64,000 bases of DNA from Anaerolineae bacterium (GTDB lineage Bacteria; Chloroflexota; Anaerolineae; Aggregatilineales; Aggregatilineaceae): contig JAHDLB010000012.1 in NCBI GenBank assembly GCA_018432315.1, positions 62,001 to 126,000 of the forward strand. The letters are read 5' to 3'. The notes beneath the pieces are model-generated. The model searched no databases, was not told the DNA's origin, and saw nothing but the letters and a program-made list of their open reading frames with translations. The translations under genes and the position numbers were made by a program. Below are positions 1 through 64,000 of this stretch, in pieces; position 1 is the first letter of the stretch, and each line of letters starts with the position of its first letter.

Positions 1-1
1 A

Positions 2-1033
2 GCGGATATTCTGGACAATGCCGAAACCGTCGCGCCGCCCAACGTGCGCATGTTCACCTTCGGCGTCGGCGACGACGTGGACACGTTCCTGCTCGATCAA
101 CTGGTCCAGTCGTTTCGCGGCGCGGGTACGTACGTCCGTACCGGCGAGCGCATCGACGAGGAAGTGAGCAGCCTGTACAACAAGATCAGCGCGCCTGTGC
201 TGACGGACATCGAGATCGACTTCGGCAACATGCTGGTCGAGGAGCTGTATCCCGCGCTGCCGCTGCCGGACCTGTTCGCCGGGACGCAGTTGATCGTGAC
301 CGGGCGCTATCGCGACAGCGGCTCGCTAACCATCACGCTGACCGGCGAGCTGGATGGCGAGCGTCAGGTCTACCGCTACGAGGTCGATTTCCCGGCCAAC
401 GCGGGCGGCGAAGTCTTCATCCCGCGCCTGTGGGCCACGCGCAAGATCGGCGCGCTGCTGAACGCGATCCGGCTCCACGGCGAAAACCCGGAACTGGTCG
501 ACAGCATCGTGCGGCTGAGCATCCGCTACGGGATCATCACGCCGTACACGTCCTTCCTGATCGAGGAGCAGGACATCTTCACCCAGTCGGGCGTCGAAGA
601 GGCGCAGACCGCTTTCCGGGACGAGGCCGATCAGTCGTTCAGTGCCGCGTCGGGCGCGGTAGCGGTCGATGCCGCCGAGTCGGCGGCGAATCTGGCAGGC
701 GCCGAAATGCCGATGCCGGCCATGACGCGGGTGCCCGCCGGGGAATCCGAGAAAGCCTGGGCGGACGGCAGCGCACCGCCCGGCTATGCGGAAGGCGCGC
801 CGCAAGGCCAGCCCCTGCGCTATGCCGCCGACCGGACGTTTGTCTGGCGTGATGGGGCGTGGATCGACACGCTCTACAACGCCGACGAGATGACGCCGAT
901 CACGGTTACGTTCCTGAGCGACGCGTATTTCGACCTGCTCGATCTCGATCCGCGCGTGGGCGAATACCTGGCGGTGGGCGATCACGTGCTGTTCGTGTGG
1001 GACGGCCAGGCATACGAGGTCGTGCCGGACTGA
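2..1033 (+). CDS. vWA-domain protein, C-terminal part (5' end outside the window)
   Basis: The reading frame is open from base 2, so the gene starts upstream and only about 343 C-terminal residues are visible. The first residues (FTFGVGDDVDTFLLDQL) look like the last strand and helix of a von Willebrand factor A domain. They are followed by a beta-rich segment and the helical stretch LWATRKIGALLNAIRLHG, then IRYGIITPYTSFLIEE. This order is typical of bacterial VIT/vWA proteins related to inter-alpha-trypsin inhibitor heavy chain. The last 130 residues are Ala/Pro/Gly-rich, then a small beta-rich end. Role unknown; probably an exported or surface adhesion or scaffold protein. The MIDAS residues and any signal peptide lie outside the window. 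Confidence 0.8.
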   Translation, partial: ADILDNAETVAPPNVRMFTFGVGDDVDTFLLDQLVQSFRGAGTYVRTGERIDEEVSSLYNKISAPVLTDIEIDFGNMLVEELYPALPLPDLFAGTQLIVTGRYRDSGSLTITLTGELDGERQVYRYEVDFPANAGGEVFIPRLWATRKIGALLNAIRLHGENPELVDSIVRLSIRYGIITPYTSFLIEEQDIFTQSGVEEAQTAFRDEADQSFSAASGAVAVDAAESAANLAGAEMPMPAMTRVPAGESEKAWADGSAPPGYAEGAPQGQPLRYAADRTFVWRDGAWIDTLYNADEMTPITVTFLSDAYFDLLDLDPRVGEYLAVGDHVLFVWDGQAYEVVPD

Positions 1034-1110
1034 CCGGCTTGTCACCGTATCTGCACAAACCCGAACAAAACGAGGACGGCGGGCTGCGGCTCGCCGTTCT
1101 GTTGGCGCGC

Positions 1111-1139
1111 TTGTCCGGCAGGTGGGCGCGGGCTACAAT
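1111..1139 (+). promoter_or_regulatory. Candidate sigma-70 promoter for the lipoprotein gene
   Basis: TTGTCC at 1111-1116 and TACAAT at 1134-1139 with 17 bp between them, 33 bp before the ATG at 1173. The -10 is good and the -35 moderate. Confidence 0.5.
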
Positions 1140-1172
1140 ACAATGCGTCATTCACCTTCCCAGGAGTTCACT

Positions 1173-1973
1173 ATGCGGCGGTTGTTCTTGCTCATCCTGA
1201 TCGTGTCTCTGGCCCTGGCGGCCTGCGGTGACGATTCCCCGGCAGCAGACGACTCCACAGAATCCGGCAGCAATCTGGGCCTGTTCGACTGGGAGCGTGA
1301 CGCGGAGACCATCGTCGCCCGGCTGGACACCCTGCCGGATCAAGAGAAGGCCGCGTTCATCACCAACAGCATCCCCCCGTGCACCCTGTGGGGCGATGGC
1401 CGCGTGGTGTGGACGACAAACGACGACAGCGGGGCCGAGGTCGTGCTCGAGGCGCGGATCGACGAAGTGGCGATGCGCGGTTTTCTCGAAGACATCATCA
1501 ACCGCGGGTTCTACGATTGGGAAGACGAGATGATTCCGCCAAGCACCATCGATCCGGTCATCGAGTCGATCACCGTGTCGCTGTACGACGAGGTGCGGAC
1601 GATCCGGCGGTACAGCAACTGGCCGCAGAACAGCTTCGAGCGCGTTCTCGAGAACTGCCGGGCGCTCAGCGACCAGCCCGTGCTCGTCCAGCCCGCCGCC
1701 GGGTGGATCAGCGCCTACCCTGTCCCGCGCGACACGATGGCGCCGTCGTGGCCGTGGCCCGCCAACGCGCCGTTTTCGCTGCGCGAGCTCACCGAGAACG
1801 GCGAATCCCGCTGGTTGGAAGGATCGCTCGCGACCGAAGTCTGGCTCAGCGCCCGTCAAAATCGCGGCGATATCCAGGTCATCGAGCGGAACGACGCGGC
1901 TTACGAGGTCGCCATCGCGGTGCCGGGCTACTCGCGCGACGCCGCTCCCCCGCCCGAGGACGCGTCCCCCTGA
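1173..1973 (+). CDS. Putative lipoprotein of unknown function
   Basis: The product is 266 residues. I chose the ATG at 1173 rather than the upstream ATG at 1122 because a CAGGAG ribosome site lies just before it and a lipoprotein signal peptide starts there: MRR, a hydrophobic core, then the lipobox LAAC. The mature part begins with an acidic, Ser/Asp-rich spacer (GDDSPAADDSTES) and has no domain I recognise. It should be exported and anchored to the membrane by the lipidated cysteine. It follows the vWA gene by about 140 bp with its own likely promoter, so it need not be cotranscribed. Function unknown. Confidence 0.75.
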   Translation: MRRLFLLILIVSLALAACGDDSPAADDSTESGSNLGLFDWERDAETIVARLDTLPDQEKAAFITNSIPPCTLWGDGRVVWTTNDDSGAEVVLEARIDEVAMRGFLEDIINRGFYDWEDEMIPPSTIDPVIESITVSLYDEVRTIRRYSNWPQNSFERVLENCRALSDQPVLVQPAAGWISAYPVPRDTMAPSWPWPANAPFSLRELTENGESRWLEGSLATEVWLSARQNRGDIQVIERNDAAYEVAIAVPGYSRDAAPPPEDASP

Positions 1974-2072
1974 CGCACGCCCCCACCAACATACCGGCCC
2001 CGGCCTGAGCGCTGCGGGTGTTCGACCGCGAATTCATGCTTTAACGCGCGGTTCCACCTGCCATTTGATCTA

Positions 2073-2100
2073 TTGAAGGGGCGCAGAGGAGCGTTACAAT
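2073..2100 (+). promoter_or_regulatory. Candidate promoter for the proline dehydrogenase gene
   Basis: TTGAAG at 2073-2078 and TACAAT at 2095-2100 with 16 bp spacing, about 40 bp before the ATG at 2142. Confidence 0.5.
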
Positions 2101-2141
2101 AGAGGTCAATTACATCGCCTTTTTAGTAAAGGACTGTACTA

Positions 2142-3074
2142 ATGTTGCGTTCGCTCTTTCTATATCTGGCACGCGCCGGCTGGGCCAAGGGCATGATCAT
2201 GCGCATCGGGCTGGCACGCCGGACCGCGCACCGTTTCGTAGCAGGCGACACGCTGGAAGAAGCCATCGCCGCGACTCGCCAGCTCAACAATCACGGCCTG
2301 GAAGTGACGCTCGATCACCTGGGCGAGAGCGTCAGCGACGAGGCCGGCGCCATCCAGGCCACACAGGATTATCTCGAACTGCTCGACGCCATCGCGGAAA
2401 GCGGCATCCGCGCCACCGCGTCCCTCAAGCTGACGCAGTTAGGGCTGGATATCCGCAAAGACCTGTGTGTGGACAACGTGCATAAGATTCTCAAGAAAGC
2501 GAAAGCCACCGGTAACCACATCACGATCGACATGGAGAGCAGCGATTACACGGACGTGACGCTCGACGTGTATCGCAAGCTGCGCGACGAACACAGCTTC
2601 GACAACGTCGGCATCGTGATCCAGGCGTACCTGTACCGCAGCGAGAGCGACATGAAAGCCCTGGCCGCCGAGGGCGCGTTCGTGCGCCTGTGCAAAGGCG
2701 CGTACAAAGAGCCGCCCGACCGCGCGTTTCCCGACAAAGCCGACGTCGATGCGAACTTCGTCCACCTGGTTGAGCAGTTCCTGAACCCGGAAGCCTGCGC
2801 CGCCGGGGCGTATCTGGGCATTGCCACGCACGACGAGAAAATGATCGACGCGTCGATCGCGCATGTCAAGCAGCACAACGTGCCCTACGAGAATTTCGAG
2901 TTTCAGATGCTCTACGGCATCCGCAGCAGGCTCCAGCAGCAGCTTCACGACGATGGTTACAAGGTGCGCGTCTACGTCCCCTATGGCACGCAGTGGTACC
3001 CGTACTTCATGCGCCGGCTGGCCGAGCGGCCCGCCAACATCATCTTCTTCATCAGCAATTTCTTCCGCAGGTAG
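2142..3074 (+). CDS. Proline dehydrogenase (monofunctional)
   Basis: The product is 310 residues, the usual size for the single-domain flavin enzyme that oxidises proline to pyrroline-5-carboxylate. Family marks include the early segment LEVTLDHLGESV, the barrel strands ASLKLTQLGLDI, ITIDMESSDYT and VGIVIQAYLYRS, the lysine segment RLCKGAYKEP, and near the end the segment EFQMLYGIRSRLQ followed by RVYVPYGTQWYPYFMRRLAERPAN, in which the paired arginines that hold the proline carboxylate normally lie. No P5C dehydrogenase domain is fused and none is adjacent; the aldehyde dehydrogenase at 34.1 kb is remote. The amino-acid lyase gene follows after 19 bp, so the two are probably cotranscribed for amino-acid catabolism. 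Confidence 0.93.
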   Translation: MLRSLFLYLARAGWAKGMIMRIGLARRTAHRFVAGDTLEEAIAATRQLNNHGLEVTLDHLGESVSDEAGAIQATQDYLELLDAIAESGIRATASLKLTQLGLDIRKDLCVDNVHKILKKAKATGNHITIDMESSDYTDVTLDVYRKLRDEHSFDNVGIVIQAYLYRSESDMKALAAEGAFVRLCKGAYKEPPDRAFPDKADVDANFVHLVEQFLNPEACAAGAYLGIATHDEKMIDASIAHVKQHNVPYENFEFQMLYGIRSRLQQQLHDDGYKVRVYVPYGTQWYPYFMRRLAERPANIIFFISNFFRR

Positions 3075-3093
3075 GAGTAAGACTCAGCCAATC

Positions 3094-4347
3094 ATGGAAC
3101 AGGACAGCAGTTTTCCCGTCAAGTGGATCGAGAATCCGCACGCCAAAACGGTGACCACCAGCCCGGCAGTGGCCGAGGTGTTTCCGCCGGGCATTTCGCG
3201 CCTGGCGCGCAGCTTTCACCGCCAGATCCCCGGCTACCGGATCAGCCCGCTCAAGAGCCTGGCTAACCTGGCCCACATGCTGGGCCTGGGCGGCATCTGG
3301 GTCAAAGATGAATCGGTGCGGCTGACGCTGAACTCGTTCAAGGTGCTGGGCGGCTCGTTCGCCATGTACCGCTTCCTCAAGACGCGGCTGAACATGGATC
3401 ACCTGGAAATCCCGTTCAGCGAGCTGACCTCGCCGGAGATGCGCGAGAAGCTGGGCGACATCACCTTCGCCGCGGCGACGGACGGCAATCATGGCCGGGG
3501 CGTGGCCTGGGCGGCGGCGCGGATGGGCTTCCGCGCGGTGATCTACGTGCACAAATTCACCAGCCAGGCGCGCATCAAGGCCATCGAAGCCAACGGCGCC
3601 GAAGTCCGCATCATCGACGGCACCTACGACGACGCGGTGCGCCAGGTGAACCTGGACGCTCAGAAAAACGGCTGGCAGGTCATTTCCGACACGTCATGGG
3701 AAGGGTACGAGGACGTCCCGCGCTGGGTGATGCAGGGCTATTCGACCATGCTCACCGAAGTGCAGGAACAGCTCGCCGCGCAGGGCATCGTCAAGCCCAC
3801 GCACGTTTTCGTGCAGGCGGGCGTCGGCGCGCTGGCCGCGTCGGCCATCGGCTACTATCACCAGCTATTCGGCGAGCACGATCCCATCTCCGTCGTCGTG
3901 GAGCCGGACACCGCCGCGTGCCTGTACCGCTCCGCCGAAGCGGGCGACGGCCAGCCGCACAGCTTCCCCGGCGACCTGGACACGATGATGGCCGGTCTGG
4001 CCTGCGGCGATCCCAGCCCGCTGGCGTGGAAAATCCTGTGGGACTGCGCCGATATGTTCCTGTCGTGCCCGGAATACGTCGCCGCCAAGGGGATGCGCGT
4101 CTACGGCGTGCCGCTGGCCGGCGATCCGTTCATCGTGTCGGGCGAGTCCGGCGCGGTCACGCTCGGCGCGCTGATGTTCATCATGGAACGGCCCGAACTG
4201 GCCGAAGTGCGCGAGCGGCTCCAGCTCGACTCGGAATCGCAGATTCTGCTGATCAACTCGGAAGGCAACACCGATCCGAATCACTTCCGCCGCGTGGTGT
4301 GGGATGGAGCCGAACAGGTGCCCGCCGAATACAAGGAATTCAACTAA
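3094..4347 (+). CDS. dpaL: Diaminopropionate ammonia-lyase
   Basis: A 417-residue PLP enzyme of fold type II, predicted to split 2,3-diaminopropionate to pyruvate and two ammonia. The start is the ATG at 3094, preceded by TAGGAG at 3072-3077; the longer frame back to 2863 overlaps proline dehydrogenase and is not native. The PLP lysine is K83 in TLNSFKVLGGSFA. The family segments ATDGNHGRGVAWAA, WEGYEDVPRWVMQGY, the glycine-rich QAGVGALAAS and the C-terminal INSEGNTDP all fit the YgeX/DpaL family better than threonine dehydratase. With proline dehydrogenase it forms an amino-acid degradation pair. The substrate is inferred from family resemblance. Confidence 0.88.
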   Translation: MEQDSSFPVKWIENPHAKTVTTSPAVAEVFPPGISRLARSFHRQIPGYRISPLKSLANLAHMLGLGGIWVKDESVRLTLNSFKVLGGSFAMYRFLKTRLNMDHLEIPFSELTSPEMREKLGDITFAAATDGNHGRGVAWAAARMGFRAVIYVHKFTSQARIKAIEANGAEVRIIDGTYDDAVRQVNLDAQKNGWQVISDTSWEGYEDVPRWVMQGYSTMLTEVQEQLAAQGIVKPTHVFVQAGVGALAASAIGYYHQLFGEHDPISVVVEPDTAACLYRSAEAGDGQPHSFPGDLDTMMAGLACGDPSPLAWKILWDCADMFLSCPEYVAAKGMRVYGVPLAGDPFIVSGESGAVTLGALMFIMERPELAEVRERLQLDSESQILLINSEGNTDPNHFRRVVWDGAEQVPAEYKEFN

Positions 4348-4417
4348 GCGCAGCACCGGGGCGGGAGACGCAATTCCCCCCCCTGCACCCATTCACGGCG
4401 CCAACCAGGAGAGACTC

Positions 4418-4879
4418 ATGGGGAAAATTCACGACGTAGTGATCAAGAAACTCGTCACGTACAGCGACGATCGCGGGTACTTCCGCGAGATTCTGCGCGA
4501 CGACGACAACCTGATGACTCGCTTCGGGCAGACGTCCTTCACCAAGACCTATCCCGGCGTGATCAAAGCCTTCCACTGGCACAAGCGCCAGGACGATCTG
4601 TGGTACGTGGCCGATGGCATGGCGCGCGTCGTGCTCTACGACCAGCGGGCGGACTCGCCGACGCACGGCAAAACGCAGGTCATCTACGCGGGGGAGGATA
4701 ACCCGGTCCTGATCCTGATCCCGGCGGGGATCGCTCACGGCTACCAGGTGCTGGGCACCAAGCCGGTGCTGCTGTTTTACCACACGACGCAGAGCTACAA
4801 CGCAGCGGACCCGGATGAGGAACGCATCCCGTTCGACGATCCGGCCATCGGCTTCGACTGGTCGATCCAGAATCGCTGA
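4418..4879 (+). CDS. Cupin protein related to dTDP-4-dehydrorhamnose 3,5-epimerase
   Basis: The product is 153 residues; the ATG at 4418 follows CAGGAGAG. It has the RmlC-like double-stranded beta-helix pattern: VTYSDDRGYFREI at the start, FTKTYPGVIKAFHWHKRQDDLWYV in the middle and LILIPAGIAHGYQVLG near the end. True RmlC enzymes are about 180 residues, so this belongs to the shorter WxcM/RmlC-like sugar-nucleotide group, which catalyses epimerisation or isomerisation of keto-sugars. No rmlA, rmlB or rmlD is nearby, so the substrate cannot be named. It sits 9 bp before the aldo/keto reductase gene, which suggests one transcript. Confidence 0.75.
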   Translation: MGKIHDVVIKKLVTYSDDRGYFREILRDDDNLMTRFGQTSFTKTYPGVIKAFHWHKRQDDLWYVADGMARVVLYDQRADSPTHGKTQVIYAGEDNPVLILIPAGIAHGYQVLGTKPVLLFYHTTQSYNAADPDEERIPFDDPAIGFDWSIQNR

Positions 4880-4888
4880 GACAGGGCC

Positions 4889-6007
4889 ATGACACATCAC
4901 GGGTGCGCCACCCCGGCAGGAACCGCCGCCTATGCCCAACGTCACGCCGGCCACGCCGCAGACGGATACTTCCGCAGCACGGCGGCGGGCCTCAGCGTGT
5001 CGTCGATCGGCATCGGCACGTACCTGGGAGAGCCGGACGCGGCCACCGACGAGGCGTACCGGGCCGCCGTCGAGCGCGCGCTGGCGCTGGGCTGCAACCA
5101 CATCGATACCGCGATCAACTACCGGCACCAGCGCAGCGAACGCGCCATCGGCCAGGCGCTGCACGCGGCGATCAAGCGGGGGGATATGGCGCGCGAGGAG
5201 GTGGTGATCGCCACCAAAGGCGGCATCGCGCCGTACGATGGCGCCGTGCCCGACGACCCGCGCCGGTGGATTTACGAGGCATACATCGAGTCCGGCCTCG
5301 CCCACCCCAACGAGTTCGCGGCCAATTACCAGCACTGCCTCGCGCCCGACTTCCTGGACGAGATGATCGACCGCAGCCGCCGCAACCTGGGCGTGGATAC
5401 CATCGACATCTACTACCTGCACAACCCCGAAACGCAGCACATCAGCAACACGCACGACACGTTCCGGCGGCGCATGCTCGACGCGTTCGAGACGCTCGAA
5501 GCCGCCGTCAACCGCCAGCACATCGCGGCCTATGGCGTCGCCACCTGGACCGGCTTCCGCAGCCCGCCCGACGCACCGGACTACCTGTCGCTGACGGAGC
5601 TGGTAGGGCTGGCCTTCGAGGTGGCGGGCGACGAGAATCATTTCCGGTACATCCAACTGCCCTACAACCTGATGATGACCGAGGCGTTCGCGCTCGTGAA
5701 CCAGCAGGTGAGCGATGAGTTCCTCAGCCCGATGGCCGCCGCCGAGTCGTTCGGGATCACCGTCACGACCAGCGCTACGCTCAAGCAGGGCCTGCTGGCC
5801 GGGCCGTTCATGGCGGACCTGTCGCCCTACTTTCCCGAGGCGCAGACCCACGCCCAGCGCGCGATCCAGTTCGCCCGGTCCACACCCGGCAACACGACCG
5901 CGCTGGTCGGCATGAGCCAGGTCGCGCACGTCGAGGAGAATCTGGCACTCATGCCGGTCGCGCTGACCGGCGCAGACGTGATTCGCAGCCTGTTCGCCGG
6001 AGAATAA
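4889..6007 (+). CDS. Aldo/keto reductase family oxidoreductase
   Basis: A 372-residue NAD(P)H-dependent reductase with the (beta/alpha)8 barrel pattern. The catalytic tetrad is recognisable: D73 and Y78 in CNHIDTAINYRHQRSERAIG, K110 in VIATKGG and H178 in IDIYYLHNPE. The stretch between the lysine and histidine is about 35 residues longer than in typical AKRs, so there is an insertion in that loop (RRWIYEAYIESGLAHPNEF region), which may shape the substrate pocket. The C-terminal cofactor segment TALVGMSQVAHVEENL is as expected. It follows the RmlC-like gene closely and ends at a strong bidirectional terminator. Substrate unknown; a keto-sugar is possible from context. Confidence 0.85.
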   Translation: MTHHGCATPAGTAAYAQRHAGHAADGYFRSTAAGLSVSSIGIGTYLGEPDAATDEAYRAAVERALALGCNHIDTAINYRHQRSERAIGQALHAAIKRGDMAREEVVIATKGGIAPYDGAVPDDPRRWIYEAYIESGLAHPNEFAANYQHCLAPDFLDEMIDRSRRNLGVDTIDIYYLHNPETQHISNTHDTFRRRMLDAFETLEAAVNRQHIAAYGVATWTGFRSPPDAPDYLSLTELVGLAFEVAGDENHFRYIQLPYNLMMTEAFALVNQQVSDEFLSPMAAAESFGITVTTSATLKQGLLAGPFMADLSPYFPEAQTHAQRAIQFARSTPGNTTALVGMSQVAHVEENLALMPVALTGADVIRSLFAGE

Positions 6008-6041
6008 AAAAGGGGTGTGCGCGCACACCCCATACCCTTTT
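6004..6041. terminator. Bidirectional intrinsic terminator
   Basis: A perfect 20-bp palindrome (GGGGTGTGCG and its complement) at 6012-6031 has an A-run on its left and CCCTTTT on its right. It lies between the convergent aldo/keto reductase gene (+) and the dihydroorotate-dehydrogenase-like gene (-) and can serve both. Confidence 0.85.
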
Positions 6042-6054
6042 CGGCACCTGCCGG

Positions 6055-7044
6055 CTACTGCTGAGACATCAGAAGCTGCATGTACTGCGCCCGCTCGAAA
6101 CCGAACGCGTCCGGCACGTTCTTCTGGCTGACCTTGCCCCGGAAGTCGTCCAGGCTCTCGTAGCCCTTCTCTTCCATCCAGCCTTGCAGGTCCAGCAGCA
6201 TCGTCGAGATGTACGGCAGGCCGTTCTGCAGGCAAGCCGACGCCACCTGAACCACCGACGCGCCCGCCAGCAGCGCTTTGGCGACGTCGCGGCCCGAATG
6301 CACACCCGTGTTGAGCGCCAGGTCCAGCCCGGTCCGGCCATAGAGCAGCGCCACCCAGCGCAGCGGGACCTTCATCTCCTGCGGTGTGCTGTACGCCATC
6401 TCGTTGGTGATCGCTTCATCGTCGACGTCGATGTCCGGCTGCAAGAAACGGTTGAACATCACGACGGCTTTCGCCCCGCGCCTCTCAAGCTCGCGGACCA
6501 CGTGCGGCGTCGAGGTGTAGTACGGGCTCAGCTTCACCGACACGGGGATGCTCACCTCGCTCACGACGGCGCCCACGATGTCCAGCAGCGCTTTTTCGAG
6601 GTCGCTGCCCGGCACGTCGGGATCGGTCGCCACGATGTAGTAGTTGATCTCCAGGCCGGCGATGCCCGTCTCTTCGAGCTGCTTGGCGTAGCTGGTCCAC
6701 GCGCCCGGCGAGACGGCGTTCAGGCTGGCGAAGATCGGCATGTTGACTGCCCGGCGCGTCTTCTCGACCCACATCAGGTGCTCGCGCGGGCCGCCGTGTT
6801 CCACCGGCGGGTAAAACGACGATTGGATCTCAGGCGAGATATTGGCCGCCCGTTCCAGGAAGTCGGCCATGGTCATTTCGTCGTGGTGAATCTGCTCTTC
6901 GAACAGCGAGCGAATGACAAGCGCAGCGGCCCCGGTCTCTTCGGCTTTCTTGACTTTGTCCACGTAGTTCGAGATCGAGCTGGCAGCCACGATCACAGGA
7001 TTCTTGAGCGGAACTCCCATGTAAGTTGTCGACAGGTCAGCCAT
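6055..7044 (-). CDS. Dihydroorotate-dehydrogenase-like FMN protein
   Basis: A 329-residue FMN-barrel protein. It starts with a DHOD-like N-terminus (LSTTYMGVPLKNPVIVAASS) and contains SVKLSPYYT, VMFNRFLQPDIDVDD, the phosphate-binding LNTGVHSGRDVAKALLAGAS and a C-terminal KGYESLDDFRGKVSQKN. This matches the 'dihydroorotate dehydrogenase-like' family seen in anaerobes and cyanobacteria rather than true PyrD: the usual NxSCPN active-site segment is replaced by EINYYIVATDPD. No pyr gene is nearby. It may therefore act on another dihydropyrimidine-like or unknown substrate. AAGGAG precedes the ATG, which is transcribed alone on the minus strand. Confidence 0.8.
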   Translation of the reverse strand: MADLSTTYMGVPLKNPVIVAASSISNYVDKVKKAEETGAAALVIRSLFEEQIHHDEMTMADFLERAANISPEIQSSFYPPVEHGGPREHLMWVEKTRRAVNMPIFASLNAVSPGAWTSYAKQLEETGIAGLEINYYIVATDPDVPGSDLEKALLDIVGAVVSEVSIPVSVKLSPYYTSTPHVVRELERRGAKAVVMFNRFLQPDIDVDDEAITNEMAYSTPQEMKVPLRWVALLYGRTGLDLALNTGVHSGRDVAKALLAGASVVQVASACLQNGLPYISTMLLDLQGWMEEKGYESLDDFRGKVSQKNVPDAFGFERAQYMQLLMSQQ

Positions 7045-7066
7045 TTTAGCTCCTTAATGATCACCT

Positions 7067-7091
7067 TTGTGATTGACACAATGACACTATA
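7067..7091 (-). promoter_or_regulatory. Candidate -10 and palindromic operator of the DHOD-like gene
   Basis: On the minus strand TATAGT (7091-7086) is a plausible -10, with only a weak -35. Directly downstream is an exact inverted repeat TTGTG-N5-CACAA at 7067-7081. Its position between the -10 and the start codon fits a repressor site. It resembles half-sites of Rex-type redox repressors, but the spacer is shorter than in the Rex consensus, so the protein is unknown. Confidence 0.35.
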
Positions 7092-7197
7092 CCCGGTTTG
7101 GCGCCCAACTATCAGTGACAAAAACAAGACGATGGGTGTGATAATAGGCACCAACCCAGAGCCGCGCCGGTTGGGCGATTGTTGCGCGGGAGAGGAT

Positions 7198-7226
7198 TTG
7201 ACAACGGGCCGCGATCCGGTTATGAT
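7198..7226 (+). promoter_or_regulatory. Promoter of the csoR-copZ-copA operon
   Basis: TTGACA at 7198-7203 and TATGAT at 7221-7226 with exactly 17 bp between them, a near-consensus sigma-70 promoter. Transcription should begin near 7233, just before the CsoR-type operator. Confidence 0.8.
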
Positions 7227-7237
7227 CGGCACATCGA

Positions 7238-7263
7238 TAGCCCACCCCCCAGGGGGAGGGCTT
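7238..7263 (+). promoter_or_regulatory. CsoR-type operator
   Basis: A G/C-tract inverted repeat, AGCCCACCCCCC followed by AGGGGGAGGGCT, lies between the predicted transcription start and the csoR ATG. CsoR-family copper sensors bind pseudo-palindromes built from C-tract and G-tract half-sites, so apo-CsoR should repress its own operon here and release it on binding Cu(I). Confidence 0.7.
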
Positions 7264-7280
7264 GCAACCAGGAAGGTGCT

Positions 7281-7559
7281 ATGGACCCCACCACGCGCGC
7301 CGACGCCGTTCACCGACTCAAGAGCATCGCCGGCCACATCAACGGCATCGTGCGAATGCTCGAAGAAGACCGGTACTGCATCGATGTCATCAAACAGATC
7401 CAGGCCACGCAGCAGGCGCTGTCGCGGGTGAGCGAGGGCATCCTCGACTCGCACCTGCGCACCTGCGTGACGACGGCTATTCAGGACGCCGACTCCGGCG
7501 AGCGCGAGCGCGTCCTGACCGAAATCACCGAAGTCTTTCGCCATACCAACAAACCCTAA
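7281..7559 (+). CDS. csoR: CsoR-family copper-sensing repressor
   Basis: The product is 92 residues, an all-helical regulator of the CsoR/RcnR family. I chose the ATG at 7281 (AGGAAGG upstream) because the alignment-like start MDPTTRADAVHRLKSIAGHINGI fits the family; the longer frame from 7179 would run through promoter and operator. The Cu(I) ligands are present: C33 in RYCIDVIKQI, H58 and C62 in DSHLRTCV. It is first in an operon with a copper chaperone and a copper-exporting ATPase, which supports Cu(I) over Ni or persulfide sensing. It is expected to repress the operon through the G/C-tract operator in its own leader. Confidence 0.93.
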   Translation: MDPTTRADAVHRLKSIAGHINGIVRMLEEDRYCIDVIKQIQATQQALSRVSEGILDSHLRTCVTTAIQDADSGERERVLTEITEVFRHTNKP

Positions 7560-7571
7560 GGAGTACGGATC

Positions 7572-7787
7572 ATGCAGACCAAAACATTTGAAGTCCCCAA
7601 CATTTCGTGCGGGCACTGCGTCATGACCATTCAGAACGAAGTCAGCGACCTGACCGGGGTGAGCAAGGTCCAGGCTGACGAGGAGACGCGGATGGTCACG
7701 GTGGAATGGGACGACCCGGCCACCTGGGAGACGATCAACGACCTGCTGGTCGAGATCAACTATCCGCCGGCCCCAGGCACCAATTAG
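7572..7787 (+). CDS. copZ: Copper chaperone, HMA domain
   Basis: A 71-residue single heavy-metal-associated domain with the beta-alpha-beta-beta-alpha-beta layout. The metal site is C13 and C16 in NISCGHCVMTI. Small cytoplasmic proteins of this type carry Cu(I) to the N-terminal domains of CopA. It follows csoR by 12 bp with a good AAGGAG site and is followed by a hairpin terminator before copA, which may keep it at a higher level than the ATPase. The C-terminus is a short PPAPGTN tail. Confidence 0.93.
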   Translation: MQTKTFEVPNISCGHCVMTIQNEVSDLTGVSKVQADEETRMVTVEWDDPATWETINDLLVEINYPPAPGTN

Positions 7788-7799
7788 GCAGCGGATGTG

Positions 7800-7823
7800 A
7801 AGGGGCTTGGCGGCCCCTTTTTC
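7800..7823 (+). terminator. Intrinsic terminator between copZ and copA
   Basis: A 7-bp stem (AAGGGGC with GCCCCTT) and a 6-base loop followed by TTTTT. It probably gives partial termination, since copA has no obvious strong promoter in the 30 bp after it. Confidence 0.65.
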
Positions 7824-7852
7824 ATCGCTGACAGTCAGTCGAGCAAAGACAC

Positions 7853-10291
7853 ATGGCAGACAAACAACTTACCCTACCCGTCACCGGCATGACGTGTGCC
7901 AACTGCGTGGCGACCGTCGAGCGCAACGTGCGCAAGCTGGACGGCATCCGCGAGGCGAACGTCAACTTCGCCAGCGAGAAACTCACCCTCACCTACGACG
8001 ACTCGCTGCTGAAGATGGACGAGATCGTCGGGCGCATCCGCCGCGCCGGGTATGACGTGGCCCAGCAGACGGTCGATCTGGCGATCACCGGCATGGACTG
8101 CGTGAACTGCGCGGCCAACGTCTCGCGCGCGCTCGAAAAAGTGGACGGCGTGCTGGACGTGAACGTCAATTTTGCGACCGAGCACGCCCTGGTCACGCTG
8201 GCCGCGGGCGTCCCGCGCAGCAGCCTGGTCGCCGCCGTCGAGAAGGCGGGCTACAACGTGGTCCAGGCCGAGGACGAGGCCGAGCTCGAAGACGCCGAAC
8301 AGGCCGCGCGCCAGGCCGAGATCCGGCACAACGTCCAGCGCGTGCTGATCGGCGCGCTGTTCACGCTGCCGCTGTTCGTCCTGAGCATGGGGCGCGACTT
8401 CGGCCTCTGGGGCAAATGGGCGCACGCCGGTTGGGTCAACGTGCTGTTCTGGGCGCTGGCGAGCCCCGTGCAGTTCTTCGTGGGCCGCGAGTTCTACGTG
8501 GGCGCCTACAAATCGCTGCGCAACGGCTCGTCCAACATGGACGTGCTGGTCGCGCTGGGCTCCAGCGTGGCCTATTTCTACAGCGTATTCGTCACGCTGG
8601 GTGCCATCGGTGGGCACGTCTATTTCGAGACGTCGGCCTCGATCATCACCCTGATCGCGACCGGCACCCTGCTCGAATCTGTCGCCAAAGGCCGGACCAG
8701 CGCCGCAATCAAAAAGCTGATGGGCCTGCGCGCCAAGACGGCCCGTGTGATCCGCGACGGGCAGGAGATCGACATCCCGGTCGAGCAGGTGAGCGCCGGG
8801 GACCTGATCATCGTGCGGCCCGGCGAGAAAATCCCGGTCGATGGCGTGGTGCGCGAGGGCCAGAGCGCCGTCGACGAGAGCATGATCACCGGCGAGAGCC
8901 TGCCGGTCGACAAGGGCCCCGGCGACCCGGTCATCGGCGCGACGATCAACAAGCAGGGCCTGCTGACCTTCGAGGCGACGAAGGTCGGGCGCGAGACGGC
9001 GCTGGCCCAGATCATCCGGCTGGTCGAACAGGCGCAGGGCAGCAAAGCCCCGATCCAGCGGCTGGCCGACCGCGTCTCGGCGGTCTTCGTGCCCACCGTG
9101 GTCTCGGTCGCCATTCTGACCTTCGCCATCTGGATCATCGGCACGGGCGAGTTCACCCCGGCCATGATCCGCATGATCGCCGTGTTGATCATCGCCTGCC
9201 CGTGCGCGATGGGCCTCGCCACGCCGACCGCGATCATGGTCGGCATGGGCAAAGGCGCCGAAACCGGCATCCTCTTCAAGAGCAGCGAGGCGTTGGAGCG
9301 CGGGCGCAAGCTGACCGCCGTCGTGCTGGACAAAACCGGCACGCTAACGCGCGGCGAGCCGAGCGTCACCGACGTGGTCGTTCGCAGCGCCGCCGCCATC
9401 GACGAGCCGGGCCTGCTGGCGCTGGCGGCCAGCGCCGAGCGCGGCAGCGAGCATCCCCTGGGCGCGGCCATCGTGCGTGCCGCCGCCGAGCGCGGCCTGC
9501 CGCTGAGCAGCCCGCAGCGCTTCGAGGCGCTGACCGGCCAGGGCGTTCGCGCCGAGATCGACGGGCGCGCCGTGCTGCTGGGCAACCTGTCGCTGATGAC
9601 GAGCCAGCAGGTGCACCTCAACGGGCTGGAAGGCGAAGCCCAACGCCTGCAGCAGGAAGCCAAAACGACGATGTGGCTGGCCGTCGATGGGCAGGCCAGC
9701 GGCGTGATCGCGGTGGCCGACACGATCAAAGACGGATCGGTCGAGGCGGTCAAACAGCTTCACGAACTGGGCCTGACGGTCGTCATGATGACCGGCGACA
9801 ACCAGGCCACCGCCGACGCCATCGCCCGCGAAGTGGGCATCGACCGCGTCTTCGCCGAGGTCAAGCCGGGCGACAAGGCCGCCTACGTCAAACAGCTCCA
9901 GTCCGAGGGCTACAGCGTCGGCATGGTCGGCGACGGCATCAACGACGCCCCCGCCCTGGCCCAGGCCGACGTCGGGATCGCGATCGGCACCGGCACGGAC
10001 GTGGCGATGGAAGCCGCCGACGTCACGCTGATCGGCGGCGACCTGCGCGGTGTGCCGCGCGCCATCGCGCTCAGCAAGAAGACCGTGCGCACCATCAAGC
10101 AGAACCTGTTCTGGGCGTTCGCCTACAACGTCACGCTGATCCCGGTTGCGGCGGGCGTGCTGGCCCCGGTGGAGAGCGCGCCGGAGATCCTGCGCCACCT
10201 GCACCCGATCCTGGCGGCGGGGGCTATGGCCCTCAGCGACGTCTTCGTGATCGGCAACAGCCTGCGGCTGCGCAATACCCCCCTCAACTGA
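7853..10291 (+). CDS. copA: Copper-exporting P1B-type ATPase
   Basis: An 812-residue membrane ATPase that pumps Cu(I) out of the cytoplasm. Two N-terminal HMA domains carry CxxC at C15/C18 (GMTCANC) and C83/C86 (GMDCVNC). The transmembrane copper motif is CPC at 449-451. The actuator-domain TGES is at 346-349, the phosphorylation site DKTGT starts at D493, GSEHPLG is the nucleotide-binding HP motif, and GDGIND starts at about 693. The CPC motif and the csoR and copZ neighbours mark it as CopA/CtpV-like rather than a zinc or cadmium pump. It ends in a strong terminator. Regulation is expected by CsoR from 7238-7263. Confidence 0.96.
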
Positions 10292-10312
10292 CGCGCGAAC
10301 CGCTTCTCACAC

Positions 10313-10349
10313 AGGGCACCCGTGACTCCGGTCAGGGTGCCCTTTCGTT
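10313..10349 (+). terminator. Intrinsic terminator after copA
   Basis: AGGGCACCC at 10313-10321 pairs with GGGTGCCCT at 10335-10343, followed by TTCGTTT. The loop itself contains TGAC/GTCA, which can extend the stem. Confidence 0.8.
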
Positions 10350-10360
10350 TGCGGTGCGAT

Positions 10361-10366
10361 TATAAT
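10361..10366 (+). promoter_or_regulatory. Candidate -10 box of the DUF3267-like gene
   Basis: A consensus TATAAT stands 34 bp before the ATG at 10400. No good -35 is seen at 16-18 bp, where the copA terminator lies. Confidence 0.4.
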
Positions 10367-10399
10367 CAGGACACCGTCGCCCATTCACCGGAGCCTGGC

Positions 10400-11008
10400 A
10401 TGTGGAAGCGCACCACCCAACCGATCCGGAGCCTGCCGCCGCATTACCGCGAAGCTGAGCGGATGCGCGTGACCGAGCCGCGCCGCCTGTTCTGGCTGAA
10501 CGTGTTCTCGATCATTCCGCTGGCGGGCAGCGGGTTGGTGCTCGGCGGCCTGCTGGCGATCTACAACGCGGCGAATGCGCCGCTGGTGATCCACGCCCTG
10601 CCCCAATCGATTCCCTCGGAGTTGGGTTTGTTGCTGGTGCTGCTGGTGCTGCCGCTCCACGAGTGGATTCATGGGCAGGCGATCCGCTATTACGGCCACA
10701 AGCCGCGCTATGGGGCCAAGTTCTTCGTGCTGTTCGCCACCGCCGACGGCGCGCTGTTCCGGCGCGACGAGTTCATCCGCATCGCGCTGGCGCCGCTGGT
10801 GGGGATCACTGCCGTGGGGACGCCGCTCCTGGCTTTTCTGCCGGCAGGGCTGGCGCAGTGGGTCGCGCTGGCGGTGATGATGAACGCGGGCGGGGCCATC
10901 GGCGACATCTGGATGACCGCCGTCGCGCTGCGGTTCGCCCCGTCCGCCCTGATCCGCGACGAGGAAGACAGCATGCGCGTGTTCGTCGCCGCGCCCAGGA
11001 TCGCCTAG
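10400..11008 (+). CDS. DUF3267-like integral membrane protein with an HExxH motif
   Basis: The product is 202 residues with about four to five hydrophobic segments. The ATG at 10400 was preferred over the frame start at 10322 because the latter lies in the copA terminator. Its key feature is HEWIHG (H87, E88, H91) inside a hydrophobic helix after LLLVLLVLPL, the metal-binding signature of membrane zinc peptidases. GAKFFVLFATADGALFRRDEFIRIALAPL and a late N-x-x-G-x-x-x-D segment (NAGGAIGDIWM) fit the DUF3267/putative zincin group. Substrate unknown. Its stop codon overlaps the end of the convergent glycosyltransferase gene by four bases. Confidence 0.7.
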   Translation: MWKRTTQPIRSLPPHYREAERMRVTEPRRLFWLNVFSIIPLAGSGLVLGGLLAIYNAANAPLVIHALPQSIPSELGLLLVLLVLPLHEWIHGQAIRYYGHKPRYGAKFFVLFATADGALFRRDEFIRIALAPLVGITAVGTPLLAFLPAGLAQWVALAVMMNAGGAIGDIWMTAVALRFAPSALIRDEEDSMRVFVAAPRIA

Positions 11009-13089
11009 CGCCGTACCTCGAAGCCGGGCACCAGCGCGCGGTCGCTGCCATCGGCCAGGGCCAGCCGCTCGCCCGTATCCAGCCGGTACACTCCCACCTC
11101 GACCGAATACCAGCCCGGCGGCATGTCGTCCGGGACGCGCAGCCGGTGCCGGTCGGTGAGGACCTGCCCTGCCCACAGCGCCGTGGTGGGCGTCCCTGCC
11201 GGGTAGCCATCGTCCGTCGCCCAGACGGTGTTATCCGCGCCGAGCAGGTGGACGAACACGGTGTAATCCTCCGGTGGGCGCTCGGCCACCTCCCAGAACA
11301 GCCGCAGATCGAAGCGCTCGCCCGGCTTTGCGCCGGCGCGATCGAGCGCGTAGCCCAGCAGGCGCAGCGGCCCGAACGCGAGATCGAGGTTGGCTGGCGG
11401 ATCGTCCGGCGCGGGCTGGCTGTGCGTCACGCGGAAGGTATGCGTCCCGTCCGGCGCGCGCAGCGTGTATTCGCCCGGCGGATAGGCGGGATAGACCGGG
11501 AACTGGAGCAGGCTCCAGCCGCCCGCCGCCGTCTGTGCCGCGATCACCCGCCCGGCGGTTTCGAGGCTGGCCGTCGCGCCATCCGGCACCCCGATCCGGA
11601 CCGTGTCGCCCGGTCGCGCCTCGCGGATGGCAGGGATCAGCGTGCGGTCGCTGCCCGGCGGAGCTTCCGCGTCCGCCGCGTACAGCGTGACCGCGTTGTG
11701 CTCGAACGGGGCGCGCCAGATGGGCGTGTAATGCGCGTCCAGCCAGGCCACGCTCTCGCCTGCGGGATCGCTCAGGTTGCGCTCGATCTCGACGAACCAG
11801 AACCGCGAGGCATCGCCCACGATGGCGCGCATGTGCCTGTCGAGATCGTCCACGGGCAGTGGGATCCCGCGTGCTCGAAGGTCGGAGTCGCCGCCTGCGG
11901 CGCGGTCCATGTGGTAATACACCAGCGGGTAGCGGTCGTCGGACACGAAGAACACCGGCTCACCGGGTGCGGCCAGCAGGTCGATCGTGCGGAACAGGGT
12001 GGCATAGTCGTCCCGATAATAGCGGTTGTCCGCCTCGCGCAGGAACGCCGCCCCGTACAACAGCGTCAGGCCCAGCGCCGCCGCCATGCCCAGGGCGCGC
12101 CACTTCCGCCGCAGGGCATCGAGCGCCAGCCCGAACGCGACGTAGACCAGCGGCACGAAGATCACCAGATAGCGCGCTTCGGGCCGGGGCGCGTAGAAGC
12201 GCCACGACGGCAGGCTAAGCAGGTAGATCACCAGCGGCGGGCAGATCACTAACAGCGCGACCAACGCGCCGTCGGATCGCCGCCGCCACGCGTACAGCGC
12301 CAGCCCGGCGACCAGCCCGGCCATGACGACCAGCGTCGGCGCGAGATACCGGTCGAGATCGACCGATGCGCCGGTCGCCCACAGCGTCGCCGCCAGTTGG
12401 AACACGAACGCCGCCGAGCCTTCGAAGTCTCCGCCGCCGCCGCGGATGTGCCTCACCGCGTAGATCGCCCACAGCCCAAGCAGCAGCGCGATGGCGATCA
12501 TCGCCGCGATCCACGCCCGACGGAACGCGCGCGAATGCGTCCGCCAGCCCAATAGCCAGTGCAGGTTCAAAATGGCGAGGACGAAGCCGCCCAGGTAGTG
12601 GGTCAGCGGGATGGCCGCCCCGGCCAGCACCAACAGCGCCCACCAGCCGCGCGCGCCCCTCACGCGCAGCGCCGCGTAGACGGTCAGCGCGGCCCACGCC
12701 GAAGCCATCGCGTACATGCGCGTTTCTTGCGACCAGCCGATGTGCAGCGCCGACAGCGCGATGAAGAACGCCGCGAGCGCTCCGGCGCGGCGCCCGCCCA
12801 GCCGGGCCGCGACAGCATACGTCGCGGCGACAGCGACCAGCCCCCACAGGGCCGACAAATAGCGGACGGCAAACTCGCTGATGCCCGCCGCCCGGACCCA
12901 GGCGAACAGCGCCCACTGGTACAGCGGCGGCTGCACGTCGTAGGACGTGATCTCGGTGGCATCGGCCAGCGACTGCTGCGCGACGTGGACCGACCACGCC
13001 TCGTCCCACCAGGCGGCTTTTTCGCCCAACGCGTACACGCGCAGCGCAAACGCGGCCAGCAGCACCCCAACGATGATGAAACGGCGCAA
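11005..13089 (-). CDS. Family-39-type glycosyltransferase (polyprenol-phosphate sugar dependent), membrane protein
   Basis: A GT-C fold enzyme, 694 residues. The start is set at a TTG at 13089: AGGA lies about 9 bases upstream, the hydrophobic N-terminus RRFIIVGVLLAAFALRVY follows, and the sequence before it lies inside the AIM24 gene. The first outer loop has the acidic catalytic motif WWDEAWSVH, followed by YDVQPPLYQWAL, typical of GT39/ArnT/PMT enzymes that move a sugar from a polyprenyl phosphate to a lipid or protein. About ten more hydrophobic segments follow, then a soluble C-terminal domain of about 270 residues. The TTG start lies 6 bases past the AIM24 stop, so translation is probably coupled. 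Confidence 0.8.
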   Translation of the reverse strand: MRRFIIVGVLLAAFALRVYALGEKAAWWDEAWSVHVAQQSLADATEITSYDVQPPLYQWALFAWVRAAGISEFAVRYLSALWGLVAVAATYAVAARLGGRRAGALAAFFIALSALHIGWSQETRMYAMASAWAALTVYAALRVRGARGWWALLVLAGAAIPLTHYLGGFVLAILNLHWLLGWRTHSRAFRRAWIAAMIAIALLLGLWAIYAVRHIRGGGGDFEGSAAFVFQLAATLWATGASVDLDRYLAPTLVVMAGLVAGLALYAWRRRSDGALVALLVICPPLVIYLLSLPSWRFYAPRPEARYLVIFVPLVYVAFGLALDALRRKWRALGMAAALGLTLLYGAAFLREADNRYYRDDYATLFRTIDLLAAPGEPVFFVSDDRYPLVYYHMDRAAGGDSDLRARGIPLPVDDLDRHMRAIVGDASRFWFVEIERNLSDPAGESVAWLDAHYTPIWRAPFEHNAVTLYAADAEAPPGSDRTLIPAIREARPGDTVRIGVPDGATASLETAGRVIAAQTAAGGWSLLQFPVYPAYPPGEYTLRAPDGTHTFRVTHSQPAPDDPPANLDLAFGPLRLLGYALDRAGAKPGERFDLRLFWEVAERPPEDYTVFVHLLGADNTVWATDDGYPAGTPTTALWAGQVLTDRHRLRVPDDMPPGWYSVEVGVYRLDTGERLALADGSDRALVPGFEVRR

Positions 13090-13094
13090 TCGAT

Positions 13095-13778
13095 TTATTC
13101 CTGCCCGCCGTTGCCCGGCAGCAAAGGCACCAGCCACGACAGCAGCGCGTCTTCGGACCGGGTCTGCATGTACACGCGGCCCGGCCCGGTCAGGTCGACC
13201 ACCAGGCCCTCGCCGCTGAACAGGGTCGAGCGCACGCCGCCCACCATGCGCACGTTGAAACCCATCCCCTCGGTGAACGAAACCAGGTGACCGGTATCGA
13301 CGGTGTAGCGCTGGCCTTGCGCCAGATCGATCGGGTGGATGGCGCCATACGACGAGAGGATCAGCAGCCCGCTGCCGCGCGCGCGCAGCATGATCAGCCC
13401 TTCGGACGCGAAAAACGTCTTCGCCCCGCTCCAACTGGTATCGACTTCGACGCCCATCGACGAGGCCACATACGATCCCCCCTGCACCAACAGCGATTCG
13501 TCTTGCAGTTTCAGGATCATCATGTCGCCGGGAAGGGTCGGTGCCAGGTTGATCTGGCCGCCAAAGTCGGGCGCCTGGTAGACGTTCAGAAAGAAGCTCT
13601 CGCCGCCGAAAAACGAGCGCGACAGGCTGCGCAGCAGCCCGCCCTCCATGCGCGTCTGGAGCCGCATGCCCTCGGTCATGCTCACCAGCGCGCCCGATTC
13701 GACGCGGATCTCTTCGCCCGGCGCGAGATTGACAACCGCCATCGAATACGACGGGCGGTAAAGGATTTCTGCCTGCAT
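13095..13778 (-). CDS. AIM24 / TIGR00266 family protein
   Basis: The product is 227 residues, almost all beta structure. It carries the repeated family phrase VESGALVSMTEGMRLQTRMEGG near the start and VDTGHLVSFTEGMGFNVRMVGG near the end, separated by FFLNVYQAPDFGGQINLAPTLPGDMM. This is the AIM24 fold of two related beta-sandwich halves. The bacterial function is not established; no signal peptide or membrane segment is seen. It is upstream of and probably cotranscribed with the GT39 gene, whose start overlaps the end region of this gene. Confidence 0.88.
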   Translation of the reverse strand: MQAEILYRPSYSMAVVNLAPGEEIRVESGALVSMTEGMRLQTRMEGGLLRSLSRSFFGGESFFLNVYQAPDFGGQINLAPTLPGDMMILKLQDESLLVQGGSYVASSMGVEVDTSWSGAKTFFASEGLIMLRARGSGLLILSSYGAIHPIDLAQGQRYTVDTGHLVSFTEGMGFNVRMVGGVRSTLFSGEGLVVDLTGPGRVYMQTRSEDALLSWLVPLLPGNGGQE

Positions 13779-14166
13779 GAATCGCCCTCCTCAGCTATCC
13801 CGTCCACGAGTTCACGGGCAAGTATATGAGATTTTCGGGCGCCAGCCCACAACTTAACGAGCTTTAATCTGGCGTTAAATCGCCGTTCAAGCGGCGGTGG
13901 TAACCTGCCCCATGTTCTGGCTGCGCGCTGCCTGCCGAGCCGGTGCCGAGTCCGATCCGGGATGCGTCCAGAACCGGCACAAAATACGGCATATGTGGAG
14001 GTTGCAGGCAGTGGCTCACCCCCATATCTTGGGGTTGATTCGGTGCGGCATTTTCTCTCAAAATGAGCAAGAAAATGTTGCGTGCTTAGAACAAATGATC
14101 TATTCTCATGGGTATCAAATCAGCGGCAGTCCGGCCCCTGGGGTTGGGCGAAGGAGGCTGAACACC
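13779..14166. other. Intergenic region with possible RNA structure
   Basis: Between the divergent AIM24 gene and the small ORF at 14167. It contains a hairpin CGCCG/CGGCG at 13881-13896, a longer closing stem GTTCTGG (13914-13920) with CCAGAAC (13968-13974), and CTGCCTGC (13928-13935) that is complementary over 8 bp to GCAGGCAG (14004-14011), which could make a pseudoknot. No coding frame was supported here. Confidence 0.4.
14078..14106 (+). promoter_or_regulatory. Candidate promoter for the small ORF at 14167
   Basis: TTGCGT at 14078-14083 and TATTCT at 14101-14106 with 17 bp spacing, about 60 bp before the ATG. Confidence 0.4.
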
Positions 14167-14589
14167 ATGAAGCGTCATCTGATACTGGTTTGTCATGCCG
14201 CCGACGGTCATTTCGCCGACGGCAATCGCCAGTCGGTGCGGCGGGTGCTGGATCAATCCCTGTGGATCGCGCGCATCGACCCCCTGGGACGAGAACGCTA
14301 CGCGATTCGCTGCCCCGATGGCGGCAGGTTGGACCTTCACGCTCCCGGACTCGACGGGTATCGCTCGTTTCACCGCATGGAAGTGACGGTGGACGCCGAC
14401 GGCTGGACCAAAGACATGCTCAACCTGATCCTGGAGCTGATGCGGGCCGGTGGGTTCGGCCTGATGGACAGCCTCGAAACCTCCCAGTTCATCGTCGCGT
14501 CGCCCGATCAGGTTTCGTACTTCCCGCGCCTGCCCGAGGCGCCCCTGCTGGTGCGCGATTCGCGCGACCTCGGCTACTCGATTCTTTGA
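14167..14589 (+). CDS. Hypothetical protein, 140 residues
   Basis: The product is soluble and mixed alpha/beta, with no signal peptide, and I do not recognise its family. The start is secure: AAGGAGG at 14151-14157 stands 9 bases before the ATG. The N-terminus MKRHLILVCHAADG is strand-like, and the middle GWTKDMLNLILELMRAGGFGLMDS looks like an amphipathic helix. The protein ends in SRDLGYSIL. It is a single-gene unit between divergent AIM24 and convergent rny, and ends just before a hairpin terminator. Confidence 0.65.
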   Translation: MKRHLILVCHAADGHFADGNRQSVRRVLDQSLWIARIDPLGRERYAIRCPDGGRLDLHAPGLDGYRSFHRMEVTVDADGWTKDMLNLILELMRAGGFGLMDSLETSQFIVASPDQVSYFPRLPEAPLLVRDSRDLGYSIL

Positions 14590-14614
14590 CCTCACTCCAT
14601 CGTCCTGAATACAA

Positions 14615-14642
14615 AACGGCGGGCTCGCGCGAGTCCGCCGTT
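14615..14642. terminator. Hairpin between convergent genes
   Basis: AACGGCGG with CCGCCGTT closes a 12-bp stem over a GCGC tetraloop (one G-T pair). It lacks a long T-run, so it may act as a weak bidirectional terminator for the small ORF and for rny. Confidence 0.55.
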
Positions 14643-14663
14643 CGACCGGAGCTTGCTCCCCGG

Positions 14664-16193
14664 CTATTTCGCGTAATCGACCGCCCGCGTCTCGCGGATG
14701 ATCGTCACTTTGATCTGGCCCGGATATTGCATCGTCTCTTCGATGCGCTTCGAGATATCGCGTGCCAGCCGCATCGCCGCCAGATCGTCGATCTCGTCCG
14801 GCTTGACCATGATGCGCACCTCGCGCCCGGCTTGCAGCGCGTAGCTCTGCTCGACGCCGGAGAATTCTTTGGCGATGTCTTCCAGCGCCTTGACGCGGCG
14901 GATGTACGTGTCCAGGCTCTCGCGGCGCGCGCCGGGCCGGGCGCCTGAGATCGCGTCGGCGGCCTCGACGATCAGGGCTTCGACGCACTCCTGCTCGATC
15001 TCGTGGTGGTGGCTGGCGATGCAGTTCACGACCCGCGCGTTGACGCCGAACCGCTTGACGAACTCGGCGCCGATCGTCGCGTGCGTGCCCTCGACCTCGT
15101 GATCGATCGCCTTCCCGATGTCGTGCAGCAGGCCGCCGGCCTTCGCCACAGCGACATCTGCGCCCAGCTCCGCCGCGATCATTCCGGCGATGTGCGCCGT
15201 TTCGATGGCGTGGGCGTGCTGGTTCTGGCCGTAGCTGGTGCGGAACTTGAGCCGCCCCAACAGCTTGAGGATTTCGTTGTGCAGGCCCGGCACGCCGGCC
15301 TCGTAGGCGGCGCGCTCGCCTTCTTCGCGGACCACCCGCTCGACTTCCTTCTGGGCGTCGGACACCAGTTTTTCGATGCGTGCCGGGTGGATGCGGCCAT
15401 CGAGCACCAGCTTCGCCATCGCCCGCTTGGCGACCTCGCGCCGGATCGGGTCAAAGCTGGAGACGGTCACCGCTTCAGGCGTATCGTCGACCACGACATC
15501 CACGCCGGTGGCCTGCTCAAACGCGCGGATGTTGCGCCCGTTGCGCCCGATGATCCGGCCCTTCATCTCGTCGGAGGGCAGGTCCACCACGCTGACCGCG
15601 ATCTCGTTGACCTGCTCGGACGCGATGCGCTGGATCGCCAGGGCGATGATGTCGCGCGCGCGGTTGTCGGCGTCGATCTTCGTCTCTTCCTCGACCTCGC
15701 GAATGCGGCGGGCCATATCCTGCCGCGTCTCCTGCTCGACCATCATCAGCAGTTCTTCGCGGGCCTCGTCGCGGGTCATCTCGGCCACCCGCTCCAGCTC
15801 GGCTTTTTGCTCGTCGTACATGACGGTGATCTCGTTCTGGCGCTTGTCGAGCTTGCTCTGGCGCTTGTTCAGGTTCTGCTCGCGCAGTTCCAGCCGCTCG
15901 TAGCGTGCGTCGAGATCCTCGCGGCGTTTTTGCAGCCGATCGCTCTCACGATCGACTTCCAGGCGTCTTCGCTTGGCGTTTTCTTCGGCTTCTCGCTGGA
16001 TGCGCAGCGCTTCGTCCCGGGCGTCGACAATCGTCTGCCGCGCCTGGTTTTGCGCCTCGCTGAGAATGCGAGCGGCCTCCTCTTCGACCTGGCGCTTGCG
16101 ACCGGTCCCCTGGACATTCTGGACCATCAGCAGACCGGCAGCGCCCAGCCCAACGCCAATCGCTAGCCCGATCAGGGCAATCACGATTTCCAT
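14664..16193 (-). CDS. rny: Ribonuclease Y
   Basis: A 509-residue membrane-tethered endoribonuclease that starts bulk mRNA decay. The order is complete: an N-terminal membrane helix ([20 protein letters not shown]), a coiled coil rich in Arg/Glu/Gln to about residue 200, a KH RNA-binding domain with [17 protein letters not shown], then an HD domain with [26 protein letters not shown] and IASHHHEIE, and the C-terminal [17 protein letters not shown]. The length is standard. It lies 5 bp after the recX stop, so the two are cotranscribed; rny next to recX is seen in several bacterial groups. Confidence 0.97.
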
Positions 16194-16198
16194 GGGGC

Positions 16199-16852
16199 TT
16201 ACTCCTCGTTTGTTTGCTCAGATTCAAAGTCATCAGGTCGTTCAGCTAACATGTGATCCACAACTTCACGGACGACATCGTAATCAAAGCCCCGACGAAC
16301 CAGGAACGCGCCCAACCGCTGGCGAAACTCGTCCGGCGCCAGGCCGCGCAGCCGCCGCGCCTTGTCTTCGGCAGCCTGCCGGGCCGATGACGCCGGGTCC
16401 AGCCCATCGAGGACTTCGTTGATGATGGATTCCGAGATGCCCTTTTGGCGCAGCTCGTAGCGCAGCGCGCGCGGCCCGCGGGGGCGGAACCGCTCGCGGT
16501 TTTCGATCCAGTACAGCGCAAACGCGCGATCGTCGACGTAGCCCAGCCGTTCGAGCCGGGCGAGCGCGTCGTCGATCACCGCCGGGGCGATCTCCTTGGA
16601 GTCCAGATTGCGACGGATTTCGGCGCGGCTGTAGGGACGGCGAGCCAGCAGGCGAACAGCCCGGTCGACGGCGCGCGCCACGGCGTCGATCTCGCGCAGC
16701 GCGGTGATTTCGTCTTCAGACAGCACCTGCCCGGTATGCAGCCGGGCCGCTTCGAGCGCGGGCAGCCCAAACGCGAATTCACCGTCCAGGTACACACTCA
16801 CCCGGTCGGCATTCCGCTTTTGGACTTCGAGCTTGGATATGGTCCGGCTCAC
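16199..16852 (-). CDS. recX: Regulatory protein RecX
   Basis: The product is 217 residues, a helical-repeat protein that modulates RecA filaments. I set the start at a GTG (16852), giving [26 protein letters not shown], the usual RecX N-terminus; the longer frame to 17050 runs through a terminator hairpin and cannot be native. The three RecX repeats are seen: [36 protein letters not shown] with the conserved LR..L.RKGI-type [14 protein letters not shown], and [16 protein letters not shown]. recA is not in the window. rny follows after 5 bp. Confidence 0.92.
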
Positions 16853-16864
16853 CGAGTTATCCCC

Positions 16865-16901
16865 AAAAAAGACAGCCGTGAGCAACCCTTGCCACGGCTG
16901 T
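16865..16901 (-). terminator. Intrinsic terminator upstream of recX (minus strand)
   Basis: On the minus strand ACAGCCGTG (16901-16893) pairs with CACGGCTGT (16880-16872) and is followed by CTTTTTT. No protein gene ends here on that strand, so it should end either a small RNA or a regulated leader of recX-rny. The recX start is only about 13 bases beyond the T-run. Confidence 0.75.
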
Positions 16902-16965
16902 TTGGCTGATTGTATGTCTGGAACTCGAAGGGGCGCCGCTCGATCGAGCGAACAACACCCCCAAC

Positions 16966-17062
16966 CGGGCGGCTGCCGGATACGGTGACTCCGACCGTCG
17001 AGCGCGCGGGCGATCGTTTCGCCCTGATGAGCGCCAGCCCGACGGAACACCGGTTCCGCCCG
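16966..17062 (-). ncRNA. Possible structured RNA or cis-regulatory leader upstream of recX
   Basis: CGGGCGG at 16966-16972 is complementary to CCGCCCG at 17056-17062 and can close a domain. Inside are ACGGT/ACCGT (16982-16986 with 16994-16998) and GGGCGA/TCGCCC (17008-17013 with 17019-17024), flanked by GCGC/GCGC. A self-complementary GCTCGATCGAGC lies just outside, and the intrinsic terminator at 16865-16901 follows on the minus strand. No known riboswitch core was recognised. Strand is inferred from the terminator. The GC-rich genome makes chance pairing likely enough that this stays tentative. Confidence 0.35.
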
Positions 17063-17541
17063 TTATCGTTTAAGTGTCTACCCGCATTTTCCCGCCGATT
17101 GCCTAAACAATTTCACTGCGCAAAGTTGGCGCGCAACGTTTGTCAAATCGGTCGTTTACCCGGCAATCCCCACAAACCGCTGGTTGTACCTCACGGCCCG
17201 TTCAGTGCCATCATCACCGGGTTTGGGTCAACTCACATCTCTGTGTGAGGATATTCACTTGCAACTAACATTCATCATCCGGATGAATGTAAAGGTGCCC
17301 TTGTCGAGTTCCACAGGTCAACCGTGGCACATTCCGTTATGTCGCAATGTACCCTATATTATGCACACTAGCCGCCAATTGTACAAGCTATCCAAATCAA
17401 TCGCCTCGAATTGTGCGCCTACGGATTTTTTACGGAGCGCTGATCGATTTCTAAAACTGCTCTGACGTTATTTTTACGCAGCCGATCCATCATACTAGCG
17501 AACAGTGAAACCGTGTAGGAAGGTTCATTGAGGAGGTAACT
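17063..17541. other. Intergenic region between recX leader and hsp20
   Basis: A noncoding AT-richer stretch. It holds two clear inverted repeats: CTCACA-N6-TGTGAG at 17232-17249 and ACATTCATC-N5-GATGAATGT at 17268-17290. Both could be protein-binding sites. No CIRCE or HAIR heat-shock element was seen before hsp20, and no convincing sigma-70 promoter was found. Confidence 0.5.
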
Positions 17542-18009
17542 ATGGCTAACCTGACTCGTTGGAATCCGCGAAACGAACTTGAGATCGCCGACATCTTCCG
17601 CCCGTTCGAGCAGATGTTCGAGGACCTGTGGCGCGCATGGCCGGCGCGTTACGAGACCGACACCACGCGCCCGATCATGCGCCCGGCGATGGACGTGGTC
17701 GAGAACGACAGCACGCTGACCGTGCGGGTCGACCTGCCGGGCATGAAGCCGGATGACGTGCACGTCGAGGTCGAGAACGACACGCTGACTATCAGCGGCG
17801 AGGTGGGCGACACCATCGAGAAGGAAGGCGAGCGCTACCACTACCGCGAACGCCGCTACGGGTCGTTCCAGCGCAGCGTGCGGCTGCCGAACACGCTCGA
17901 CACCGACCAGATCGAGGCGAGCTTCGACAATGGCGTTCTGAACATCTCCATTCCGAAGCAGCCCCAGGCTCAACCCAAGCAGATTACGGTGAAAGCCGGC
18001 AAGAAATAG
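17542..18009 (+). CDS. Small heat-shock protein, Hsp20/alpha-crystallin family
   Basis: The product is 155 residues, an ATP-independent holdase. GAGGAGG stands before the ATG. The N-terminal arm contains PFEQMFEDLWRAWP; the alpha-crystallin domain runs from about residue 48 to 140, with VRVDLPGMKPDDVHVEVENDT, YHYRERRYGSFQRSVRLP and ASFDNGVLNISIPK. The C-terminal tail QPKQITVKAGKK has the I-x-V motif (ITV) used for oligomer assembly. It is a single-gene unit ended by a strong terminator. Heat-shock control is likely from the family, but I could not see a known operator upstream. Confidence 0.95.
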   Translation: MANLTRWNPRNELEIADIFRPFEQMFEDLWRAWPARYETDTTRPIMRPAMDVVENDSTLTVRVDLPGMKPDDVHVEVENDTLTISGEVGDTIEKEGERYHYRERRYGSFQRSVRLPNTLDTDQIEASFDNGVLNISIPKQPQAQPKQITVKAGKK

Positions 18010-18031
18010 GCCGGAGCGCGACACGCGCACG

Positions 18032-18065
18032 ACGCCGGGATCGAGTTCGATCCCGGCGTTTTTTT
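18032..18065 (+). terminator. Strong intrinsic terminator after hsp20
   Basis: ACGCCGGGATCGA pairs perfectly with TCGATCCCGGCGT over a two-base loop, followed by seven T residues. Confidence 0.93.
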
Positions 18066-18370
18066 GTTCTGGGGCCAGCCCCCAGGGGATTTTTTAGAGG
18101 AATTTTATTTCTTTGTACCCATGTTATGTGATAAATTACACGCATAGAGCGATCGCAATATCATCGGTGAGATATGCATTACAGTCTGTATAGAAAATGA
18201 TTTGTTTACAGGTTTTAATGATTTTTTTTCGGGTTTTTTATAGCCACGGGGAGGGCAGGAGCTATCAGAAACAAAGAGTGGTCCAAAACAGTGGAAGAGC
18301 TTATGCAACTAAGGTCTCTCGACTACGCGCGTATCAGTTCGAGCATTCAGCAGATCAGAAAGGGCACTCC
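18066..18370. other. AT-rich leader region of the giant exoprotein gene
   Basis: About 300 bp, much richer in A+T than the rest of the window, with T-runs near 18220-18240. It probably contains the promoter of the exoprotein gene; no pair of boxes stands out enough to mark. A loose dyad TGTGATAAATTACAC lies near 18127. Short reading frames here have no coding support. Confidence 0.45.
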
Positions 18371-21300
18371 ATGAAATCAGCATCGCGGTCAAGACGACTG
18401 GCCGTCTTGACCCTCTTGACGCTTTTTTCACTTGTCGTCCCGGTGCAGTTCGCCTACGCCGGGGTTTCGATTGCTCCGGACACGAGCAACCTGGCGGCGC
18501 CTCTGGCCGCGACTTTCGACGTCACGAACACTGCCGACGCGGGCCCCGGTTCGTTGCGCGCCGCGATCGAGGCGGCGAATGCCACTGCTGGGGCGGACAC
18601 AATCACCTTCAGTGTCACGGGGACTATCACGCTGGCGACGGCCCTGCCCTCGATCAGCGAAGACCTGACCATCACCGGCCCCGGCGCCGCCAGCCTGACC
18701 ATCAACGGCGGCGGTGCGAATCGTATCTTCTATGTACAAACCGGGACCACAGTCGACATCAGCGGCGTCACGCTGACGGGCGGCAACGCGACCCGTGGCA
18801 GCGCCATCTACAACTTCGGCACCCTGTCGGTCACGGACAGCGTGCTGACAGGTAACGTCGCCACCGAAGCCGGCGGCGCGATTGCCAACGTCGGCAGCCT
18901 GACGCTCACCGACGTCGTGCTGTCGTTCAATGCCGCGCCTACCGGCGGAGCGATCCATAACTCCAGCTCGGGATCGATCACGATGTCCGGCAGCACTGTC
19001 GACAACAATGAGGCGACAGAGTCCACCGGCGGCGGGATCATGAATACGGCGGCGCTGACGATCACGACCTCGACGTTCTCGTACAATGAGGCGTTACTGG
19101 GCGGCGGCGGCGGTATCCATAACGTCGGCGCCAACGTGTCGGTCACCGCCAGCCTGTTCGACCATAACGAGTCCCTGTGGGGCGGCGGCATTGCCAGCAA
19201 CGGCACGGTGAACGTCGCCAACACCACGTTCTCACACAACACCGTCGACAATAACGGCGGCGGTATTGCCAACAATGGCACGGTAACCGTGACCAACGTC
19301 ACGTTCACCGGCGGCTATGCCGGTGCATCGGGCGGCCTCTACAACGGCGCGACCGGCACCGCAACCGTGACCAACAGCATTTTCGTCGACATCGACTCGC
19401 TGGAAAACTGCCAGGGGACTCTCATCAACGGCGGCGGCAACCTGTCGGACGACGGCTGGTGTATCTTTGAGCCGGAGCGCATGTATGTCGACGCACGCAT
19501 CGACCCAAACCTGGCCGATAACGGCGGTCCCACGCTGACGCATGCCCTGCTGACCGGCAGCCCTGCCCTGGGCGGCGGCAACGCAGCGGCGTGTGCGGCG
19601 CCCCCGGTGAGCGGCGTGGACCAGCGCGGTTTCGCGCGGCCCAACCCGGGGGGAGAAGCGTGTGACAGCGGCGCGTTCGAATCGAGCATTCCCATGCCAT
19701 CGACGCAGACCTTCACCGTCAACAGCCTCAACGATCCGGGTGATGGTGTGTGTGATGTCACCGAATGCACGCTGCGCGAGGCGATCGCGGCGGCCAACGC
19801 CAACATCGGCATGAGCGACACGATCACCTTCAGCGTCACGGGGACGATCAACCTCACCGCCGATCTGCCGGACATCACCGACCCCGTCACGATCACCGGG
19901 CCGGGCGCGGCTTCGCTCGCCATCAACGGCGCGTCGAGCCACCAGCCGTTTGCGATCACCTCGGTGGTGAATGTGTCGATCAACGCCCTGACCATCCAGA
20001 ATGGGTACAGTTCGACCAGCGGGGGTGGCATCTCCAACACAGGCGTGCTCGCCATCAGCGACGTCACGATCGAGGATAGCACGGCTGTCAATGGCGGTGG
20101 CGGCCTGCACAACACGGGCACGGTGACGATCGCCAACAGCCTCTTCGACGGCAACTCCGCAGGGTACGGTGGCGGCATTTCCTCGGTAGGTACCGCCAAC
20201 ATCACCATCAGCGGCAGCCGGTTCCTTGGCAACTCGGCGTTGGCTGGCAACGGCGGCGGCATCTTCAACGGCGCGACGCTATCGATCACCGAGACGACTT
20301 TCACCGGCAACTCGGCCTCCACCGGCGGTGGCGGGGTGCACAATGCTGCGACAGCCACTGTCACCAAGTCCACCTTCAACGGGAACACCGCGGTTTACGG
20401 CGGCGCCCTCAACAACGGTGGCACGCTGACAGCCGGTAACGTCACGCTGTCCGGCAACACCGTTACGCAGGGCGGCGGCGGCATTCATAATGGTGCAAGC
20501 GCAAACTTCTACAATGTCACCTTACGCGGAAATAGCGCCGGTGGCGGCAGCGGCATCTACAGCACCGGCGCAACGGCGGTCGTGACGCTGACCAACACCA
20601 TCCTGGCCGACAGTACCTCTGAAAACTGTGTCATGAATGGGGGCGGCACCGTCGTCGACGGCGGCAACAACCTGTCGGACGACACGACCTGCGGCCTGGC
20701 CGGTGACGGCATCGATCCCATGGTGAACACCACGCTGGACGACAACGGCGGGCCGACGCTCACGCATGCGCTGCTCGCCAACAGCCCCGCGCTCGGCGCG
20801 GGCAACCCGGCAGTCTGCGCGGCGGCCCCGGTCAACGGCGTCGACCAGCGCAACGTGACGCGCCCGGCACCCGCCGGCGAGCCATGTGACAGCGGCGCGT
20901 TCGAATCATCGAATACTGCCCTGGCGGCGTTCGACTTCAGCGCGGCGACCTACAGCGCTGCCGAAAACGCGGCTAACCCCACCGTGCGTGTCAATCGCAC
21001 GCGCGGCGTCAGCACCGCGACCTCCGTCCAGATCACGTTCACAGATGGACCGGCTCCGGAAGCGACAGGTGGCACCGGCAGCAGCCGCGACTACACCAAT
21101 ACGCCGATCACCGTCAACTTCACGGGCGGCCAGACGTTCGCCGACGTGACCATCCCGCTGTACGACGATGGGCTCATCGAAGAGGACGAAAACTTCACCA
21201 TGACGCTGGCGAACCCGGCGGCCAACGGGCTCATCGGCACGACACACCCGACGGCAGTCTTCACCATCCTGGATGACGACGACGCGGGCGTGACGGTCGA

Positions 21301-24300
21301 CCCGACGACGGTCGCCGTGACCGAAGGCGGCCCCGCGGCCAACGTGGAAATCGTCCTCGACGCGCAGCCCGCCAGCGGAACCGTGACCATCACGGCGACG
21401 CCAGGCGGCCAGTGCAACCTGGGCGCGGGCGCGGGCAACCCGGTGAACCACGACTTCACCAGCGCCAACTGGGATACGCCGTGGGTGATCCCCGTGACGG
21501 CGTTCAACGACACGGTGATCGAAGGGGCGCACACCTGCGCGATCGTGACCGAAATCACGGCGTCCGACGCGCCGGAATATCCCACCAGCATGGATGTGAG
21601 CGACATCACCGCCAACATCACCGACAACGACACGGCCACGCTCGTCTTCACGACCGACACCGACACCGTGGGCGAGGGTGATGGCAACCACGTCACGACG
21701 GTCACCCTGACGACCGTCCCGACGGGCGCCACGCTCGGCGCCGAGGTCGGCTTCGCGGTCACGCGGGCCAATGTCACCACCTCGGCGGCGGACTTCGACG
21801 GCGCGACCATCGTCGCCGGTCCGTTCGTGGTTGGCGATGGCAACGGCGACACCCGCACGGTCACCACGCCGATCTTCGACGACGATATCCCCGAGCTGGA
21901 CGAAACCTTCACGCTGACGCTGGTGGGCATCACCGGCCCGGCCACGGCGGGCACGCCGTCCGTCCAGACGGTCACCATCGACGATAACGAGCCGGTGCCG
22001 CCGGGGCCGATGCTGATCGCACCGGCGAACGGCGGAGTCACCGACGACACCACGCCCACCTTCACGTGGAGCGAAGACGAGGCGACCGACTCCTACCAGA
22101 TCGAGATCGACACCGATCCGGCGTTTGGCAGCCCGCTTCAGGCTGAAACCGTCCCCGGACCGGCCTACACCGCCGCTCCTCCACTGGCCGAGTACACGAC
22201 CTACTACTGGCGCGTGCGGGTGCTGACCGCGGGTGACGTGCTGGGCGAATGGAGCGAGACGTGGGCGTTCACCATCGATCCGTCGCGGCCCGATGCGCCC
22301 ATCCTGCGCAGCCCGCGCAACCGCACCATCACCGCCGACACAACGCCGCGCTTCACCTGGAAGGGCGTCCGCGGCGCGGCCCTGTACACCATCGAAGTTG
22401 CCACAGATCCCGGATTCGGCGCGGGTGACCTAGTCAACATCGGGACCGGCACGAACACGCGGCCCAACTACGTCGTGCCCGACGCCCAGGCGCTCGAATA
22501 CGGCGTCTACTACTGGCGCGTCCAGGCACAGGACAGCTATGGCCGGATCAGCGACTGGAGCACGCCGTTCAGCTTCGAGCTGACGGTGCACAGGCTGCCC
22601 AAGAACGGGGACTTCACGACTAACACCCAGCCGGTCTTCCGCTGGAAGGGCGTGCCCGGCGCGGTGGGTTACGAGTTCCAGCTCGACGGCCCCACGCCCG
22701 AAACCTACGCCGGTCCGGACATCAAGTTCAAGCCCGCGGCGCCGCTGATGGAAGGCCAGTACACCTGGCAGGTGCGCGTCGACTACGGCGGGGGCACGTT
22801 CAGCGAGTGGATGCCGGCCTGGACGGTGACGATCACGCCGCCGCCCTCACCGCGCGTCAACCTGATCGCCCCGGCCAACCTGCTGGTGACGGACGACGAC
22901 GCGCCCGTGTTCAACTGGGAACTGCTGGCGGGCGGACCGTTCACCTACCAGATCCAGATCGACGACGACCGCAACTTCCGCAGCCCGGTGCAGGATGTCG
23001 AAACCGGCGCGGATGAGGACAACTATCCCGCCGATCCGCTGGCGGACGGTAAATACTTCTGGCGCGTGCGCGCGATCAACAACGTAGGCGTAGCGGGCAA
23101 CTGGAGCCGCGTCTGGGCATTCACCGTCGACACGACGGCGCCGGACGCCCCCACCTTGCGCCTGCCGGCTCACCTGTCGGCCACGACCGACACGACGCCG
23201 CGCTTCGTCTGGCAGCGCTCCAAGACGGCGACCGAGTACGACCTGGTCGTGTCCACCAATACAAACCTGGACGCTGCCGGTGACTGGGTGATCGATGTGC
23301 CCGGCCTGCGCGGCAACGCCTACACCGTGCCCAACGCCGACGCGCTCGCGCCCGACATGACTTACTACTGGGGCGTGCGCGCGCGCGACAAGGTCGGTAA
23401 CCAGAGCGGCTGGAGCCAGTCGTGGACCTTCAACGTGCTCAGCACGGTGGTTCTGCCCGAGGCTCCGACCCTGGTGGCGCCCGCCCACCGGACGCTGACG
23501 AACGATTCGACGCCCGAGTTCGAGTGGGCGGCCCCGGCGACGGGCGGACCGTTCGCCTACCACGTCCAGATCGACAACAATCGCAACTTCAACAGCCCTG
23601 AGCATGAGGACGTTGTCCCGGTTGGCACCACCACCCTCACGCCTCCGGACCTGGCCGATGGCAACTACTTCTGGCGCGTCCGGGCCGTGGACGGTGACAA
23701 TGTGGCCGGTGCGTGGAGCGCCGTGTGGCGCGTGACAATCGACACCACGCCGCCCGCGGTGCCCGTGCTCAACAACCCGAAGGACGGCTCCGCCACGCCG
23801 AGCAGCACCCCGCGCTACACCTGGCGCGGCGTCCCCGGCGCGGTGACTTACCACATCCAGGTTGCGACGGATGCCGGGTTCGCCCCTGGCGCTATCGAAG
23901 CCGAAGACCTGTCGGTTTCGGGGCGGGCCTTCGTCCAGCCGACACCGCTTGACTTCGGCACCTACTACTGGCGCGTCCAGGCCACCGACGGCGCGGGCAA
24001 CATCAGCGAGTGGAGCGCGGCCAACCGGTTCGACGTCTCGATCCTGATCGCGCCCAAGGATGGCTCGTCCTCGACCAACTCGCGGCCCGTGTTCCGGTGG
24101 AAATCGGTGCCCGGCGCGGTCGACTACTGCTTGCAGATCGACGACGATCCCGCCTTCGGTTCGCCGCTGGTCGATGAGATCGACCTGACCGCGACCCGCT
24201 ATCGCCACCCCACCGACATGATGGATGGCACGTACTACTGGCACGTTGGGGTCAACCTGGGCACGGGCTGTGACGACTGGATGGAAGTGTGGTCGACTAC

Positions 24301-25693
24301 GATCACGCCGAAACCGCCGCAGCGGCCCAAGCCGGTTGCGCCGGACAACAACGTGTTCCTCAACACCAACACGCCCTTGTTCGTCTGGACGGACGTCTTC
24401 AACGCGGTCCAGTACGAAATCCAGATCGACGACAATGGCAACTTCAGCAGCCCCGAGCAGACCGATCTGGTGAACGCCCCGACGACGCAGTACCCCGCCA
24501 CGGCCCTGGCCGACGGTAAGTACTTCTGGCGCGTGCGCGGGATCAACAGCGTGGGCGTGCCGGGCGCCTGGAGCGCTCGCCGCGCGCTGACGGTGGACAT
24601 CACGCCGCCGGCCATCCCGACGATGACCGGCCCGGTGGATGGCACGCGGGTCACCAACCGCCTGCTGCGCCTGGAGTGGACGCGGGTCAGCGACGCCGTC
24701 GCCTACCAGGTTCAGTTGGATACGGATCCCAGCTTCCCGCTGCCGCCCATCGACGTGGGTAACAAGATCTTCTACAAGTCGCCGACAACGCTGGCACAGA
24801 ACACCTACTACTGGCGCGTCCAGGCCATCGACAAGGCCGGCAACGCCTCCGGTTGGAGTGGCCCGTGGAGCTTCGCACTGGTGGCGGGCAACACCGACGT
24901 CACCGCCCCGATCGCCCCGGCGCAGCTTCCGTTCGTCGAGTCGTTCGCCGTTAACACGGCGTGGCTGGCCGACGGCGGCGCGTGGACCTACCTGCCGGAC
25001 GGCGCGTGGAACGGCGCCGGGTGGTTCGCCGACACCGCCTTGCGCGGACAGGTGAGCACCCTGACGTCCGCCGCCCCGATCGACCTGACGGCGGCGCTCA
25101 ACCCGCAGCTCGTGATGTGGCAGAAGGCCAACGTGGAAACGGGCGACGTCTTCACCATCGAAGTGAGCGTGGATGGCGGCGTCTCGTGGTCGCAGGTCGA
25201 GCAGCAGACCGCCATCGCCGAGGACTGGGTGCAGCGGACGGTCGACCTGTCAGCCTACAAGGGCCACCTGGTCTACCTGCGCTTCGTCCTGTACACGCAG
25301 GCCAGCGCGCTCAGCGATCCGGCAGCCACCGGCATCTGGCTGGACGAGCTGACGATCATGGACGTGCCCCCGGCGCCGGCGGTCGAGCCGACCCTCGCCC
25401 CGGACACGCCCACCCCGACCGAAGAACCGGTGATCCTGCCGCCGACCGAGGAAGCGCCGCCGGAGCCTATCGAAGACCCGGCGCCGACCCCCGGCGTGAC
25501 ACCGGAACCGACCGAGACTCCGGGCGACACCCCGGACGAGACCCTGCCTGAGGTGATCACCACGCCGGAAGAACCGACGCCCGGCGATCCACCGGAGCAG
25601 CCGGTCCCGTCCGAGGAGCCCACCGAGCCGGCCCCTGAGCCGGATGGCCTGGAACAGCCCGCCGAATCGCCGGGCGAGGAACAGGCCGGCTAA
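18371..25693 (+). CDS. Giant secreted multidomain protein (CSLREA/beta-helix, Calx-beta, FN3-like repeats)
   Basis: The product is 2440 residues. The ATG at 18371 starts a signal peptide (MKSASRSRR, hydrophobic core, cleavage after AYA). Residues about 50-480 and 445-850 are two right-handed beta-helix regions. Each opens with a CSLREA-like phrase (GSLRAAIEAANA; CTLREAIAAANA) and closes with a choice-of-anchor phrase of the type DNGGPTLTHALL...CDSGAFES. Three Calx-beta-like domains follow at about 853, 973 and 1091. About ten FN3-like repeats, each with a TTPxFTW start and a YYWRVR end, fill 1213-2170. A jelly-roll domain spans about 2187-2330, and a Pro/Thr/Glu-rich tail ends the protein without a sorting signal or membrane anchor. 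Likely role: adhesion or cell-surface matrix. Confidence 0.88.
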   Translation: MKSASRSRRLAVLTLLTLFSLVVPVQFAYAGVSIAPDTSNLAAPLAATFDVTNTADAGPGSLRAAIEAANATAGADTITFSVTGTITLATALPSISEDLTITGPGAASLTINGGGANRIFYVQTGTTVDISGVTLTGGNATRGSAIYNFGTLSVTDSVLTGNVATEAGGAIANVGSLTLTDVVLSFNAAPTGGAIHNSSSGSITMSGSTVDNNEATESTGGGIMNTAALTITTSTFSYNEALLGGGGGIHNVGANVSVTASLFDHNESLWGGGIASNGTVNVANTTFSHNTVDNNGGGIANNGTVTVTNVTFTGGYAGASGGLYNGATGTATVTNSIFVDIDSLENCQGTLINGGGNLSDDGWCIFEPERMYVDARIDPNLADNGGPTLTHALLTGSPALGGGNAAACAAPPVSGVDQRGFARPNPGGEACDSGAFESSIPMPSTQTFTVNSLNDPGDGVCDVTECTLREAIAAANANIGMSDTITFSVTGTINLTADLPDITDPVTITGPGAASLAINGASSHQPFAITSVVNVSINALTIQNGYSSTSGGGISNTGVLAISDVTIEDSTAVNGGGGLHNTGTVTIANSLFDGNSAGYGGGISSVGTANITISGSRFLGNSALAGNGGGIFNGATLSITETTFTGNSASTGGGGVHNAATATVTKSTFNGNTAVYGGALNNGGTLTAGNVTLSGNTVTQGGGGIHNGASANFYNVTLRGNSAGGGSGIYSTGATAVVTLTNTILADSTSENCVMNGGGTVVDGGNNLSDDTTCGLAGDGIDPMVNTTLDDNGGPTLTHALLANSPALGAGNPAVCAAAPVNGVDQRNVTRPAPAGEPCDSGAFESSNTALAAFDFSAATYSAAENAANPTVRVNRTRGVSTATSVQITFTDGPAPEATGGTGSSRDYTNTPITVNFTGGQTFADVTIPLYDDGLIEEDENFTMTLANPAANGLIGTTHPTAVFTILDDDDAGVTVDPTTVAVTEGGPAANVEIVLDAQPASGTVTITATPGGQCNLGAGAGNPVNHDFTSANWDTPWVIPVTAFNDTVIEGAHTCAIVTEITASDAPEYPTSMDVSDITANITDNDTATLVFTTDTDTVGEGDGNHVTTVTLTTVPTGATLGAEVGFAVTRANVTTSAADFDGATIVAGPFVVGDGNGDTRTVTTPIFDDDIPELDETFTLTLVGITGPATAGTPSVQTVTIDDNEPVPPGPMLIAPANGGVTDDTTPTFTWSEDEATDSYQIEIDTDPAFGSPLQAETVPGPAYTAAPPLAEYTTYYWRVRVLTAGDVLGEWSETWAFTIDPSRPDAPILRSPRNRTITADTTPRFTWKGVRGAALYTIEVATDPGFGAGDLVNIGTGTNTRPNYVVPDAQALEYGVYYWRVQAQDSYGRISDWSTPFSFELTVHRLPKNGDFTTNTQPVFRWKGVPGAVGYEFQLDGPTPETYAGPDIKFKPAAPLMEGQYTWQVRVDYGGGTFSEWMPAWTVTITPPPSPRVNLIAPANLLVTDDDAPVFNWELLAGGPFTYQIQIDDDRNFRSPVQDVETGADEDNYPADPLADGKYFWRVRAINNVGVAGNWSRVWAFTVDTTAPDAPTLRLPAHLSATTDTTPRFVWQRSKTATEYDLVVSTNTNLDAAGDWVIDVPGLRGNAYTVPNADALAPDMTYYWGVRARDKVGNQSGWSQSWTFNVLSTVVLPEAPTLVAPAHRTLTNDSTPEFEWAAPATGGPFAYHVQIDNNRNFNSPEHEDVVPVGTTTLTPPDLADGNYFWRVRAVDGDNVAGAWSAVWRVTIDTTPPAVPVLNNPKDGSATPSSTPRYTWRGVPGAVTYHIQVATDAGFAPGAIEAEDLSVSGRAFVQPTPLDFGTYYWRVQATDGAGNISEWSAANRFDVSILIAPKDGSSSTNSRPVFRWKSVPGAVDYCLQIDDDPAFGSPLVDEIDLTATRYRHPTDMMDGTYYWHVGVNLGTGCDDWMEVWSTTITPKPPQRPKPVAPDNNVFLNTNTPLFVWTDVFNAVQYEIQIDDNGNFSSPEQTDLVNAPTTQYPATALADGKYFWRVRGINSVGVPGAWSARRALTVDITPPAIPTMTGPVDGTRVTNRLLRLEWTRVSDAVAYQVQLDTDPSFPLPPIDVGNKIFYKSPTTLAQNTYYWRVQAIDKAGNASGWSGPWSFALVAGNTDVTAPIAPAQLPFVESFAVNTAWLADGGAWTYLPDGAWNGAGWFADTALRGQVSTLTSAAPIDLTAALNPQLVMWQKANVETGDVFTIEVSVDGGVSWSQVEQQTAIAEDWVQRTVDLSAYKGHLVYLRFVLYTQASALSDPAATGIWLDELTIMDVPPAPAVEPTLAPDTPTPTEEPVILPPTEEAPPEPIEDPAPTPGVTPEPTETPGDTPDETLPEVITTPEEPTPGDPPEQPVPSEEPTEPAPEPDGLEQPAESPGEEQAG

Positions 25694-25718
25694 TCCCGGC
25701 TCGCACGGAATAGCACGC

Positions 25719-25757
25719 AGCGCCCCTGCCCGTCTCACGCGGTGGGGGCGCTTTTTT
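25719..25757 (+). terminator. Intrinsic terminator after the giant exoprotein gene
   Basis: AGCGCCCC at 25719-25726 pairs with GGGGCGCT ending at 25751, followed by a run of T. Confidence 0.85.
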
Positions 25758-25786
25758 GGTGAGCGATCCGGTAATAGCCCTCTGCT

Positions 25787-25864
25787 ACTATACGCCTATA
25801 GTCTATGCGAAATGGTTGACAAACCTGGGTACGTGTAAGCTATAATGAAGTTATATAGATAACT
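25787..25864 (+). promoter_or_regulatory. Promoter and palindromic sites of the GntR regulator gene
   Basis: TTGACA at 25816-25821 and TATAAT at 25841-25846, 19 bp apart. Two perfect inverted repeats flank them: ACTATA-CGCC-TATAGT at 25787-25802 upstream of the -35 and AGTTAT-ATAG-ATAACT at 25849-25864 just after the -10. The second one would block transcription if bound, which suggests autorepression by the GntR protein. Confidence 0.6.
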
Positions 25865-25890
25865 AGATATTAGACGCTTTGGTCAATCGT

Positions 25891-26634
25891 ATGGCGAAAA
25901 ACATCCTCTCCCAAATCCGTATCTCGAAAAACACCAGCATTCCCATCTATCAGCAGCTCGAGAGCCAGCTCGAAAGCCTGATCGTCAACGGAACGTGGCG
26001 CCTGCGGGACCCGCTGCCGTCCGAAACGCTGCTCGCCCAGAACCTGGGCATCAGCGTCATGACGGTTCGCCAGGCGATGGCCCAGCTCGTCAATAAGGGC
26101 CTCATCTACCGCGAGAAGGGCCGCGGCACGTTCATCACCCCCCAGCCCCTGGAGCATCACCTCCAGCGCCTGGAAAGTTTCAGCGAGGACATGCGCGCGC
26201 GCTCCCTCCAGGCCGCGTCTCGCATTCTGGACTTCGAGGTCATCCCCGCGCCGGAGAAGATCGCGGAGACGCTTGCCCTGGAGCCAGGAACGCCCGTTCT
26301 GCATGTCAAGCGCCTCCGCCTGACCGAAGATCACCCGGTTGCCCTCCACGACGCCTACGTGATCCGCGCCGACATCGAGCGCGCGCGCCTGGAAGAAGTC
26401 GGCTCGTTGTACGCCGTCCTGGAGGACATCGGCAGCCCCCTGGTGGAGGCTGAAGAGACGCTGGAGGCCGTGGTCGCCAGCGGCGAAACGGCGGCTTTGC
26501 TGGGCATCCAGCGCGGCGATCCGCTGTTGAAAGTGACCCGGCTGAGCAGCGATCGCGAGCACAAGCCGGTCGAACTCGTGACGGCGCTGTACCGCGCCGA
26601 CTTTTACCGGTACACCGTCCGGCTGCATCGCTAG
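25891..26634 (+). CDS. GntR-family transcriptional regulator with UTRA domain
   Basis: The product is 247 residues from the ATG at 25891; an in-frame TTG at 25879 would add four residues. The N-terminal winged helix-turn-helix has IPIYQQLESQLESLIVNGTWRLRDPLPSE and LGISVMTVRQAMAQLVNKGLIYREKGRGTFI, clear GntR signatures. Residues about 85-245 form a UTRA ligand-binding domain of the HutC type (LALEPGTPVLHVKRLRL... and a late GDPLLKVTRLSSD). UTRA domains bind small sugars, sugar phosphates or nucleoside-like ligands. It directly precedes the BMP importer operon, so that operon is the probable target, with a nucleoside or its product as the signal. Confidence 0.9.
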   Translation: MAKNILSQIRISKNTSIPIYQQLESQLESLIVNGTWRLRDPLPSETLLAQNLGISVMTVRQAMAQLVNKGLIYREKGRGTFITPQPLEHHLQRLESFSEDMRARSLQAASRILDFEVIPAPEKIAETLALEPGTPVLHVKRLRLTEDHPVALHDAYVIRADIERARLEEVGSLYAVLEDIGSPLVEAEETLEAVVASGETAALLGIQRGDPLLKVTRLSSDREHKPVELVTALYRADFYRYTVRLHR

Positions 26635-26769
26635 CCGCCCGCACACCGGCTCTGCCGCCGGTCACGCCGAATCGATCGCGCCGATCTGCAAAGGAGGGAA
26701 GCTCGCGCCGATAATTCGTTCAAGACGTATCGTTACCATCTTTGGGTGCCAGTTTTTAAGGAGTCCGGA

Positions 26770-27879
<1,110 letters not shown>

Positions 27880-27954
27880 TCGCCCTGGCGCTGCCTTTCT
27901 CGACCGCTCCGGTGACGATCCCGCCGGGGCGGTCGCCATCAACCCGAGGAACAC

Positions 27955-29478
27955 ATGGCTTACCTGAAAATGGCCGGGATCACCAAGTATTTCCCCGGCG
28001 TCGTCGCCAACAGCAGCGTCGATTTTGAAGTCGAAGAAGGCGAGATTCACGCCCTGGTCGGCGAAAACGGGGCCGGAAAATCGACCCTGATGAAGATCCT
28101 GTACGGCATGGAAAAATCCGATGCCGGGGAGATCTTTCTGCACGGCCAGCCGGTAACCATCACCAACCCCCAGGCCGCGATCAAACTGGGCATCGACATG
28201 GTCCACCAGCATTTCGAGCTGGTGCCCTCGCTCACCGTGGCCGAAAACGTGACGCTGGGCTACGAGCCGCGCCGGGGTCCGTTCGTCGACCGGCAGACCA
28301 TGGTCGAGCGCGTCCGGCGCCTGTCGGAGCAGTTCGGCCTGCAGGTCGATCCCGGCGCGCGCGTGTCGAGCCTGTCGGTGGGCGCGCAGCAGCGCGTTGA
28401 GATCCTCAAGCTGCTCTATCGCGACGCCCGGCTGCTGATCCTCGACGAGCCGTCCGCCGTGCTGACCCCGCAGGAAGTCGATGATTTGTTCGAGGTCTTG
28501 CGGCGGCTGGTGGCGGAGGGCCGGACCGCGATCTTCATCACGCACAAGCTGCGCGAGGTGATGGCGATCTGCCACCGAGCGACCGTGCTGCGCGCGGGCC
28601 GCGTGATCGGCACCGTGCGTGTCACGGAGACGCAGCCGGAAACGATCGCCCAGATGATGGTCGGGCGCGATTTGGAAATGCCGCGCCGCCAGACGTCCCA
28701 CGCCACGCCGGACCGGCCCCGGCTGATCGTGTGCGACGTGCACGCCGCCGACGACCGCGGCCTGCCCGCCCTGCGCGGGATCAGCTTCGCCGTGAACGCG
28801 GGCGAGATCGCCGGGCTGGCGGGCGTCGAGGGCAACGGCCAGACCGAGCTGATCCAGACGCTGGTCGGCCTACGCTTTCCGGAGCGCGGCGACCTCGTGC
28901 TCGACGGGCGGACCATCACGCGCGAGCGCAACCGCACGCGCCGCGAGCATGGGCTGGCGGTCATCCCTGAGGATCGCAACCACCAGGGCCTCAGCCTGCC
29001 GTCGGCGCTGTCCGAAAACCTGATCGCCACGCGCTACCAGGGCGCGCCGTTCTCGCGGTGGGGCGTGCTCGTGCCCGGCGAGATTCGCCGGTTCGCGCAA
29101 CGGGCCATTCGCGATTTCGACGTGCGCGTGCGCGGGCCGAACGTCGCCGTGAAAACGCTGTCCGGCGGCAACGCGCAAAAGGTCGTGATCGCCCGCGAGC
29201 TGGCCCAGCCGCCCGCCGTGCTGATCGCGGCCCAGCCCACGCGCGGGCTGGACGTCGGCGCGACGCAGTTCGTGCACAACGAGCTGCTGCGCCTGCGCGA
29301 GCAGCAAACCGCGATCCTGCTGATCTCGGCGGACCTGGACGAGCTGCTGGCGCTGTCGGATCGCCTGCTGGTGATTTTCGAGGGGGCGCTGGTGGGCGAG
29401 CTGGACCGGTCCCAGGCCACCCGCGAGCGCCTGGGCTTACTCATGGCCGGGCGCGCCGGGGAGGCTGCTCCGGCTTGA
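27955..29478 (+). CDS. ABC importer ATPase, two nucleotide-binding domains (BMP/nucleoside type)
   Basis: The product is 507 residues with two fused ATPase domains, as in NupO/YufO and RbsA. Domain 1 has an intact Walker A GENGAGKST, signature LSVGAQQRVEILK and Walker B LLILDEPSAVLTP. In domain 2 the Walker A is degenerate (GVEGNGQTE, no GKS/T), the signature is LSGGNAQKVVIARE, and the Walker B is changed (VLIAAQPTRGLDVG). This asymmetry is normal for the family. It is in line with two permease genes downstream and the BMP binding protein upstream, which makes a complete importer. Confidence 0.93.
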   Translation: MAYLKMAGITKYFPGVVANSSVDFEVEEGEIHALVGENGAGKSTLMKILYGMEKSDAGEIFLHGQPVTITNPQAAIKLGIDMVHQHFELVPSLTVAENVTLGYEPRRGPFVDRQTMVERVRRLSEQFGLQVDPGARVSSLSVGAQQRVEILKLLYRDARLLILDEPSAVLTPQEVDDLFEVLRRLVAEGRTAIFITHKLREVMAICHRATVLRAGRVIGTVRVTETQPETIAQMMVGRDLEMPRRQTSHATPDRPRLIVCDVHAADDRGLPALRGISFAVNAGEIAGLAGVEGNGQTELIQTLVGLRFPERGDLVLDGRTITRERNRTRREHGLAVIPEDRNHQGLSLPSALSENLIATRYQGAPFSRWGVLVPGEIRRFAQRAIRDFDVRVRGPNVAVKTLSGGNAQKVVIARELAQPPAVLIAAQPTRGLDVGATQFVHNELLRLREQQTAILLISADLDELLALSDRLLVIFEGALVGELDRSQATRERLGLLMAGRAGEAAPA

Positions 29479-29519
29479 CTCCCGCGCGCGCGGCTGTCGA
29501 AAACCGAGGCTGAACGTTT

Positions 29520-30926
29520 ATGGCAACACAACGTACACCCCTGCCCTACTGGCTGATCGCCCCTATCCTCCGCGGATCGGGCGATGTGTGGATCGGGATC
29601 GCGCTGTGGATCGCGATCGGCGCGCTGGTGACGGCGGCGCTCATGCGGGCGCGCCACCGGGCGGCCTGGAGGGGCGCGCTGCTCGGCGCGGTTCTGGGCG
29701 GCGTGGGCGGGGCGCTGCTGCTCGCGCCGCTGTGGTTCGGGCTGGTATCGCTGCTGGATAAACGATGCGCTCACTGTGGGACACAGACGCGGCCCGACGC
29801 GGCCACCTGCCCGCGCTGTGGTCACGCCTTCACCGAGTCCCCGCGCCTGGATGCGTTCGTCGCGGCGCTGGTCAACCTGGCGCGCGTCGTGATGACCATC
29901 GAGCTGGCGCTGCTGGCCGGGGGGATCATCCTGGAGTTGTCCGGCAAAGATGCGCTGGACACCTACCGCGTGCTGTTCGAGTGGGGCCTGGGCACGCCGC
30001 GCGCGCGGGCTAACTCGCTGCTGGCCGCCACGCCGATCATCTTCACCGGGCTGGGGACGGCGATCGCGTTTCGCGCCGGGATCTTCAACGTCGGCGTCGA
30101 AGGCTCGCTTTACATGGGCGCGCTGCTCGCCGCGTGGATCGGGTTCACCTTCACCGATCTGCCCGCGCTGCCGCTGATCGCGCTGGCGTTCGTGGCCGGC
30201 GCGCTGGCCGGCGGCCTGTGGGGACTGGTGCCGGGCTATCTGAAGGCGCGGCTGCGGGTGGACGAAGTCGTGACCACGATCATGCTCAACTACGTGGCGA
30301 TTGAGTTCACCAGCTACATGGTCCAGAGCGGGCCCTTCTTCGTGCCGGGCATGGCGAACGCCATGTCGAAGACCATCGCCAAGCAGGCCCAGCTTCCCCA
30401 GTTGGTCGAGCGCTCGCAGCTCAACGCGAGCTTCATCCTGGCGCTGGTGACCGTCGTCGCCATCATGATCCTGATGAGCCGCACCCGCCTGGGGTTCGAG
30501 GCGCGCATGGTGGGCGACAATCCGCTGTTCGCCCGCTGGTCGGGGATCATGGTAGGCCGGACGATCCTGCTCGTCATGTTCGTCAGCGGGCTGTTGGGCG
30601 GCCTGGCGGGGGCCGGGCAGGTGCTGGGCGTGCACTACAACTTCACGGCGCGGTTCTCGCGCGGGTTCGGCTTCGACGGCATCACGATCGCCCTGCTGGG
30701 CCGCAACTCGCCAGTGGGCGTATTGATCGGCGCGCTGTTGTTCGGCGCGCTGCGCAGCGGCGGCACGACGATCGAGGTCTTCACCGACGTGCCGATCGAC
30801 CTGGTGGACATCGTGCAGGCGCTCATCATTTTCTTCGTCGCCATCGACCTCAATCTCGACTTTCTGAGCCGCCGCCGCCGGGCCAAAACCGACCGCGACG
30901 CGGCCCCGGCTTCCGCCGCCGCATAG
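29520..30926 (+). CDS. ABC importer permease with an inserted zinc-ribbon-like motif
   Basis: The product is 468 residues, about 100 more than usual NupP/YufP permeases. The permease core starts near residue 110, with TPIIFTGLGTAIAFRAGIFNVGVEGSLYMGA and later VDEVVTTIMLNYVAIEF and GFGFDGITIALLGRNSPVG, all standard. The extra N-terminal part has two hydrophobic segments followed by KRCAHCGTQTRPDAATCPRCGHAF, whose C83, C86, C97 and C100 form a CxxC...CxxC zinc-ribbon pattern. Such a ribbon is not part of the known transporter. It may be a structural knob or a redox or metal-sensing element. The rest supports import of nucleosides. Confidence 0.88.
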   Translation: MATQRTPLPYWLIAPILRGSGDVWIGIALWIAIGALVTAALMRARHRAAWRGALLGAVLGGVGGALLLAPLWFGLVSLLDKRCAHCGTQTRPDAATCPRCGHAFTESPRLDAFVAALVNLARVVMTIELALLAGGIILELSGKDALDTYRVLFEWGLGTPRARANSLLAATPIIFTGLGTAIAFRAGIFNVGVEGSLYMGALLAAWIGFTFTDLPALPLIALAFVAGALAGGLWGLVPGYLKARLRVDEVVTTIMLNYVAIEFTSYMVQSGPFFVPGMANAMSKTIAKQAQLPQLVERSQLNASFILALVTVVAIMILMSRTRLGFEARMVGDNPLFARWSGIMVGRTILLVMFVSGLLGGLAGAGQVLGVHYNFTARFSRGFGFDGITIALLGRNSPVGVLIGALLFGALRSGGTTIEVFTDVPIDLVDIVQALIIFFVAIDLNLDFLSRRRRAKTDRDAAPASAAA

Positions 30927-30938
30927 AAGGAGTGAACG

Positions 30939-31838
30939 GTGGATATCGTCAGCCTGTTGGATGCCACGCTCCGGATCTCCGCGCCGCTGATCCTGGTCGG
31001 GATGGCCGGCCTGCTGAGTTACCAGGTGGGATTGATCAATATTGCGCTGGAGGGTATGATGCTGTCCGGCGCATTTGCTGCCGTGGTGTTCGGCTACGAG
31101 TTGGGCTCGACGTGGCTGGGCGTGCTCATGGCGATCGTGGTCGGCGCGGCGCTCGGTGCCCTGTTCGCCCTGGCCGTGATCACGCTGCGCGCCAACCTGA
31201 TTGTCGCCGGGCTGGCGCTCAACTTCCTGGCGACGGGGGGCACCGCCTACCTGATGGACATCCTCTACAATCAAAGCGGCACGCTCGCGCCGGAGGGCCT
31301 GAGGAAACTGCCGGCGGTCACGATCCCGCTGCTGGAAGACATTCCGGTTTTGGGCGAGATGCTGTCCGGCCATTCGCCGCTGGTGTACGTCTCGTGGGTG
31401 ATGGTTCCGCTCACCTCGATCTTCCTGTACCGGATGGTGGTGGGGGGGCACATCCGCGCCGTGGGCGAGCATCCTGAAGCGGCCCAGACGGCGGGCATCT
31501 CGGTCCAGGGGATGCAATACCTGGCGCTAATTCTCGGCGGGATGTTGTGCGGGCTGGCCGGGGCGCACCTGTCGGTCGGCGATCTGCCGCTGTTCCGCGA
31601 GCGCATGACCAACGACCGGGGCTTCATCGCCCTGGCGGCGGTCTATTTCGCCGCGGCGCGCCCGCGGCTCACGGCGGTGGCCTGCCTGCTGTTCGGGTTC
31701 TTCGAGGCGCTCCAGTTCCGGCTCCAGCTCCGCGACACGGCGCTGCCCAACGAGTTTCTCCAGATGCTGCCGTACTTGATGGTCGTGATCGCCCTGGTGG
31801 TGATCTCGGTCCGGAAGGAATGGCGCAAGGGGTGGTAA
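30939..31838 (+). CDS. ABC importer permease, second subunit (BMP/nucleoside type)
   Basis: The product is 299 residues. The GTG start at 30939 is preceded by AAGGAG, 12 bases after the first permease stop. It shows GLLSYQVGLINIALEGMMLSGAFAAV near the start, the segment IRAVGEHPEAAQTAGISV for the ATPase contact, and DRGFIALAAVYFAAARP. These are the normal marks of the YufQ/NupQ partner permease. It has no zinc-ribbon insertion, in contrast to the first permease. Confidence 0.92.
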   Translation: MDIVSLLDATLRISAPLILVGMAGLLSYQVGLINIALEGMMLSGAFAAVVFGYELGSTWLGVLMAIVVGAALGALFALAVITLRANLIVAGLALNFLATGGTAYLMDILYNQSGTLAPEGLRKLPAVTIPLLEDIPVLGEMLSGHSPLVYVSWVMVPLTSIFLYRMVVGGHIRAVGEHPEAAQTAGISVQGMQYLALILGGMLCGLAGAHLSVGDLPLFRERMTNDRGFIALAAVYFAAARPRLTAVACLLFGFFEALQFRLQLRDTALPNEFLQMLPYLMVVIALVVISVRKEWRKGW

Positions 31839-31857
31839 ATCGAAAGGACATTCGCAG

Positions 31858-32427
31858 ATGGGAAATACAGCCGTCCTCGTCATCGACGTCGTCAAGGATT
31901 TCACCGATCCGGCAGGCAAAGTCCCCCACCCCCAGGCCGCGGACATCGTGCCGCGCATCGACGCGTTCGTCCGGGCGGCGCGGGGGCGCGGCGCGGTGAT
32001 CATCTGGGTGATCGACTCGCACCGGCCCGGCAAGCCCGACTGGGAGCTTGAAAACGTCCGCGCCCACTGCGAAGCGGGCACGCCGGGCGTCGAGCTGGCC
32101 CCGCCGCTGGCGCCGCTGCCGGAGGACTACGTGATCACCAAGCGACGCTACAGCGCGTTCGTCGGCACGGACCTGGACCTGATCCTGCGCGACAACCACA
32201 TCGACACGCTCGTGCTCACCGGCACCAAGACCAACGTCTGCATTCGCGCCACGGCGCAGGACGCCTTCGAGCACAATTACCACGTGATCGTCCCGCGCGA
32301 GTGCGTCTCCACCGACAAGCCGCACCTCCACGAGGCGAACCTGGAGGACATCGACAAGTACATGGGCCGCGTGCTCTCGCAGGACGAGGCGCTCGCCCGG
32401 CTGGACGAAAGCGAAGGCGCGCCGTAA
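31858..32427 (+). CDS. Isochorismatase-family cysteine hydrolase
   Basis: The product is 189 residues, with the catalytic triad of this family: D10 in VLVIDVVKDF, K95 in VITKRRYSAFVGT and C128 in GTKTNVCIRATAQDA. Members include nicotinamidase, ureidoacrylate hydrolase (RutB) and N-carbamoylsarcosine amidase; the sequence does not decide among them. Context is a nucleoside importer before it and a PfkB kinase after it, so breaking an amide in a nucleobase or its ring-opened product is the best guess. It is 19 bp after the permease stop and 0 bp before the kinase gene. Confidence 0.85.
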   Translation: MGNTAVLVIDVVKDFTDPAGKVPHPQAADIVPRIDAFVRAARGRGAVIIWVIDSHRPGKPDWELENVRAHCEAGTPGVELAPPLAPLPEDYVITKRRYSAFVGTDLDLILRDNHIDTLVLTGTKTNVCIRATAQDAFEHNYHVIVPRECVSTDKPHLHEANLEDIDKYMGRVLSQDEALARLDESEGAP

Positions 32428-33366
32428 ATGGACGTACTGGCAACCGGCTATCCCAGCATCGACACCATCGCCAGGGTGTCGCACAGCCCGGCGGTGGGCG
32501 AGACAGCCCTGCTGCAGGCCGTGCCGGACCGGGAGACGTTCGGCGGCTGCGGCGCGAATATCGCCGTGGCGCTGGCCCGCCTCGGTTTCCGGCCCGGCGT
32601 CGCCATGATCATCGGGGATGATTCCCCCGGCGACCGGTACATGGCTTACCTGGCCGCGGAAGGCGTCGATACGGCCAACGTGATCCGGCTGCCCGGCGAG
32701 CAGACGTCGCGCAGCTACCTGTACCTGAACCCCGACGGCCAGCACCAGAATTTCTTCTTCCCCGGCGCCGCCGACGCCTGGGACGGGAGCCTGTCACTGG
32801 TCGATCCGGGCCGGTACCGGTTCGCCGCCGTCACCGTCGGCCCGTTCCGGCACAACCGGCAGTTCGTCCGCCGGATCGCCGAGACGGGGGTGCCGCTGGT
32901 CTGGGAGCTCAAGCCGGACGTCCACGCCTACCCGCCGGAGATGTTGGGCGAGTTTCTGGCCGCGAGCGCCGTGGTGATCATGAACCACATCGAGGCGGGC
33001 TACCTGCTCGACTCGCTGGGCCGCCGGACCATCGAGCAACTGCTGAGCGACACGACGCACACCGTCATCGTCACGCAGGGAGCCGCCGGGTGCCGCGTCA
33101 GCACCGCCGCCGGGACGCGCGCCGTCCCCCCGGTGCCATCGCCCACAGTCGTCGATCCCACCGGCGCCGGGGACGCGTTCACCGCCGGGTTCCTGGCCGG
33201 GCTGTTGCGCGGTGCGGCGCCCGAAACCGGCGCGAAGCTGGGCGCCGTCGTGGCGTCCTTCGTCCTGGAGGCCACCGGCTGCCAGACCAACCTGCCCACC
33301 TGGGAACAGGCCCAGGGGCGCTACGAACAGCATTTTGGACCGTTACCTGCTGCATCCAACGAATGA
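32428..33366 (+). CDS. PfkB-family sugar or nucleoside kinase
   Basis: The product is 312 residues. The start codon directly follows the isochorismatase stop. The two PfkB signatures are present: GGCGANIAVALARLG near residue 40 and DPTGAGDAFTAGFLAGLL with catalytic D249 near 245-260. The family includes ribokinase, adenosine kinase and pseudouridine kinase. Next to a nucleoside phosphorylase and importer, it could phosphorylate ribose set free from a nucleoside or the nucleoside itself. It has no extra domain. Confidence 0.9.
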   Translation: MDVLATGYPSIDTIARVSHSPAVGETALLQAVPDRETFGGCGANIAVALARLGFRPGVAMIIGDDSPGDRYMAYLAAEGVDTANVIRLPGEQTSRSYLYLNPDGQHQNFFFPGAADAWDGSLSLVDPGRYRFAAVTVGPFRHNRQFVRRIAETGVPLVWELKPDVHAYPPEMLGEFLAASAVVIMNHIEAGYLLDSLGRRTIEQLLSDTTHTVIVTQGAAGCRVSTAAGTRAVPPVPSPTVVDPTGAGDAFTAGFLAGLLRGAAPETGAKLGAVVASFVLEATGCQTNLPTWEQAQGRYEQHFGPLPAASNE

Positions 33367-33372
33367 GGGGGC

Positions 33373-34110
33373 ATGACCGACCAAACACTGTACCTCAAAT
33401 GTAGGCCGGGGGACATCGCGCCCCGCATCCTGCTGTCCGGCGACCCCGCCCGCGTGGACCGTGTCGCCAACCTGCTCGATGACGCGCGGAAAGTCGCGGA
33501 CAACCGCGAGTTTTCGGTCGTGACCGGCAGGTACCGGAACGTCCCCGTCACGGCAGCGTCGGGCGGTATCGGCGCGCCCTCGACCGCCATCGCGATCCAG
33601 GAACTGGCCCTGCTCGGCGCGCAGGCTGTCGTGCGCATCGGCACGCAGATGGGCGTGCACGCCCCGCTGGGATCGGTCGTGCTCTCGACCGGCGCGGCGC
33701 GCTATGAGGGCACCTCGACGCGCTACCTGCCGCTGAACTACCCGGCGGTGCCTCATTGGCCGCTGGTGCAGTCGCTGGCACAGTCCGGCCAGGACAACGG
33801 GCTCGACGTGAAAATGGGCATGACCGCCACCTACGACGCGTTTTACCCGGACATGGCGGCTTCCCTTACCGGCGGCGGGCCGCTGGACCTGACCGTGCAG
33901 CGGCGGGCCGGCGTGCTGAGCATGGACATGGAAACCTCGTTGTTGTACGTCATGGGCGCGGTGCTGGGTATCGCCGTGGCGGGCATGTGCCTGATCACCG
34001 TTCAGGCCGAGCCGCACCGCCACCTGGAGCCCGAGACGCGCGCCGCGCTCGACGACCGGATGGTGCGCGCCGCGCTCGACGGATTGACCGCATTCAGGAG
34101 CAGCGCATGA
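33373..34110 (+). CDS. Nucleoside phosphorylase (uridine/purine phosphorylase family)
   Basis: The product is 245 residues. Phosphate-binding and ribose-binding parts are seen: LLSGDPARVDRVANLLDDA, then TAASGGIGAPSTAIAIQELALLGAQAVVRIGTQMG, and the base/ribose segment SMDMETSLLYVMGAVLGI with the conserved M-E pair. The length and pattern fit the hexameric NP-I class, uridine phosphorylase side. The enzyme would split a nucleoside to a base and ribose-1-phosphate. Its stop overlaps the ATG of the aldehyde dehydrogenase gene by the ATGA pattern. Confidence 0.9.
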   Translation: MTDQTLYLKCRPGDIAPRILLSGDPARVDRVANLLDDARKVADNREFSVVTGRYRNVPVTAASGGIGAPSTAIAIQELALLGAQAVVRIGTQMGVHAPLGSVVLSTGAARYEGTSTRYLPLNYPAVPHWPLVQSLAQSGQDNGLDVKMGMTATYDAFYPDMAASLTGGGPLDLTVQRRAGVLSMDMETSLLYVMGAVLGIAVAGMCLITVQAEPHRHLEPETRAALDDRMVRAALDGLTAFRSSA

Positions 34111-35564
34111 CCGAAACTCTGCTGATCAACGGCGAGTGGCGCGCCAGCGCCGACGGCGCCGACCTGCCCGTGACCAACCCGGCCAACGGCGAGGAGATCG
34201 CGCGCATCTCGCAGGCCACGACCGCCGACGTGGGGGCCGCGCTCGAAGCAGCGTCGAATGCCTTCCCGGCGTGGGCGGGGCTGTCCGCCCGCGAGCGCGC
34301 CCGCATCATGCACGAGGCGATGGACATCTTCCGCAGGGACCTGGACGCGGCGACACGCGCCCTCACCCGCGAGCACGGCAAGCCGCTGAACGACTCGATC
34401 AAGGAGTGCAGCTACAGCGCCGACGTGATCGACTTCTACGCCGAAGAGGGCCGCCGCCTGGACGGGACGCACTTCGCCGGCGACATCGGCCCGACGCACA
34501 GCTTCGTGCTCAAGCAGCCGGTCGGCGTGGTCGCGGCGATCACCCCATGGAACTTCCCGGTCGACCTGCTGGCCTGGAAGCTCGGCCCTGGGTTGGCGGC
34601 GGGCTGCACGTTCGTGATCAAGCCGCCCAGCGAGGCCCCGCTGGCCGCGACCCTGTTCGTCAAGGCGTTCGTCGAGGCAGGCATCCCGCCCGGCGTGGTC
34701 AACATCGTCACCGGGCCGGGCCGGACCGCCGGCGCGGAACTGGTGACCAACCCGCTCAGCCGCAAGATCGCCTTCACCGGCTCCACCGCCACCGGCCTGT
34801 GGATCGCCGAGCAGGCCGCGCGACAACTCAAGGCCGTCACGCTGGAGCTGGGCGGCAGCGCGCCGTTCGTGGTGTGTGACGACGCCGACCTCGACATCGC
34901 CGTGCCGGAGGCGCTGCGCCGCGCCTTTTCGCACACCGGGCAGATCTGCATCAGCGTCAACCGCATTTTCGTGCAGCGCGGCATCTACGATGAATTCGCG
35001 GCCCGCTTCACCGACGCTGCCGCCCACCTGCGCGTGACGGCGGATGGGCTGGCCGAGCCGGACGCCGACATGGGCCCGATGATCAACGAGGCCGGGCTGG
35101 AGACGGTGCGCCAGCACGTGGCCGACGCGGTCGAGCGCGGTGCGCAGGTCGCCACCGGCGGCAAATCGCCCGACGGGCCGCAGTTCGCGCGCGGCTTCTT
35201 CTACCTGCCGACCGTGCTCACCGGCGTGGAGCGCGAGATGCGCGTCATGCGCGAGGAAACCTTCGGGCCGGTCGCGCCCATCGCCCGCTTCGACACGCTC
35301 GAAGAGGGGATCGCCATGGCGAACGACACCCCCTACGGGCTGGCGGCCTACGTCTACACCAACGACCTCAACCGGGCGTTTTACGCGGCGCGGCACTTGC
35401 GCGCGGGCGGCGTGGGGATCAACGTCAACGACGTCACCGACATTCGCGGCCCCTTCGGCGGCATGAAGCAGAGCGGCGTCGGGCGCGAGCTCGGCCAGCC
35501 GGGCATGGACAGCTACATGGAGGTCAAGCACGTGCGCTACCGCTACCGGTCGCCGCGCCCATGA
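34107..35564 (+). CDS. NAD(P)-dependent aldehyde dehydrogenase
   Basis: The product is 485 residues. The start is the ATG of an ATGA overlap with CAGGAG before it. Active-site residues are E247 in VTLELGGSAPF and C281 in HTGQICISVNR; the cofactor segments ITPWNFPVDL, VIKPPSEAPL and FTGSTATG are complete. Overall resemblance is to succinate-semialdehyde and lactaldehyde dehydrogenases. In this operon it may oxidise a semialdehyde from base breakdown or from a deoxyribose product. A CoA-transferase gene follows with an ATGA overlap, which fits a route from aldehyde to acid to acyl-CoA. Confidence 0.92.
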   Translation: MTETLLINGEWRASADGADLPVTNPANGEEIARISQATTADVGAALEAASNAFPAWAGLSARERARIMHEAMDIFRRDLDAATRALTREHGKPLNDSIKECSYSADVIDFYAEEGRRLDGTHFAGDIGPTHSFVLKQPVGVVAAITPWNFPVDLLAWKLGPGLAAGCTFVIKPPSEAPLAATLFVKAFVEAGIPPGVVNIVTGPGRTAGAELVTNPLSRKIAFTGSTATGLWIAEQAARQLKAVTLELGGSAPFVVCDDADLDIAVPEALRRAFSHTGQICISVNRIFVQRGIYDEFAARFTDAAAHLRVTADGLAEPDADMGPMINEAGLETVRQHVADAVERGAQVATGGKSPDGPQFARGFFYLPTVLTGVEREMRVMREETFGPVAPIARFDTLEEGIAMANDTPYGLAAYVYTNDLNRAFYAARHLRAGGVGINVNDVTDIRGPFGGMKQSGVGRELGQPGMDSYMEVKHVRYRYRSPRP

Positions 35565-36778
35565 GCGCCGAATCTCTGGGGACTCTCGGCGGCGTGCGCG
35601 TGTTGGATTTCTCGCGCGTGCTGGCCGGGCCATTCTGCACGATGGTGCTGGGCGACCTGGGCGCGGACGTGATCAAGGTCGAGCATCCGGCGCGGGGCGA
35701 CGACACGCGGGCCTGGGGGCCGCCCTGGCTGGGCGAAGGCGAGGACGACGCGCCGAGCGCGTATTTCCTGAGCGTCAACCGCAACAAGCGCAGCGTGACG
35801 CTCGACCTCAAGACGCCGGGCGGGCGCGACCTGGCCCGCCGCCTGGCCGCGGAGTCGCACGTCGTCGTCGAGAACTTCAAGGCCGGGCAGATGGCCTCCT
35901 TCGGCCTGGGCTATGACGACCTGCGCGCGATCAATCCCGCCCTGGTGTATTGCAGCATCACCGGCTTCGGCCAGACCGGCCCCTACCGCGACCGGCCCGG
36001 CTACGACTACGTGATCCAGGCCATGAGCGGGCTGATGTCGATCACCGGGCCGGAAGACGGCCCGCCATATAAGGTGGGCGTTGCCATTTCGGACGTGTTC
36101 GCCGGGCTGTTCGCCGCCACGTCGATCCTGGCGGCGGTCCGCCACAGCGAGCGCACCGGGCAGGGCCAGGTCATCGACGTCTCGCTGCTGGACAGCCAGA
36201 TCGCCGCGCTGGTCAACGTGGCGAGCAACTTCCTGGTGTCCGGCCAGACGCCGCCCCGCTATGGCAACCAGCACCCGAACATCGTCCCGTACCAGACCTT
36301 CAGCGCGGCAGATGGCGAGTTCGTGGTGGCGGTGGGCAACGATGGGCAGTTCGCGCGGCTGTGCGCGTTGATCGACCGCCCGGACCTGCGCGACGATCCG
36401 CGCTGCGCGACCAACCCGGCGCGCGTGGAAAACCGCGCCTGGTTGATCCCGCTGCTGCAGGTGATCTTCGCCCGGCGCCCCGCCACCGAGTGGGTGGACA
36501 GGCTGCTGGCGGCGGGCATCCCCGCCGGGCCGATCAACACGATCCCCGCCGCGCTCAGCGATCCGCACGTCGCGGCGCGCGGGCTGGTGCACGAATCCCC
36601 CACCCCCGCGGGCGATCTCCTGCGCATGGTCGGCCCGCCGGTCCGGATGGCGCCCGATCCGGCCCAGGTGCGCACGCCGCCGCCTCGCCTGGGCGAGCAC
36701 ACGGACGAGGTCCTGCGCGACGTGCTGGGACTGGACGCGGACGCGGTGGCCGCCTACCGGGCCGAAGGCTGCATCTGA
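35561..36778 (+). CDS. CaiB/BaiF family CoA-transferase
   Basis: The product is 405 residues, class III CoA-transferase. It has GVRVLDFSRVLAGPFCTMVLGDLGADVIKVEHP at the start, the catalytic aspartate D149 in RPGYDYVIQAMSG, FNAGVSV-type and FADVFAGL-type segments (here VGVAISDVFAGLFAATSILAAV) and HPNIVPYQTF. It moves CoA between carboxylic acids; the acid is not visible from the sequence. It is the last gene of the nucleoside-linked operon, translationally coupled to the aldehyde dehydrogenase, and meets the SUMF1-like gene end-on with a gap of 7 bp and no obvious terminator. Confidence 0.92.
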   Translation: MSAESLGTLGGVRVLDFSRVLAGPFCTMVLGDLGADVIKVEHPARGDDTRAWGPPWLGEGEDDAPSAYFLSVNRNKRSVTLDLKTPGGRDLARRLAAESHVVVENFKAGQMASFGLGYDDLRAINPALVYCSITGFGQTGPYRDRPGYDYVIQAMSGLMSITGPEDGPPYKVGVAISDVFAGLFAATSILAAVRHSERTGQGQVIDVSLLDSQIAALVNVASNFLVSGQTPPRYGNQHPNIVPYQTFSAADGEFVVAVGNDGQFARLCALIDRPDLRDDPRCATNPARVENRAWLIPLLQVIFARRPATEWVDRLLAAGIPAGPINTIPAALSDPHVAARGLVHESPTPAGDLLRMVGPPVRMAPDPAQVRTPPPRLGEHTDEVLRDVLGLDADAVAAYRAEGCI

Positions 36779-36785
36779 GGGCGAG

Positions 36786-37538
36786 CTAGAGGCAGACTAC
36801 GCGAAACCCGACCGTGGCATGGTGCCGGTAGTCGGGCGCGAGCCGCACGTTCGGGTCGATCGCGCTGCGGTGAGCCGCGCGCAGGCTGATCGGGCTGTCG
36901 CTGCTCCACGAGCCGCCGCGCAGCAGGCGAACCTCGCGGCTGTCGAGATCGGCGATCCCGCTCTCCCAGCCGGTGAGACACCACTCCCACACGTTGCCGC
37001 TCATGTCCATCACGCCGTAGGCGCTCGCCCCATCCGGGTACAGCGTCACCGGCGTAGTGTCGTCGATCTCGCGGCTCCAGTTGCACAGCGCGGCGGTCGG
37101 TTCGGCACTGCCCCACGGGAACTCGCGCCCATCGTCGCCCTGGGCGGCGCGCTGCCACTGCTGCTCAGTCGGCAGCGTGATCTCCCGCCCCGTGCGATCG
37201 CCCAGCCAGCGGCAGAAGGCGCTCGCCTCGAACCACGACACGCCCACAACCGGGCAGTCCGCGCCGTTGTAGTCGCGCTGGCCCCAAAAGCGCGGCTGTG
37301 TCCAGCCGTGCCGCTCGCGGAACCCCCAGCCGGTCACGCTCCACCACGCGGGCCGGTCGTAGCCGCCGTCATCCACGAAGGCGGCAAACTGCGCGTTCGT
37401 GACCGGGTACTGGCTGATGGTGAATCCGGCCACGTCGAACGCCGCCGATTCCGGCACGTAGCCCCCGGCCTCGAGCGTCACCGGGCCGGCGGGAATGTCG
37501 ATCCACTCGAAGGGTCCGGGCAGTTGGAAGTGTCGCAT
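36786..37538 (-). CDS. SUMF1/formylglycine-generating-enzyme-like protein
   Basis: The product is 250 residues from the ATG at 37538, which has GGACGAGG just upstream; a second ATG at 37595 lacks a ribosome site and lies in the his promoter. It has FEWIDIPAGPVTLE, FTISQYPVTNAQFAAFVDDGGY, VGVSWFEASAFCRWLG, the LPTEQQWQRAAQG phrase, GNVWEWC and LLRGGSW, the full SUMF1 fold. The two closely spaced cysteines used for catalysis in true formylglycine-generating enzymes after the GGSW region are missing (SSDSPISLRAAHRS), and no sulfatase is nearby. It is more likely a structural or EgtB/PvdO-like relative. Confidence 0.87.
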   Translation of the reverse strand: MRHFQLPGPFEWIDIPAGPVTLEAGGYVPESAAFDVAGFTISQYPVTNAQFAAFVDDGGYDRPAWWSVTGWGFRERHGWTQPRFWGQRDYNGADCPVVGVSWFEASAFCRWLGDRTGREITLPTEQQWQRAAQGDDGREFPWGSAEPTAALCNWSREIDDTTPVTLYPDGASAYGVMDMSGNVWEWCLTGWESGIADLDSREVRLLRGGSWSSDSPISLRAAHRSAIDPNVRLAPDYRHHATVGFRVVCL

Positions 37539-37594
37539 GGGTCCTCGTCCTTTGGGCGCGCCAAACCTCGCCATTATAGCGTCGAAATCGCGCA

Positions 37595-37623
37595 TTGACA
37601 GCGGCCAGCGAGACCGCTATACT
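37595..37623 (+). promoter_or_regulatory. Promoter of the histidine operon
   Basis: TTGACA at 37595-37600 and TATACT at 37618-37623 with exactly 17 bp between. Transcription should start near 37630-37631, which is the A of the leader-peptide ATG. Confidence 0.85.
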
Positions 37624-37630
37624 CTGGCAC

Positions 37631-37720
37631 ATGAAACCAAACACGATGCAGGTTCACGCTCACCATCATCATCTGACCACCCCGGAACGCCGGTCCGGTG
37701 GGTGCTGCGTGTGTGCCTGA
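37631..37720 (+). CDS. hisL: Histidine operon leader peptide
   Basis: A 29-codon ORF, too short for gene finders. Residues 9-14 read HAHHHH, that is five histidine codons in six (CAC GCT CAC CAT CAT CAT), directly after a consensus promoter and directly before an intrinsic terminator and hisG. This is the arrangement of a translational attenuator: low charged His-tRNA stalls the ribosome at the His run and lets transcription pass into hisG. The predicted transcript starts at or within a base of the ATG, and no Shine-Dalgarno sequence is present, so it may be translated as a leaderless message. The C-terminus is Cys-rich (GGCCVCA). The function of the peptide itself is probably none. Confidence 0.85.
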   Translation: MKPNTMQVHAHHHHLTTPERRSGGCCVCA

Positions 37721-37746
37721 ACCCCTGATAGGTTACGTGCATTCTG

Positions 37747-37779
37747 ACGCCTCCCGGTCCGCCGGGGGGCGTTTTTGTT
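37747..37779 (+). terminator. his attenuator terminator
   Basis: An 11-bp stem, ACGCCTCCCGG with CCGGGGGGCGT (one T-G pair), closed by a TCCG tetraloop and followed by TTTTTGTTT. It lies between the hisL stop (37720) and hisG. Upstream GC-rich segments (around 37681-37712, for example GGTGGG and TGCGT) can compete for the left arm, as needed for an antiterminator, but I have not resolved the alternate fold. Confidence 0.85.
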
Positions 37780-37795
37780 TACGGAGGTGACGACC

Positions 37796-38803
37796 GTGCC
37801 CGAACAAATCCGTCTCGCGCTGCCCAGCAAAGGCCGCATGGAAGAAGAAACGCTCGACTTCCTGGCCGGCTGCGGGCTGCGCGTGACCAAAACCAACCCT
37901 CGCCAGTACGTCGCCAGCCTGCCCACCCTGCCGGACGTGCTGGTGCTGTTCCAGCGCGCGCGCGATATCCCGGTCAGCGTGGCGGCTGGCGACGTCGACC
38001 TGGGCATCACCGGCTACGACGCGCTGGCCGAGACGATCGGCCCCGACCCCGACGGCGTGATCGTGATCCACGACGCGCTGGGCTATGGCGAGTGCGCGCT
38101 GGTGCTCGCCATCCCCGAAGACTGGGACGACGTGCAGTCGGTGAGCGACCTGGCCCGCCGCGCCGCCGAGCGCCCGCTGCGCGTTGCGACCAAGTACGAG
38201 ACGAGCGTCACGCGCTTTCTGGCCGGCTCCGGCGTGGAAAACGTGCGCGTCGTCGTGGCGGACGGCGCGCTGGAATCCGCGCCCACGGTGGGGTATGCCG
38301 ATTTCATCGCGGACATCACCAGCACCGGCACCACCCTGCGCGAGAATCGCCTGCGGCAGATCGAGGACGGCACCCTCCTCACGTCGCAGGCGATTTTGAT
38401 CGGCAACCGCGCGGCGCTCGCGGCGCGGCCCGACGTGCTGGCCGCCACCCGCAAGATGCTGGAATTCATCGAGGCGCACCTGCGCGCGCGCGGCCAGTAC
38501 ATGATCTTCGCCAACATGCGCGCGTCCTCGGCGCACGACATCGGCAAGCGCGTCTTCGGCCAGCCAGACCTGGGCGGGCTGCAAGGCCCCACCCTGGCCC
38601 CGATGGTCACGCGCGAGGGGACCGGCCAATGGTGGGCGATCAACCTGGTTGTCTCCGGCCACAAGCTGTATGACGTCATCCAGCAGATCCGCGCGATCGA
38701 CGGCAGCGGCGTGGTCGTCACGCCGGTGACGTATATCTTCGAAGAGCAGCCTGAACGGTATCAGCGGCTGTTGGCCGCACTCGGAAAAGAGGACGAAACA
38801 TGA
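37796..38803 (+). CDS. hisG: ATP phosphoribosyltransferase, long form
   Basis: The product is 335 residues; it makes phosphoribosyl-ATP from ATP and PRPP, the first step of histidine synthesis. The start is the GTG at 37796 because GGAGGTGA (37783-37790) sits just before it and the protein then begins [21 protein letters not shown]. The PRPP-binding segment is [16 protein letters not shown]. The C-terminal part after about residue 235, ending [21 protein letters not shown], is the regulatory ACT-like domain of the long HisG form, so feedback by histidine is expected and no HisZ is needed. The stop overlaps hisD by ATGA. Confidence 0.96.
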
Positions 38804-40140
38804 GCACGCTCCGCATTTACGACAACCTGGACGAAGCCCGCGCGACCATTCTCAAGCGCCACTCGCTGAACGAGGTCAGCGTGCCCGGCTGGCTGGCGGA
38901 CAGTTTGGCGCAGTTGTTCGGCGCGCCCGTGACGCCCGACGAAGCTGTGCGCCGCATCATCCGCAGCGTGCGCGAGAACGGCGACGCCGCCTTGCTCGAC
39001 TGGAACGCGCGTATCGACGGCGCCCAACTCGACGCGCTGGCTGTGCCCGCAGCCGAGATCGCCGCCGCCCTGGACGCGATCCCGCCGGAGGTCGCCGACG
39101 CGCTGCGGCTCGCCGCCGACCGGATTCGCGCCTTCCACGAGAAACAGCCGGTCACCGGTTGGATGGACGCCACCGGCGAGGGCGCGCTCGGCCAGTTGAT
39201 CCGGCCCGTGGACTCGGTGGGCGTGTACGTCGCGGGCGGGACCGCCCCGCTGCCCTCGTCGCTGCTGATGAGCGTGATCCCGGCCCAGGTCGCCGGAGTC
39301 GAGGAGATCGTCGTCACCACCCCGCCCCGGCGCGGTGATGGGAGCGTCTCGCCTGTGATCCTGGCGGCGGCGGCGATCTGCGGCGTGAGCCGGGTCGTGC
39401 GCGTCGGTGGGGCGCAGGCCATCGCGGCGATGGCCTACGGCACTCAGAGCGTGCCGCGCGTAGCGAAGATCGTCGGCCCCGGCAACCTGTTCGTCACGCT
39501 CGCCAAGCAGCAGGTCTACGGCGACGTGGGCATCGACGGGCTGCCCGGCCCGACCGAGACGATGGTCATCGCCGACGCGAGCGCCGATCCGGGGCTGGCC
39601 GCGGCGGACCTGTTGGCCCAGGCCGAGCACGACGTGCTGGCATCCGCCATCCTGGTGACGCCCAGCCGCGCGCTGGCCGAACAGGTGGCGGTGGAAGTCG
39701 GGCGCCGCCTGGAAGACTTGAGCCGCGCCGAGATCATCGCGCAGGCGCTGGAAAACCGCAGCGGCGCGGTCATCGTGCGCGATCTGGCGCAGGCGTTCGA
39801 CGTGGCGAACGACTACGCCGCCGAGCACCTGTGCCTGCTGGTCGAGGAGCCGTGGCAGTGGGTCGGGCGCGTGCGCAACGCGGGCGGCGTCTTCCTGGGC
39901 GAAAGCTCGTTCGAGGTCCTGGGCGACTACGTGGCCGGGCCGTCGCACGTCATGCCGACCGGCGGGACGGCGCGTTTTGCCTCGCCGCTCAACGTGCTCG
40001 ACTTCGTCAAGATCACCAGCCTGATCGGGTTGGAGCCGGGCGCGGCGTCCGAGCTGAGCGTTGCCGCGGCGACGCTGGCCCAGGCCGAAGCGCTGACCGC
40101 GCACGCCGCCGCCGCCCAGGCGCGCGTCACGCGCCGGTGA
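38800..40140 (+). CDS. hisD: Histidinol dehydrogenase
   Basis: The product is 446 residues and catalyses the last two NAD-dependent oxidations from histidinol to histidine; the enzyme holds zinc. Signatures are [62 protein letters not shown], and ENFL-type ending (AEHLCLLV ... [14 protein letters not shown]). The conserved zinc-ligand and catalytic Glu/His residues are in [10 protein letters not shown] and GPSHVMPT. It is translationally coupled to hisG (ATGA) and is followed by a 32-bp gap before hisC. Confidence 0.97.
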
Positions 40141-40172
40141 CCGGCTCGGCCAGCCAGGGGAGCGCAGCCGCC

Positions 40173-41285
40173 ATGACTCGCACACGCGACAAGGTCCGCA
40201 TCCGGCCCGACATCGCCGCGATGGACGCCTATACGCCCACCGCGTCGCTGGAAGTGTTCGCCGCCCAGCTCCGGCGCCCGGTCGAGCAGGTGATCAAGCT
40301 CGACGCCAACGAGAATCCGTATGGCCCTTCGGCGGCGGCGCGCGCCGCGCTGGCGAGCCTGGACGCAATCAACATCTATCCCGACCCCGAGGCGCGCATC
40401 CTGCGCTCGATGCTGGCCGACTACACCGGCGTCGACGCGAGTCACATCCTGGTCGGGGCCGGGGCCGACGAGCTGATCGAGCTGATCTTGCAGACGTTCA
40501 TCGAGCCGGGCGACGCGATCGTCAACACGCCGCCCACCTTCGGCATGTACGGCTTCGACGCGCCGCTGTACTTCGCCCGCGTGGAAAACGTCGAGCGCCG
40601 CGCCGATTTTTCGCTGGACGTGGACGCCATCGAAGCCGCCGCGCACGCGACGGAGGCCAAGCTGCTGTTCGTCTGCTCGCCGAACAACCCGGACGGGAGC
40701 CTGATCGCGCCGGAGACAGTCGAGCGGCTGCTCGATCTGCCGCTGGTCGTCGTGCTCGACGAAGCCTACATCGAGTTCAGCGGCGCGGAGAGCCTGGCCC
40801 AGCGCGCCGCCGCATCCGACAACCTGATCGTGCTGCGCACCTTCAGCAAGTGGGCCGGGCTGGCGGGGCTGCGCGCCGGTTACGGCATCTTTCCCGCGGG
40901 GCTGATGCCGCACCTGTGGAAAATCAAACAGCCGTATAATCTGAACGTAGCCGCCGATGCCGCCGCCCGCGCCTCGCTGGCCGACCTGCCCGCACTGCGC
41001 GCCAACGTCGAGCGGATCGTCGCGCAGCGGGAGCGGCTGGAGCGCGAGCTGGCTGCCGTGCCGTTCCTGGCGCCGTATCCCAGCCACAGCAATTTCGTGC
41101 TGTGCCGCGTCGCCGGGCTGGAGGCCGCCAACCTCAAGCGGCGGCTCGCCGGGGAATTCGGCATCCTGATCCGGCACTACAACACCCCGCGCCTGCGCGA
41201 TCACGTCCGCATCAGCGCCGGGACGCCCGACCAGATCGACGCGCTGCTGGCGGCGCTGCACACCATCGGAGGGAACCATGACTGA
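40173..41285 (+). CDS. hisC: Histidinol-phosphate aminotransferase
   Basis: The product is 370 residues and a PLP enzyme. I use the ATG at 40173; the frame is open further back but only over hisD. The N-terminus reaches [13 protein letters not shown], a hallmark of HisC. The PLP lysine is K226 in [16 protein letters not shown]; the aspartate and tyrosine that hold PLP are in [23 protein letters not shown] near the end binds the substrate. The stop overlaps hisB by 8 bases. Confidence 0.96.
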
Positions 41286-41874
41286 CCGCACGGCGACGAT
41301 CACCCGCCACACCAACGAAACGCAGATCGAGCTGTCGCTGAACCTGGACGGAGGCGGCAGCGCCCAGATCGACACCGGCGTCGGCTTCTTCGACCACATG
41401 CTGCACCATGTCGCCCATCACGGGCTGTTCGACCTGTCCGTGAAAGCGTCCGGCGACCTGCACATCGACGCGCACCACACGATCGAGGATGTGGCGATCT
41501 GCCTGGGCCGCGCGCTCGACGAGGCGCTGGGCGACCGCCGCGGAATCGCGCGCATGGGCGCGGCCTACGTGCCGATGGACGAGGCGCTGGCCCGCGTGGT
41601 GGTCGACCTCAGCGGGCGGCCCTACGCCGTGATCCAGGCCAATTTCCGCGACGCTGCCATCGGCCAGATGCCCGCCACCCTGGTCGCGCACGTGCTGGAA
41701 TCCATCGCGTTCCAGGGCCGGATGAACCTGCACGCGGCGGTGCTGTATGGGCGCGACGATCACCACAAGGCCGAGGCGCTGTTCAAGGCGCTGGGCCGCG
41801 CGCTGGCGGCGGCGGTGGCGCTGGACCCGCGGCGCGGCGGCGTCCCCAGCACGAAAGGAACGCTGACCGGATGA
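41278..41874 (+). CDS. hisB: Imidazoleglycerol-phosphate dehydratase
   Basis: The product is 198 residues, the single-function manganese enzyme without the histidinol-phosphatase domain found in enterics. Metal-binding motifs [12 protein letters not shown] (HHxxED) and [13 protein letters not shown] are present, as are [17 protein letters not shown] and RPYAV. It therefore needs a separate histidinol-phosphate phosphatase, which I did not find in the window. The start overlaps hisC by 8 bases, the stop overlaps hisH by ATGA. Confidence 0.97.
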
Positions 41875-42482
41875 TCGCCATCATCGACTACGGCGCGGGC
41901 AACCTGCGCAGCGTGCGCAACACCCTGACTCACCTGGGCGCGGACGTCGCCACGGCGAGCACGCCCGACCAGCTCGACGACGCGAGCAAGATCGTGCTGC
42001 CGGGCGTCGGCGCGTTCGGCGCGGGGATCAACGCGCTGCGGGCGGCAGGGTTCGAGGCGCCGATCAAAGAGGCGGTCGCGGCGGGTGTGCCGCTGATCGG
42101 CATCTGCCTGGGGATGCAGTACCTGTTCGAGTCGAGCGACGAAATGGGCCGACACCGCGGCCTCGGGCTGCTGCCGGGGCGGGTGACCCGTTTCCCGGCG
42201 AACGGCCCCAAAGTGCCGCACATCGGTTGGAACGAGCTGCACGTCCGGGCCGGCGAGAATACGCTGCTGGCGGGCCTCCCCGATGGGTCGTATGCTTACT
42301 TCGTGCATTCCTACTACGTCGAAGCGGGTGACGAGCGCGACGTGCTGGCGACGACCGACTACGGCATCGAGTTCGCCTCGGTGGTGGGGCGCGGGAACGT
42401 CTTCGGCATCCAGCCCCACCCCGAAAAGAGCCAGGCCGTCGGCCAGCGCATCCTGCAGAACTTTCTGGAGATGGCGCCATGA
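41871..42482 (+). CDS. hisH: Imidazole glycerol phosphate synthase, glutaminase subunit
   Basis: The product is 203 residues, class I glutamine amidotransferase. The nucleophile is C79 in [13 protein letters not shown] and the His-Glu pair is in [10 protein letters not shown]. The N-terminus [15 protein letters not shown] is typical. It supplies ammonia to HisF, whose gene is two places on; hisA lies between them. Both ends overlap neighbours by four bases. Confidence 0.97.
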
Positions 42483-43207
42483 TCGTGTATCCGGCGATTG
42501 ACCTGCGGCGCGGGCGCGTGGTCCGGCTGCGCTACGGCGACCCGGCGCAGGAAACCGTCCACAGCGACGATCCGGTCGCCACCGCGGAACGCTGGCGAGC
42601 CGCCGGCGCCCGGTGGCTGCACGTCGTCAACCTGGACGGCGCGCTCGGCGAGTCCACGCTGGCGCTCGACACGCTGCGCGCCATCGCGGCGGTGGGGCTG
42701 CCGGTGCAGTTCGGCGGCGGGCTGCGGGCGCTCGACGACGTGGCGCGCGCCCTGGAGGCCGGGGCCGCGCGGGCGGTGCTCGGCACGCTGGCCGTCCAAC
42801 AGCCGGACGTCGCCGGGGAAGCCGTGCGGCGCTTTGGGCCAGAGGCGATCACCGTCGCGCTGGATGCCCGGGACGACCAGGTCGCCACGCACGGCTGGCA
42901 GCAGGTCAGCACCTGGACGCCCGCCGACCTGGGGCAGCGATTCGCCGCGCTAGGCGTGATTCACGCGTTGTATACCGACGTCAGCCGCGACGGCGACCTG
43001 TCTGGCGTGAACGTCGAGAGCACGGCGCGGCTGGCCCGCGACACCGGGTTGTCGGTCATCGCGTCGGGCGGAGTCGCCGCGCTGGACGACATACGGCGCT
43101 GCCGTGCGACCGGCGTGATCGCCGGCGTGGTGATCGGCAAGGCGCTGTACAGCGGCGCGTTCAGCCTGGAAGACGCGCTGCGCGCCGCCGAAGGGCCCGG
43201 TGCCTGA
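42479..43207 (+). CDS. hisA: ProFAR isomerase (HisA)
   Basis: The product is 242 residues, a (beta/alpha)8 barrel that opens the ribose ring of ProFAR to [19 protein letters not shown] has the N-terminal catalytic Asp, [13 protein letters not shown] is a phosphate-binding loop, and [12 protein letters not shown] holds the second catalytic Asp; [13 protein letters not shown] is the C-terminal phosphate loop. Its stop is 67 bp before hisF, the largest gap in the operon apart from the leader. Confidence 0.95.
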
Positions 43208-43274
43208 GCGCCAGCGGCACGCGCGCCCGGCTCTGCGGGAAGAAACGTCGTATCATGGTAATAACGGAGCGCCT

Positions 43275-44048
43275 ATGCTAGCCAAACGAATCATTCCCTG
43301 CCTGGACGTGCACGAGGGGCGCGTCGTGAAGGGCATCAACTTCGTCAACCTGCGCGATGCCGGCGACCCGGTCGAGCAGGCGATCGTCTACGACCGCGAG
43401 GGCGCCGACGAGCTGGTGTTCCTCGACATCACCGCCACGCACGAAAACCGCGACACCATGCTCGACGTCGTGCGGCGCGTGGCCGACGCGATCTTCATCC
43501 CGTTTTGCGTCGGCGGCGGGCTGCGCACGGTCGAGGACATGCGCGCCACGCTGCTGGCCGGGGCAGACAAAATCGCGATCAACAGCGCGGCGGTGCGAAC
43601 GCCCGACCTGATCGGCGAGGGCGCGGAACGGTTCGGATCGCAGTGCATCGTGGTGGCGATCGATGCCCGGTGGAATGGGACGCAGTACGAAGTGGTCGTC
43701 AGCGGCGGGCGGACGCCCACCGGCCTGGACGCCATCGCCTGGGCGCGCGAAGTCGAGGCGCGCGGCGCGGGCGAGATTCTGCTAACCAGCATGGATCGCG
43801 ACGGCACCCAGGACGGTTACGAGATCGCGCTGACGCGCGCCGTCAGCGACGCGGTGAGCATCCCCGTGATCGCGTCGGGCGGCGCGGGGACGCTGGATCA
43901 CTTCCGGGCCGCGCTGGTCGAAGGCGGGGCTGATGCCGCGCTGGCCGCGAGCCTGTTCCACTACAAGCGACTCAGCGTCGGCCAGGTGAAAGACTATTTG
44001 CGCGACCAGGGCGTGCCGGTCCGGCTGGTCGAGGTGCCGCATGATTGA
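43275..44048 (+). CDS. hisF: Imidazole glycerol phosphate synthase, cyclase subunit
   Basis: The product is 257 residues. The ATG at 43275 has ACGGAG before it and gives the usual start [20 protein letters not shown], with the catalytic Asp in CLDV. The second catalytic Asp is in [26 protein letters not shown] and [13 protein letters not shown] bind phosphate. It works with HisH. It overlaps hisI by 8 bases. Confidence 0.97.
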
Positions 44049-44385
44049 CGTCGCCGCGTTGATCCCCCGGCTGAAGTGGACCGGCGACGGGCTGATCCCG
44101 GCGGTGGTCCAGGACGCGCGCACGCAGCAGGTGCTGATGGTCGCCTGGATGAACGCCGACGCCCTGCGCCTGACGCTGGAAACCGGGCAGACGCACTTCT
44201 GGAGCCGCAGCCGCCAGGAGCTTTGGCACAAGGGAGCCACCAGCGGCCACACGCAGACCGTCACCGGCATCTGGGCCGACTGCGACGCCGACGTGCTGCT
44301 GGTCCAAGTCGAGCCGGCGGGCCCTGCCTGTCACACCGGCGCCGTGAGCTGTTTTTTCCGCACACTGGAGGACATTCTTGACTGA
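44041..44385 (+). CDS. hisI: Phosphoribosyl-AMP cyclohydrolase
   Basis: The product is 114 residues, the stand-alone zinc enzyme that opens the adenine ring of PR-AMP. It contains [38 protein letters not shown], the metal site [14 protein letters not shown] and the cysteine pair region [13 protein letters not shown]. It is not fused to HisE here; the two genes overlap by 8 bases instead, which keeps the proteins in equal amounts. Confidence 0.96.
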
Positions 44386-44662
44386 GATACTCAACCAGGT
44401 CTTCGCCATCATCGAAGACCGCAAGGCCAACCCCAAGCAAGGCTCGTACACCAACCGGCTGTTCGACGAGGGCGAGGATGAGATCGTCAAGAAGATCGGG
44501 GAGGAAGCGATCGAGGTGATCCTGGCGGCGAAAAGCCAGGGCGACACGCGCGTGATCTCGGAACTGGCCGACCTGGTGTATCACTGCCTGGTGCTGCTGT
44601 CGTATCGCGGCCTGTCGCCGGACGATATTTACCAGGAGTTGGACCGGCGTCACCGGCCCTGA
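44378..44662 (+). CDS. hisE: Phosphoribosyl-ATP diphosphatase
   Basis: The product is 94 residues, a MazG-like helical enzyme removing pyrophosphate from PR-ATP. The start is a TTG at 44378, with GGAGG seven bases before it; it lies inside the end of hisI. Metal-binding glutamates are in [22 protein letters not shown] and the aspartate in [13 protein letters not shown]. It closes the his operon, with a strong terminator right after. Confidence 0.95.
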
Positions 44663-44667
44663 ATCGC

Positions 44668-44708
44668 ACGCGCGCCGGGCGTCTGGACAGTCCGGCGCGC
44701 GTTTTTTC
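44668..44708 (+). terminator. Terminator of the his operon
   Basis: ACGCGCGCCGG pairs with CCGGCGCGCGT around a 13-base loop, followed by TTTTTT. The stem is symmetric enough to affect the convergent lipoprotein gene too. Confidence 0.9.
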
Positions 44709-44729
44709 AGGCGTGTACGCGTGTCGCGC

Positions 44730-45248
44730 CTAGCCGGCTTCGGCGCGCGCGTAGGCGTTGCGGACCATCGCCAGCAGCTCGTCCCACGCCTCTTCGCTCA
44801 GCGGCTCCTCGGCGTCGGGCGCCTCGAGGACGTTGATCTCGACGACGACCGTCTTTTCTTGGAACAGCGCGTACCATATCCCGTCGGTTTGGGCGACCTG
44901 GGCCGTCGCCTGCTGCGGCGCGCGATTCGAGTCGAACACCAGCCCCTGCAGCATCAGCAAACGCTCGCGGTCTACCACGGCGACGTCCGCCGCGTCTTCA
45001 GTCGGGTAGGCTTCGACGACGATGTAGGCCAACGCGTCCTCCGGCCCTTCGTATTGCAGAATGCTGTGCCCCTTGCTCGACACCGTGCTGGACAGCAGTT
45101 GCACCGTTTCGCCGTCGTCGCGTTCCCAGTTTTCGGTTTCTTCGGGCAGGTACTTCAGAAACTCGTCGGCGCGCGCCTTGGGGCTGGGCCCGCAGGCAGC
45201 CAGAACCACGGCCAGCGCCAGGATAAGGAACAGGCCCGCTCGTTTCAC
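44730..45248 (-). CDS. Putative lipoprotein of unknown function
   Basis: The product is 172 residues. I set the start at a GTG (45248), preceded by GGAGG at a good distance; a TTG one codon upstream is possible. The signal peptide VKRAGLFLILALAVVLAAC ends in a lipobox LAAC. The mature part, with EFLKYLPEETENWERDD and a strand-rich middle, has no family I can name. It lies 16 bp after livF on the same strand and may be part of that operon, for example as an accessory to the transporter, but no evidence decides this. Confidence 0.72.
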   Translation of the reverse strand: MKRAGLFLILALAVVLAACGPSPKARADEFLKYLPEETENWERDDGETVQLLSSTVSSKGHSILQYEGPEDALAYIVVEAYPTEDAADVAVVDRERLLMLQGLVFDSNRAPQQATAQVAQTDGIWYALFQEKTVVVEINVLEAPDAEEPLSEEAWDELLAMVRNAYARAEAG

Positions 45249-45264
45249 CAAGCTATCCTCCGCT

Positions 45265-45978
45265 CTAATGCTCACCCAAATAGGCCGCGCGCACCATCTC
45301 GTTCTGGCGGAGTGCCTGGGCTGTGTCCGACATCGTGATGCGACCGGTCTGGAGCACATATCCCCGGTGGGCTACGGCCAGGGCCATGAGGGCATTTTGC
45401 TCGACCAGCAGGATGGTCGTGCCGTGCCCGTTCAGGTACTCGATCACCCGGAAAATGTCGCGCACCAGCAACGGAGCCAGGCCCATCGAGGGCTCATCGA
45501 GCAGCAGCACGCGCGGGCGGGACATCAAGGCGCGGCCAATCGCCAGCATCTGCTGCTCGCCGCCGGAAAGCGTGCCGCCCAACTGTTTGATTCGCTCTTT
45601 GAGGCGCGGGAACGTCTGGAACACGAAATCCAGATCGCGCGCGATCTCGTGGTGATCGGTCCGCGTGTAGGCGCCCATTTCGAGATTCTCCACCACGGTC
45701 AGGCGCTGGAAGATCTTGCGGCCTTCCGGCGACTGGATGATCCCGCGCGCGACGATCTCGTGGGGCGGCATAGTCGTGATGTCTTCCTCGGCCAGCACCA
45801 CGCGCCCCTCGCTGCTCCGGACGATGCCGCAGATCGAGTTGAGCGTCGTGGTTTTGCCCGCGCCGTTGCCGCCGATGAGGGTCACGATCTCGCCCTCCTC
45901 GACGGTCAGCGAGATCCCCTTGAGGGCGTGGATTTTGCCGTAGTAGGTGTGTAGATTTTCGACTTCGAGTAATGCCAT
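45265..45978 (-). CDS. livF: Branched-chain amino-acid ABC importer ATPase LivF
   Basis: The product is 237 residues. Walker A is GGNGAGKTT, the signature LSGGEQQMLAIGRALM and Walker B VLLLDEPSMGLAPLLV. The LivF marks MPPHEIVARGIIQSPEGRKIF and the start LEVENLHTYYGKIHALKGI are present. It is the last of five liv genes and pairs with LivG to energise the permeases. Confidence 0.95.
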   Translation of the reverse strand: MALLEVENLHTYYGKIHALKGISLTVEEGEIVTLIGGNGAGKTTTLNSICGIVRSSEGRVVLAEEDITTMPPHEIVARGIIQSPEGRKIFQRLTVVENLEMGAYTRTDHHEIARDLDFVFQTFPRLKERIKQLGGTLSGGEQQMLAIGRALMSRPRVLLLDEPSMGLAPLLVRDIFRVIEYLNGHGTTILLVEQNALMALAVAHRGYVLQTGRITMSDTAQALRQNEMVRAAYLGEH

Positions 45979-45996
45979 GATCGCCGTCCTGTCGCG

Positions 45997-46815
45997 TTAG
46001 GAATCCAGGAATCCGGTAACAAGCTCTTCTGCCGGCGCGCCCAGATAGGCCTCGATGACCAGCGGGTTTTGCTGGACCTCCTCGGGTGTTCCTTCGGCGA
46101 TCTTGCGCCCATAGTCGAGCACCGAGACTTGATCGGAGATGTTCATCACCACGCTCATGTCGTGCTCGATCAACAGGATAGTCAGATCGCGCTCGTCACG
46201 AAGGCGGCGAATGAAGCGCATGGTGGCTTCAGTCTCTTGCGGGTTCATGCCCGCCGTCGGCTCGTCGAGCAGCAGCAGCTTGGGGTCGCTCGCCAGCGCA
46301 CGCGCGATCTCCAGCCGCCGCTGGCTGCCATAGGGCAGATTGGTCGCCAGCGTGTCGCCGTCCTCGCCCAACCCCACGAAGTCCAGCAGCCGGTAGGCTT
46401 TTTCCAGCGCGACGTCTTCCTCCAGCCGGTTGACCGGCGGGCGCAGCATGGCGCCGACCGGGCTTGCCAGCAGGTTGGCGTGCGAGCCGACCATCACGTT
46501 TTCGAGCACGGTCATGCCGGCGAACAGGTGGATGTTCTGGTACGTGCGGGCGATCCCGCGCGCGGTCACCTGGTCGGGCCGCTCGCCCTGGATCGGGTGG
46601 CCGTCGAACCAGATCTCACCCTCCTCCGGCGTGTAAAACCCCGTGATGCAGTTGAAGAAAGTAGTCTTGCCCGCCCCGTTGGGTCCAATGACGCTGGCGA
46701 TCTGATTCTGACGGATCACAAGGTCCAGATCGCCGAGCGCGATCAGGCCGCCAAAGCGCTTGGTCACTTTTCTGGCTTCCAGCAGGATCGGGCGTTCGTT
46801 CGCTTGCTCCGTCAT
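45997..46815 (-). CDS. livG: Branched-chain amino-acid ABC importer ATPase LivG
   Basis: The product is 272 residues. Walker A is GPNGAGKTTFFNCITGFY, followed by the LivG phrase ARTYQNIHLFAGMTVLENVMVG; the signature is LPYGSQRRLEIARALA and Walker B LLLLDEPTAGMNPQET. The C-terminal GTPEEVQQNPLVIEAYLG is typical. Its ATG overlaps the livM stop by four bases (ATGA), and livF follows after 18 bp. Confidence 0.95.
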   Translation of the reverse strand: MTEQANERPILLEARKVTKRFGGLIALGDLDLVIRQNQIASVIGPNGAGKTTFFNCITGFYTPEEGEIWFDGHPIQGERPDQVTARGIARTYQNIHLFAGMTVLENVMVGSHANLLASPVGAMLRPPVNRLEEDVALEKAYRLLDFVGLGEDGDTLATNLPYGSQRRLEIARALASDPKLLLLDEPTAGMNPQETEATMRFIRRLRDERDLTILLIEHDMSVVMNISDQVSVLDYGRKIAEGTPEEVQQNPLVIEAYLGAPAEELVTGFLDS

Positions 46816-49172
46816 GGCGATCTATCCTCTTGTGAGACGTGGCGTTGGACCAGCGCGCGCGCGCGCTCCTGCAGTTGTGGCGTGGGCGCGGGCAGCAGGC
46901 CCTTGGGACGAATGATGACCATCGTCACCAGCAGGGCGCCAAAGACAAGGATACGATAGGTCGACAGCTCGCGCAGCACTTCGGGCACGCCGATGAGGGC
47001 AATCGCGCCCATGATCACGCCGGGGATGCTGCCCATGCCGCCGATGATCACCAGGCTCAGCACTTCGATCGAGACGTCGAGCCTGAAGTCGTTCGGGAAG
47101 ATGTTCCGCTGGCGGGCGGCGAACAGCACGCCGCCAATCCCGGCGAAGGCCGCGCCGATGGCGAACGCCGTCAGCTTCGACTGCACGAGGTTCACGCCCA
47201 TCGACTGGGCGATGTCCTCATCGCTCTTCATCGCGCTCCAGGCGCGCCCGGTCCGCGACTGCTTGAGCCGCGCCGAGAAGAAGGCCACCAGCCCTGCCCC
47301 CAGGAAAATGAGATACACCAGCGAGAGATACGACACCGGGCCGGACGCATTCTCCGGCAGCGGGCGCGGGATCTGCAGGATGCCCTGCGGGCCGCCGGTG
47401 AAGTCGCGCAGGTTGGTGAACAACAGCCGGATGATCTCGCCAAAGCCGAGCGTGACGATCGCCAGATAGTCACCGCGCAGGCGCAAGACCGGGATGCCGA
47501 GCATGATGCCCGACAGGCCGGAGACGATCACCCCGGCGAACAGCCCGATGAAGAACGGCGACGTATCGTCGAACAGGCGGCGGTACAGGCTCGAGTTGTC
47601 GAGCAGGATCGCAAACAGGAGGCTGGTGCTGATGGCGATCACCGTCAGCAGCAGGGTCACGCCGCCGGACGGGCGCGGATCGATATCCAGTAACTGGCGG
47701 CGGTCCGCAGCACGCCGCGCGCGCGCCGCCTGGCTGCGCCGCCACAGGTACAGGCCGCCCGCCACGATGGCGGTGGCGACGATCGCGGTCGTGAATACCC
47801 AGGCCGCGATGCGGATCACGGTCTCGTCGTTGCCCTCGAACTTCAACCCGGTCGGGTTGCCGCTGCCGTCTACCAGCACCTGGTTGGACGACAAAAACGC
47901 GTAGGTATACGCCCCCAACGCAAAGAACGCGACGTAGCCGAGGTCCAGCAGGCCGGCGTACCCGACCACGATGTTGAGGCCCAGCCCCAGCAGGACGTTG
48001 ATCCCCACCAGGGTGAGCACGTCGTTTTGATACTGGTCCAGGTACAGCGGCAGGATCAGGAGGATCGCCAGCGCCAGCGTGCCGGCCAACTGCGACTCGA
48101 AGCGCTCCGGCGTGCGCAGCGCGAAGTAATTCTGAACGACGGCGACCGCCGCAACGAGCAGCACGATCCCGACGCACAACAACTCGTTCCCGCGGGGCGA
48201 GCCGTCGGTCGCGATGAAATACCGCCCATCGCCGACGATGCGCCAGATCGCGAGGGCCGCAACACCGGCGACGAGCCCCGCGACGATCCCGACGCGCACC
48301 GGGTAGGCCAGCCCCCAGTCGACCGGCTGCGCGGCGCGGATCGCCACCAGCCCAAACAGGACGATCGCAAAGCCCAGCAGCAGTTGGACTTCCTGACCGC
48401 CGCCGCCAATGCGGATGATCGGATCGATGCCGTCCTGCCCTTTGGTCAGCCACAAGAACCCGAACAGCAACAGCGGCAGCAGCAGGACCAGCCAGTGCGC
48501 GATCAGGTTGTCCGACAGGTATCCGGCGGTCTGCGTGCGGTAGCGCCCCACGTTGGCGACGTTGGCGCCCCAGGCGATCAACGCGCCGGCCATGCCCACG
48601 ACGACGATCAGCAGCATGAAGCCGTAAAAGCCGCCGATGCCCAGGTTGAGGTCCACCCAGGCGTCGCCGGTCAGGCCAAGCTTGAGACGCAGCCCCGTCT
48701 CTGAATCGAACGTCAGCCGCATCGGATTGGTGCGCAGCTCGGCCCCTTCGGGATACTCGCCGGTCAGGATGTCCTTTTCCGGGTTGGGATGCAGCTCCGA
48801 TTCCGGCACGCCCGACAGCACGTTCATCGTCGTGAGCGACACGGCATCGAAGTAGGTTTTGACGCTGATCCCGTTGGCCTGCCAGCGGTTGATCAGCGAC
48901 ATGAACAGGAAGACGACCAGCGCCGCCACGACGGACAACGCCAGGGCGTTTTTCACGATGTAGCCGAACGTCTCGCCCGCATCGAACGCGCGGCGGGCCA
49001 GCCGGACGCCGAAGATCAGGACGATCAGCAGCAGCACGAACAGCGCCAGACTCTGGATGTTGATGGGGATGCCGATCAGGATCAGGAACAGCATGATCAA
49101 GCCCGCCACGAAGCCCGACGTAGCGCCCGGACGCATGGACCCGAGGACCTGTTGCAAGCGTGTGACTATCAT
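46812..49172 (-). CDS. livM: Enlarged LivM-type branched-chain amino-acid permease
   Basis: The product is 786 residues, roughly twice a normal LivM. Residues from about 370 on form the standard permease: VGINVLLGLGLNIVVGYAGLLDLGYVAFFALGAYTYAFL, the segment GIPVLRLRGDYLAIVTLGFGEIIRLL, GRAWSAMKSDEDIAQSMGVNL and FFARQ-type SLVIIGGMGSIPGVIMGAI. The first 370 residues have about eight hydrophobic helices (FVAGLIMLFLILIGIPINI onward) and a soluble stretch around 100-160. They do not look like a second permease. An extra hydrophilic insert also lies around residues 425-500. Both ends are tight to livH and livG. Confidence 0.88.
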   Translation of the reverse strand: MIVTRLQQVLGSMRPGATSGFVAGLIMLFLILIGIPINIQSLALFVLLLIVLIFGVRLARRAFDAGETFGYIVKNALALSVVAALVVFLFMSLINRWQANGISVKTYFDAVSLTTMNVLSGVPESELHPNPEKDILTGEYPEGAELRTNPMRLTFDSETGLRLKLGLTGDAWVDLNLGIGGFYGFMLLIVVVGMAGALIAWGANVANVGRYRTQTAGYLSDNLIAHWLVLLLPLLLFGFLWLTKGQDGIDPIIRIGGGGQEVQLLLGFAIVLFGLVAIRAAQPVDWGLAYPVRVGIVAGLVAGVAALAIWRIVGDGRYFIATDGSPRGNELLCVGIVLLVAAVAVVQNYFALRTPERFESQLAGTLALAILLILPLYLDQYQNDVLTLVGINVLLGLGLNIVVGYAGLLDLGYVAFFALGAYTYAFLSSNQVLVDGSGNPTGLKFEGNDETVIRIAAWVFTTAIVATAIVAGGLYLWRRSQAARARRAADRRQLLDIDPRPSGGVTLLLTVIAISTSLLFAILLDNSSLYRRLFDDTSPFFIGLFAGVIVSGLSGIMLGIPVLRLRGDYLAIVTLGFGEIIRLLFTNLRDFTGGPQGILQIPRPLPENASGPVSYLSLVYLIFLGAGLVAFFSARLKQSRTGRAWSAMKSDEDIAQSMGVNLVQSKLTAFAIGAAFAGIGGVLFAARQRNIFPNDFRLDVSIEVLSLVIIGGMGSIPGVIMGAIALIGVPEVLRELSTYRILVFGALLVTMVIIRPKGLLPAPTPQLQERARALVQRHVSQEDRSP

Positions 49173-49175
49173 GGC

Positions 49176-50720
49176 TTAGACCTTCTTTTCCGATAGCACT
49201 TCGCCGAAGATACCCGTCGGACGGAAGATCAGGACCATCACCAGGAGGCCGAAGGCGATCACGTCCTTGTACTCGGTCGGGATGCCCAACATGGTCGGCC
49301 CCAGCGCTTCGACCAGCCCCAGGAAGAAGCCGCCGAACATGGCGCCCGGAATGTTGCCGATGCCGCCCAGCACCGCCGCCGTGAAGGCTTTGAGGCCCGG
49401 AATGAACCCGGTGCGGAAGTTGAACGACAGGTTGTGGAACCCCATCATCACGCCCGCCGCGCCGGCCAGCAGCGCGCCGATGGCGAAGGTCACCACGATG
49501 ACCTGGTCCACGTTCACGCCCATCAGCGCGGCGGTGCTCTTGTCTTCAGCCACCGCCCGCATCGCGCGCCCGGTCTTGGATCGCTGGACGAACAGGTAGA
49601 GCAGGATCATGAGGACAATCGAAACGATGACGATGACCAGGCCGGTTTTCGTCACGGGGATCGTGCCCAGGCTGCCGATCTTGACGTTGAACGTGCCATC
49701 GATGAGGGTGGGACGCCGGTAGAACCGTTGCAGCGGGCCGAAGATATTCAGCATCGTCTGCTGCAGGAAGAACGAAGCACCAATCGCGCTGATGAGCGGC
49801 GTCAGGCGGGGCGCACCGCGCAGTGGCCGGTACGCGACCCGCTCCAGCGCGACGGCGGTCAGCATCGAAACCAGCATCCCGATCGCGACCACGAACAACA
49901 GCGCGACGACCGTGATCACGACCAGATGGACATGCGGCGCATAGGCACCCAGCGCGAGCACCAGGCCATAGCCGACCAGCGCGCCAATAATCACCCGGAC
50001 CGGCAGGCTGAACAGGGTCAGCAGCCAGGTCGAGCTGGTTTCGGGGCTGGCCTGCTTGCCGCGGCCATAGCGGGAGGCCAGCGTTTCGAGCGGCAGGAAA
50101 AGGAGGGCGATGAACAGCGGTAGCAACACCGTCGCTACGGTCGCAGCCCCCGCCTCGAAGACGCCGTTGCCCAGATCGGTCACGTACATCAAGGCAAACC
50201 ACCCGCCATACGTCCCCAGCACCAGGACCTCGCCATGGGCAAAATTGATCATGAACAGGATGCCGTAGACGAGCGTATACCCCAGCGCGACCAGCGCGTA
50301 CACGCCACCCAACACCAGCCCGTTGACCAGTTGCAGACCCCACAATGTCACCGAATACTCTTCGGCTTCGACCACGCTGTTCACACGGAACGCGAAGATC
50401 AGGAAGAGGACCACACCCGCATAATTGATCACCATACGCGAGGACGAGGCGCTTTCCGCGGCGCGCGCCCGGCTGACCAGGATCAGGATCAACGCGATGA
50501 GCCCCACGCCCGTATACACCCACAACGCGCCGGAAATCAGGTCTTGTATGGTTTTGAGTTCGTCGCCGGGAGGGGTGCCAAACAAACCGGAGGTACGAGC
50601 AATCACCCAAACAATCCATAGTAGTGCCAGCAGCGCCCCAATTCCGAAATACCGGCCACTCAGCCGATCATAATCAATATCCAGGCGCTCTAACCGGCGG
50701 GTTTGTGCTGCTTCCGCCAT
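49176..50720 (-). CDS. livH: Enlarged LivH-type branched-chain amino-acid permease
   Basis: The product is 514 residues, against about 300 for a usual LivH. The ATG at 50720 follows GGAGGAGA. The core has LVNGLVLGGVYALVALGYTLVYGILFMINFAHGEVLVLG, AYRPLRGAPRLTPLISAIGASFFLQ, GRAMRAVAEDKSTAALMGVN and FTAAVLGGIGNIPGAM, all normal LivH. An N-terminal part of about 140 residues with three hydrophobic helices and an insertion of about 110 residues with three more (residues about 215-300) are extra. These expansions parallel those in LivM. Confidence 0.9.
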   Translation of the reverse strand: MAEAAQTRRLERLDIDYDRLSGRYFGIGALLALLWIVWVIARTSGLFGTPPGDELKTIQDLISGALWVYTGVGLIALILILVSRARAAESASSSRMVINYAGVVLFLIFAFRVNSVVEAEEYSVTLWGLQLVNGLVLGGVYALVALGYTLVYGILFMINFAHGEVLVLGTYGGWFALMYVTDLGNGVFEAGAATVATVLLPLFIALLFLPLETLASRYGRGKQASPETSSTWLLTLFSLPVRVIIGALVGYGLVLALGAYAPHVHLVVITVVALLFVVAIGMLVSMLTAVALERVAYRPLRGAPRLTPLISAIGASFFLQQTMLNIFGPLQRFYRRPTLIDGTFNVKIGSLGTIPVTKTGLVIVIVSIVLMILLYLFVQRSKTGRAMRAVAEDKSTAALMGVNVDQVIVVTFAIGALLAGAAGVMMGFHNLSFNFRTGFIPGLKAFTAAVLGGIGNIPGAMFGGFFLGLVEALGPTMLGIPTEYKDVIAFGLLVMVLIFRPTGIFGEVLSEKKV

Positions 50721-50901
50721 ATTCTCCTCCATCCAGGACGCTGCCCGGCAACAAGCTGCCAGGCGGACGGAATTCATCGACCATGTATGAAAAGGGGCCC
50801 GTTGTCGTGCGTCAACGAGCGCGCGTCTATATAAGTGGTCGAAATTGTACCAGCGCCATCCAAAAATACAATCGAGGCGCTGGCACAAAGAACCCAAACA
50901 G

Positions 50902-50931
50902 AAGGGAAGGCGCGGGGCCTTCCCTTTGGTG
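50902..50931 (-). terminator. Hairpin between livK and livH
   Basis: AAGGGAAGGC pairs with GCCTTCCCTT over a 5-base loop. On the minus strand it is followed by CTGTTTGGG, a weak T-tract. It lies just after the livK stop and probably lets more binding protein be made than permease, as in other liv operons. Confidence 0.65.
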
Positions 50932-50933
50932 CT

Positions 50934-52157
50934 TTATTCGGCTTCCATTTCCAGCAGATCTTCGGGCACTTCCACATTAACCCATTCGCCATCTTCCACC
51001 AGGTTGATGGCGATCGAGCCAGCGCCGCAGTCGCCCTTCTCGTCGCAGGTCAGCAAACCGGTCAGGCCGTCGTAGTCCGTGGTGTTGCGCACCGCATCGA
51101 TCAGCTCCTCGCGGTCGATCACCAGGTTGCCCGCATCATCGACCACCGATACCTCTTCGATCGCGTTCAGGAGCATCTTGGTCGAGTCGTAGGCGTGGTA
51201 GTGGAACGGGCCCAGGTCGGACGGCAGAACGTCGAACATCTCTTCATATGCATCGACGAACGCTTCCAGCCGCTCCGGATCGGTTTTGGGCTGCTCCGCA
51301 AACGCGGCGTAAACACCCTCAGCCGCGTCGCCAGCGCCCGAGATCAGGGCCTCGCCGTAAACGCCGTCATCGCTGAAGAAGATCACATCCTGCAGGCCGA
51401 CGTCGTTCTTCTGCGGGACCAGCAGCACAGCCTGCTGCACATAGCCGCCGAAGTAGATCGCCTCAGGCGCCATTGGAACCAGACCGGTCAGCACCGGGCG
51501 GAAGTCCTGATCATCGACGTTGATGCCCTGGAAGGCCACGACCTCGCCACCCAGCTCGGTGAACGTGTCGCGGACCACTTCGGCCAGGCCCAGGCCGTAG
51601 GTGTCGTTGTCATGCAGCACGGCGAGCGTACGAACGCCGAGGACCTTGTACATGTAGTTCGCAGCAACGACGCCCTGCACGTCGTCACGGAAGGCGACGC
51701 GGTTCATCACGTCCAGGCCGCGCTCGGTGACGCCAGCCGCCGTGGCGCTGGGGGACATCATCGGAATGCGCGCTTCTTCGTACACGTCCGAGGCCGACAC
51801 CGTGGCGCCCGAGCAGATGTGGCCGACAACCGCCACGACCTGCGGGTCCGACGCGATGCGGTTGGCGACGGTGGTGGCATCATCGCCGGTGCAGCGGTCG
51901 TCTTCGACCTGGATCTCAACCTGGAAACCCTTGATGCCGCCCGCCTCGTTCACCTCGGCGACGGCAACCTGGCCCGCCTGGGAAATATCGAGGCCAAACT
52001 CAGGAATGGCGTTGGTCAGGTCGGTGGCGAGCGCCAGCTTGATCGGATCGCCGGGGGCGATGACGACCGTGCCCTCGTCCTGGGCCTGAACCGGGGTGAT
52101 GGCAGCAACCAACAAAACGATCAGCAAAACGAAACGGAGAGACTTTATTTGACGCAT
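50934..52157 (-). CDS. livK: Branched-chain amino-acid-type substrate-binding protein
   Basis: The product is 407 residues. The signal peptide MRQIKSLRFVLLIVLLVAAITPVQA is cleaved before QDEG; no lipobox is present. Family phrases are IKLALATDLTNAIPEFGLDISQAGQVAVAEVNEAGGIKG, VVAVVGHICSGATVSASDVYEEARIPMMSPSATA, NRVAFRDDVQGVVAANY and TLAVLHDNDTYGLGLAE. Type I periplasmic proteins of this kind bind leucine, isoleucine, valine or other amides; the ligand is not certain. It is the first gene of livKHMGF. Confidence 0.93.
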   Translation of the reverse strand: MRQIKSLRFVLLIVLLVAAITPVQAQDEGTVVIAPGDPIKLALATDLTNAIPEFGLDISQAGQVAVAEVNEAGGIKGFQVEIQVEDDRCTGDDATTVANRIASDPQVVAVVGHICSGATVSASDVYEEARIPMMSPSATAAGVTERGLDVMNRVAFRDDVQGVVAANYMYKVLGVRTLAVLHDNDTYGLGLAEVVRDTFTELGGEVVAFQGINVDDQDFRPVLTGLVPMAPEAIYFGGYVQQAVLLVPQKNDVGLQDVIFFSDDGVYGEALISGAGDAAEGVYAAFAEQPKTDPERLEAFVDAYEEMFDVLPSDLGPFHYHAYDSTKMLLNAIEEVSVVDDAGNLVIDREELIDAVRNTTDYDGLTGLLTCDEKGDCGAGSIAINLVEDGEWVNVEVPEDLLEMEAE

Positions 52158-52349
52158 GGTGTGACTTCTCCTCAGCTAATGCAATTCCATAACGAACGAA
52201 GGCGATCGGGTTGAGGACAACTCAACCCACCGTTGAAGCCAGATGCTGCATGTTTCGACCGTCTGTGATCCTATACACACCTCCCTCTCATGGGTACCGC
52301 TGCCCCTAGTATGCAGTGAGAAGGCTGTAGTGCTAGAAGGCGATAAAAT

Positions 52350-52379
52350 ATGATAAAGGATTCTCTCAACTTTTGTCAA
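52350..52379 (-). promoter_or_regulatory. Promoter of the liv operon
   Basis: On the minus strand TTGACA (52379-52374) and TATCAT (52355-52350) are 18 bp apart. Confidence 0.7.
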
Positions 52380-52539
52380 ACTGAGGGAATTACTGCTGCG
52401 GAATTCCGAACTCAAATCCCCAATGACCGGTTATGATAGCGGATTATACGGCGTGTGCCGCCCATGCTTCTGGTCAAAATGCACAATCAGCAGGGTGCGT
52501 TTCGCCCAATCTGCACCGGAAACCGCCACCTGCCGGATC

Positions 52540-52566
52540 GAAAAGAGGGCGCGACTCGGCGCCCTC
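52540..52566 (-). terminator. Terminator of the ACP-ligase-AsnB-NadE-like cassette
   Basis: An 8-bp stem GAGGGCGC with GCGCCCTC, six-base loop, followed on the minus strand by TTTTC. Confidence 0.75.
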
Positions 52567-52600
52567 CGAAATTTACTCGAAACCGCGTGCGCGGCGACGG

Positions 52601-53608
52601 TCAGTCCGGCAGTCCTACCGGCTCCCCCTCGCCTGCCGGGGCCAGCTCCACCGGAGCCATGCGCAGGTAGTCGGTGGTGCGCTGCTTGCGCAGGAAATCG
52701 TTGAAGGCGCGCTGCACCTGCTCCTCGGTGAGGTCCATGGCGGCGGCGACTTCGGGCACCGGGACGTCATGCTCCAGCGCATACCACAGCATGTCCATCG
52801 TCTTGAACGGCAGGCGGAAGAAAAACTCCTCCTGAGTCTGGTGGGCGCTGTACGTGTCGGAGGTAGGGGGCCGCTGCCGGACCTCCTCCGGGACGTCGAG
52901 GTATTCGGCAAGCTGGTAGATCTGCGTCTTGAACAGGTGGATGATGGGCCGCACGTCGACGCCGCCATCACCCCACTTGACGAAAAAGCCCTGGCCGTGC
53001 TCGTTCTTGTTCGCCGTGCCGACCACCGCGTAGTTGCGCAGCTCGGCGTGGTAGTAGAGCATCGACATGCGCGTGCGCTGCTTGAAGTTGGACGCCGCGA
53101 CGATCTGCAGGTACTCCTTGAGCGGCAGGCGCTTGTTCTTCTCCTCACCGTCGGGCGTGACGATGGTCAGCGAGAAGACGTTGAGCGTGTCGTCTTCCAG
53201 GATATTGCTCGGCAGCACCAGCTTGGCTTTGTAGCCGGCTGCCGCGTCGTATTCGGGAAACACGCGCCGGATCGCCTCGTCGCGCCGCTGGTAACAGCCG
53301 AAGCCATCCAGCACCGGCGTGATCACTTCCAGCACCGGCTCGACGCCGTAGTGCCCCGCGACCGTGCGCGCCAGCCGCTCGCTGTCGGATTCCGAGTCTT
53401 TCTCCGGCAGCATGAGCGCCACGACCCGCTCCGGGCCAAACGCCCGCGCGCACAACGCCAACACGACCGACGAGTCAACGCCGCCGCTGATGCCCATCAC
53501 CGCGCCGCGACGGCGCATGACTTTCCCCACCGTGTGGCGCATCATCGAGACGATGCGCTCGGTTTCGGCGGCGGGGTCGATTTCGAGTACGTGTGGACCA
53601 AAGACCAT
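52601..53608 (-). CDS. NAD synthase-like ATP-pyrophosphatase
   Basis: The product is 335 residues from the ATG at 53608 (GGAGCG upstream); the frame is open further back only over asnB. The ATP-PPase loop is MGISGGVDSSVVLAL. GTANKNEHGQGFFVKWGDGGVDVRPI is the NadE ammonia/adenylate site, and KTQIYQLAEYLDVPEEVRQRPPTSDTYS is the NadE-type end, but SAHQTQEEFFFRLPF replaces the usual GQTDE phrase and a C-terminal helical extension of about 60 residues is added. There is no glutaminase domain. Being last in an operon with AsnB, ligase and ACP, it may be a repurposed amide-forming enzyme rather than the housekeeping NAD synthase. Confidence 0.8.
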   Translation of the reverse strand: MVFGPHVLEIDPAAETERIVSMMRHTVGKVMRRRGAVMGISGGVDSSVVLALCARAFGPERVVALMLPEKDSESDSERLARTVAGHYGVEPVLEVITPVLDGFGCYQRRDEAIRRVFPEYDAAAGYKAKLVLPSNILEDDTLNVFSLTIVTPDGEEKNKRLPLKEYLQIVAASNFKQRTRMSMLYYHAELRNYAVVGTANKNEHGQGFFVKWGDGGVDVRPIIHLFKTQIYQLAEYLDVPEEVRQRPPTSDTYSAHQTQEEFFFRLPFKTMDMLWYALEHDVPVPEVAAAMDLTEEQVQRAFNDFLRKQRTTDYLRMAPVELAPAGEGEPVGLPD

Positions 53609-53610
53609 CG

Positions 53611-55611
53611 TTACGCTCCTTGTGGAACCCCCTGCCCCACGCAGACCTTCACATCGTCCGCGGCAGACAGAGGAGCCGGCATTCTGAAATTGCTCACGAA
53701 ATGTTGGTGGACCAACTGGCTGGACAGCACGCCAACCAGGGCCATGTCGTCGGTTTCGCCGATCGGCATACCGCGCTCGATCTTCTTGACGAGCTGCCCG
53801 ATGGCCGGCGCGCTGAACAGACCGGTCGCGGCCAGTTGGCCCGGCGAGAGCAGCTCGCGCACGTAATCGGGCGTCGCCTCGTTGAAGAAGCTGCGGTGAA
53901 TGGGCGCGCGGTAGGGCCGCTTGGGCCGCCGCCAGATGTCGTCCGGAATCCATTCTGAGGCCACGCGCTTGAGCAGGTATTTCTCGGTCAGGCCGCGCAG
54001 CTTGAGGCTCGGCGCGACCTGGTTGGCGAACTCGACCACGCGATAATCCAGGAACGGGAACCGGCCCTCGACCGAATGCGCCATCCCCACCCGGTCGCCT
54101 TGCGCCGACAGCAGGTACTGCGCCAGGAAGATCGAGATCTCCAGGTACTGCGCACGGTGCAGCGGCGCCCACTCCATGAAGCGCTCCGGGTAGGCGATCG
54201 CCCGCGTGGACGGGTCGTCCTGGGCGTAGCGCTCCAAGACGGCATGGCGCAGCGCATCGGAGAAGAAACGCTTGGTCCGGCCCGTGTTGTGCCAGCGCAG
54301 CGCGTGCGAGTAGTCGAGGCGATCGGTATCGGTCAGGTGCTGGCTGAAGAAGGCGGTCAGGTAGGCCCCGCTGCCGCTGCTGAGGCTGGCGATGTAGGGA
54401 TAAAGCCGCTTGAGAATCAGCGGGCGAATCGCCGAGTCCGGTTGGCGCGCCCAGAAGCGGCGGATCTTGGCCTCCTTGAAGATGTTGTACCCGGCCAGGA
54501 ACTCATCCGCGCCCTCGCCGGTCATCACCACCTTGAAGCGGCTGTCGTTCACCAGCCTGGAGAGCAAGAACATCGGGGCTGGTGACGTGCGCATGATCGG
54601 CGCCTCGGTGTGCCAGATCACGTCCGGGAACACGCGGCCAATGTCGCCGTGCGTCACGTACACGACCTGGTGATCGGTCCCCAGGAAGTCCGCCATCTGG
54701 CGCTGGTAAGCGCTCTCGTCGAAGTCCGGATCGCTGAAAGCAATCGAGAACGTATCGAGCCGGTTGTTGGTGTAGTTGCGGATGATCGCGGACGTCGTCG
54801 AGGAGTCCAGCCCCCCGCTGAGGTACGCGCCGACCGGCACATCCGCCCGCAGCCGAATCTGGGTGGCGTCGATCAGCAGATCGCGGAACTCCGCCACGAC
54901 ATCTTCGACCGGGCGGGCCGGGGGCGGCTCGTGCGGGAACGTGAGCTGCCAGTACGGCTCCAGGCGGATCTCGCCGTTGCGGGCCAGCAGGAAGTGCCCC
55001 GGCGGCACGTCGTAGATGTTCTTGAATATCGTGTTGGGCGACAGCGTCGACCAGTAGGTGAAGATCTGGTCGAGCGCCAGCGGGTCCAGCTCCGCCTCGA
55101 CGCGCGGATCGGCCAGAATGGCTTTGATCTCCGAGCCGAAGATCAGCGCGCCATCCGCGACGGTGTAGTACAGCGGGCGGATGCCGACCCGGTCGCGGGC
55201 CATGAACAGCGTCTCGCTGCGCGTGTCCCAGATCGCGAAGGCGAACTGCCCGTTCAGATAGTCCAGACAGCGCGGCCCGTAATCCTCATACAGGTGCAGG
55301 ATCACTTCGGTGTCGGTGTGGGTTTCGAAACGGTGACCGCGCGCTTCCAGGCCGGGCCGCAGCTCGACGTAGTTGAAGACCTCGCCATTGTAGACAATCC
55401 ACAGCGTGCCGTCTTCGTTGGTGATCGGCTGCTGGCCCGTGCTCAGGTCGAGAATGCTCAGGCGGGCGTTGCCCAGGCCGACGTGCTGGTCGCGGTAGAT
55501 GCCGAACTGGTCCGGGCCGCGGTGGCGAATCATCGCCAGCATCTGGCGCAGGTTCAGTTCCTCGATGGGGTGCTGTGATGTCAGGTTGAGTGTTCCAACG
55601 ATTCCGCACAT
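53611..55611 (-). CDS. asnB: Asparagine synthetase, glutamine-hydrolysing
   Basis: The product is 666 residues. Cys2 of MCGIVGTLNL is the glutaminase nucleophile; the class II amidotransferase domain follows to about 210, with RGPDQFGIY, YNGEVFNY and FAIWD. The synthetase domain has the ATP loop AYLSGGLDSSTTSAII and VVMTGEGADEFLAGYNIFK. The length is slightly above normal AsnB. Such enzymes also make amides in cell-wall, sugar and antibiotic pathways. It overlaps the ligase gene by one base (TAATG) and lies 2 bp before the NadE-like gene, so all are translated together. Confidence 0.93.
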   Translation of the reverse strand: MCGIVGTLNLTSQHPIEELNLRQMLAMIRHRGPDQFGIYRDQHVGLGNARLSILDLSTGQQPITNEDGTLWIVYNGEVFNYVELRPGLEARGHRFETHTDTEVILHLYEDYGPRCLDYLNGQFAFAIWDTRSETLFMARDRVGIRPLYYTVADGALIFGSEIKAILADPRVEAELDPLALDQIFTYWSTLSPNTIFKNIYDVPPGHFLLARNGEIRLEPYWQLTFPHEPPPARPVEDVVAEFRDLLIDATQIRLRADVPVGAYLSGGLDSSTTSAIIRNYTNNRLDTFSIAFSDPDFDESAYQRQMADFLGTDHQVVYVTHGDIGRVFPDVIWHTEAPIMRTSPAPMFLLSRLVNDSRFKVVMTGEGADEFLAGYNIFKEAKIRRFWARQPDSAIRPLILKRLYPYIASLSSGSGAYLTAFFSQHLTDTDRLDYSHALRWHNTGRTKRFFSDALRHAVLERYAQDDPSTRAIAYPERFMEWAPLHRAQYLEISIFLAQYLLSAQGDRVGMAHSVEGRFPFLDYRVVEFANQVAPSLKLRGLTEKYLLKRVASEWIPDDIWRRPKRPYRAPIHRSFFNEATPDYVRELLSPGQLAATGLFSAPAIGQLVKKIERGMPIGETDDMALVGVLSSQLVHQHFVSNFRMPAPLSAADDVKVCVGQGVPQGA

Positions 55612-57143
55612 TATTTCAGCCCTGTCTTCTTGATCTTGCCGGACGACGTCTTGGGTAGCTCCTCACGGAACTCGACGACTTTGGGGATCATGTAGTCTTC
55701 GAGATGGGCGCGGCAGTGGGCCAGGACGTCTTTCTCGGTCAGGTGATTGCCCTGGATGACCACGAACGCCTTGACGGCCTCGCCCAGGATCGGGTCGGGC
55801 ACGCCGACCACCGCCGCCTCGACCACGTTGGGGATCTGGTACAGGATGTTTTCGACCTCTTTGGGCGCCACTTTTTCGCCGCGGCTCTTGATGATGTCGT
55901 CCTTCCGGCCCAGGAAATACAGGTATCCCTCGTCGTCCATGCGGAACAGGTCGCCGCTGTAGCACACGCGCTCGCCGGGCAGCGGGCCGGGGCGATAGCG
56001 CTCGGCGGTCGCTTCGGGCGCGTTCCAGTAGCCGCGCATCACGTGCCGCCCGCGGATCACCAACTCGCCGATTTCGCCCGGACCCAGCCGCTGGCCGTTC
56101 TCGTCCTCCAGCCAGACCTCGGTGCCGGGGATGGCGATCCCCACCGAGCCGGGCCGGACGTCGATCTGGTCGGGCGGCAGGTACAGGGTGCGCTTGGTCT
56201 CAGTGAGGCCGTACATCGAGACGATGGTCACCCAGGGGAACTTGCGGCGAAATTCCTGGATGTGGCTGGGCGGCAGCGCGGCGGCGGTGTTGCTGATGTA
56301 CCGCAGGCTCGACAGGTCGAACGCGCTCAGGTCCATCTGCAGCAGCATCGCCATGATCGTCGGCACGATAGGGAAGCCGGTCGCGCGCTCCTGCTCGATG
56401 AGCTTGAGCACCGCCGCCGGATAGGTAAAGCCCTTTTCGAGCACGAGCGTGCCGCCGAATTTGAAGACCATCAGCAGTTGGTACAGCCCGTAGTCGAACG
56501 AGAGCGGAATCACGCTCAGCACGATATCGTCCTCGACGTTTTCGAGGTACTGGATGATCGAGCCGGCAGCAAACACCACGTTGCTGTGATCGCTCATCAC
56601 GCCTTTAGGATCGCCCGTGCTGCCCGACGTGTAAATCAGGCAGGCCAGGTCGAGATCGACGTTGACCTGGGGCGGGCGCTCCGCCGGATAGCCGGCCTGG
56701 ACGGCGTCGAACGCGAGGCACCCCGCGCGGCCCTCGGCAGCTGTGCCCGCATTCTTGCCGCACAGGACCCGCGTGCGCAGCGACGGCACCTCTGCCGCCA
56801 CGCCGTCGGACATCCCGGCTTTGCGCGCGTCGGTGATCAGCGCGACGGCCTCGCAGTTGTTGAGGATATACGCGAGCTTGTCCTGCTTGGTCGTATGATT
56901 GATGAAGACGAAAACGCCGCCCGCCTTGAGCGTGGCGAAGATGCTCACCACCGCCTCGACGGTGTTGTTGAGATAGAGTCCCACGCGGTCGCCCCGCCCC
57001 ACGCCGCGATCGCGGAGCGCATGGGCGAGCCGGTTCGCCATCGCGTCGATCTGGGCATAGGTCAACCGCTGGTTATCACAGACAAGCGCCACCTTGTCGG
57101 GTGAGCGCTCGGCACTGGCATGCAGAAAGTCCTGAACGAGCAT
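55611..57143 (-). CDS. AMP-dependent acyl- or amino-acid ligase
   Basis: The product is 510 residues and belongs to the adenylate-forming enzymes. The P-loop-like A3 motif is LIYTSGSTGDPKGVMSDHSN, A5 is MYGLTETKRTL, A7 is YSGDLFRMDDEGYLYFLGRKDDIIKSRGEKVAP and the late lysine for adenylation is in SSGKIKKTGLK. Length and pattern resemble DltA-like and acyl-ACP ligases. The gene for a carrier protein is just upstream, so the natural product is probably an acyl or aminoacyl thioester on that ACP. The substrate is unknown. Confidence 0.9.
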   Translation of the reverse strand: MLVQDFLHASAERSPDKVALVCDNQRLTYAQIDAMANRLAHALRDRGVGRGDRVGLYLNNTVEAVVSIFATLKAGGVFVFINHTTKQDKLAYILNNCEAVALITDARKAGMSDGVAAEVPSLRTRVLCGKNAGTAAEGRAGCLAFDAVQAGYPAERPPQVNVDLDLACLIYTSGSTGDPKGVMSDHSNVVFAAGSIIQYLENVEDDIVLSVIPLSFDYGLYQLLMVFKFGGTLVLEKGFTYPAAVLKLIEQERATGFPIVPTIMAMLLQMDLSAFDLSSLRYISNTAAALPPSHIQEFRRKFPWVTIVSMYGLTETKRTLYLPPDQIDVRPGSVGIAIPGTEVWLEDENGQRLGPGEIGELVIRGRHVMRGYWNAPEATAERYRPGPLPGERVCYSGDLFRMDDEGYLYFLGRKDDIIKSRGEKVAPKEVENILYQIPNVVEAAVVGVPDPILGEAVKAFVVIQGNHLTEKDVLAHCRAHLEDYMIPKVVEFREELPKTSSGKIKKTGLK

Positions 57144-57227
57144 TGGTCACCCCCCGCAGATACTCTCATGAACAGAATGATGGGGGAGCCGTCGCCCTCG
57201 GTGAAGAAGGCAGCAGCCCAGGCAAAA

Positions 57228-57488
57228 TCACGCAGCGGCGGAACCGTTCAGCCGGGAGCGAATGTAGTGGGCCAGCTTGTCAACCGAATCAAAGTTGTCC
57301 GGAGTGATTTCGTGATCATCCACCGTGATGCCGTACTTCTCTTCGACGAACAGGGCCAGTTCCATCACCGCCACCGAGTCGACAATGCCGTTCTCCAGGA
57401 AGGAATCCTCGTTGTCATATTCGAACGAGTCGCCGCTAAAGAGCAAAAACTGGTTCAGATACTCGCGGATCTCGGTTTCAACGCTCAT
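57228..57488 (-). CDS. Acyl carrier protein
   Basis: The product is 86 residues. I took the ATG at 57488 with a GGAGA site upstream. The phosphopantetheine attachment site is S38 in GIVDSVAVMELAL, and the remainder (EKYGITVDDHEITPDNFDSVDKLAHYIRSRL) is a four-helix acidic carrier protein. It is more like specialised carriers (DltC or pathway-specific ACPs) than the fatty-acid AcpP, which has DSLD at this site. It begins the cassette with the ligase, AsnB and NadE-like genes. Confidence 0.92.
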   Translation of the reverse strand: MSVETEIREYLNQFLLFSGDSFEYDNEDSFLENGIVDSVAVMELALFVEEKYGITVDDHEITPDNFDSVDKLAHYIRSRLNGSAAA

Positions 57489-57533
57489 CTTGGTTGATCT
57501 CCTGACGTTTTGATTCGTAGTCTCACACAAGAA

Positions 57534-57560
57534 ATTCTAGCGAATTAGTTTAAAAATCAA
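57534..57560 (-). promoter_or_regulatory. Candidate promoter of the ACP cassette
   Basis: On the minus strand TAGAAT (57539-57534) with TTGATT (57560-57555), spaced 15 bp, in an AT-rich stretch about 45 bp before the ACP ATG. The spacing is short. Confidence 0.4.
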
Positions 57561-57610
57561 GTAAAAAACTAGTTAACAAGACGAAGCGGTATCGAGAATA
57601 AACAATAGAG

Positions 57611-57648
57611 AAAAAAACAAGACGGCACTGCGATTTAACAATGCCGTC
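57611..57648 (-). terminator. Terminator of the cohesin gene
   Basis: GACGGCA and TGCCGTC make a 7-bp stem around 14 bases; on the minus strand it is followed by TTGTTTTTTT. Confidence 0.8.
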
Positions 57649-57672
57649 CTGCGCGCCTCGCCAGAAAGCGGG

Positions 57673-58494
57673 TTACGTTCGCCGCCGCGAGCGCGTGATG
57701 GCGACAAGCGCCCCGATGATCACGACGGCCACCACGGCCAGGATCCCCGCGACAGCCAGGACCAGCGTGTCGCGCGAATCGTCGTCCGCCTCGGCTGCCG
57801 GCTCGCTCTCTTCCGCCGCCGGGATGCCGGTGACGTTCTCCAGCGTGGGCAGTTGCGTCGGCAGCTCTGCGACCGCTTCCGCCGGGCCGACGGGTGTGCT
57901 GGTTGGGGCGGGCGTGGGCGTGGCTTCCACCGGCGGCGGAACCCGCTCGCCGGTGACGTTCAACTCCAGGAGCACCGGCGTGAATGGCACCGCCTCCGGG
58001 TCGGACGCTTCGCGCTCGTCGCCCTCGCCGGAAAACGTGACCGTCCGGATGTTGGCCCGGCGAAACGACAGCGTTGTGGTGCCGGGCGCGACCGGATAGA
58101 TGCGAAACGTACCCAGCACGCCGCTGCCGCTCAGAATGTCCGCCGGGGCGAGCTGCGACACGGCGTAACTGATCACGTTGTTGTCGACGAAGTTGAGCGC
58201 GTCGAGCGCCGGCCCCTCCGAGAAGAACGAACCGATGCTCACCGGCTGGCCGGACACGGTGCCCATTACGTACAGAATGGCCGGATCGTAGACGATCTCA
58301 GCCGACGCGAGCCACAACTCCGGCACGTCACGCACCTCGATGCGGATGGTGTATTCCTGCCCGGTTTGCAGGTCGGTGGTATCGGCCTGCAAGCTCAGGT
58401 ACGTCGTTTGCTCTTGCGCCGAAGCCGGAAGCCCGGCCAGCAGCACCGCAAGCCCGCCCAGCACGATCACGAGCATCAGCCGTCTGACGCGCAT
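57673..58494 (-). CDS. Membrane-anchored cohesin-domain-like protein
   Basis: The product is 273 residues. A signal peptide ends in LPASAQ. Residues about 30-180 are a beta-sandwich with cohesin-like phrases: LQTGQEYTIRIEVRDVPELWLASAEIVYDPAILYV and GTFRIYPVAPGTTTLSFRRANIRTVTF. A Pro/Thr-rich linker (about 185-215) and an acidic stretch follow, then one transmembrane helix (TLVLAVAGILAVVAVVIIGALVAI) and a basic tail RSRRRT. This puts the cohesin outside, tied to the membrane, as a receptor. The next two genes upstream encode secreted proteins with dockerin repeats. The cohesin call is by sequence pattern. Confidence 0.75.
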   Translation of the reverse strand: MRVRRLMLVIVLGGLAVLLAGLPASAQEQTTYLSLQADTTDLQTGQEYTIRIEVRDVPELWLASAEIVYDPAILYVMGTVSGQPVSIGSFFSEGPALDALNFVDNNVISYAVSQLAPADILSGSGVLGTFRIYPVAPGTTTLSFRRANIRTVTFSGEGDEREASDPEAVPFTPVLLELNVTGERVPPPVEATPTPAPTSTPVGPAEAVAELPTQLPTLENVTGIPAAEESEPAAEADDDSRDTLVLAVAGILAVVAVVIIGALVAITRSRRRT

Positions 58495-58593
58495 TCGAAT
58501 GCCCTCATTCTTCTACCTTACGCTGCGTAGTATACGACCGGACGGGGGAGAAGGCTCTCCCCCGCCGGATGCTGCCCGGTTCTGCAGCCGTGC

Positions 58594-60960
58594 CTATTGA
58601 ACCCATTCGACCGTGTTGCGCAGACCGGCGCGCCAGTTGGGCATGTGATCCCAGTTACCATCCCATGCCTCCGGGTTGCCGTGTCCCTCGCTGATGCCCC
58701 AGTACATCCACTGGCTCGACCCAAAATCGTACGGGTCGGGATGCCATTCGGGAATGCCGCTGTTATTGAGATGACCGTTGCGGAAGCAGTTACCACCGTT
58801 CCAGTCCCACGGGCACCGGCTCTCGTAGAAGACGATGTGGCCGAAGCTGCTCACGTGATAGAAGTCGACGTCCGTCGACAGCAGCGCGTAAACCGTGCCG
58901 GGGTCCCCGCCATCGACATCATACTCGACGTTCATGTGATAGGGTGCGGCCGCCCCGCCATGCGCCCCGCCATAGAACGGCGGAACGGTCGGCCCACCCG
59001 GCCCCCATTCGATTTCCGCAAAGCGCAGTGTGCGCTGGCCGGTGCCGGGATCCGTGTAGCGATAGAACAACTGGTGCCCGGTGCCATTCTCGTCATAGCC
59101 GGAGACACGGGGCATGTCCGCGCCGAACGGAATCCGGGTCTGGGCTTCGTCGAACCAGGACCACCAACCCGCGTCGACCCCGGCAATCCAACTGATCCCC
59201 AGGCTGTACCCTTCCGGATCGCCCACGTCCACCGCGAACATGAACGTATCGTTGTCCAGCCATGCCGGTGGGAAGACCGACACCACCAGGTCACTGATGC
59301 CCAGGTTCGCGCCGTTCGAGTCGATCACGCAGAAGTGGCTGGTGAACTCGCCCTTGCTGTTCGTGTTGTTGGCCCACTCTCGCCAGATCCAGGTGCCCCA
59401 TTGATCGGAACCGGTATTCTTCTCGCCGCACATGAAGGCGAGCTTCGAGCCGTCCGGCGACCAGGAAGGCGCCAGCGCGTCGTAGCGCCAGTTGCGCGGC
59501 GTGATCGGCTTGGCGCCGCTGCCGTCGGCATTCGCCACGTACAGCACGTAGGCCGTGTTAACGTCCCACGGAGCAGGCGTTTTGCTTCCCTCGGCCTTGA
59601 TGTAGGCCAGCTTCGAGCCGTCCGGCGACAGTGTGGCCCAGTAGATCGGATTCGACTTGCTGCGGCTGAGCTCACCCAGGATCATCTCGCCGTGCAGCGG
59701 GGTCAACCAGACGCGGCTGTCCTGCATGAGATCGTGTTGGCGCGGCATGCTGATCAGCATGTGCCGGGCGTCTTCGTCCTCGCCCCGGTACCAGTTCGCC
59801 GCCACGATCGCCAGGTCTTCTTCGTTGGTGAGGCCATTACCGTTAGCATCGCCAGCCGTGGATTGGACGTTCCAGTTACCCGTCACCAGCGCGAGGTCAT
59901 CTTCGTCGATGCGCTGCGGGATACCCGCTACCCGGTCCAGATTCCCCGAGGACAGCACAACCGGCTGGAACTGGTAGGACTGGCCCAGGAGGTGGATGTC
60001 GGTCCACGCTTGCAGGTGCAGGTCCGGATCGTAAACCGGATCGCCCGCTTCGGCAGTTGTCACGTTGCCGAAGAAATTGCAGTTGTAGTAGCCTTTGTCT
60101 CGCAGCCCATTGATCGCGAAGTTCCCCTTGCGGTCGGTGCGCGTCTTGTACTCATCACCCACGCCACCCGGATCGTAGACGCAGTTCACGCCGATTCCGT
60201 CGTGGCGCTTGAGCGCCTGGTAGGTCACATTCCCCGTGATCGAATAGCCTGACATGACGACCAGGTCGTTCGGGCGCTGGTACTTGGGCCTGGCGACATC
60301 CTTGCCGTTGTAGTCCAGAAAACGGGTCTTGCAGGTGATCTTCATCGGCTTGCTGGAAAACGTAGCCGGGTTCTGCGGGCGCACCCGGAAGCGAATCCGC
60401 GCCACGAGGTCGGTTTGCGCCTGCCCCCAGCGCCCGTACCGCCGCCCGCCAAACGCCGCAGCGGCGAAGGAGATCGTGCCGGAGTTGGGCGCGCTGCCGC
60501 CCTGGGCCGCGTTCGCCAGATGAACGGGCGCCGGGACCATCGTGTACTCGCCGCCATACGCCCCCAGGCCACCCCACACCGGGCCCATCTGGACCATCGG
60601 CCAGTCGTCGCCGGGATCGTCCGTCGGCGGGTTCACGCTGCCATCGTCCCAGTGGAACCCTTCGAGCAAGGTCGAGTCGTACTTGCATTCGACCTCAACC
60701 GCCGAATACTCGACCGAAGCGGTCGCGAACAGCTCAAGCTCGACATAGCGATAGTCGTCACCGGGGTTGTAGCTGGGATACGCGTCCGCACCGGCGCCAG
60801 CATCCAACGAGGTCAACTGGGCCGGCGGGCGCCAGGTCGGCGTCACCGTGATGCCGGGCGGGTCGACAGCCAGTGCTGGCCGGGCCGCCGGCACCAACCC
60901 CACCACCAGCGTCACCAGTGCGACAGCCCCCACAAAACGCAAGAACTTTGGATGTTTCAT
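58594..60960 (-). CDS. Secreted dockerin protein with TolB-like beta-propeller
   Basis: The product is 788 residues with a signal peptide (ARPALA cleavage). Residues about 40-210 are a beta-sandwich of the cohesin-like type (VELELFATASVEYSAVEVECKYDSTLLEGF); about 235-330 may be a carboxypeptidase-like repeat (GYSITGNVTYQALKRHDGIGVNC...). Residues about 345-388 are a dockerin-like pair: IDEDDLALVTGNW and GDANGNGLTNEEDLAIVAANW, which bind calcium. From about 400 on PD40/TolB-type propeller blades appear (LSPDGSKLAYIK, SWSPDGSKLAFMCG). It would bind the cohesin next door and hold an unknown ligand. Confidence 0.8.
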   Translation of the reverse strand: MKHPKFLRFVGAVALVTLVVGLVPAARPALAVDPPGITVTPTWRPPAQLTSLDAGAGADAYPSYNPGDDYRYVELELFATASVEYSAVEVECKYDSTLLEGFHWDDGSVNPPTDDPGDDWPMVQMGPVWGGLGAYGGEYTMVPAPVHLANAAQGGSAPNSGTISFAAAAFGGRRYGRWGQAQTDLVARIRFRVRPQNPATFSSKPMKITCKTRFLDYNGKDVARPKYQRPNDLVVMSGYSITGNVTYQALKRHDGIGVNCVYDPGGVGDEYKTRTDRKGNFAINGLRDKGYYNCNFFGNVTTAEAGDPVYDPDLHLQAWTDIHLLGQSYQFQPVVLSSGNLDRVAGIPQRIDEDDLALVTGNWNVQSTAGDANGNGLTNEEDLAIVAANWYRGEDEDARHMLISMPRQHDLMQDSRVWLTPLHGEMILGELSRSKSNPIYWATLSPDGSKLAYIKAEGSKTPAPWDVNTAYVLYVANADGSGAKPITPRNWRYDALAPSWSPDGSKLAFMCGEKNTGSDQWGTWIWREWANNTNSKGEFTSHFCVIDSNGANLGISDLVVSVFPPAWLDNDTFMFAVDVGDPEGYSLGISWIAGVDAGWWSWFDEAQTRIPFGADMPRVSGYDENGTGHQLFYRYTDPGTGQRTLRFAEIEWGPGGPTVPPFYGGAHGGAAAPYHMNVEYDVDGGDPGTVYALLSTDVDFYHVSSFGHIVFYESRCPWDWNGGNCFRNGHLNNSGIPEWHPDPYDFGSSQWMYWGISEGHGNPEAWDGNWDHMPNWRAGLRNTVEWVQ

Positions 60961-61101
60961 CGATTTCCCCCTTAAAGCTGATAGGTATACAGCAACTGCA
61001 CGTTGTCGTTCATGATCTCAGTCTGTCAAATCGGGTCACACGCGGCTATCACGCCGCCTAAGCCAACTCTCCTTTCGCCTGTCCAGGCTCGTCCGTCCCG
61101 G

Positions 61102-63264
61102 TTACGAAGGCGACTCCGCCGTGGGCTTGTGGTCGACCGGTGGTGGCGACACGCCAGTCGGCAGGGTCGGGTCAATCGAATCGATCAGATCAGACGTGGG
61201 CAGCGGTGGTACGGCCGTGGGGACAGGCGGCAGGGTTGCAGTCGCTGGGGGAAGCGATGAGGCCGTAAGGATGGGTGTAGCGGTCATGGCCGGTGGAGGG
61301 GGTTCCACCGGAACTTGGGTATGCGTTGGGACCGGCGTGGCCGGGATCTCCCGGATCGCCAGCTCGTCGATCCACACGCCAGTGGTCAGGTTGCCTTCCG
61401 GTAGGGCGCCGGTTGTGTCGAGCCGGAAGCGCAGCCGGATCGGGTAGCCGCGATACAGCGTCAGGTCGAGGTCGCGCGCGAGCCAGTCCGTCACCGGGCC
61501 GGGCTGCTGATCGACCACGCTCCACGAGATGCCGCCGTCGAGGCTCACGTCGACCGCGAAGGTATCGCCCGGCGCCAGCCCGGCGCGAAAGGCGAACGAC
61601 AGCCGGGGGTGTACGGCGGTGGTCAGATCGATCGCGGCGCCGTAGCGCAGCAGGCTGATCTGGCCGCGTGGGAGGCTGTCGGCAAACCAGCCCGCTCCCT
61701 GGAAGGCGGGATCGACGCGCTGCCACGTTCCGTCTGCCAGCCAGCCCCCGCCGCTCTCGAATGGCTCGTGCCACGGCAGCAGGACGGGGAACAGCGTGAG
61801 CGTGGCGGTCGGCGTAGCGGTCGGCGTGGCGGTGAAGGTCGGCCCCGGCGTGGACGTGGGCGGCGGCGCAGCGGTGGCGGTCGGGGCGAGCGTGCCCTCT
61901 GGCGGCTCGTCCGGCGGCGCGGTTGGGCTGGCGGCGGCATCAGGCGTCGCCGTGGGGAGCGGCCCGGCACCCGCCTCCAGGATTATCAGCTCGTCGAGCC
62001 AGAAACCCGGCGCGGGGGCGTCTTCTGGCAAATTTGCACCGGTCTCCAGCCGGAAGCGCAGCCCGATCGCCTGCCCGCGGCACACGGCCAGGTCGATCGT
62101 TCGCCGGTGCCAGCCCGCTACCAGCCCGGCCTGCCGGTCCACCGCGATCCACGAGGCGCCATCGTCGAAGCTGATGTCCACCGCGACGACGTCGCCGGGA
62201 CCCAGCGCGCCCTGCTGCCAGAATGCCAACTGCGGCGCGAGCGCCGCCCGCAAATCGAGCGCCCCGGCGTAGGTGAGCGTGCTCACCTGGCCGCGCGCCG
62301 CCGCGTCCGCGCGCCACCCCGCCCCGCTGAAAGACCCGGACGGGTCCATCACCCAGGCACCCGCAGCCTGCCAGCCGCCTTCATCGTCGAACGAATCGGC
62401 AAACAGCGCGCCGTTCGCGGGCTGGGTGGGCACCTCGGTGGCCGGCTCCGGCTCAAGGGTCGGAACCGGGGTCACGGTCGGAGTCAGCGCCAGCATCTGG
62501 AGCGCAACCTCACACGCGGGGTCGAAGTTCCCGGCCAGAATCGCCAGGTCGCTGGCATCCGTCAGGCCATCGCCGGTGATGTCGGTGGCGACGTCGGCGG
62601 GGCTGGCGAAGCCGCGCAGCAGATGCGCGAGGTCCGCCGGGCCGATGCAGCCGTCCGCGTTCAAATCGCCGCCTTGCAGCGCGAACGGCGGGAGATCATC
62701 GCCGGGCGCATACGTCGCTTCGGCGCGACGGTGCAGCGGCGCATCGGCCACGATCCGGTAGACTTCCGCACGTGGCACGGTCACCGCAAAAGCGCCGGAG
62801 ACGGGATCGACACCGGCCCGGCCCAGCACCGCCCCCGATGCATCGAGGACGGTCACTTCCGCAGCAAGCGAATTGGCGCGCCGGTTCTGCAACTGGACCG
62901 TGCCGCGAATCGCGATCTCAGAGCCCGGCGGGGCGGAAAATACGGTATCGTCCGGCTCGATGGCCGGCGTCGGCGTCGCCGTTGCCCGAACGTCGATCGC
63001 CACGGTCGGCAGCGCGTTGATTGGCGGCTCGTCGTTGAAACCCGGATTGTCGGCGAATGGTGGCGGGGTGGGCGAGAGGGGGAGGGCCGGGGCGGGAGGA
63101 AGAATGACGGGATCGTCGTCGAGCGTGGCCCTGGCGGTGGGCCGGATGTCGCCACCCTGTGAAAAGGCGCGCGGCCCGCTCGCGGCAAACGACAGCAGAG
63201 TAAGCGCAACAGTCACAAAAAGTAAACATGTTCGATATTTGAAACAAAAACGGAAGTGGCGCAC
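61102..63264 (-). CDS. Secreted dockerin protein with two jelly-roll domains
   Basis: The product is 720 residues from a GTG at 63264; no nearby ATG fits. A signal peptide is followed by a Pro-rich stretch, a carboxypeptidase-regulatory-like domain (GTVQLQNRRANSLAAEVTVLDASGAVLG) and, at about 198-248, a complete dockerin: DLNADGCIGPADLAHLLRGF and DITGDGLTDASDLAILAGNF. Two related jelly-roll domains follow (about 288-428 and 500-640), each with SFSGAGW/FQGAGWFAD, RGQ(V/I)S and a final (F/V)W(L/I)DEL(I/A)I, joined by Thr/Pro linkers. The C-terminus is a Pro/Thr tail. The jelly-rolls match the C-terminal domain of the giant exoprotein at 25 kb. Confidence 0.82.
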   Translation of the reverse strand: MRHFRFCFKYRTCLLFVTVALTLLSFAASGPRAFSQGGDIRPTARATLDDDPVILPPAPALPLSPTPPPFADNPGFNDEPPINALPTVAIDVRATATPTPAIEPDDTVFSAPPGSEIAIRGTVQLQNRRANSLAAEVTVLDASGAVLGRAGVDPVSGAFAVTVPRAEVYRIVADAPLHRRAEATYAPGDDLPPFALQGGDLNADGCIGPADLAHLLRGFASPADVATDITGDGLTDASDLAILAGNFDPACEVALQMLALTPTVTPVPTLEPEPATEVPTQPANGALFADSFDDEGGWQAAGAWVMDPSGSFSGAGWRADAAARGQVSTLTYAGALDLRAALAPQLAFWQQGALGPGDVVAVDISFDDGASWIAVDRQAGLVAGWHRRTIDLAVCRGQAIGLRFRLETGANLPEDAPAPGFWLDELIILEAGAGPLPTATPDAAASPTAPPDEPPEGTLAPTATAAPPPTSTPGPTFTATPTATPTATLTLFPVLLPWHEPFESGGGWLADGTWQRVDPAFQGAGWFADSLPRGQISLLRYGAAIDLTTAVHPRLSFAFRAGLAPGDTFAVDVSLDGGISWSVVDQQPGPVTDWLARDLDLTLYRGYPIRLRFRLDTTGALPEGNLTTGVWIDELAIREIPATPVPTHTQVPVEPPPPAMTATPILTASSLPPATATLPPVPTAVPPLPTSDLIDSIDPTLPTGVSPPPVDHKPTAESPS

Positions 63265-63483
63265 CGCCGTTACCAGCCCCTTTTTAGACCGGTTCCCCCT
63301 ACGTAGGTCAATTTATCACGTATGTTGTTCAAAAGTCAATAATCCATTGATGCCGATCGCACCCTCTTAACAATGTTTGAGTTCAATTTCACAATATTTC
63401 CCGGCGATTTTTTACAAGATTTTACATGTGCGCTATCCTCGACTCACGATCCGACGCCCTTACCCAACAGGTGAAACACGCCG
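63265..63483. other. Divergent intergenic region between dockerin gene and gatB
   Basis: AT-rich upstream region holding the gatB promoter. No ORF or strong dyad is seen. Confidence 0.5.
63411..63439 (+). promoter_or_regulatory. Candidate promoter of gatB
   Basis: TTTACA at 63411-63416 and TATCCT at 63434-63439 with 17 bp spacing, 45 bp before the ATG. Confidence 0.55.
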
Positions 63484-64000
63484 ATGGTTGCCTACGAACC
63501 CGTGATTGGCCTCGAAGTCCACGCCGAACTCCTCACCGAATCGAAGATGTTCTGCACCTGTGCCGTGGTCGACAGCACGTCCGCCGAGCCGAATACGGTC
63601 GTTTGCCCGGTCTGCCTGGCGATGCCCGGCGTCCTGCCGGTGATCAACCGGAAGGCCGTCGAGTTCGGGCTGATGGTCGGGCTGGCGCTGAACTGCGAGA
63701 TCCCCGCGTTCAACCAGTTCGCCCGCAAGAGCTATTTCTATCCGGACCTGCCCAAAGGCTACCAGATCAGCCAGTACGAATACCCGCTGGCGATCAACGG
63801 CTGGCTGGAGATCGACCTGCCGGATGGCTCGACCAAGCGGATCGGCATCCGGCGCGCGCATCTCGAAGAGGACACCGGCAAGCTGACTCACGTCGACGGG
63901 CACAGCCTGGTCGATCTCAACCGCGCCGGGGTGCCCCTGCTGGAGATCGTGTCGGAGGCCGACATCCGCAGCGCGGAAGAGGCCGAAGCCTACGCCCGTA
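63484..64000 (+). CDS. gatB: Aspartyl/glutamyl-tRNA amidotransferase subunit B, N-terminal part
   Basis: The first 172 codons are in the window and the gene continues past its end. It begins [21 protein letters not shown], with the GatB-specific [21 protein letters not shown], the cysteine pairs for zinc (CTC and CPVC), [24 protein letters not shown], and [36 protein letters not shown]. This subunit binds the misacylated tRNA and, with GatA and GatC, makes Gln-tRNA or Asn-tRNA. A CAGGTGA site precedes the ATG. gatA and gatC are not in the window. Confidence 0.96.

Follow-up and report, generated by a model that had tools for sequence, protein, structure and literature searches.

What might a NadE-like enzyme do when its gene lies in one tight row with genes for a carrier protein, a ligase and a further amide-forming enzyme? 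The question is raised by a stretch of 64,000 nucleotides from an Anaerolineae bacterium (the window), in which the initial annotation had placed such a four-gene cassette. The coordinates given for ACP, ligase, AsnB and NadE-like gene were confirmed, with the cassette running from 57488 to 52601 on the minus strand. The features of the locus are as follows.

57617..57652, minus strand: terminator-like site ahead of the ACP gene, in the gap to the preceding gene (the consensus scan gave 3 such sites, shuffles an expected 3.3)
57228..57488, minus strand: ACP, a type II peptidyl-carrier-like protein of 86 aa with the motif ENGIVDS (PF00550)
55611..57143, minus strand: adenylate-forming ligase of 510 aa, 'FDYGLYQLL' class (PF00501 and PF13193)
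53611..55611, minus strand: AsnB-type glutamine-hydrolysing amidotransferase of 666 aa, N-terminus MCG (GATase_7 and Asn_synthase; TIGR01536)
52601..53608, minus strand: NadE-like ATP-pyrophosphatase of the NF002048/PRK00876 subfamily, 335 aa from the ATG at 53608 (PF02540, NF002048)
approx. 52567-52540, minus strand: stem-loop followed by a U-run 3' of the NadE-like gene, a possible operon terminator (-18.2 kcal/mol, z -3.1; missing from the consensus scan)

The ligase and AsnB genes overlap by 1 base, 2 bases separate the AsnB gene from the NadE-like gene, and no promoter-like site was found upstream of the ACP gene in a scan of the locus. We favour, at a probability of roughly 0.55, reading the cassette as a module for carrier-protein-tethered amidation that feeds lineage-specific transferases.

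Relatives of the NadE-like protein were searched with a query starting six residues past the ATG at 53608. The 80 loci sampled were the best-scoring of 443 and came mostly from MAGs, which biases the sample. Of 87 loci, 59 had all three partners (AsnB, ligase and ACP) close to the NadE-like gene, with the full set in 9 named phyla; the check for co-occurrence in other genomes, proposed with the initial annotation, thus showed a set that is kept together. When the comparison was limited to the 42 loci in which the NadE-like gene had 6.5 kb or more on each side, the window's locus included, AsnB was present in 39, the ligase in 38, the ACP in 40 and all three in 35; AsnB was missing in 3, the ligase in 4 and the ACP in 2. 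The ligase/carrier pair and the two amide-forming enzymes are therefore conserved as the one unit they had been taken for. Nine subfamily loci trimmed to flanks of approx. 1.5 kb contained AsnB in 8 cases, the ACP in 3 and the ligase in 1. In the control, none of 22 canonical nadE loci (approx. 1.5 kb flanks) contained any of AsnB, ligase or ACP. Homologous asnB, ACP, ligase and nadE genes were clustered in all nine plasmid loci fetched. We concluded that the four-gene grouping is not due to chance. No paper describing this gene combination was found in the open-access literature.

The NadE-like protein matched PF02540 with 166 bits and NF002048 (PRK00876, 'NAD(+) synthase') with 475 bits, over the cut-off of 313, and NAD(+) synthase is the annotation of the cassette nadE in all five annotated plasmid regions among the nine opened. 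A true second NAD synthase standing beside an unrelated ligase, ACP and AsnB would agree with its score above the TIGR00552 nadE domain cut-off (156.8 against 63.65) and with the SGGxDS and other ATP-pyrophosphatase residues, which are retained. Against this reading stand the conserved synteny, not seen in the control loci, its extension over nine phyla, and a separate canonical NAD synthase, found in 24 of the 26 further cassette genomes that were tested; in the two others, both MAGs, no other NAD synthase was found. The window's genome, too, has a second, canonical NadE (C51:22376-23086, 251 bits). On the synteny, the controls and the canonical NadE elsewhere we ruled out that a housekeeping NAD synthase had come to lie beside the other genes by chance, a reading to which we give hardly any weight. 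The initial annotation would have accepted such a grouping had the NadE-like gene been the sole NAD synthase in an unconserved neighbourhood; with a canonical enzyme elsewhere and the neighbourhood conserved, this reason for doubt falls away.

The protein scored under the full-protein equivalog cut-offs (NF010587, 179 against 255; NF001979, 97 against 250). Compared with canonical NadE it carries an insertion of approx. 50 residues and an altered loop: on the substrate side DLWxGQTDExELG is changed to DTYSAxxTQEEFFFR, in addition to the large insertion. Thus the cassette enzyme is like NadE in family (NF002048) and in its ATP-pyrophosphatase residues, whereas the insertion, the loop, the neighbourhood and the presence of a canonical NadE in the same genome set it apart.

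The AsnB protein matched TIGR01536 above cut-off, and the residues checked in its glutaminase and synthetase half-sites were invariant or nearly so among 72 sequences. In the window, AsnB with both sets of residues intact lies near a discrete ACP gene. Of the two amide-forming enzymes AsnB alone carries a glutaminase domain, as would be expected if the two formed a split glutamine-dependent NadE, AsnB supplying ammonia only and the NadE-like enzyme making the amide. The synthetase site of AsnB would then be idle, and its near invariance makes this arrangement quite improbable. We also considered sequential chemistry on one carbon, in which AsnB would form a carboxamide and the NadE-like enzyme would adenylate that amide, leading to a nitrile or, with NH3, to an amidine. 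Other PP-loop enzymes, QueC and those of the WbpG type, carry out chemistry of this kind. The proposal would account for the keeping of two enzymes; it is consistent with the changed substrate side of the NadE-like protein and with the two genes occurring mostly together (AsnB at most 300 nt upstream of the NadE-like gene in 70 of the 76 loci having AsnB). A weak QueC match of the NadE-like protein (E 8e-4, below cut-off) points the same way but probably reflects the shared PP-loop only. NadE-like copies with no AsnB within 6.5 kb (L043, L069 and L097) speak against it, and we consider sequential chemistry unlikely.

With the amidation module as the preferred reading, the nature of its load comes into question. 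The ACP matched PF00550 with 24.6 bits (cut-off 20.8), and of its eight sequence matches in the PDB six bear the name of a peptidyl or aminoacyl carrier protein; judged by sequence, the cassette carrier resembles PCPs. The ligase matched PF00501 with 328 bits and also PF13193. In alignment its Asp217 coincides with the 'FD' motif Asp of NRPSs, and its C-terminal Lys is K503, both being NRPS-type amino-acid-activating features. Among the 68 best ligases the residue at the Asp position was D in 48, C in 9, S in 8, I in 2 and G in 1; three of five alphaproteobacterial ligases inspected had G. As the Asp of amino-acid-activating domains is found in most lineages and in the window, an amino acid is the probable load; as it is not found in all lineages, either the acid varies or the Asp argument is weak. 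Where the ligase had D, S or G at this position (54 loci), the distances of NadE-like protein, AsnB and ligase were correlated (Mantel r 0.78, 0.58 and 0.77; in no case did any of 999 permutations reach the value), which shared descent alone could also give. An aldo/keto reductase gene lies near the cassette in L076 and L117, with a fragment in L074, and another one in L125 and L126; no clear link with the ligase class was seen in these loci.

The initial annotation had seen no enzyme for a release step in the cassette. This stands for the window, whose locus is among the 43 of 87 with none of four transferase classes within 8 kb, but it is not a fixed trait, since relatives have acyltransferases or NRPS domains nearby. 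AT3 lies within 60 nt of the NadE-like gene in 7 loci and an SGNH-like protein in 9, FemAB follows directly 3' of it in 4, and an NRPS C-A-PCP overlaps it in 1. One open frame of Mesorhizobium AR07, in which an A-PCP-TE protein reads on into the NadE-like protein, was not counted as a fusion, because the junction looks like a shifted reading. A conserved protein of approx. 370 aa, with insignificant similarity to GNAT, adjoins the cassette in five of nine alphaproteobacterial loci. Neither AT3 (PF01757) nor a condensation domain (PF00668) was found in the window's assembly; FemAB/GNAT-like PF13480 matches occurred at 10 places in the genome, none of them on C51, the contig of the cassette. From these searches no partner could be named for the window's cassette. 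The earlier suggestion that the cassette might itself aminate a sugar received no direct support, though polysaccharide genes surround many relatives.

Of the 87 loci, 13 had a gene of the HemK/PrmC type, a family of glutamine-amide N-methyltransferases, at a distance of up to 8 kb, and 74 had none in that range; three of the nine alphaproteobacterial plasmid loci have one. In a tree, 16 linked copies from seven phyla split from 9 housekeeping copies with a branch support of 100/99, and both kinds were found in all eight genomes tested, which had been picked for having a linked copy. That a dedicated paralog accompanies the cassette in seven phyla speaks for an amide. The window's genome yielded one PrmC-like gene only, at E 1e-15, the housekeeping PrmC.

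We propose that the ligase activates a small acid by adenylation and passes it to the phosphopantetheine arm of the ACP, as is reported for the Sinorhizobium meliloti homologue. In most lineages, that of the window included, the load would probably be an amino acid, presumably one bearing two carboxylates. The carboxylate(s) of the carrier-bound acyl group would then be adenylated and turned into carboxamide by AsnB, drawing its nitrogen from glutamine, and by the NadE-like enzyme, using ammonia. In some lineages the dedicated HemK/PrmC-type enzyme may N-methylate this amide, as homology and linkage suggest. The amidated acyl-ACP could serve as donor for AT3, SGNH, FemAB/GNAT, NRPS condensation or thioesterase, depending on the lineage and often among polysaccharide genes. 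This model leaves the need for two amidating enzymes unexplained. A wider claim, tentative and to our mind rather less probable than even, is that the NF002048 subfamily is not a NAD synthase but a carrier-protein-dependent enzyme which, jointly with AsnB, turns an amino acid bound to the ACP into an amide, an amidine or a nitrile; the set would then be an acyl-donor module, in at least nine phyla, bringing a new carboxamide acyl group, sometimes N-methylated, into surface glycans and peptides via interchangeable transferases. If so, databases list a widespread gene set under a wrong name (nadE as NAD(+) synthase), the NadE fold has a new role in the amidation of carrier-bound acids, and a new chemical group is predicted on bacterial surface molecules or peptides.

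Among known systems, the exosortase-A (XrtA/PEP-CTERM) exopolysaccharide set likewise combines a ligase with an amidotransferase and a FemAB protein. Its ligase_PEP_1 (TIGR03098) is the top NCBIfam match and nearest curated family of the window's ligase, and its eps_aminotran_1 (TIGR03108) is second-best for AsnB after TIGR01536; FemAB neighbours at some loci weakly match the XrtA FemAB family. Both scores are nevertheless below cut-off (494 against 592 and 467 against 817), the NadE-like gene is extra, and an exosortase (PF09721) was found in only 7 of 25 genomes searched, the window's genome being one of the 25 and without it. Membership in the XrtA set was ruled out on the scores and the lack of an exosortase in the window's genome, and we regard it as very improbable; the kinship of the enzymes may reflect similar chemistry.

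Sesbanimide SbnJ/SbnK, from glutarimide polyketides, comprises an AsnB-type enzyme and a discrete ACP of its own and offers a precedent: according to PMC8262917, the proposed role of this asparagine synthase is to amidate malonate held on the ACP, a carrier-bound carboxylate. The window differs by the added ligase and NadE-like gene, and no polyketide synthase was recognised by eye among the ORFs of 45000-64000.

A close counterpart lies on pSymB of S. meliloti (L126), where the same four genes occur together, with asnB, ACP, ligase and nadE 50, 29, 54 and 49% identical to those of the window. The record carries no annotation, and we take the locus to be the SMb20650 (ligase)/SMb20651 (ACP) operon. 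The cassette is in this respect less unknown than the initial annotation had it, as the ligase/ACP step has been tested by others. The S. meliloti ligase, too, has FDYGLYQLL. By a second-hand account in PMC7232532, its expression in E. coli led to acylated ACP, and the same text states that it did not replace FadD. The order is asnB-ACP-ligase-nadE in S. meliloti and ACP-ligase-asnB-nadE in the window, and the ACP motif is DST, ascribed to SMb20651 in PMC12391972, against DSV in the window. With this operon in a tractable model organism, the amidation model can be tested directly.

The window (G000:C51:62001-126000, in an assembly of 5.69 Mb) was found to carry the cassette where the initial annotation had placed it, and gene and family calls confirmed its four members. 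They are listed here in the order of transcription.

57488-57228, minus strand: ACP (PF00550), transcribed first
57143-55611, minus strand: AMP-ligase (PF00501/PF13193), second
55611-53611, minus strand: AsnB-type enzyme (GATase_7/Asn_synthase), third
53608-52601, minus strand: NadE-like enzyme (NAD_synthase Pfam family), last

The NadE-like protein matched NF002048 with 475 bits against a cut-off of 313, and the ligase and AsnB scored below the cut-offs of the exosortase-associated families TIGR03098 and TIGR03108, respectively (all NCBIfam). The consensus scan placed a terminator-like hairpin 5' of the ACP (57652-57617), such sites being at least as frequent in shuffled sequences; 3' of the NadE-like gene a nine-pair stem with a short U-run (z -3.1) was absent from the list of that scan.

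The cassette is a conserved unit and not a chance grouping. Within the phylum NF002048 was found above cut-off in 9 of 301 genomes, the window's among them. With larger flanks taken for the other eight loci, an ACP was present nearby in all nine, AsnB in eight (missing from locus L043) and the ligase in eight (missing from L042, a short contig). Scanning of GTDB genomes yielded 443 stretches coding for a NadE-like relative, and the 80 best were retained; these are mostly MAGs, so some phylum labels are possibly binning errors. After two duplicates were dropped the set comprised 87 loci, 42 of them flanked by 6.5 kb or more on each side. Among these 42, AsnB was near in 39, the ligase in 38, the ACP in 40 and all three in 35, whereas none of the three was present at the 22 canonical nadE loci used as control (flanks of approx. 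1.5 kb); in nine subfamily loci trimmed to control size AsnB was retained in eight, the ACP in three and the ligase in one. AsnB ended at most 300 nt upstream of the NadE-like gene in 70 of 76 AsnB-bearing loci. The NadE-like gene was spread over 11 named phyla and the full set (59 of 87 loci) over nine; the distance matrices of the cassette proteins correlated, which shared descent would also give. In the NadE-like tree the closest named relatives of the window's protein were Chloroflexota. The gene was further detected in 116 of 72,556 plasmid records (Sinorhizobium, Azospirillum, Ensifer, Shinella, Mesorhizobium, Rhizobium, Nitratireductor and Roseateles), and the four genes stood together in all nine plasmid regions retrieved.

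Two subfamily-type NadE-like copies were present at locus L097 (4176-5138 and 9980-10945) and in the genome of locus L069 (G314), which suggests further specialisation. On a plasmid of Mesorhizobium sp. AR07 (L124:6223-9960) the reading frame of an A-PCP-TE protein continues into the NadE-like gene with no stop codon between; this is a possible fusion, although the junction resembles a frameshift. A conserved protein of approx. 370 aa adjoined the cassette in five of nine alphaproteobacterial plasmid loci (L127:4105-5214, L129:4083-5225, L130:8012-9127, L131:3099-4208, L132:8998-10113); it gave no significant Pfam match and its similarity to GNAT was weak.

The initial annotation had named as a case for chance grouping a NadE-like gene that is the genome's sole NAD synthase in an unconserved neighbourhood. 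Neither applies, since a canonical NAD synthase (251 bits) is located on the cassette's own contig and the neighbourhood is conserved; two more PF02540 matches elsewhere in the genome were weak (27 bits). Among other cassette genomes, 24 of 26 had a PF02540 match elsewhere (E 1e-15), the remaining two being MAGs. The subfamily retains SGGxDS and shares N168, R172, R174, Y179, T192, N194, E197, D208 and K221; it carries an insertion inside window residues ~96-166 and lacks the canonical DLWxGQTDExELG loop. Towards a NAD synthase counts that the protein scored above the cut-off of TIGR00552 (nadE domain). The NadE-like gene probably has a role other than making NAD.

In an alignment the ligase had an Asp where the NRPS 'FD' motif has its own, a residue that binds the alpha-amino group in GrsA. 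Of eight PDB matches of the carrier, six bore the name of a peptidyl or aminoacyl carrier. An amino acid is thus suggested as the load by ligase and carrier alike. The pocket positions, mapped by motifs, were nearly constant within this ligase class (D-Y-Y-P-[ILMV]-N-M-R-T-K). Speaking against an amino acid, the Asp position of the 68 best ligases held D in 48, C in 9, S in 8, I in 2 and G in 1, and of five ligases inspected from Alphaproteobacteria three had G; some lineages therefore probably take another load. Two distinct ligase classes adjoined within one cassette at L037:4390-7734 (= L103) and L100:7245-10372.

In AsnB the checked residues of both half-reactions were invariant or nearly so (72 sequences), and an amide from glutamine should be expected. 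The best independent pointer to an amide is a linked HemK/PrmC-like methyltransferase with an NPPY motif, present within 8 kb in 13 of 87 loci and in three of nine plasmid loci; PrmC carries the name glutamine N5-methyltransferase. Eight genomes picked for a linked copy had two strong PrmC matches each, of which one was the housekeeping copy and the other lay at the cassette, and in a tree 16 linked copies from seven phyla were separated from nine housekeeping copies by a branch with 100/99 support. In the window's genome the housekeeping copy was found and no linked-type copy. As the best reading of the general mechanism, to which we give a probability of about 0.55, an acid would be loaded onto the carrier and then amidated while on it.

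That the cassette lacks a release enzyme, as initially noted, held for the window; near its relatives an acyl-transfer enzyme was often found, but of differing kinds. Representatives were scanned for these assignments and the remainder assigned by clusters and HMMs made in the analysis. Within 8 kb of the 87 loci SGNH was counted at 23, AT3 at 12, FemAB at 8 and NRPS at 7, with none of the four at 43. An SGNH/GDSL-like protein was at most 60 nt from the NadE-like gene in nine loci and an AT3 membrane acyltransferase in seven; FemAB followed directly 3' of the NadE-like gene in four loci of the phylum, and an NRPS C-A-PCP overlapped it in one Verrucomicrobiota locus. Members of one sequence cluster, of which the one scanned (in L106) is a C-PCP-TE protein, were within 8 kb in all five cyanobacterial loci, and a further member adjoined the NadE-like gene in one Acidobacteriota locus. 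Two or three FemAB-like genes lay downstream of the NadE-like gene in L077, L080 and L110 (Ignavibacteriota/Bacteroidota). Glycosyltransferases were near 24 of 87 loci, and some loci had Wzy, Wzz and sugar enzymes nearby. The cassette may be read as a module that donates an acyl group, the acceptors being interchangeable. A search of the window's genome gave no AT3 and no condensation domain, and FemAB/GNAT-like matches at 10 places, all off the cassette's contig; the first candidates for release would therefore be a FemAB-type or SGNH-type transferase elsewhere. The cassette's neighbours in the window offered no lead.

45265-52157, minus strand: branched-chain amino-acid type ABC transporter set, just downstream (substrate-binding protein PF13458; two permeases and two ATPases by eye)
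57673-63264, minus strand: three predicted secreted proteins, upstream

By eye, the secreted 788-aa and 720-aa proteins had dockerin-like EF-hand repeats (DANGNGLTNEEDLA, DLNADGCIGPADLA) and the 273-aa protein was cohesin-like; Pfam found PD40 in the 788-aa protein and nothing else in the three.

Our searches of an open-access library gave no paper on the module as one shared across phyla, on its dedicated amide methyltransferase or on the exchange of transferases between lineages. The proposal of the initial annotation that an acid is loaded and amidated is partly supported. This kind of operon, with the same four genes, is already known from S. meliloti, where the original 2009 paper reportedly names asnB and nadE as members of the operon. 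We infer from the replicon, the ACP-ligase adjacency and the DST motif that the S. meliloti pSymB locus (L126) holds the SMb20650/SMb20651 genes. By published accounts, further investigation of SMb20651 function was called for (PMC5686131), smb20650 was among the genes down-regulated under Myxococcus attack (PMC10315480), and the ligase SMb20650 was cotranscribed with the ACP SMb20651, gave acylated SMb20651 when expressed in E. coli, and did not replace FadD (PMC7232532). A likeness to the cassette's AsnB and ACP is also seen in sesbanimide biosynthesis, where an AsnB paired with its own ACP was proposed to amidate carrier-bound malonate (PMC8262917).
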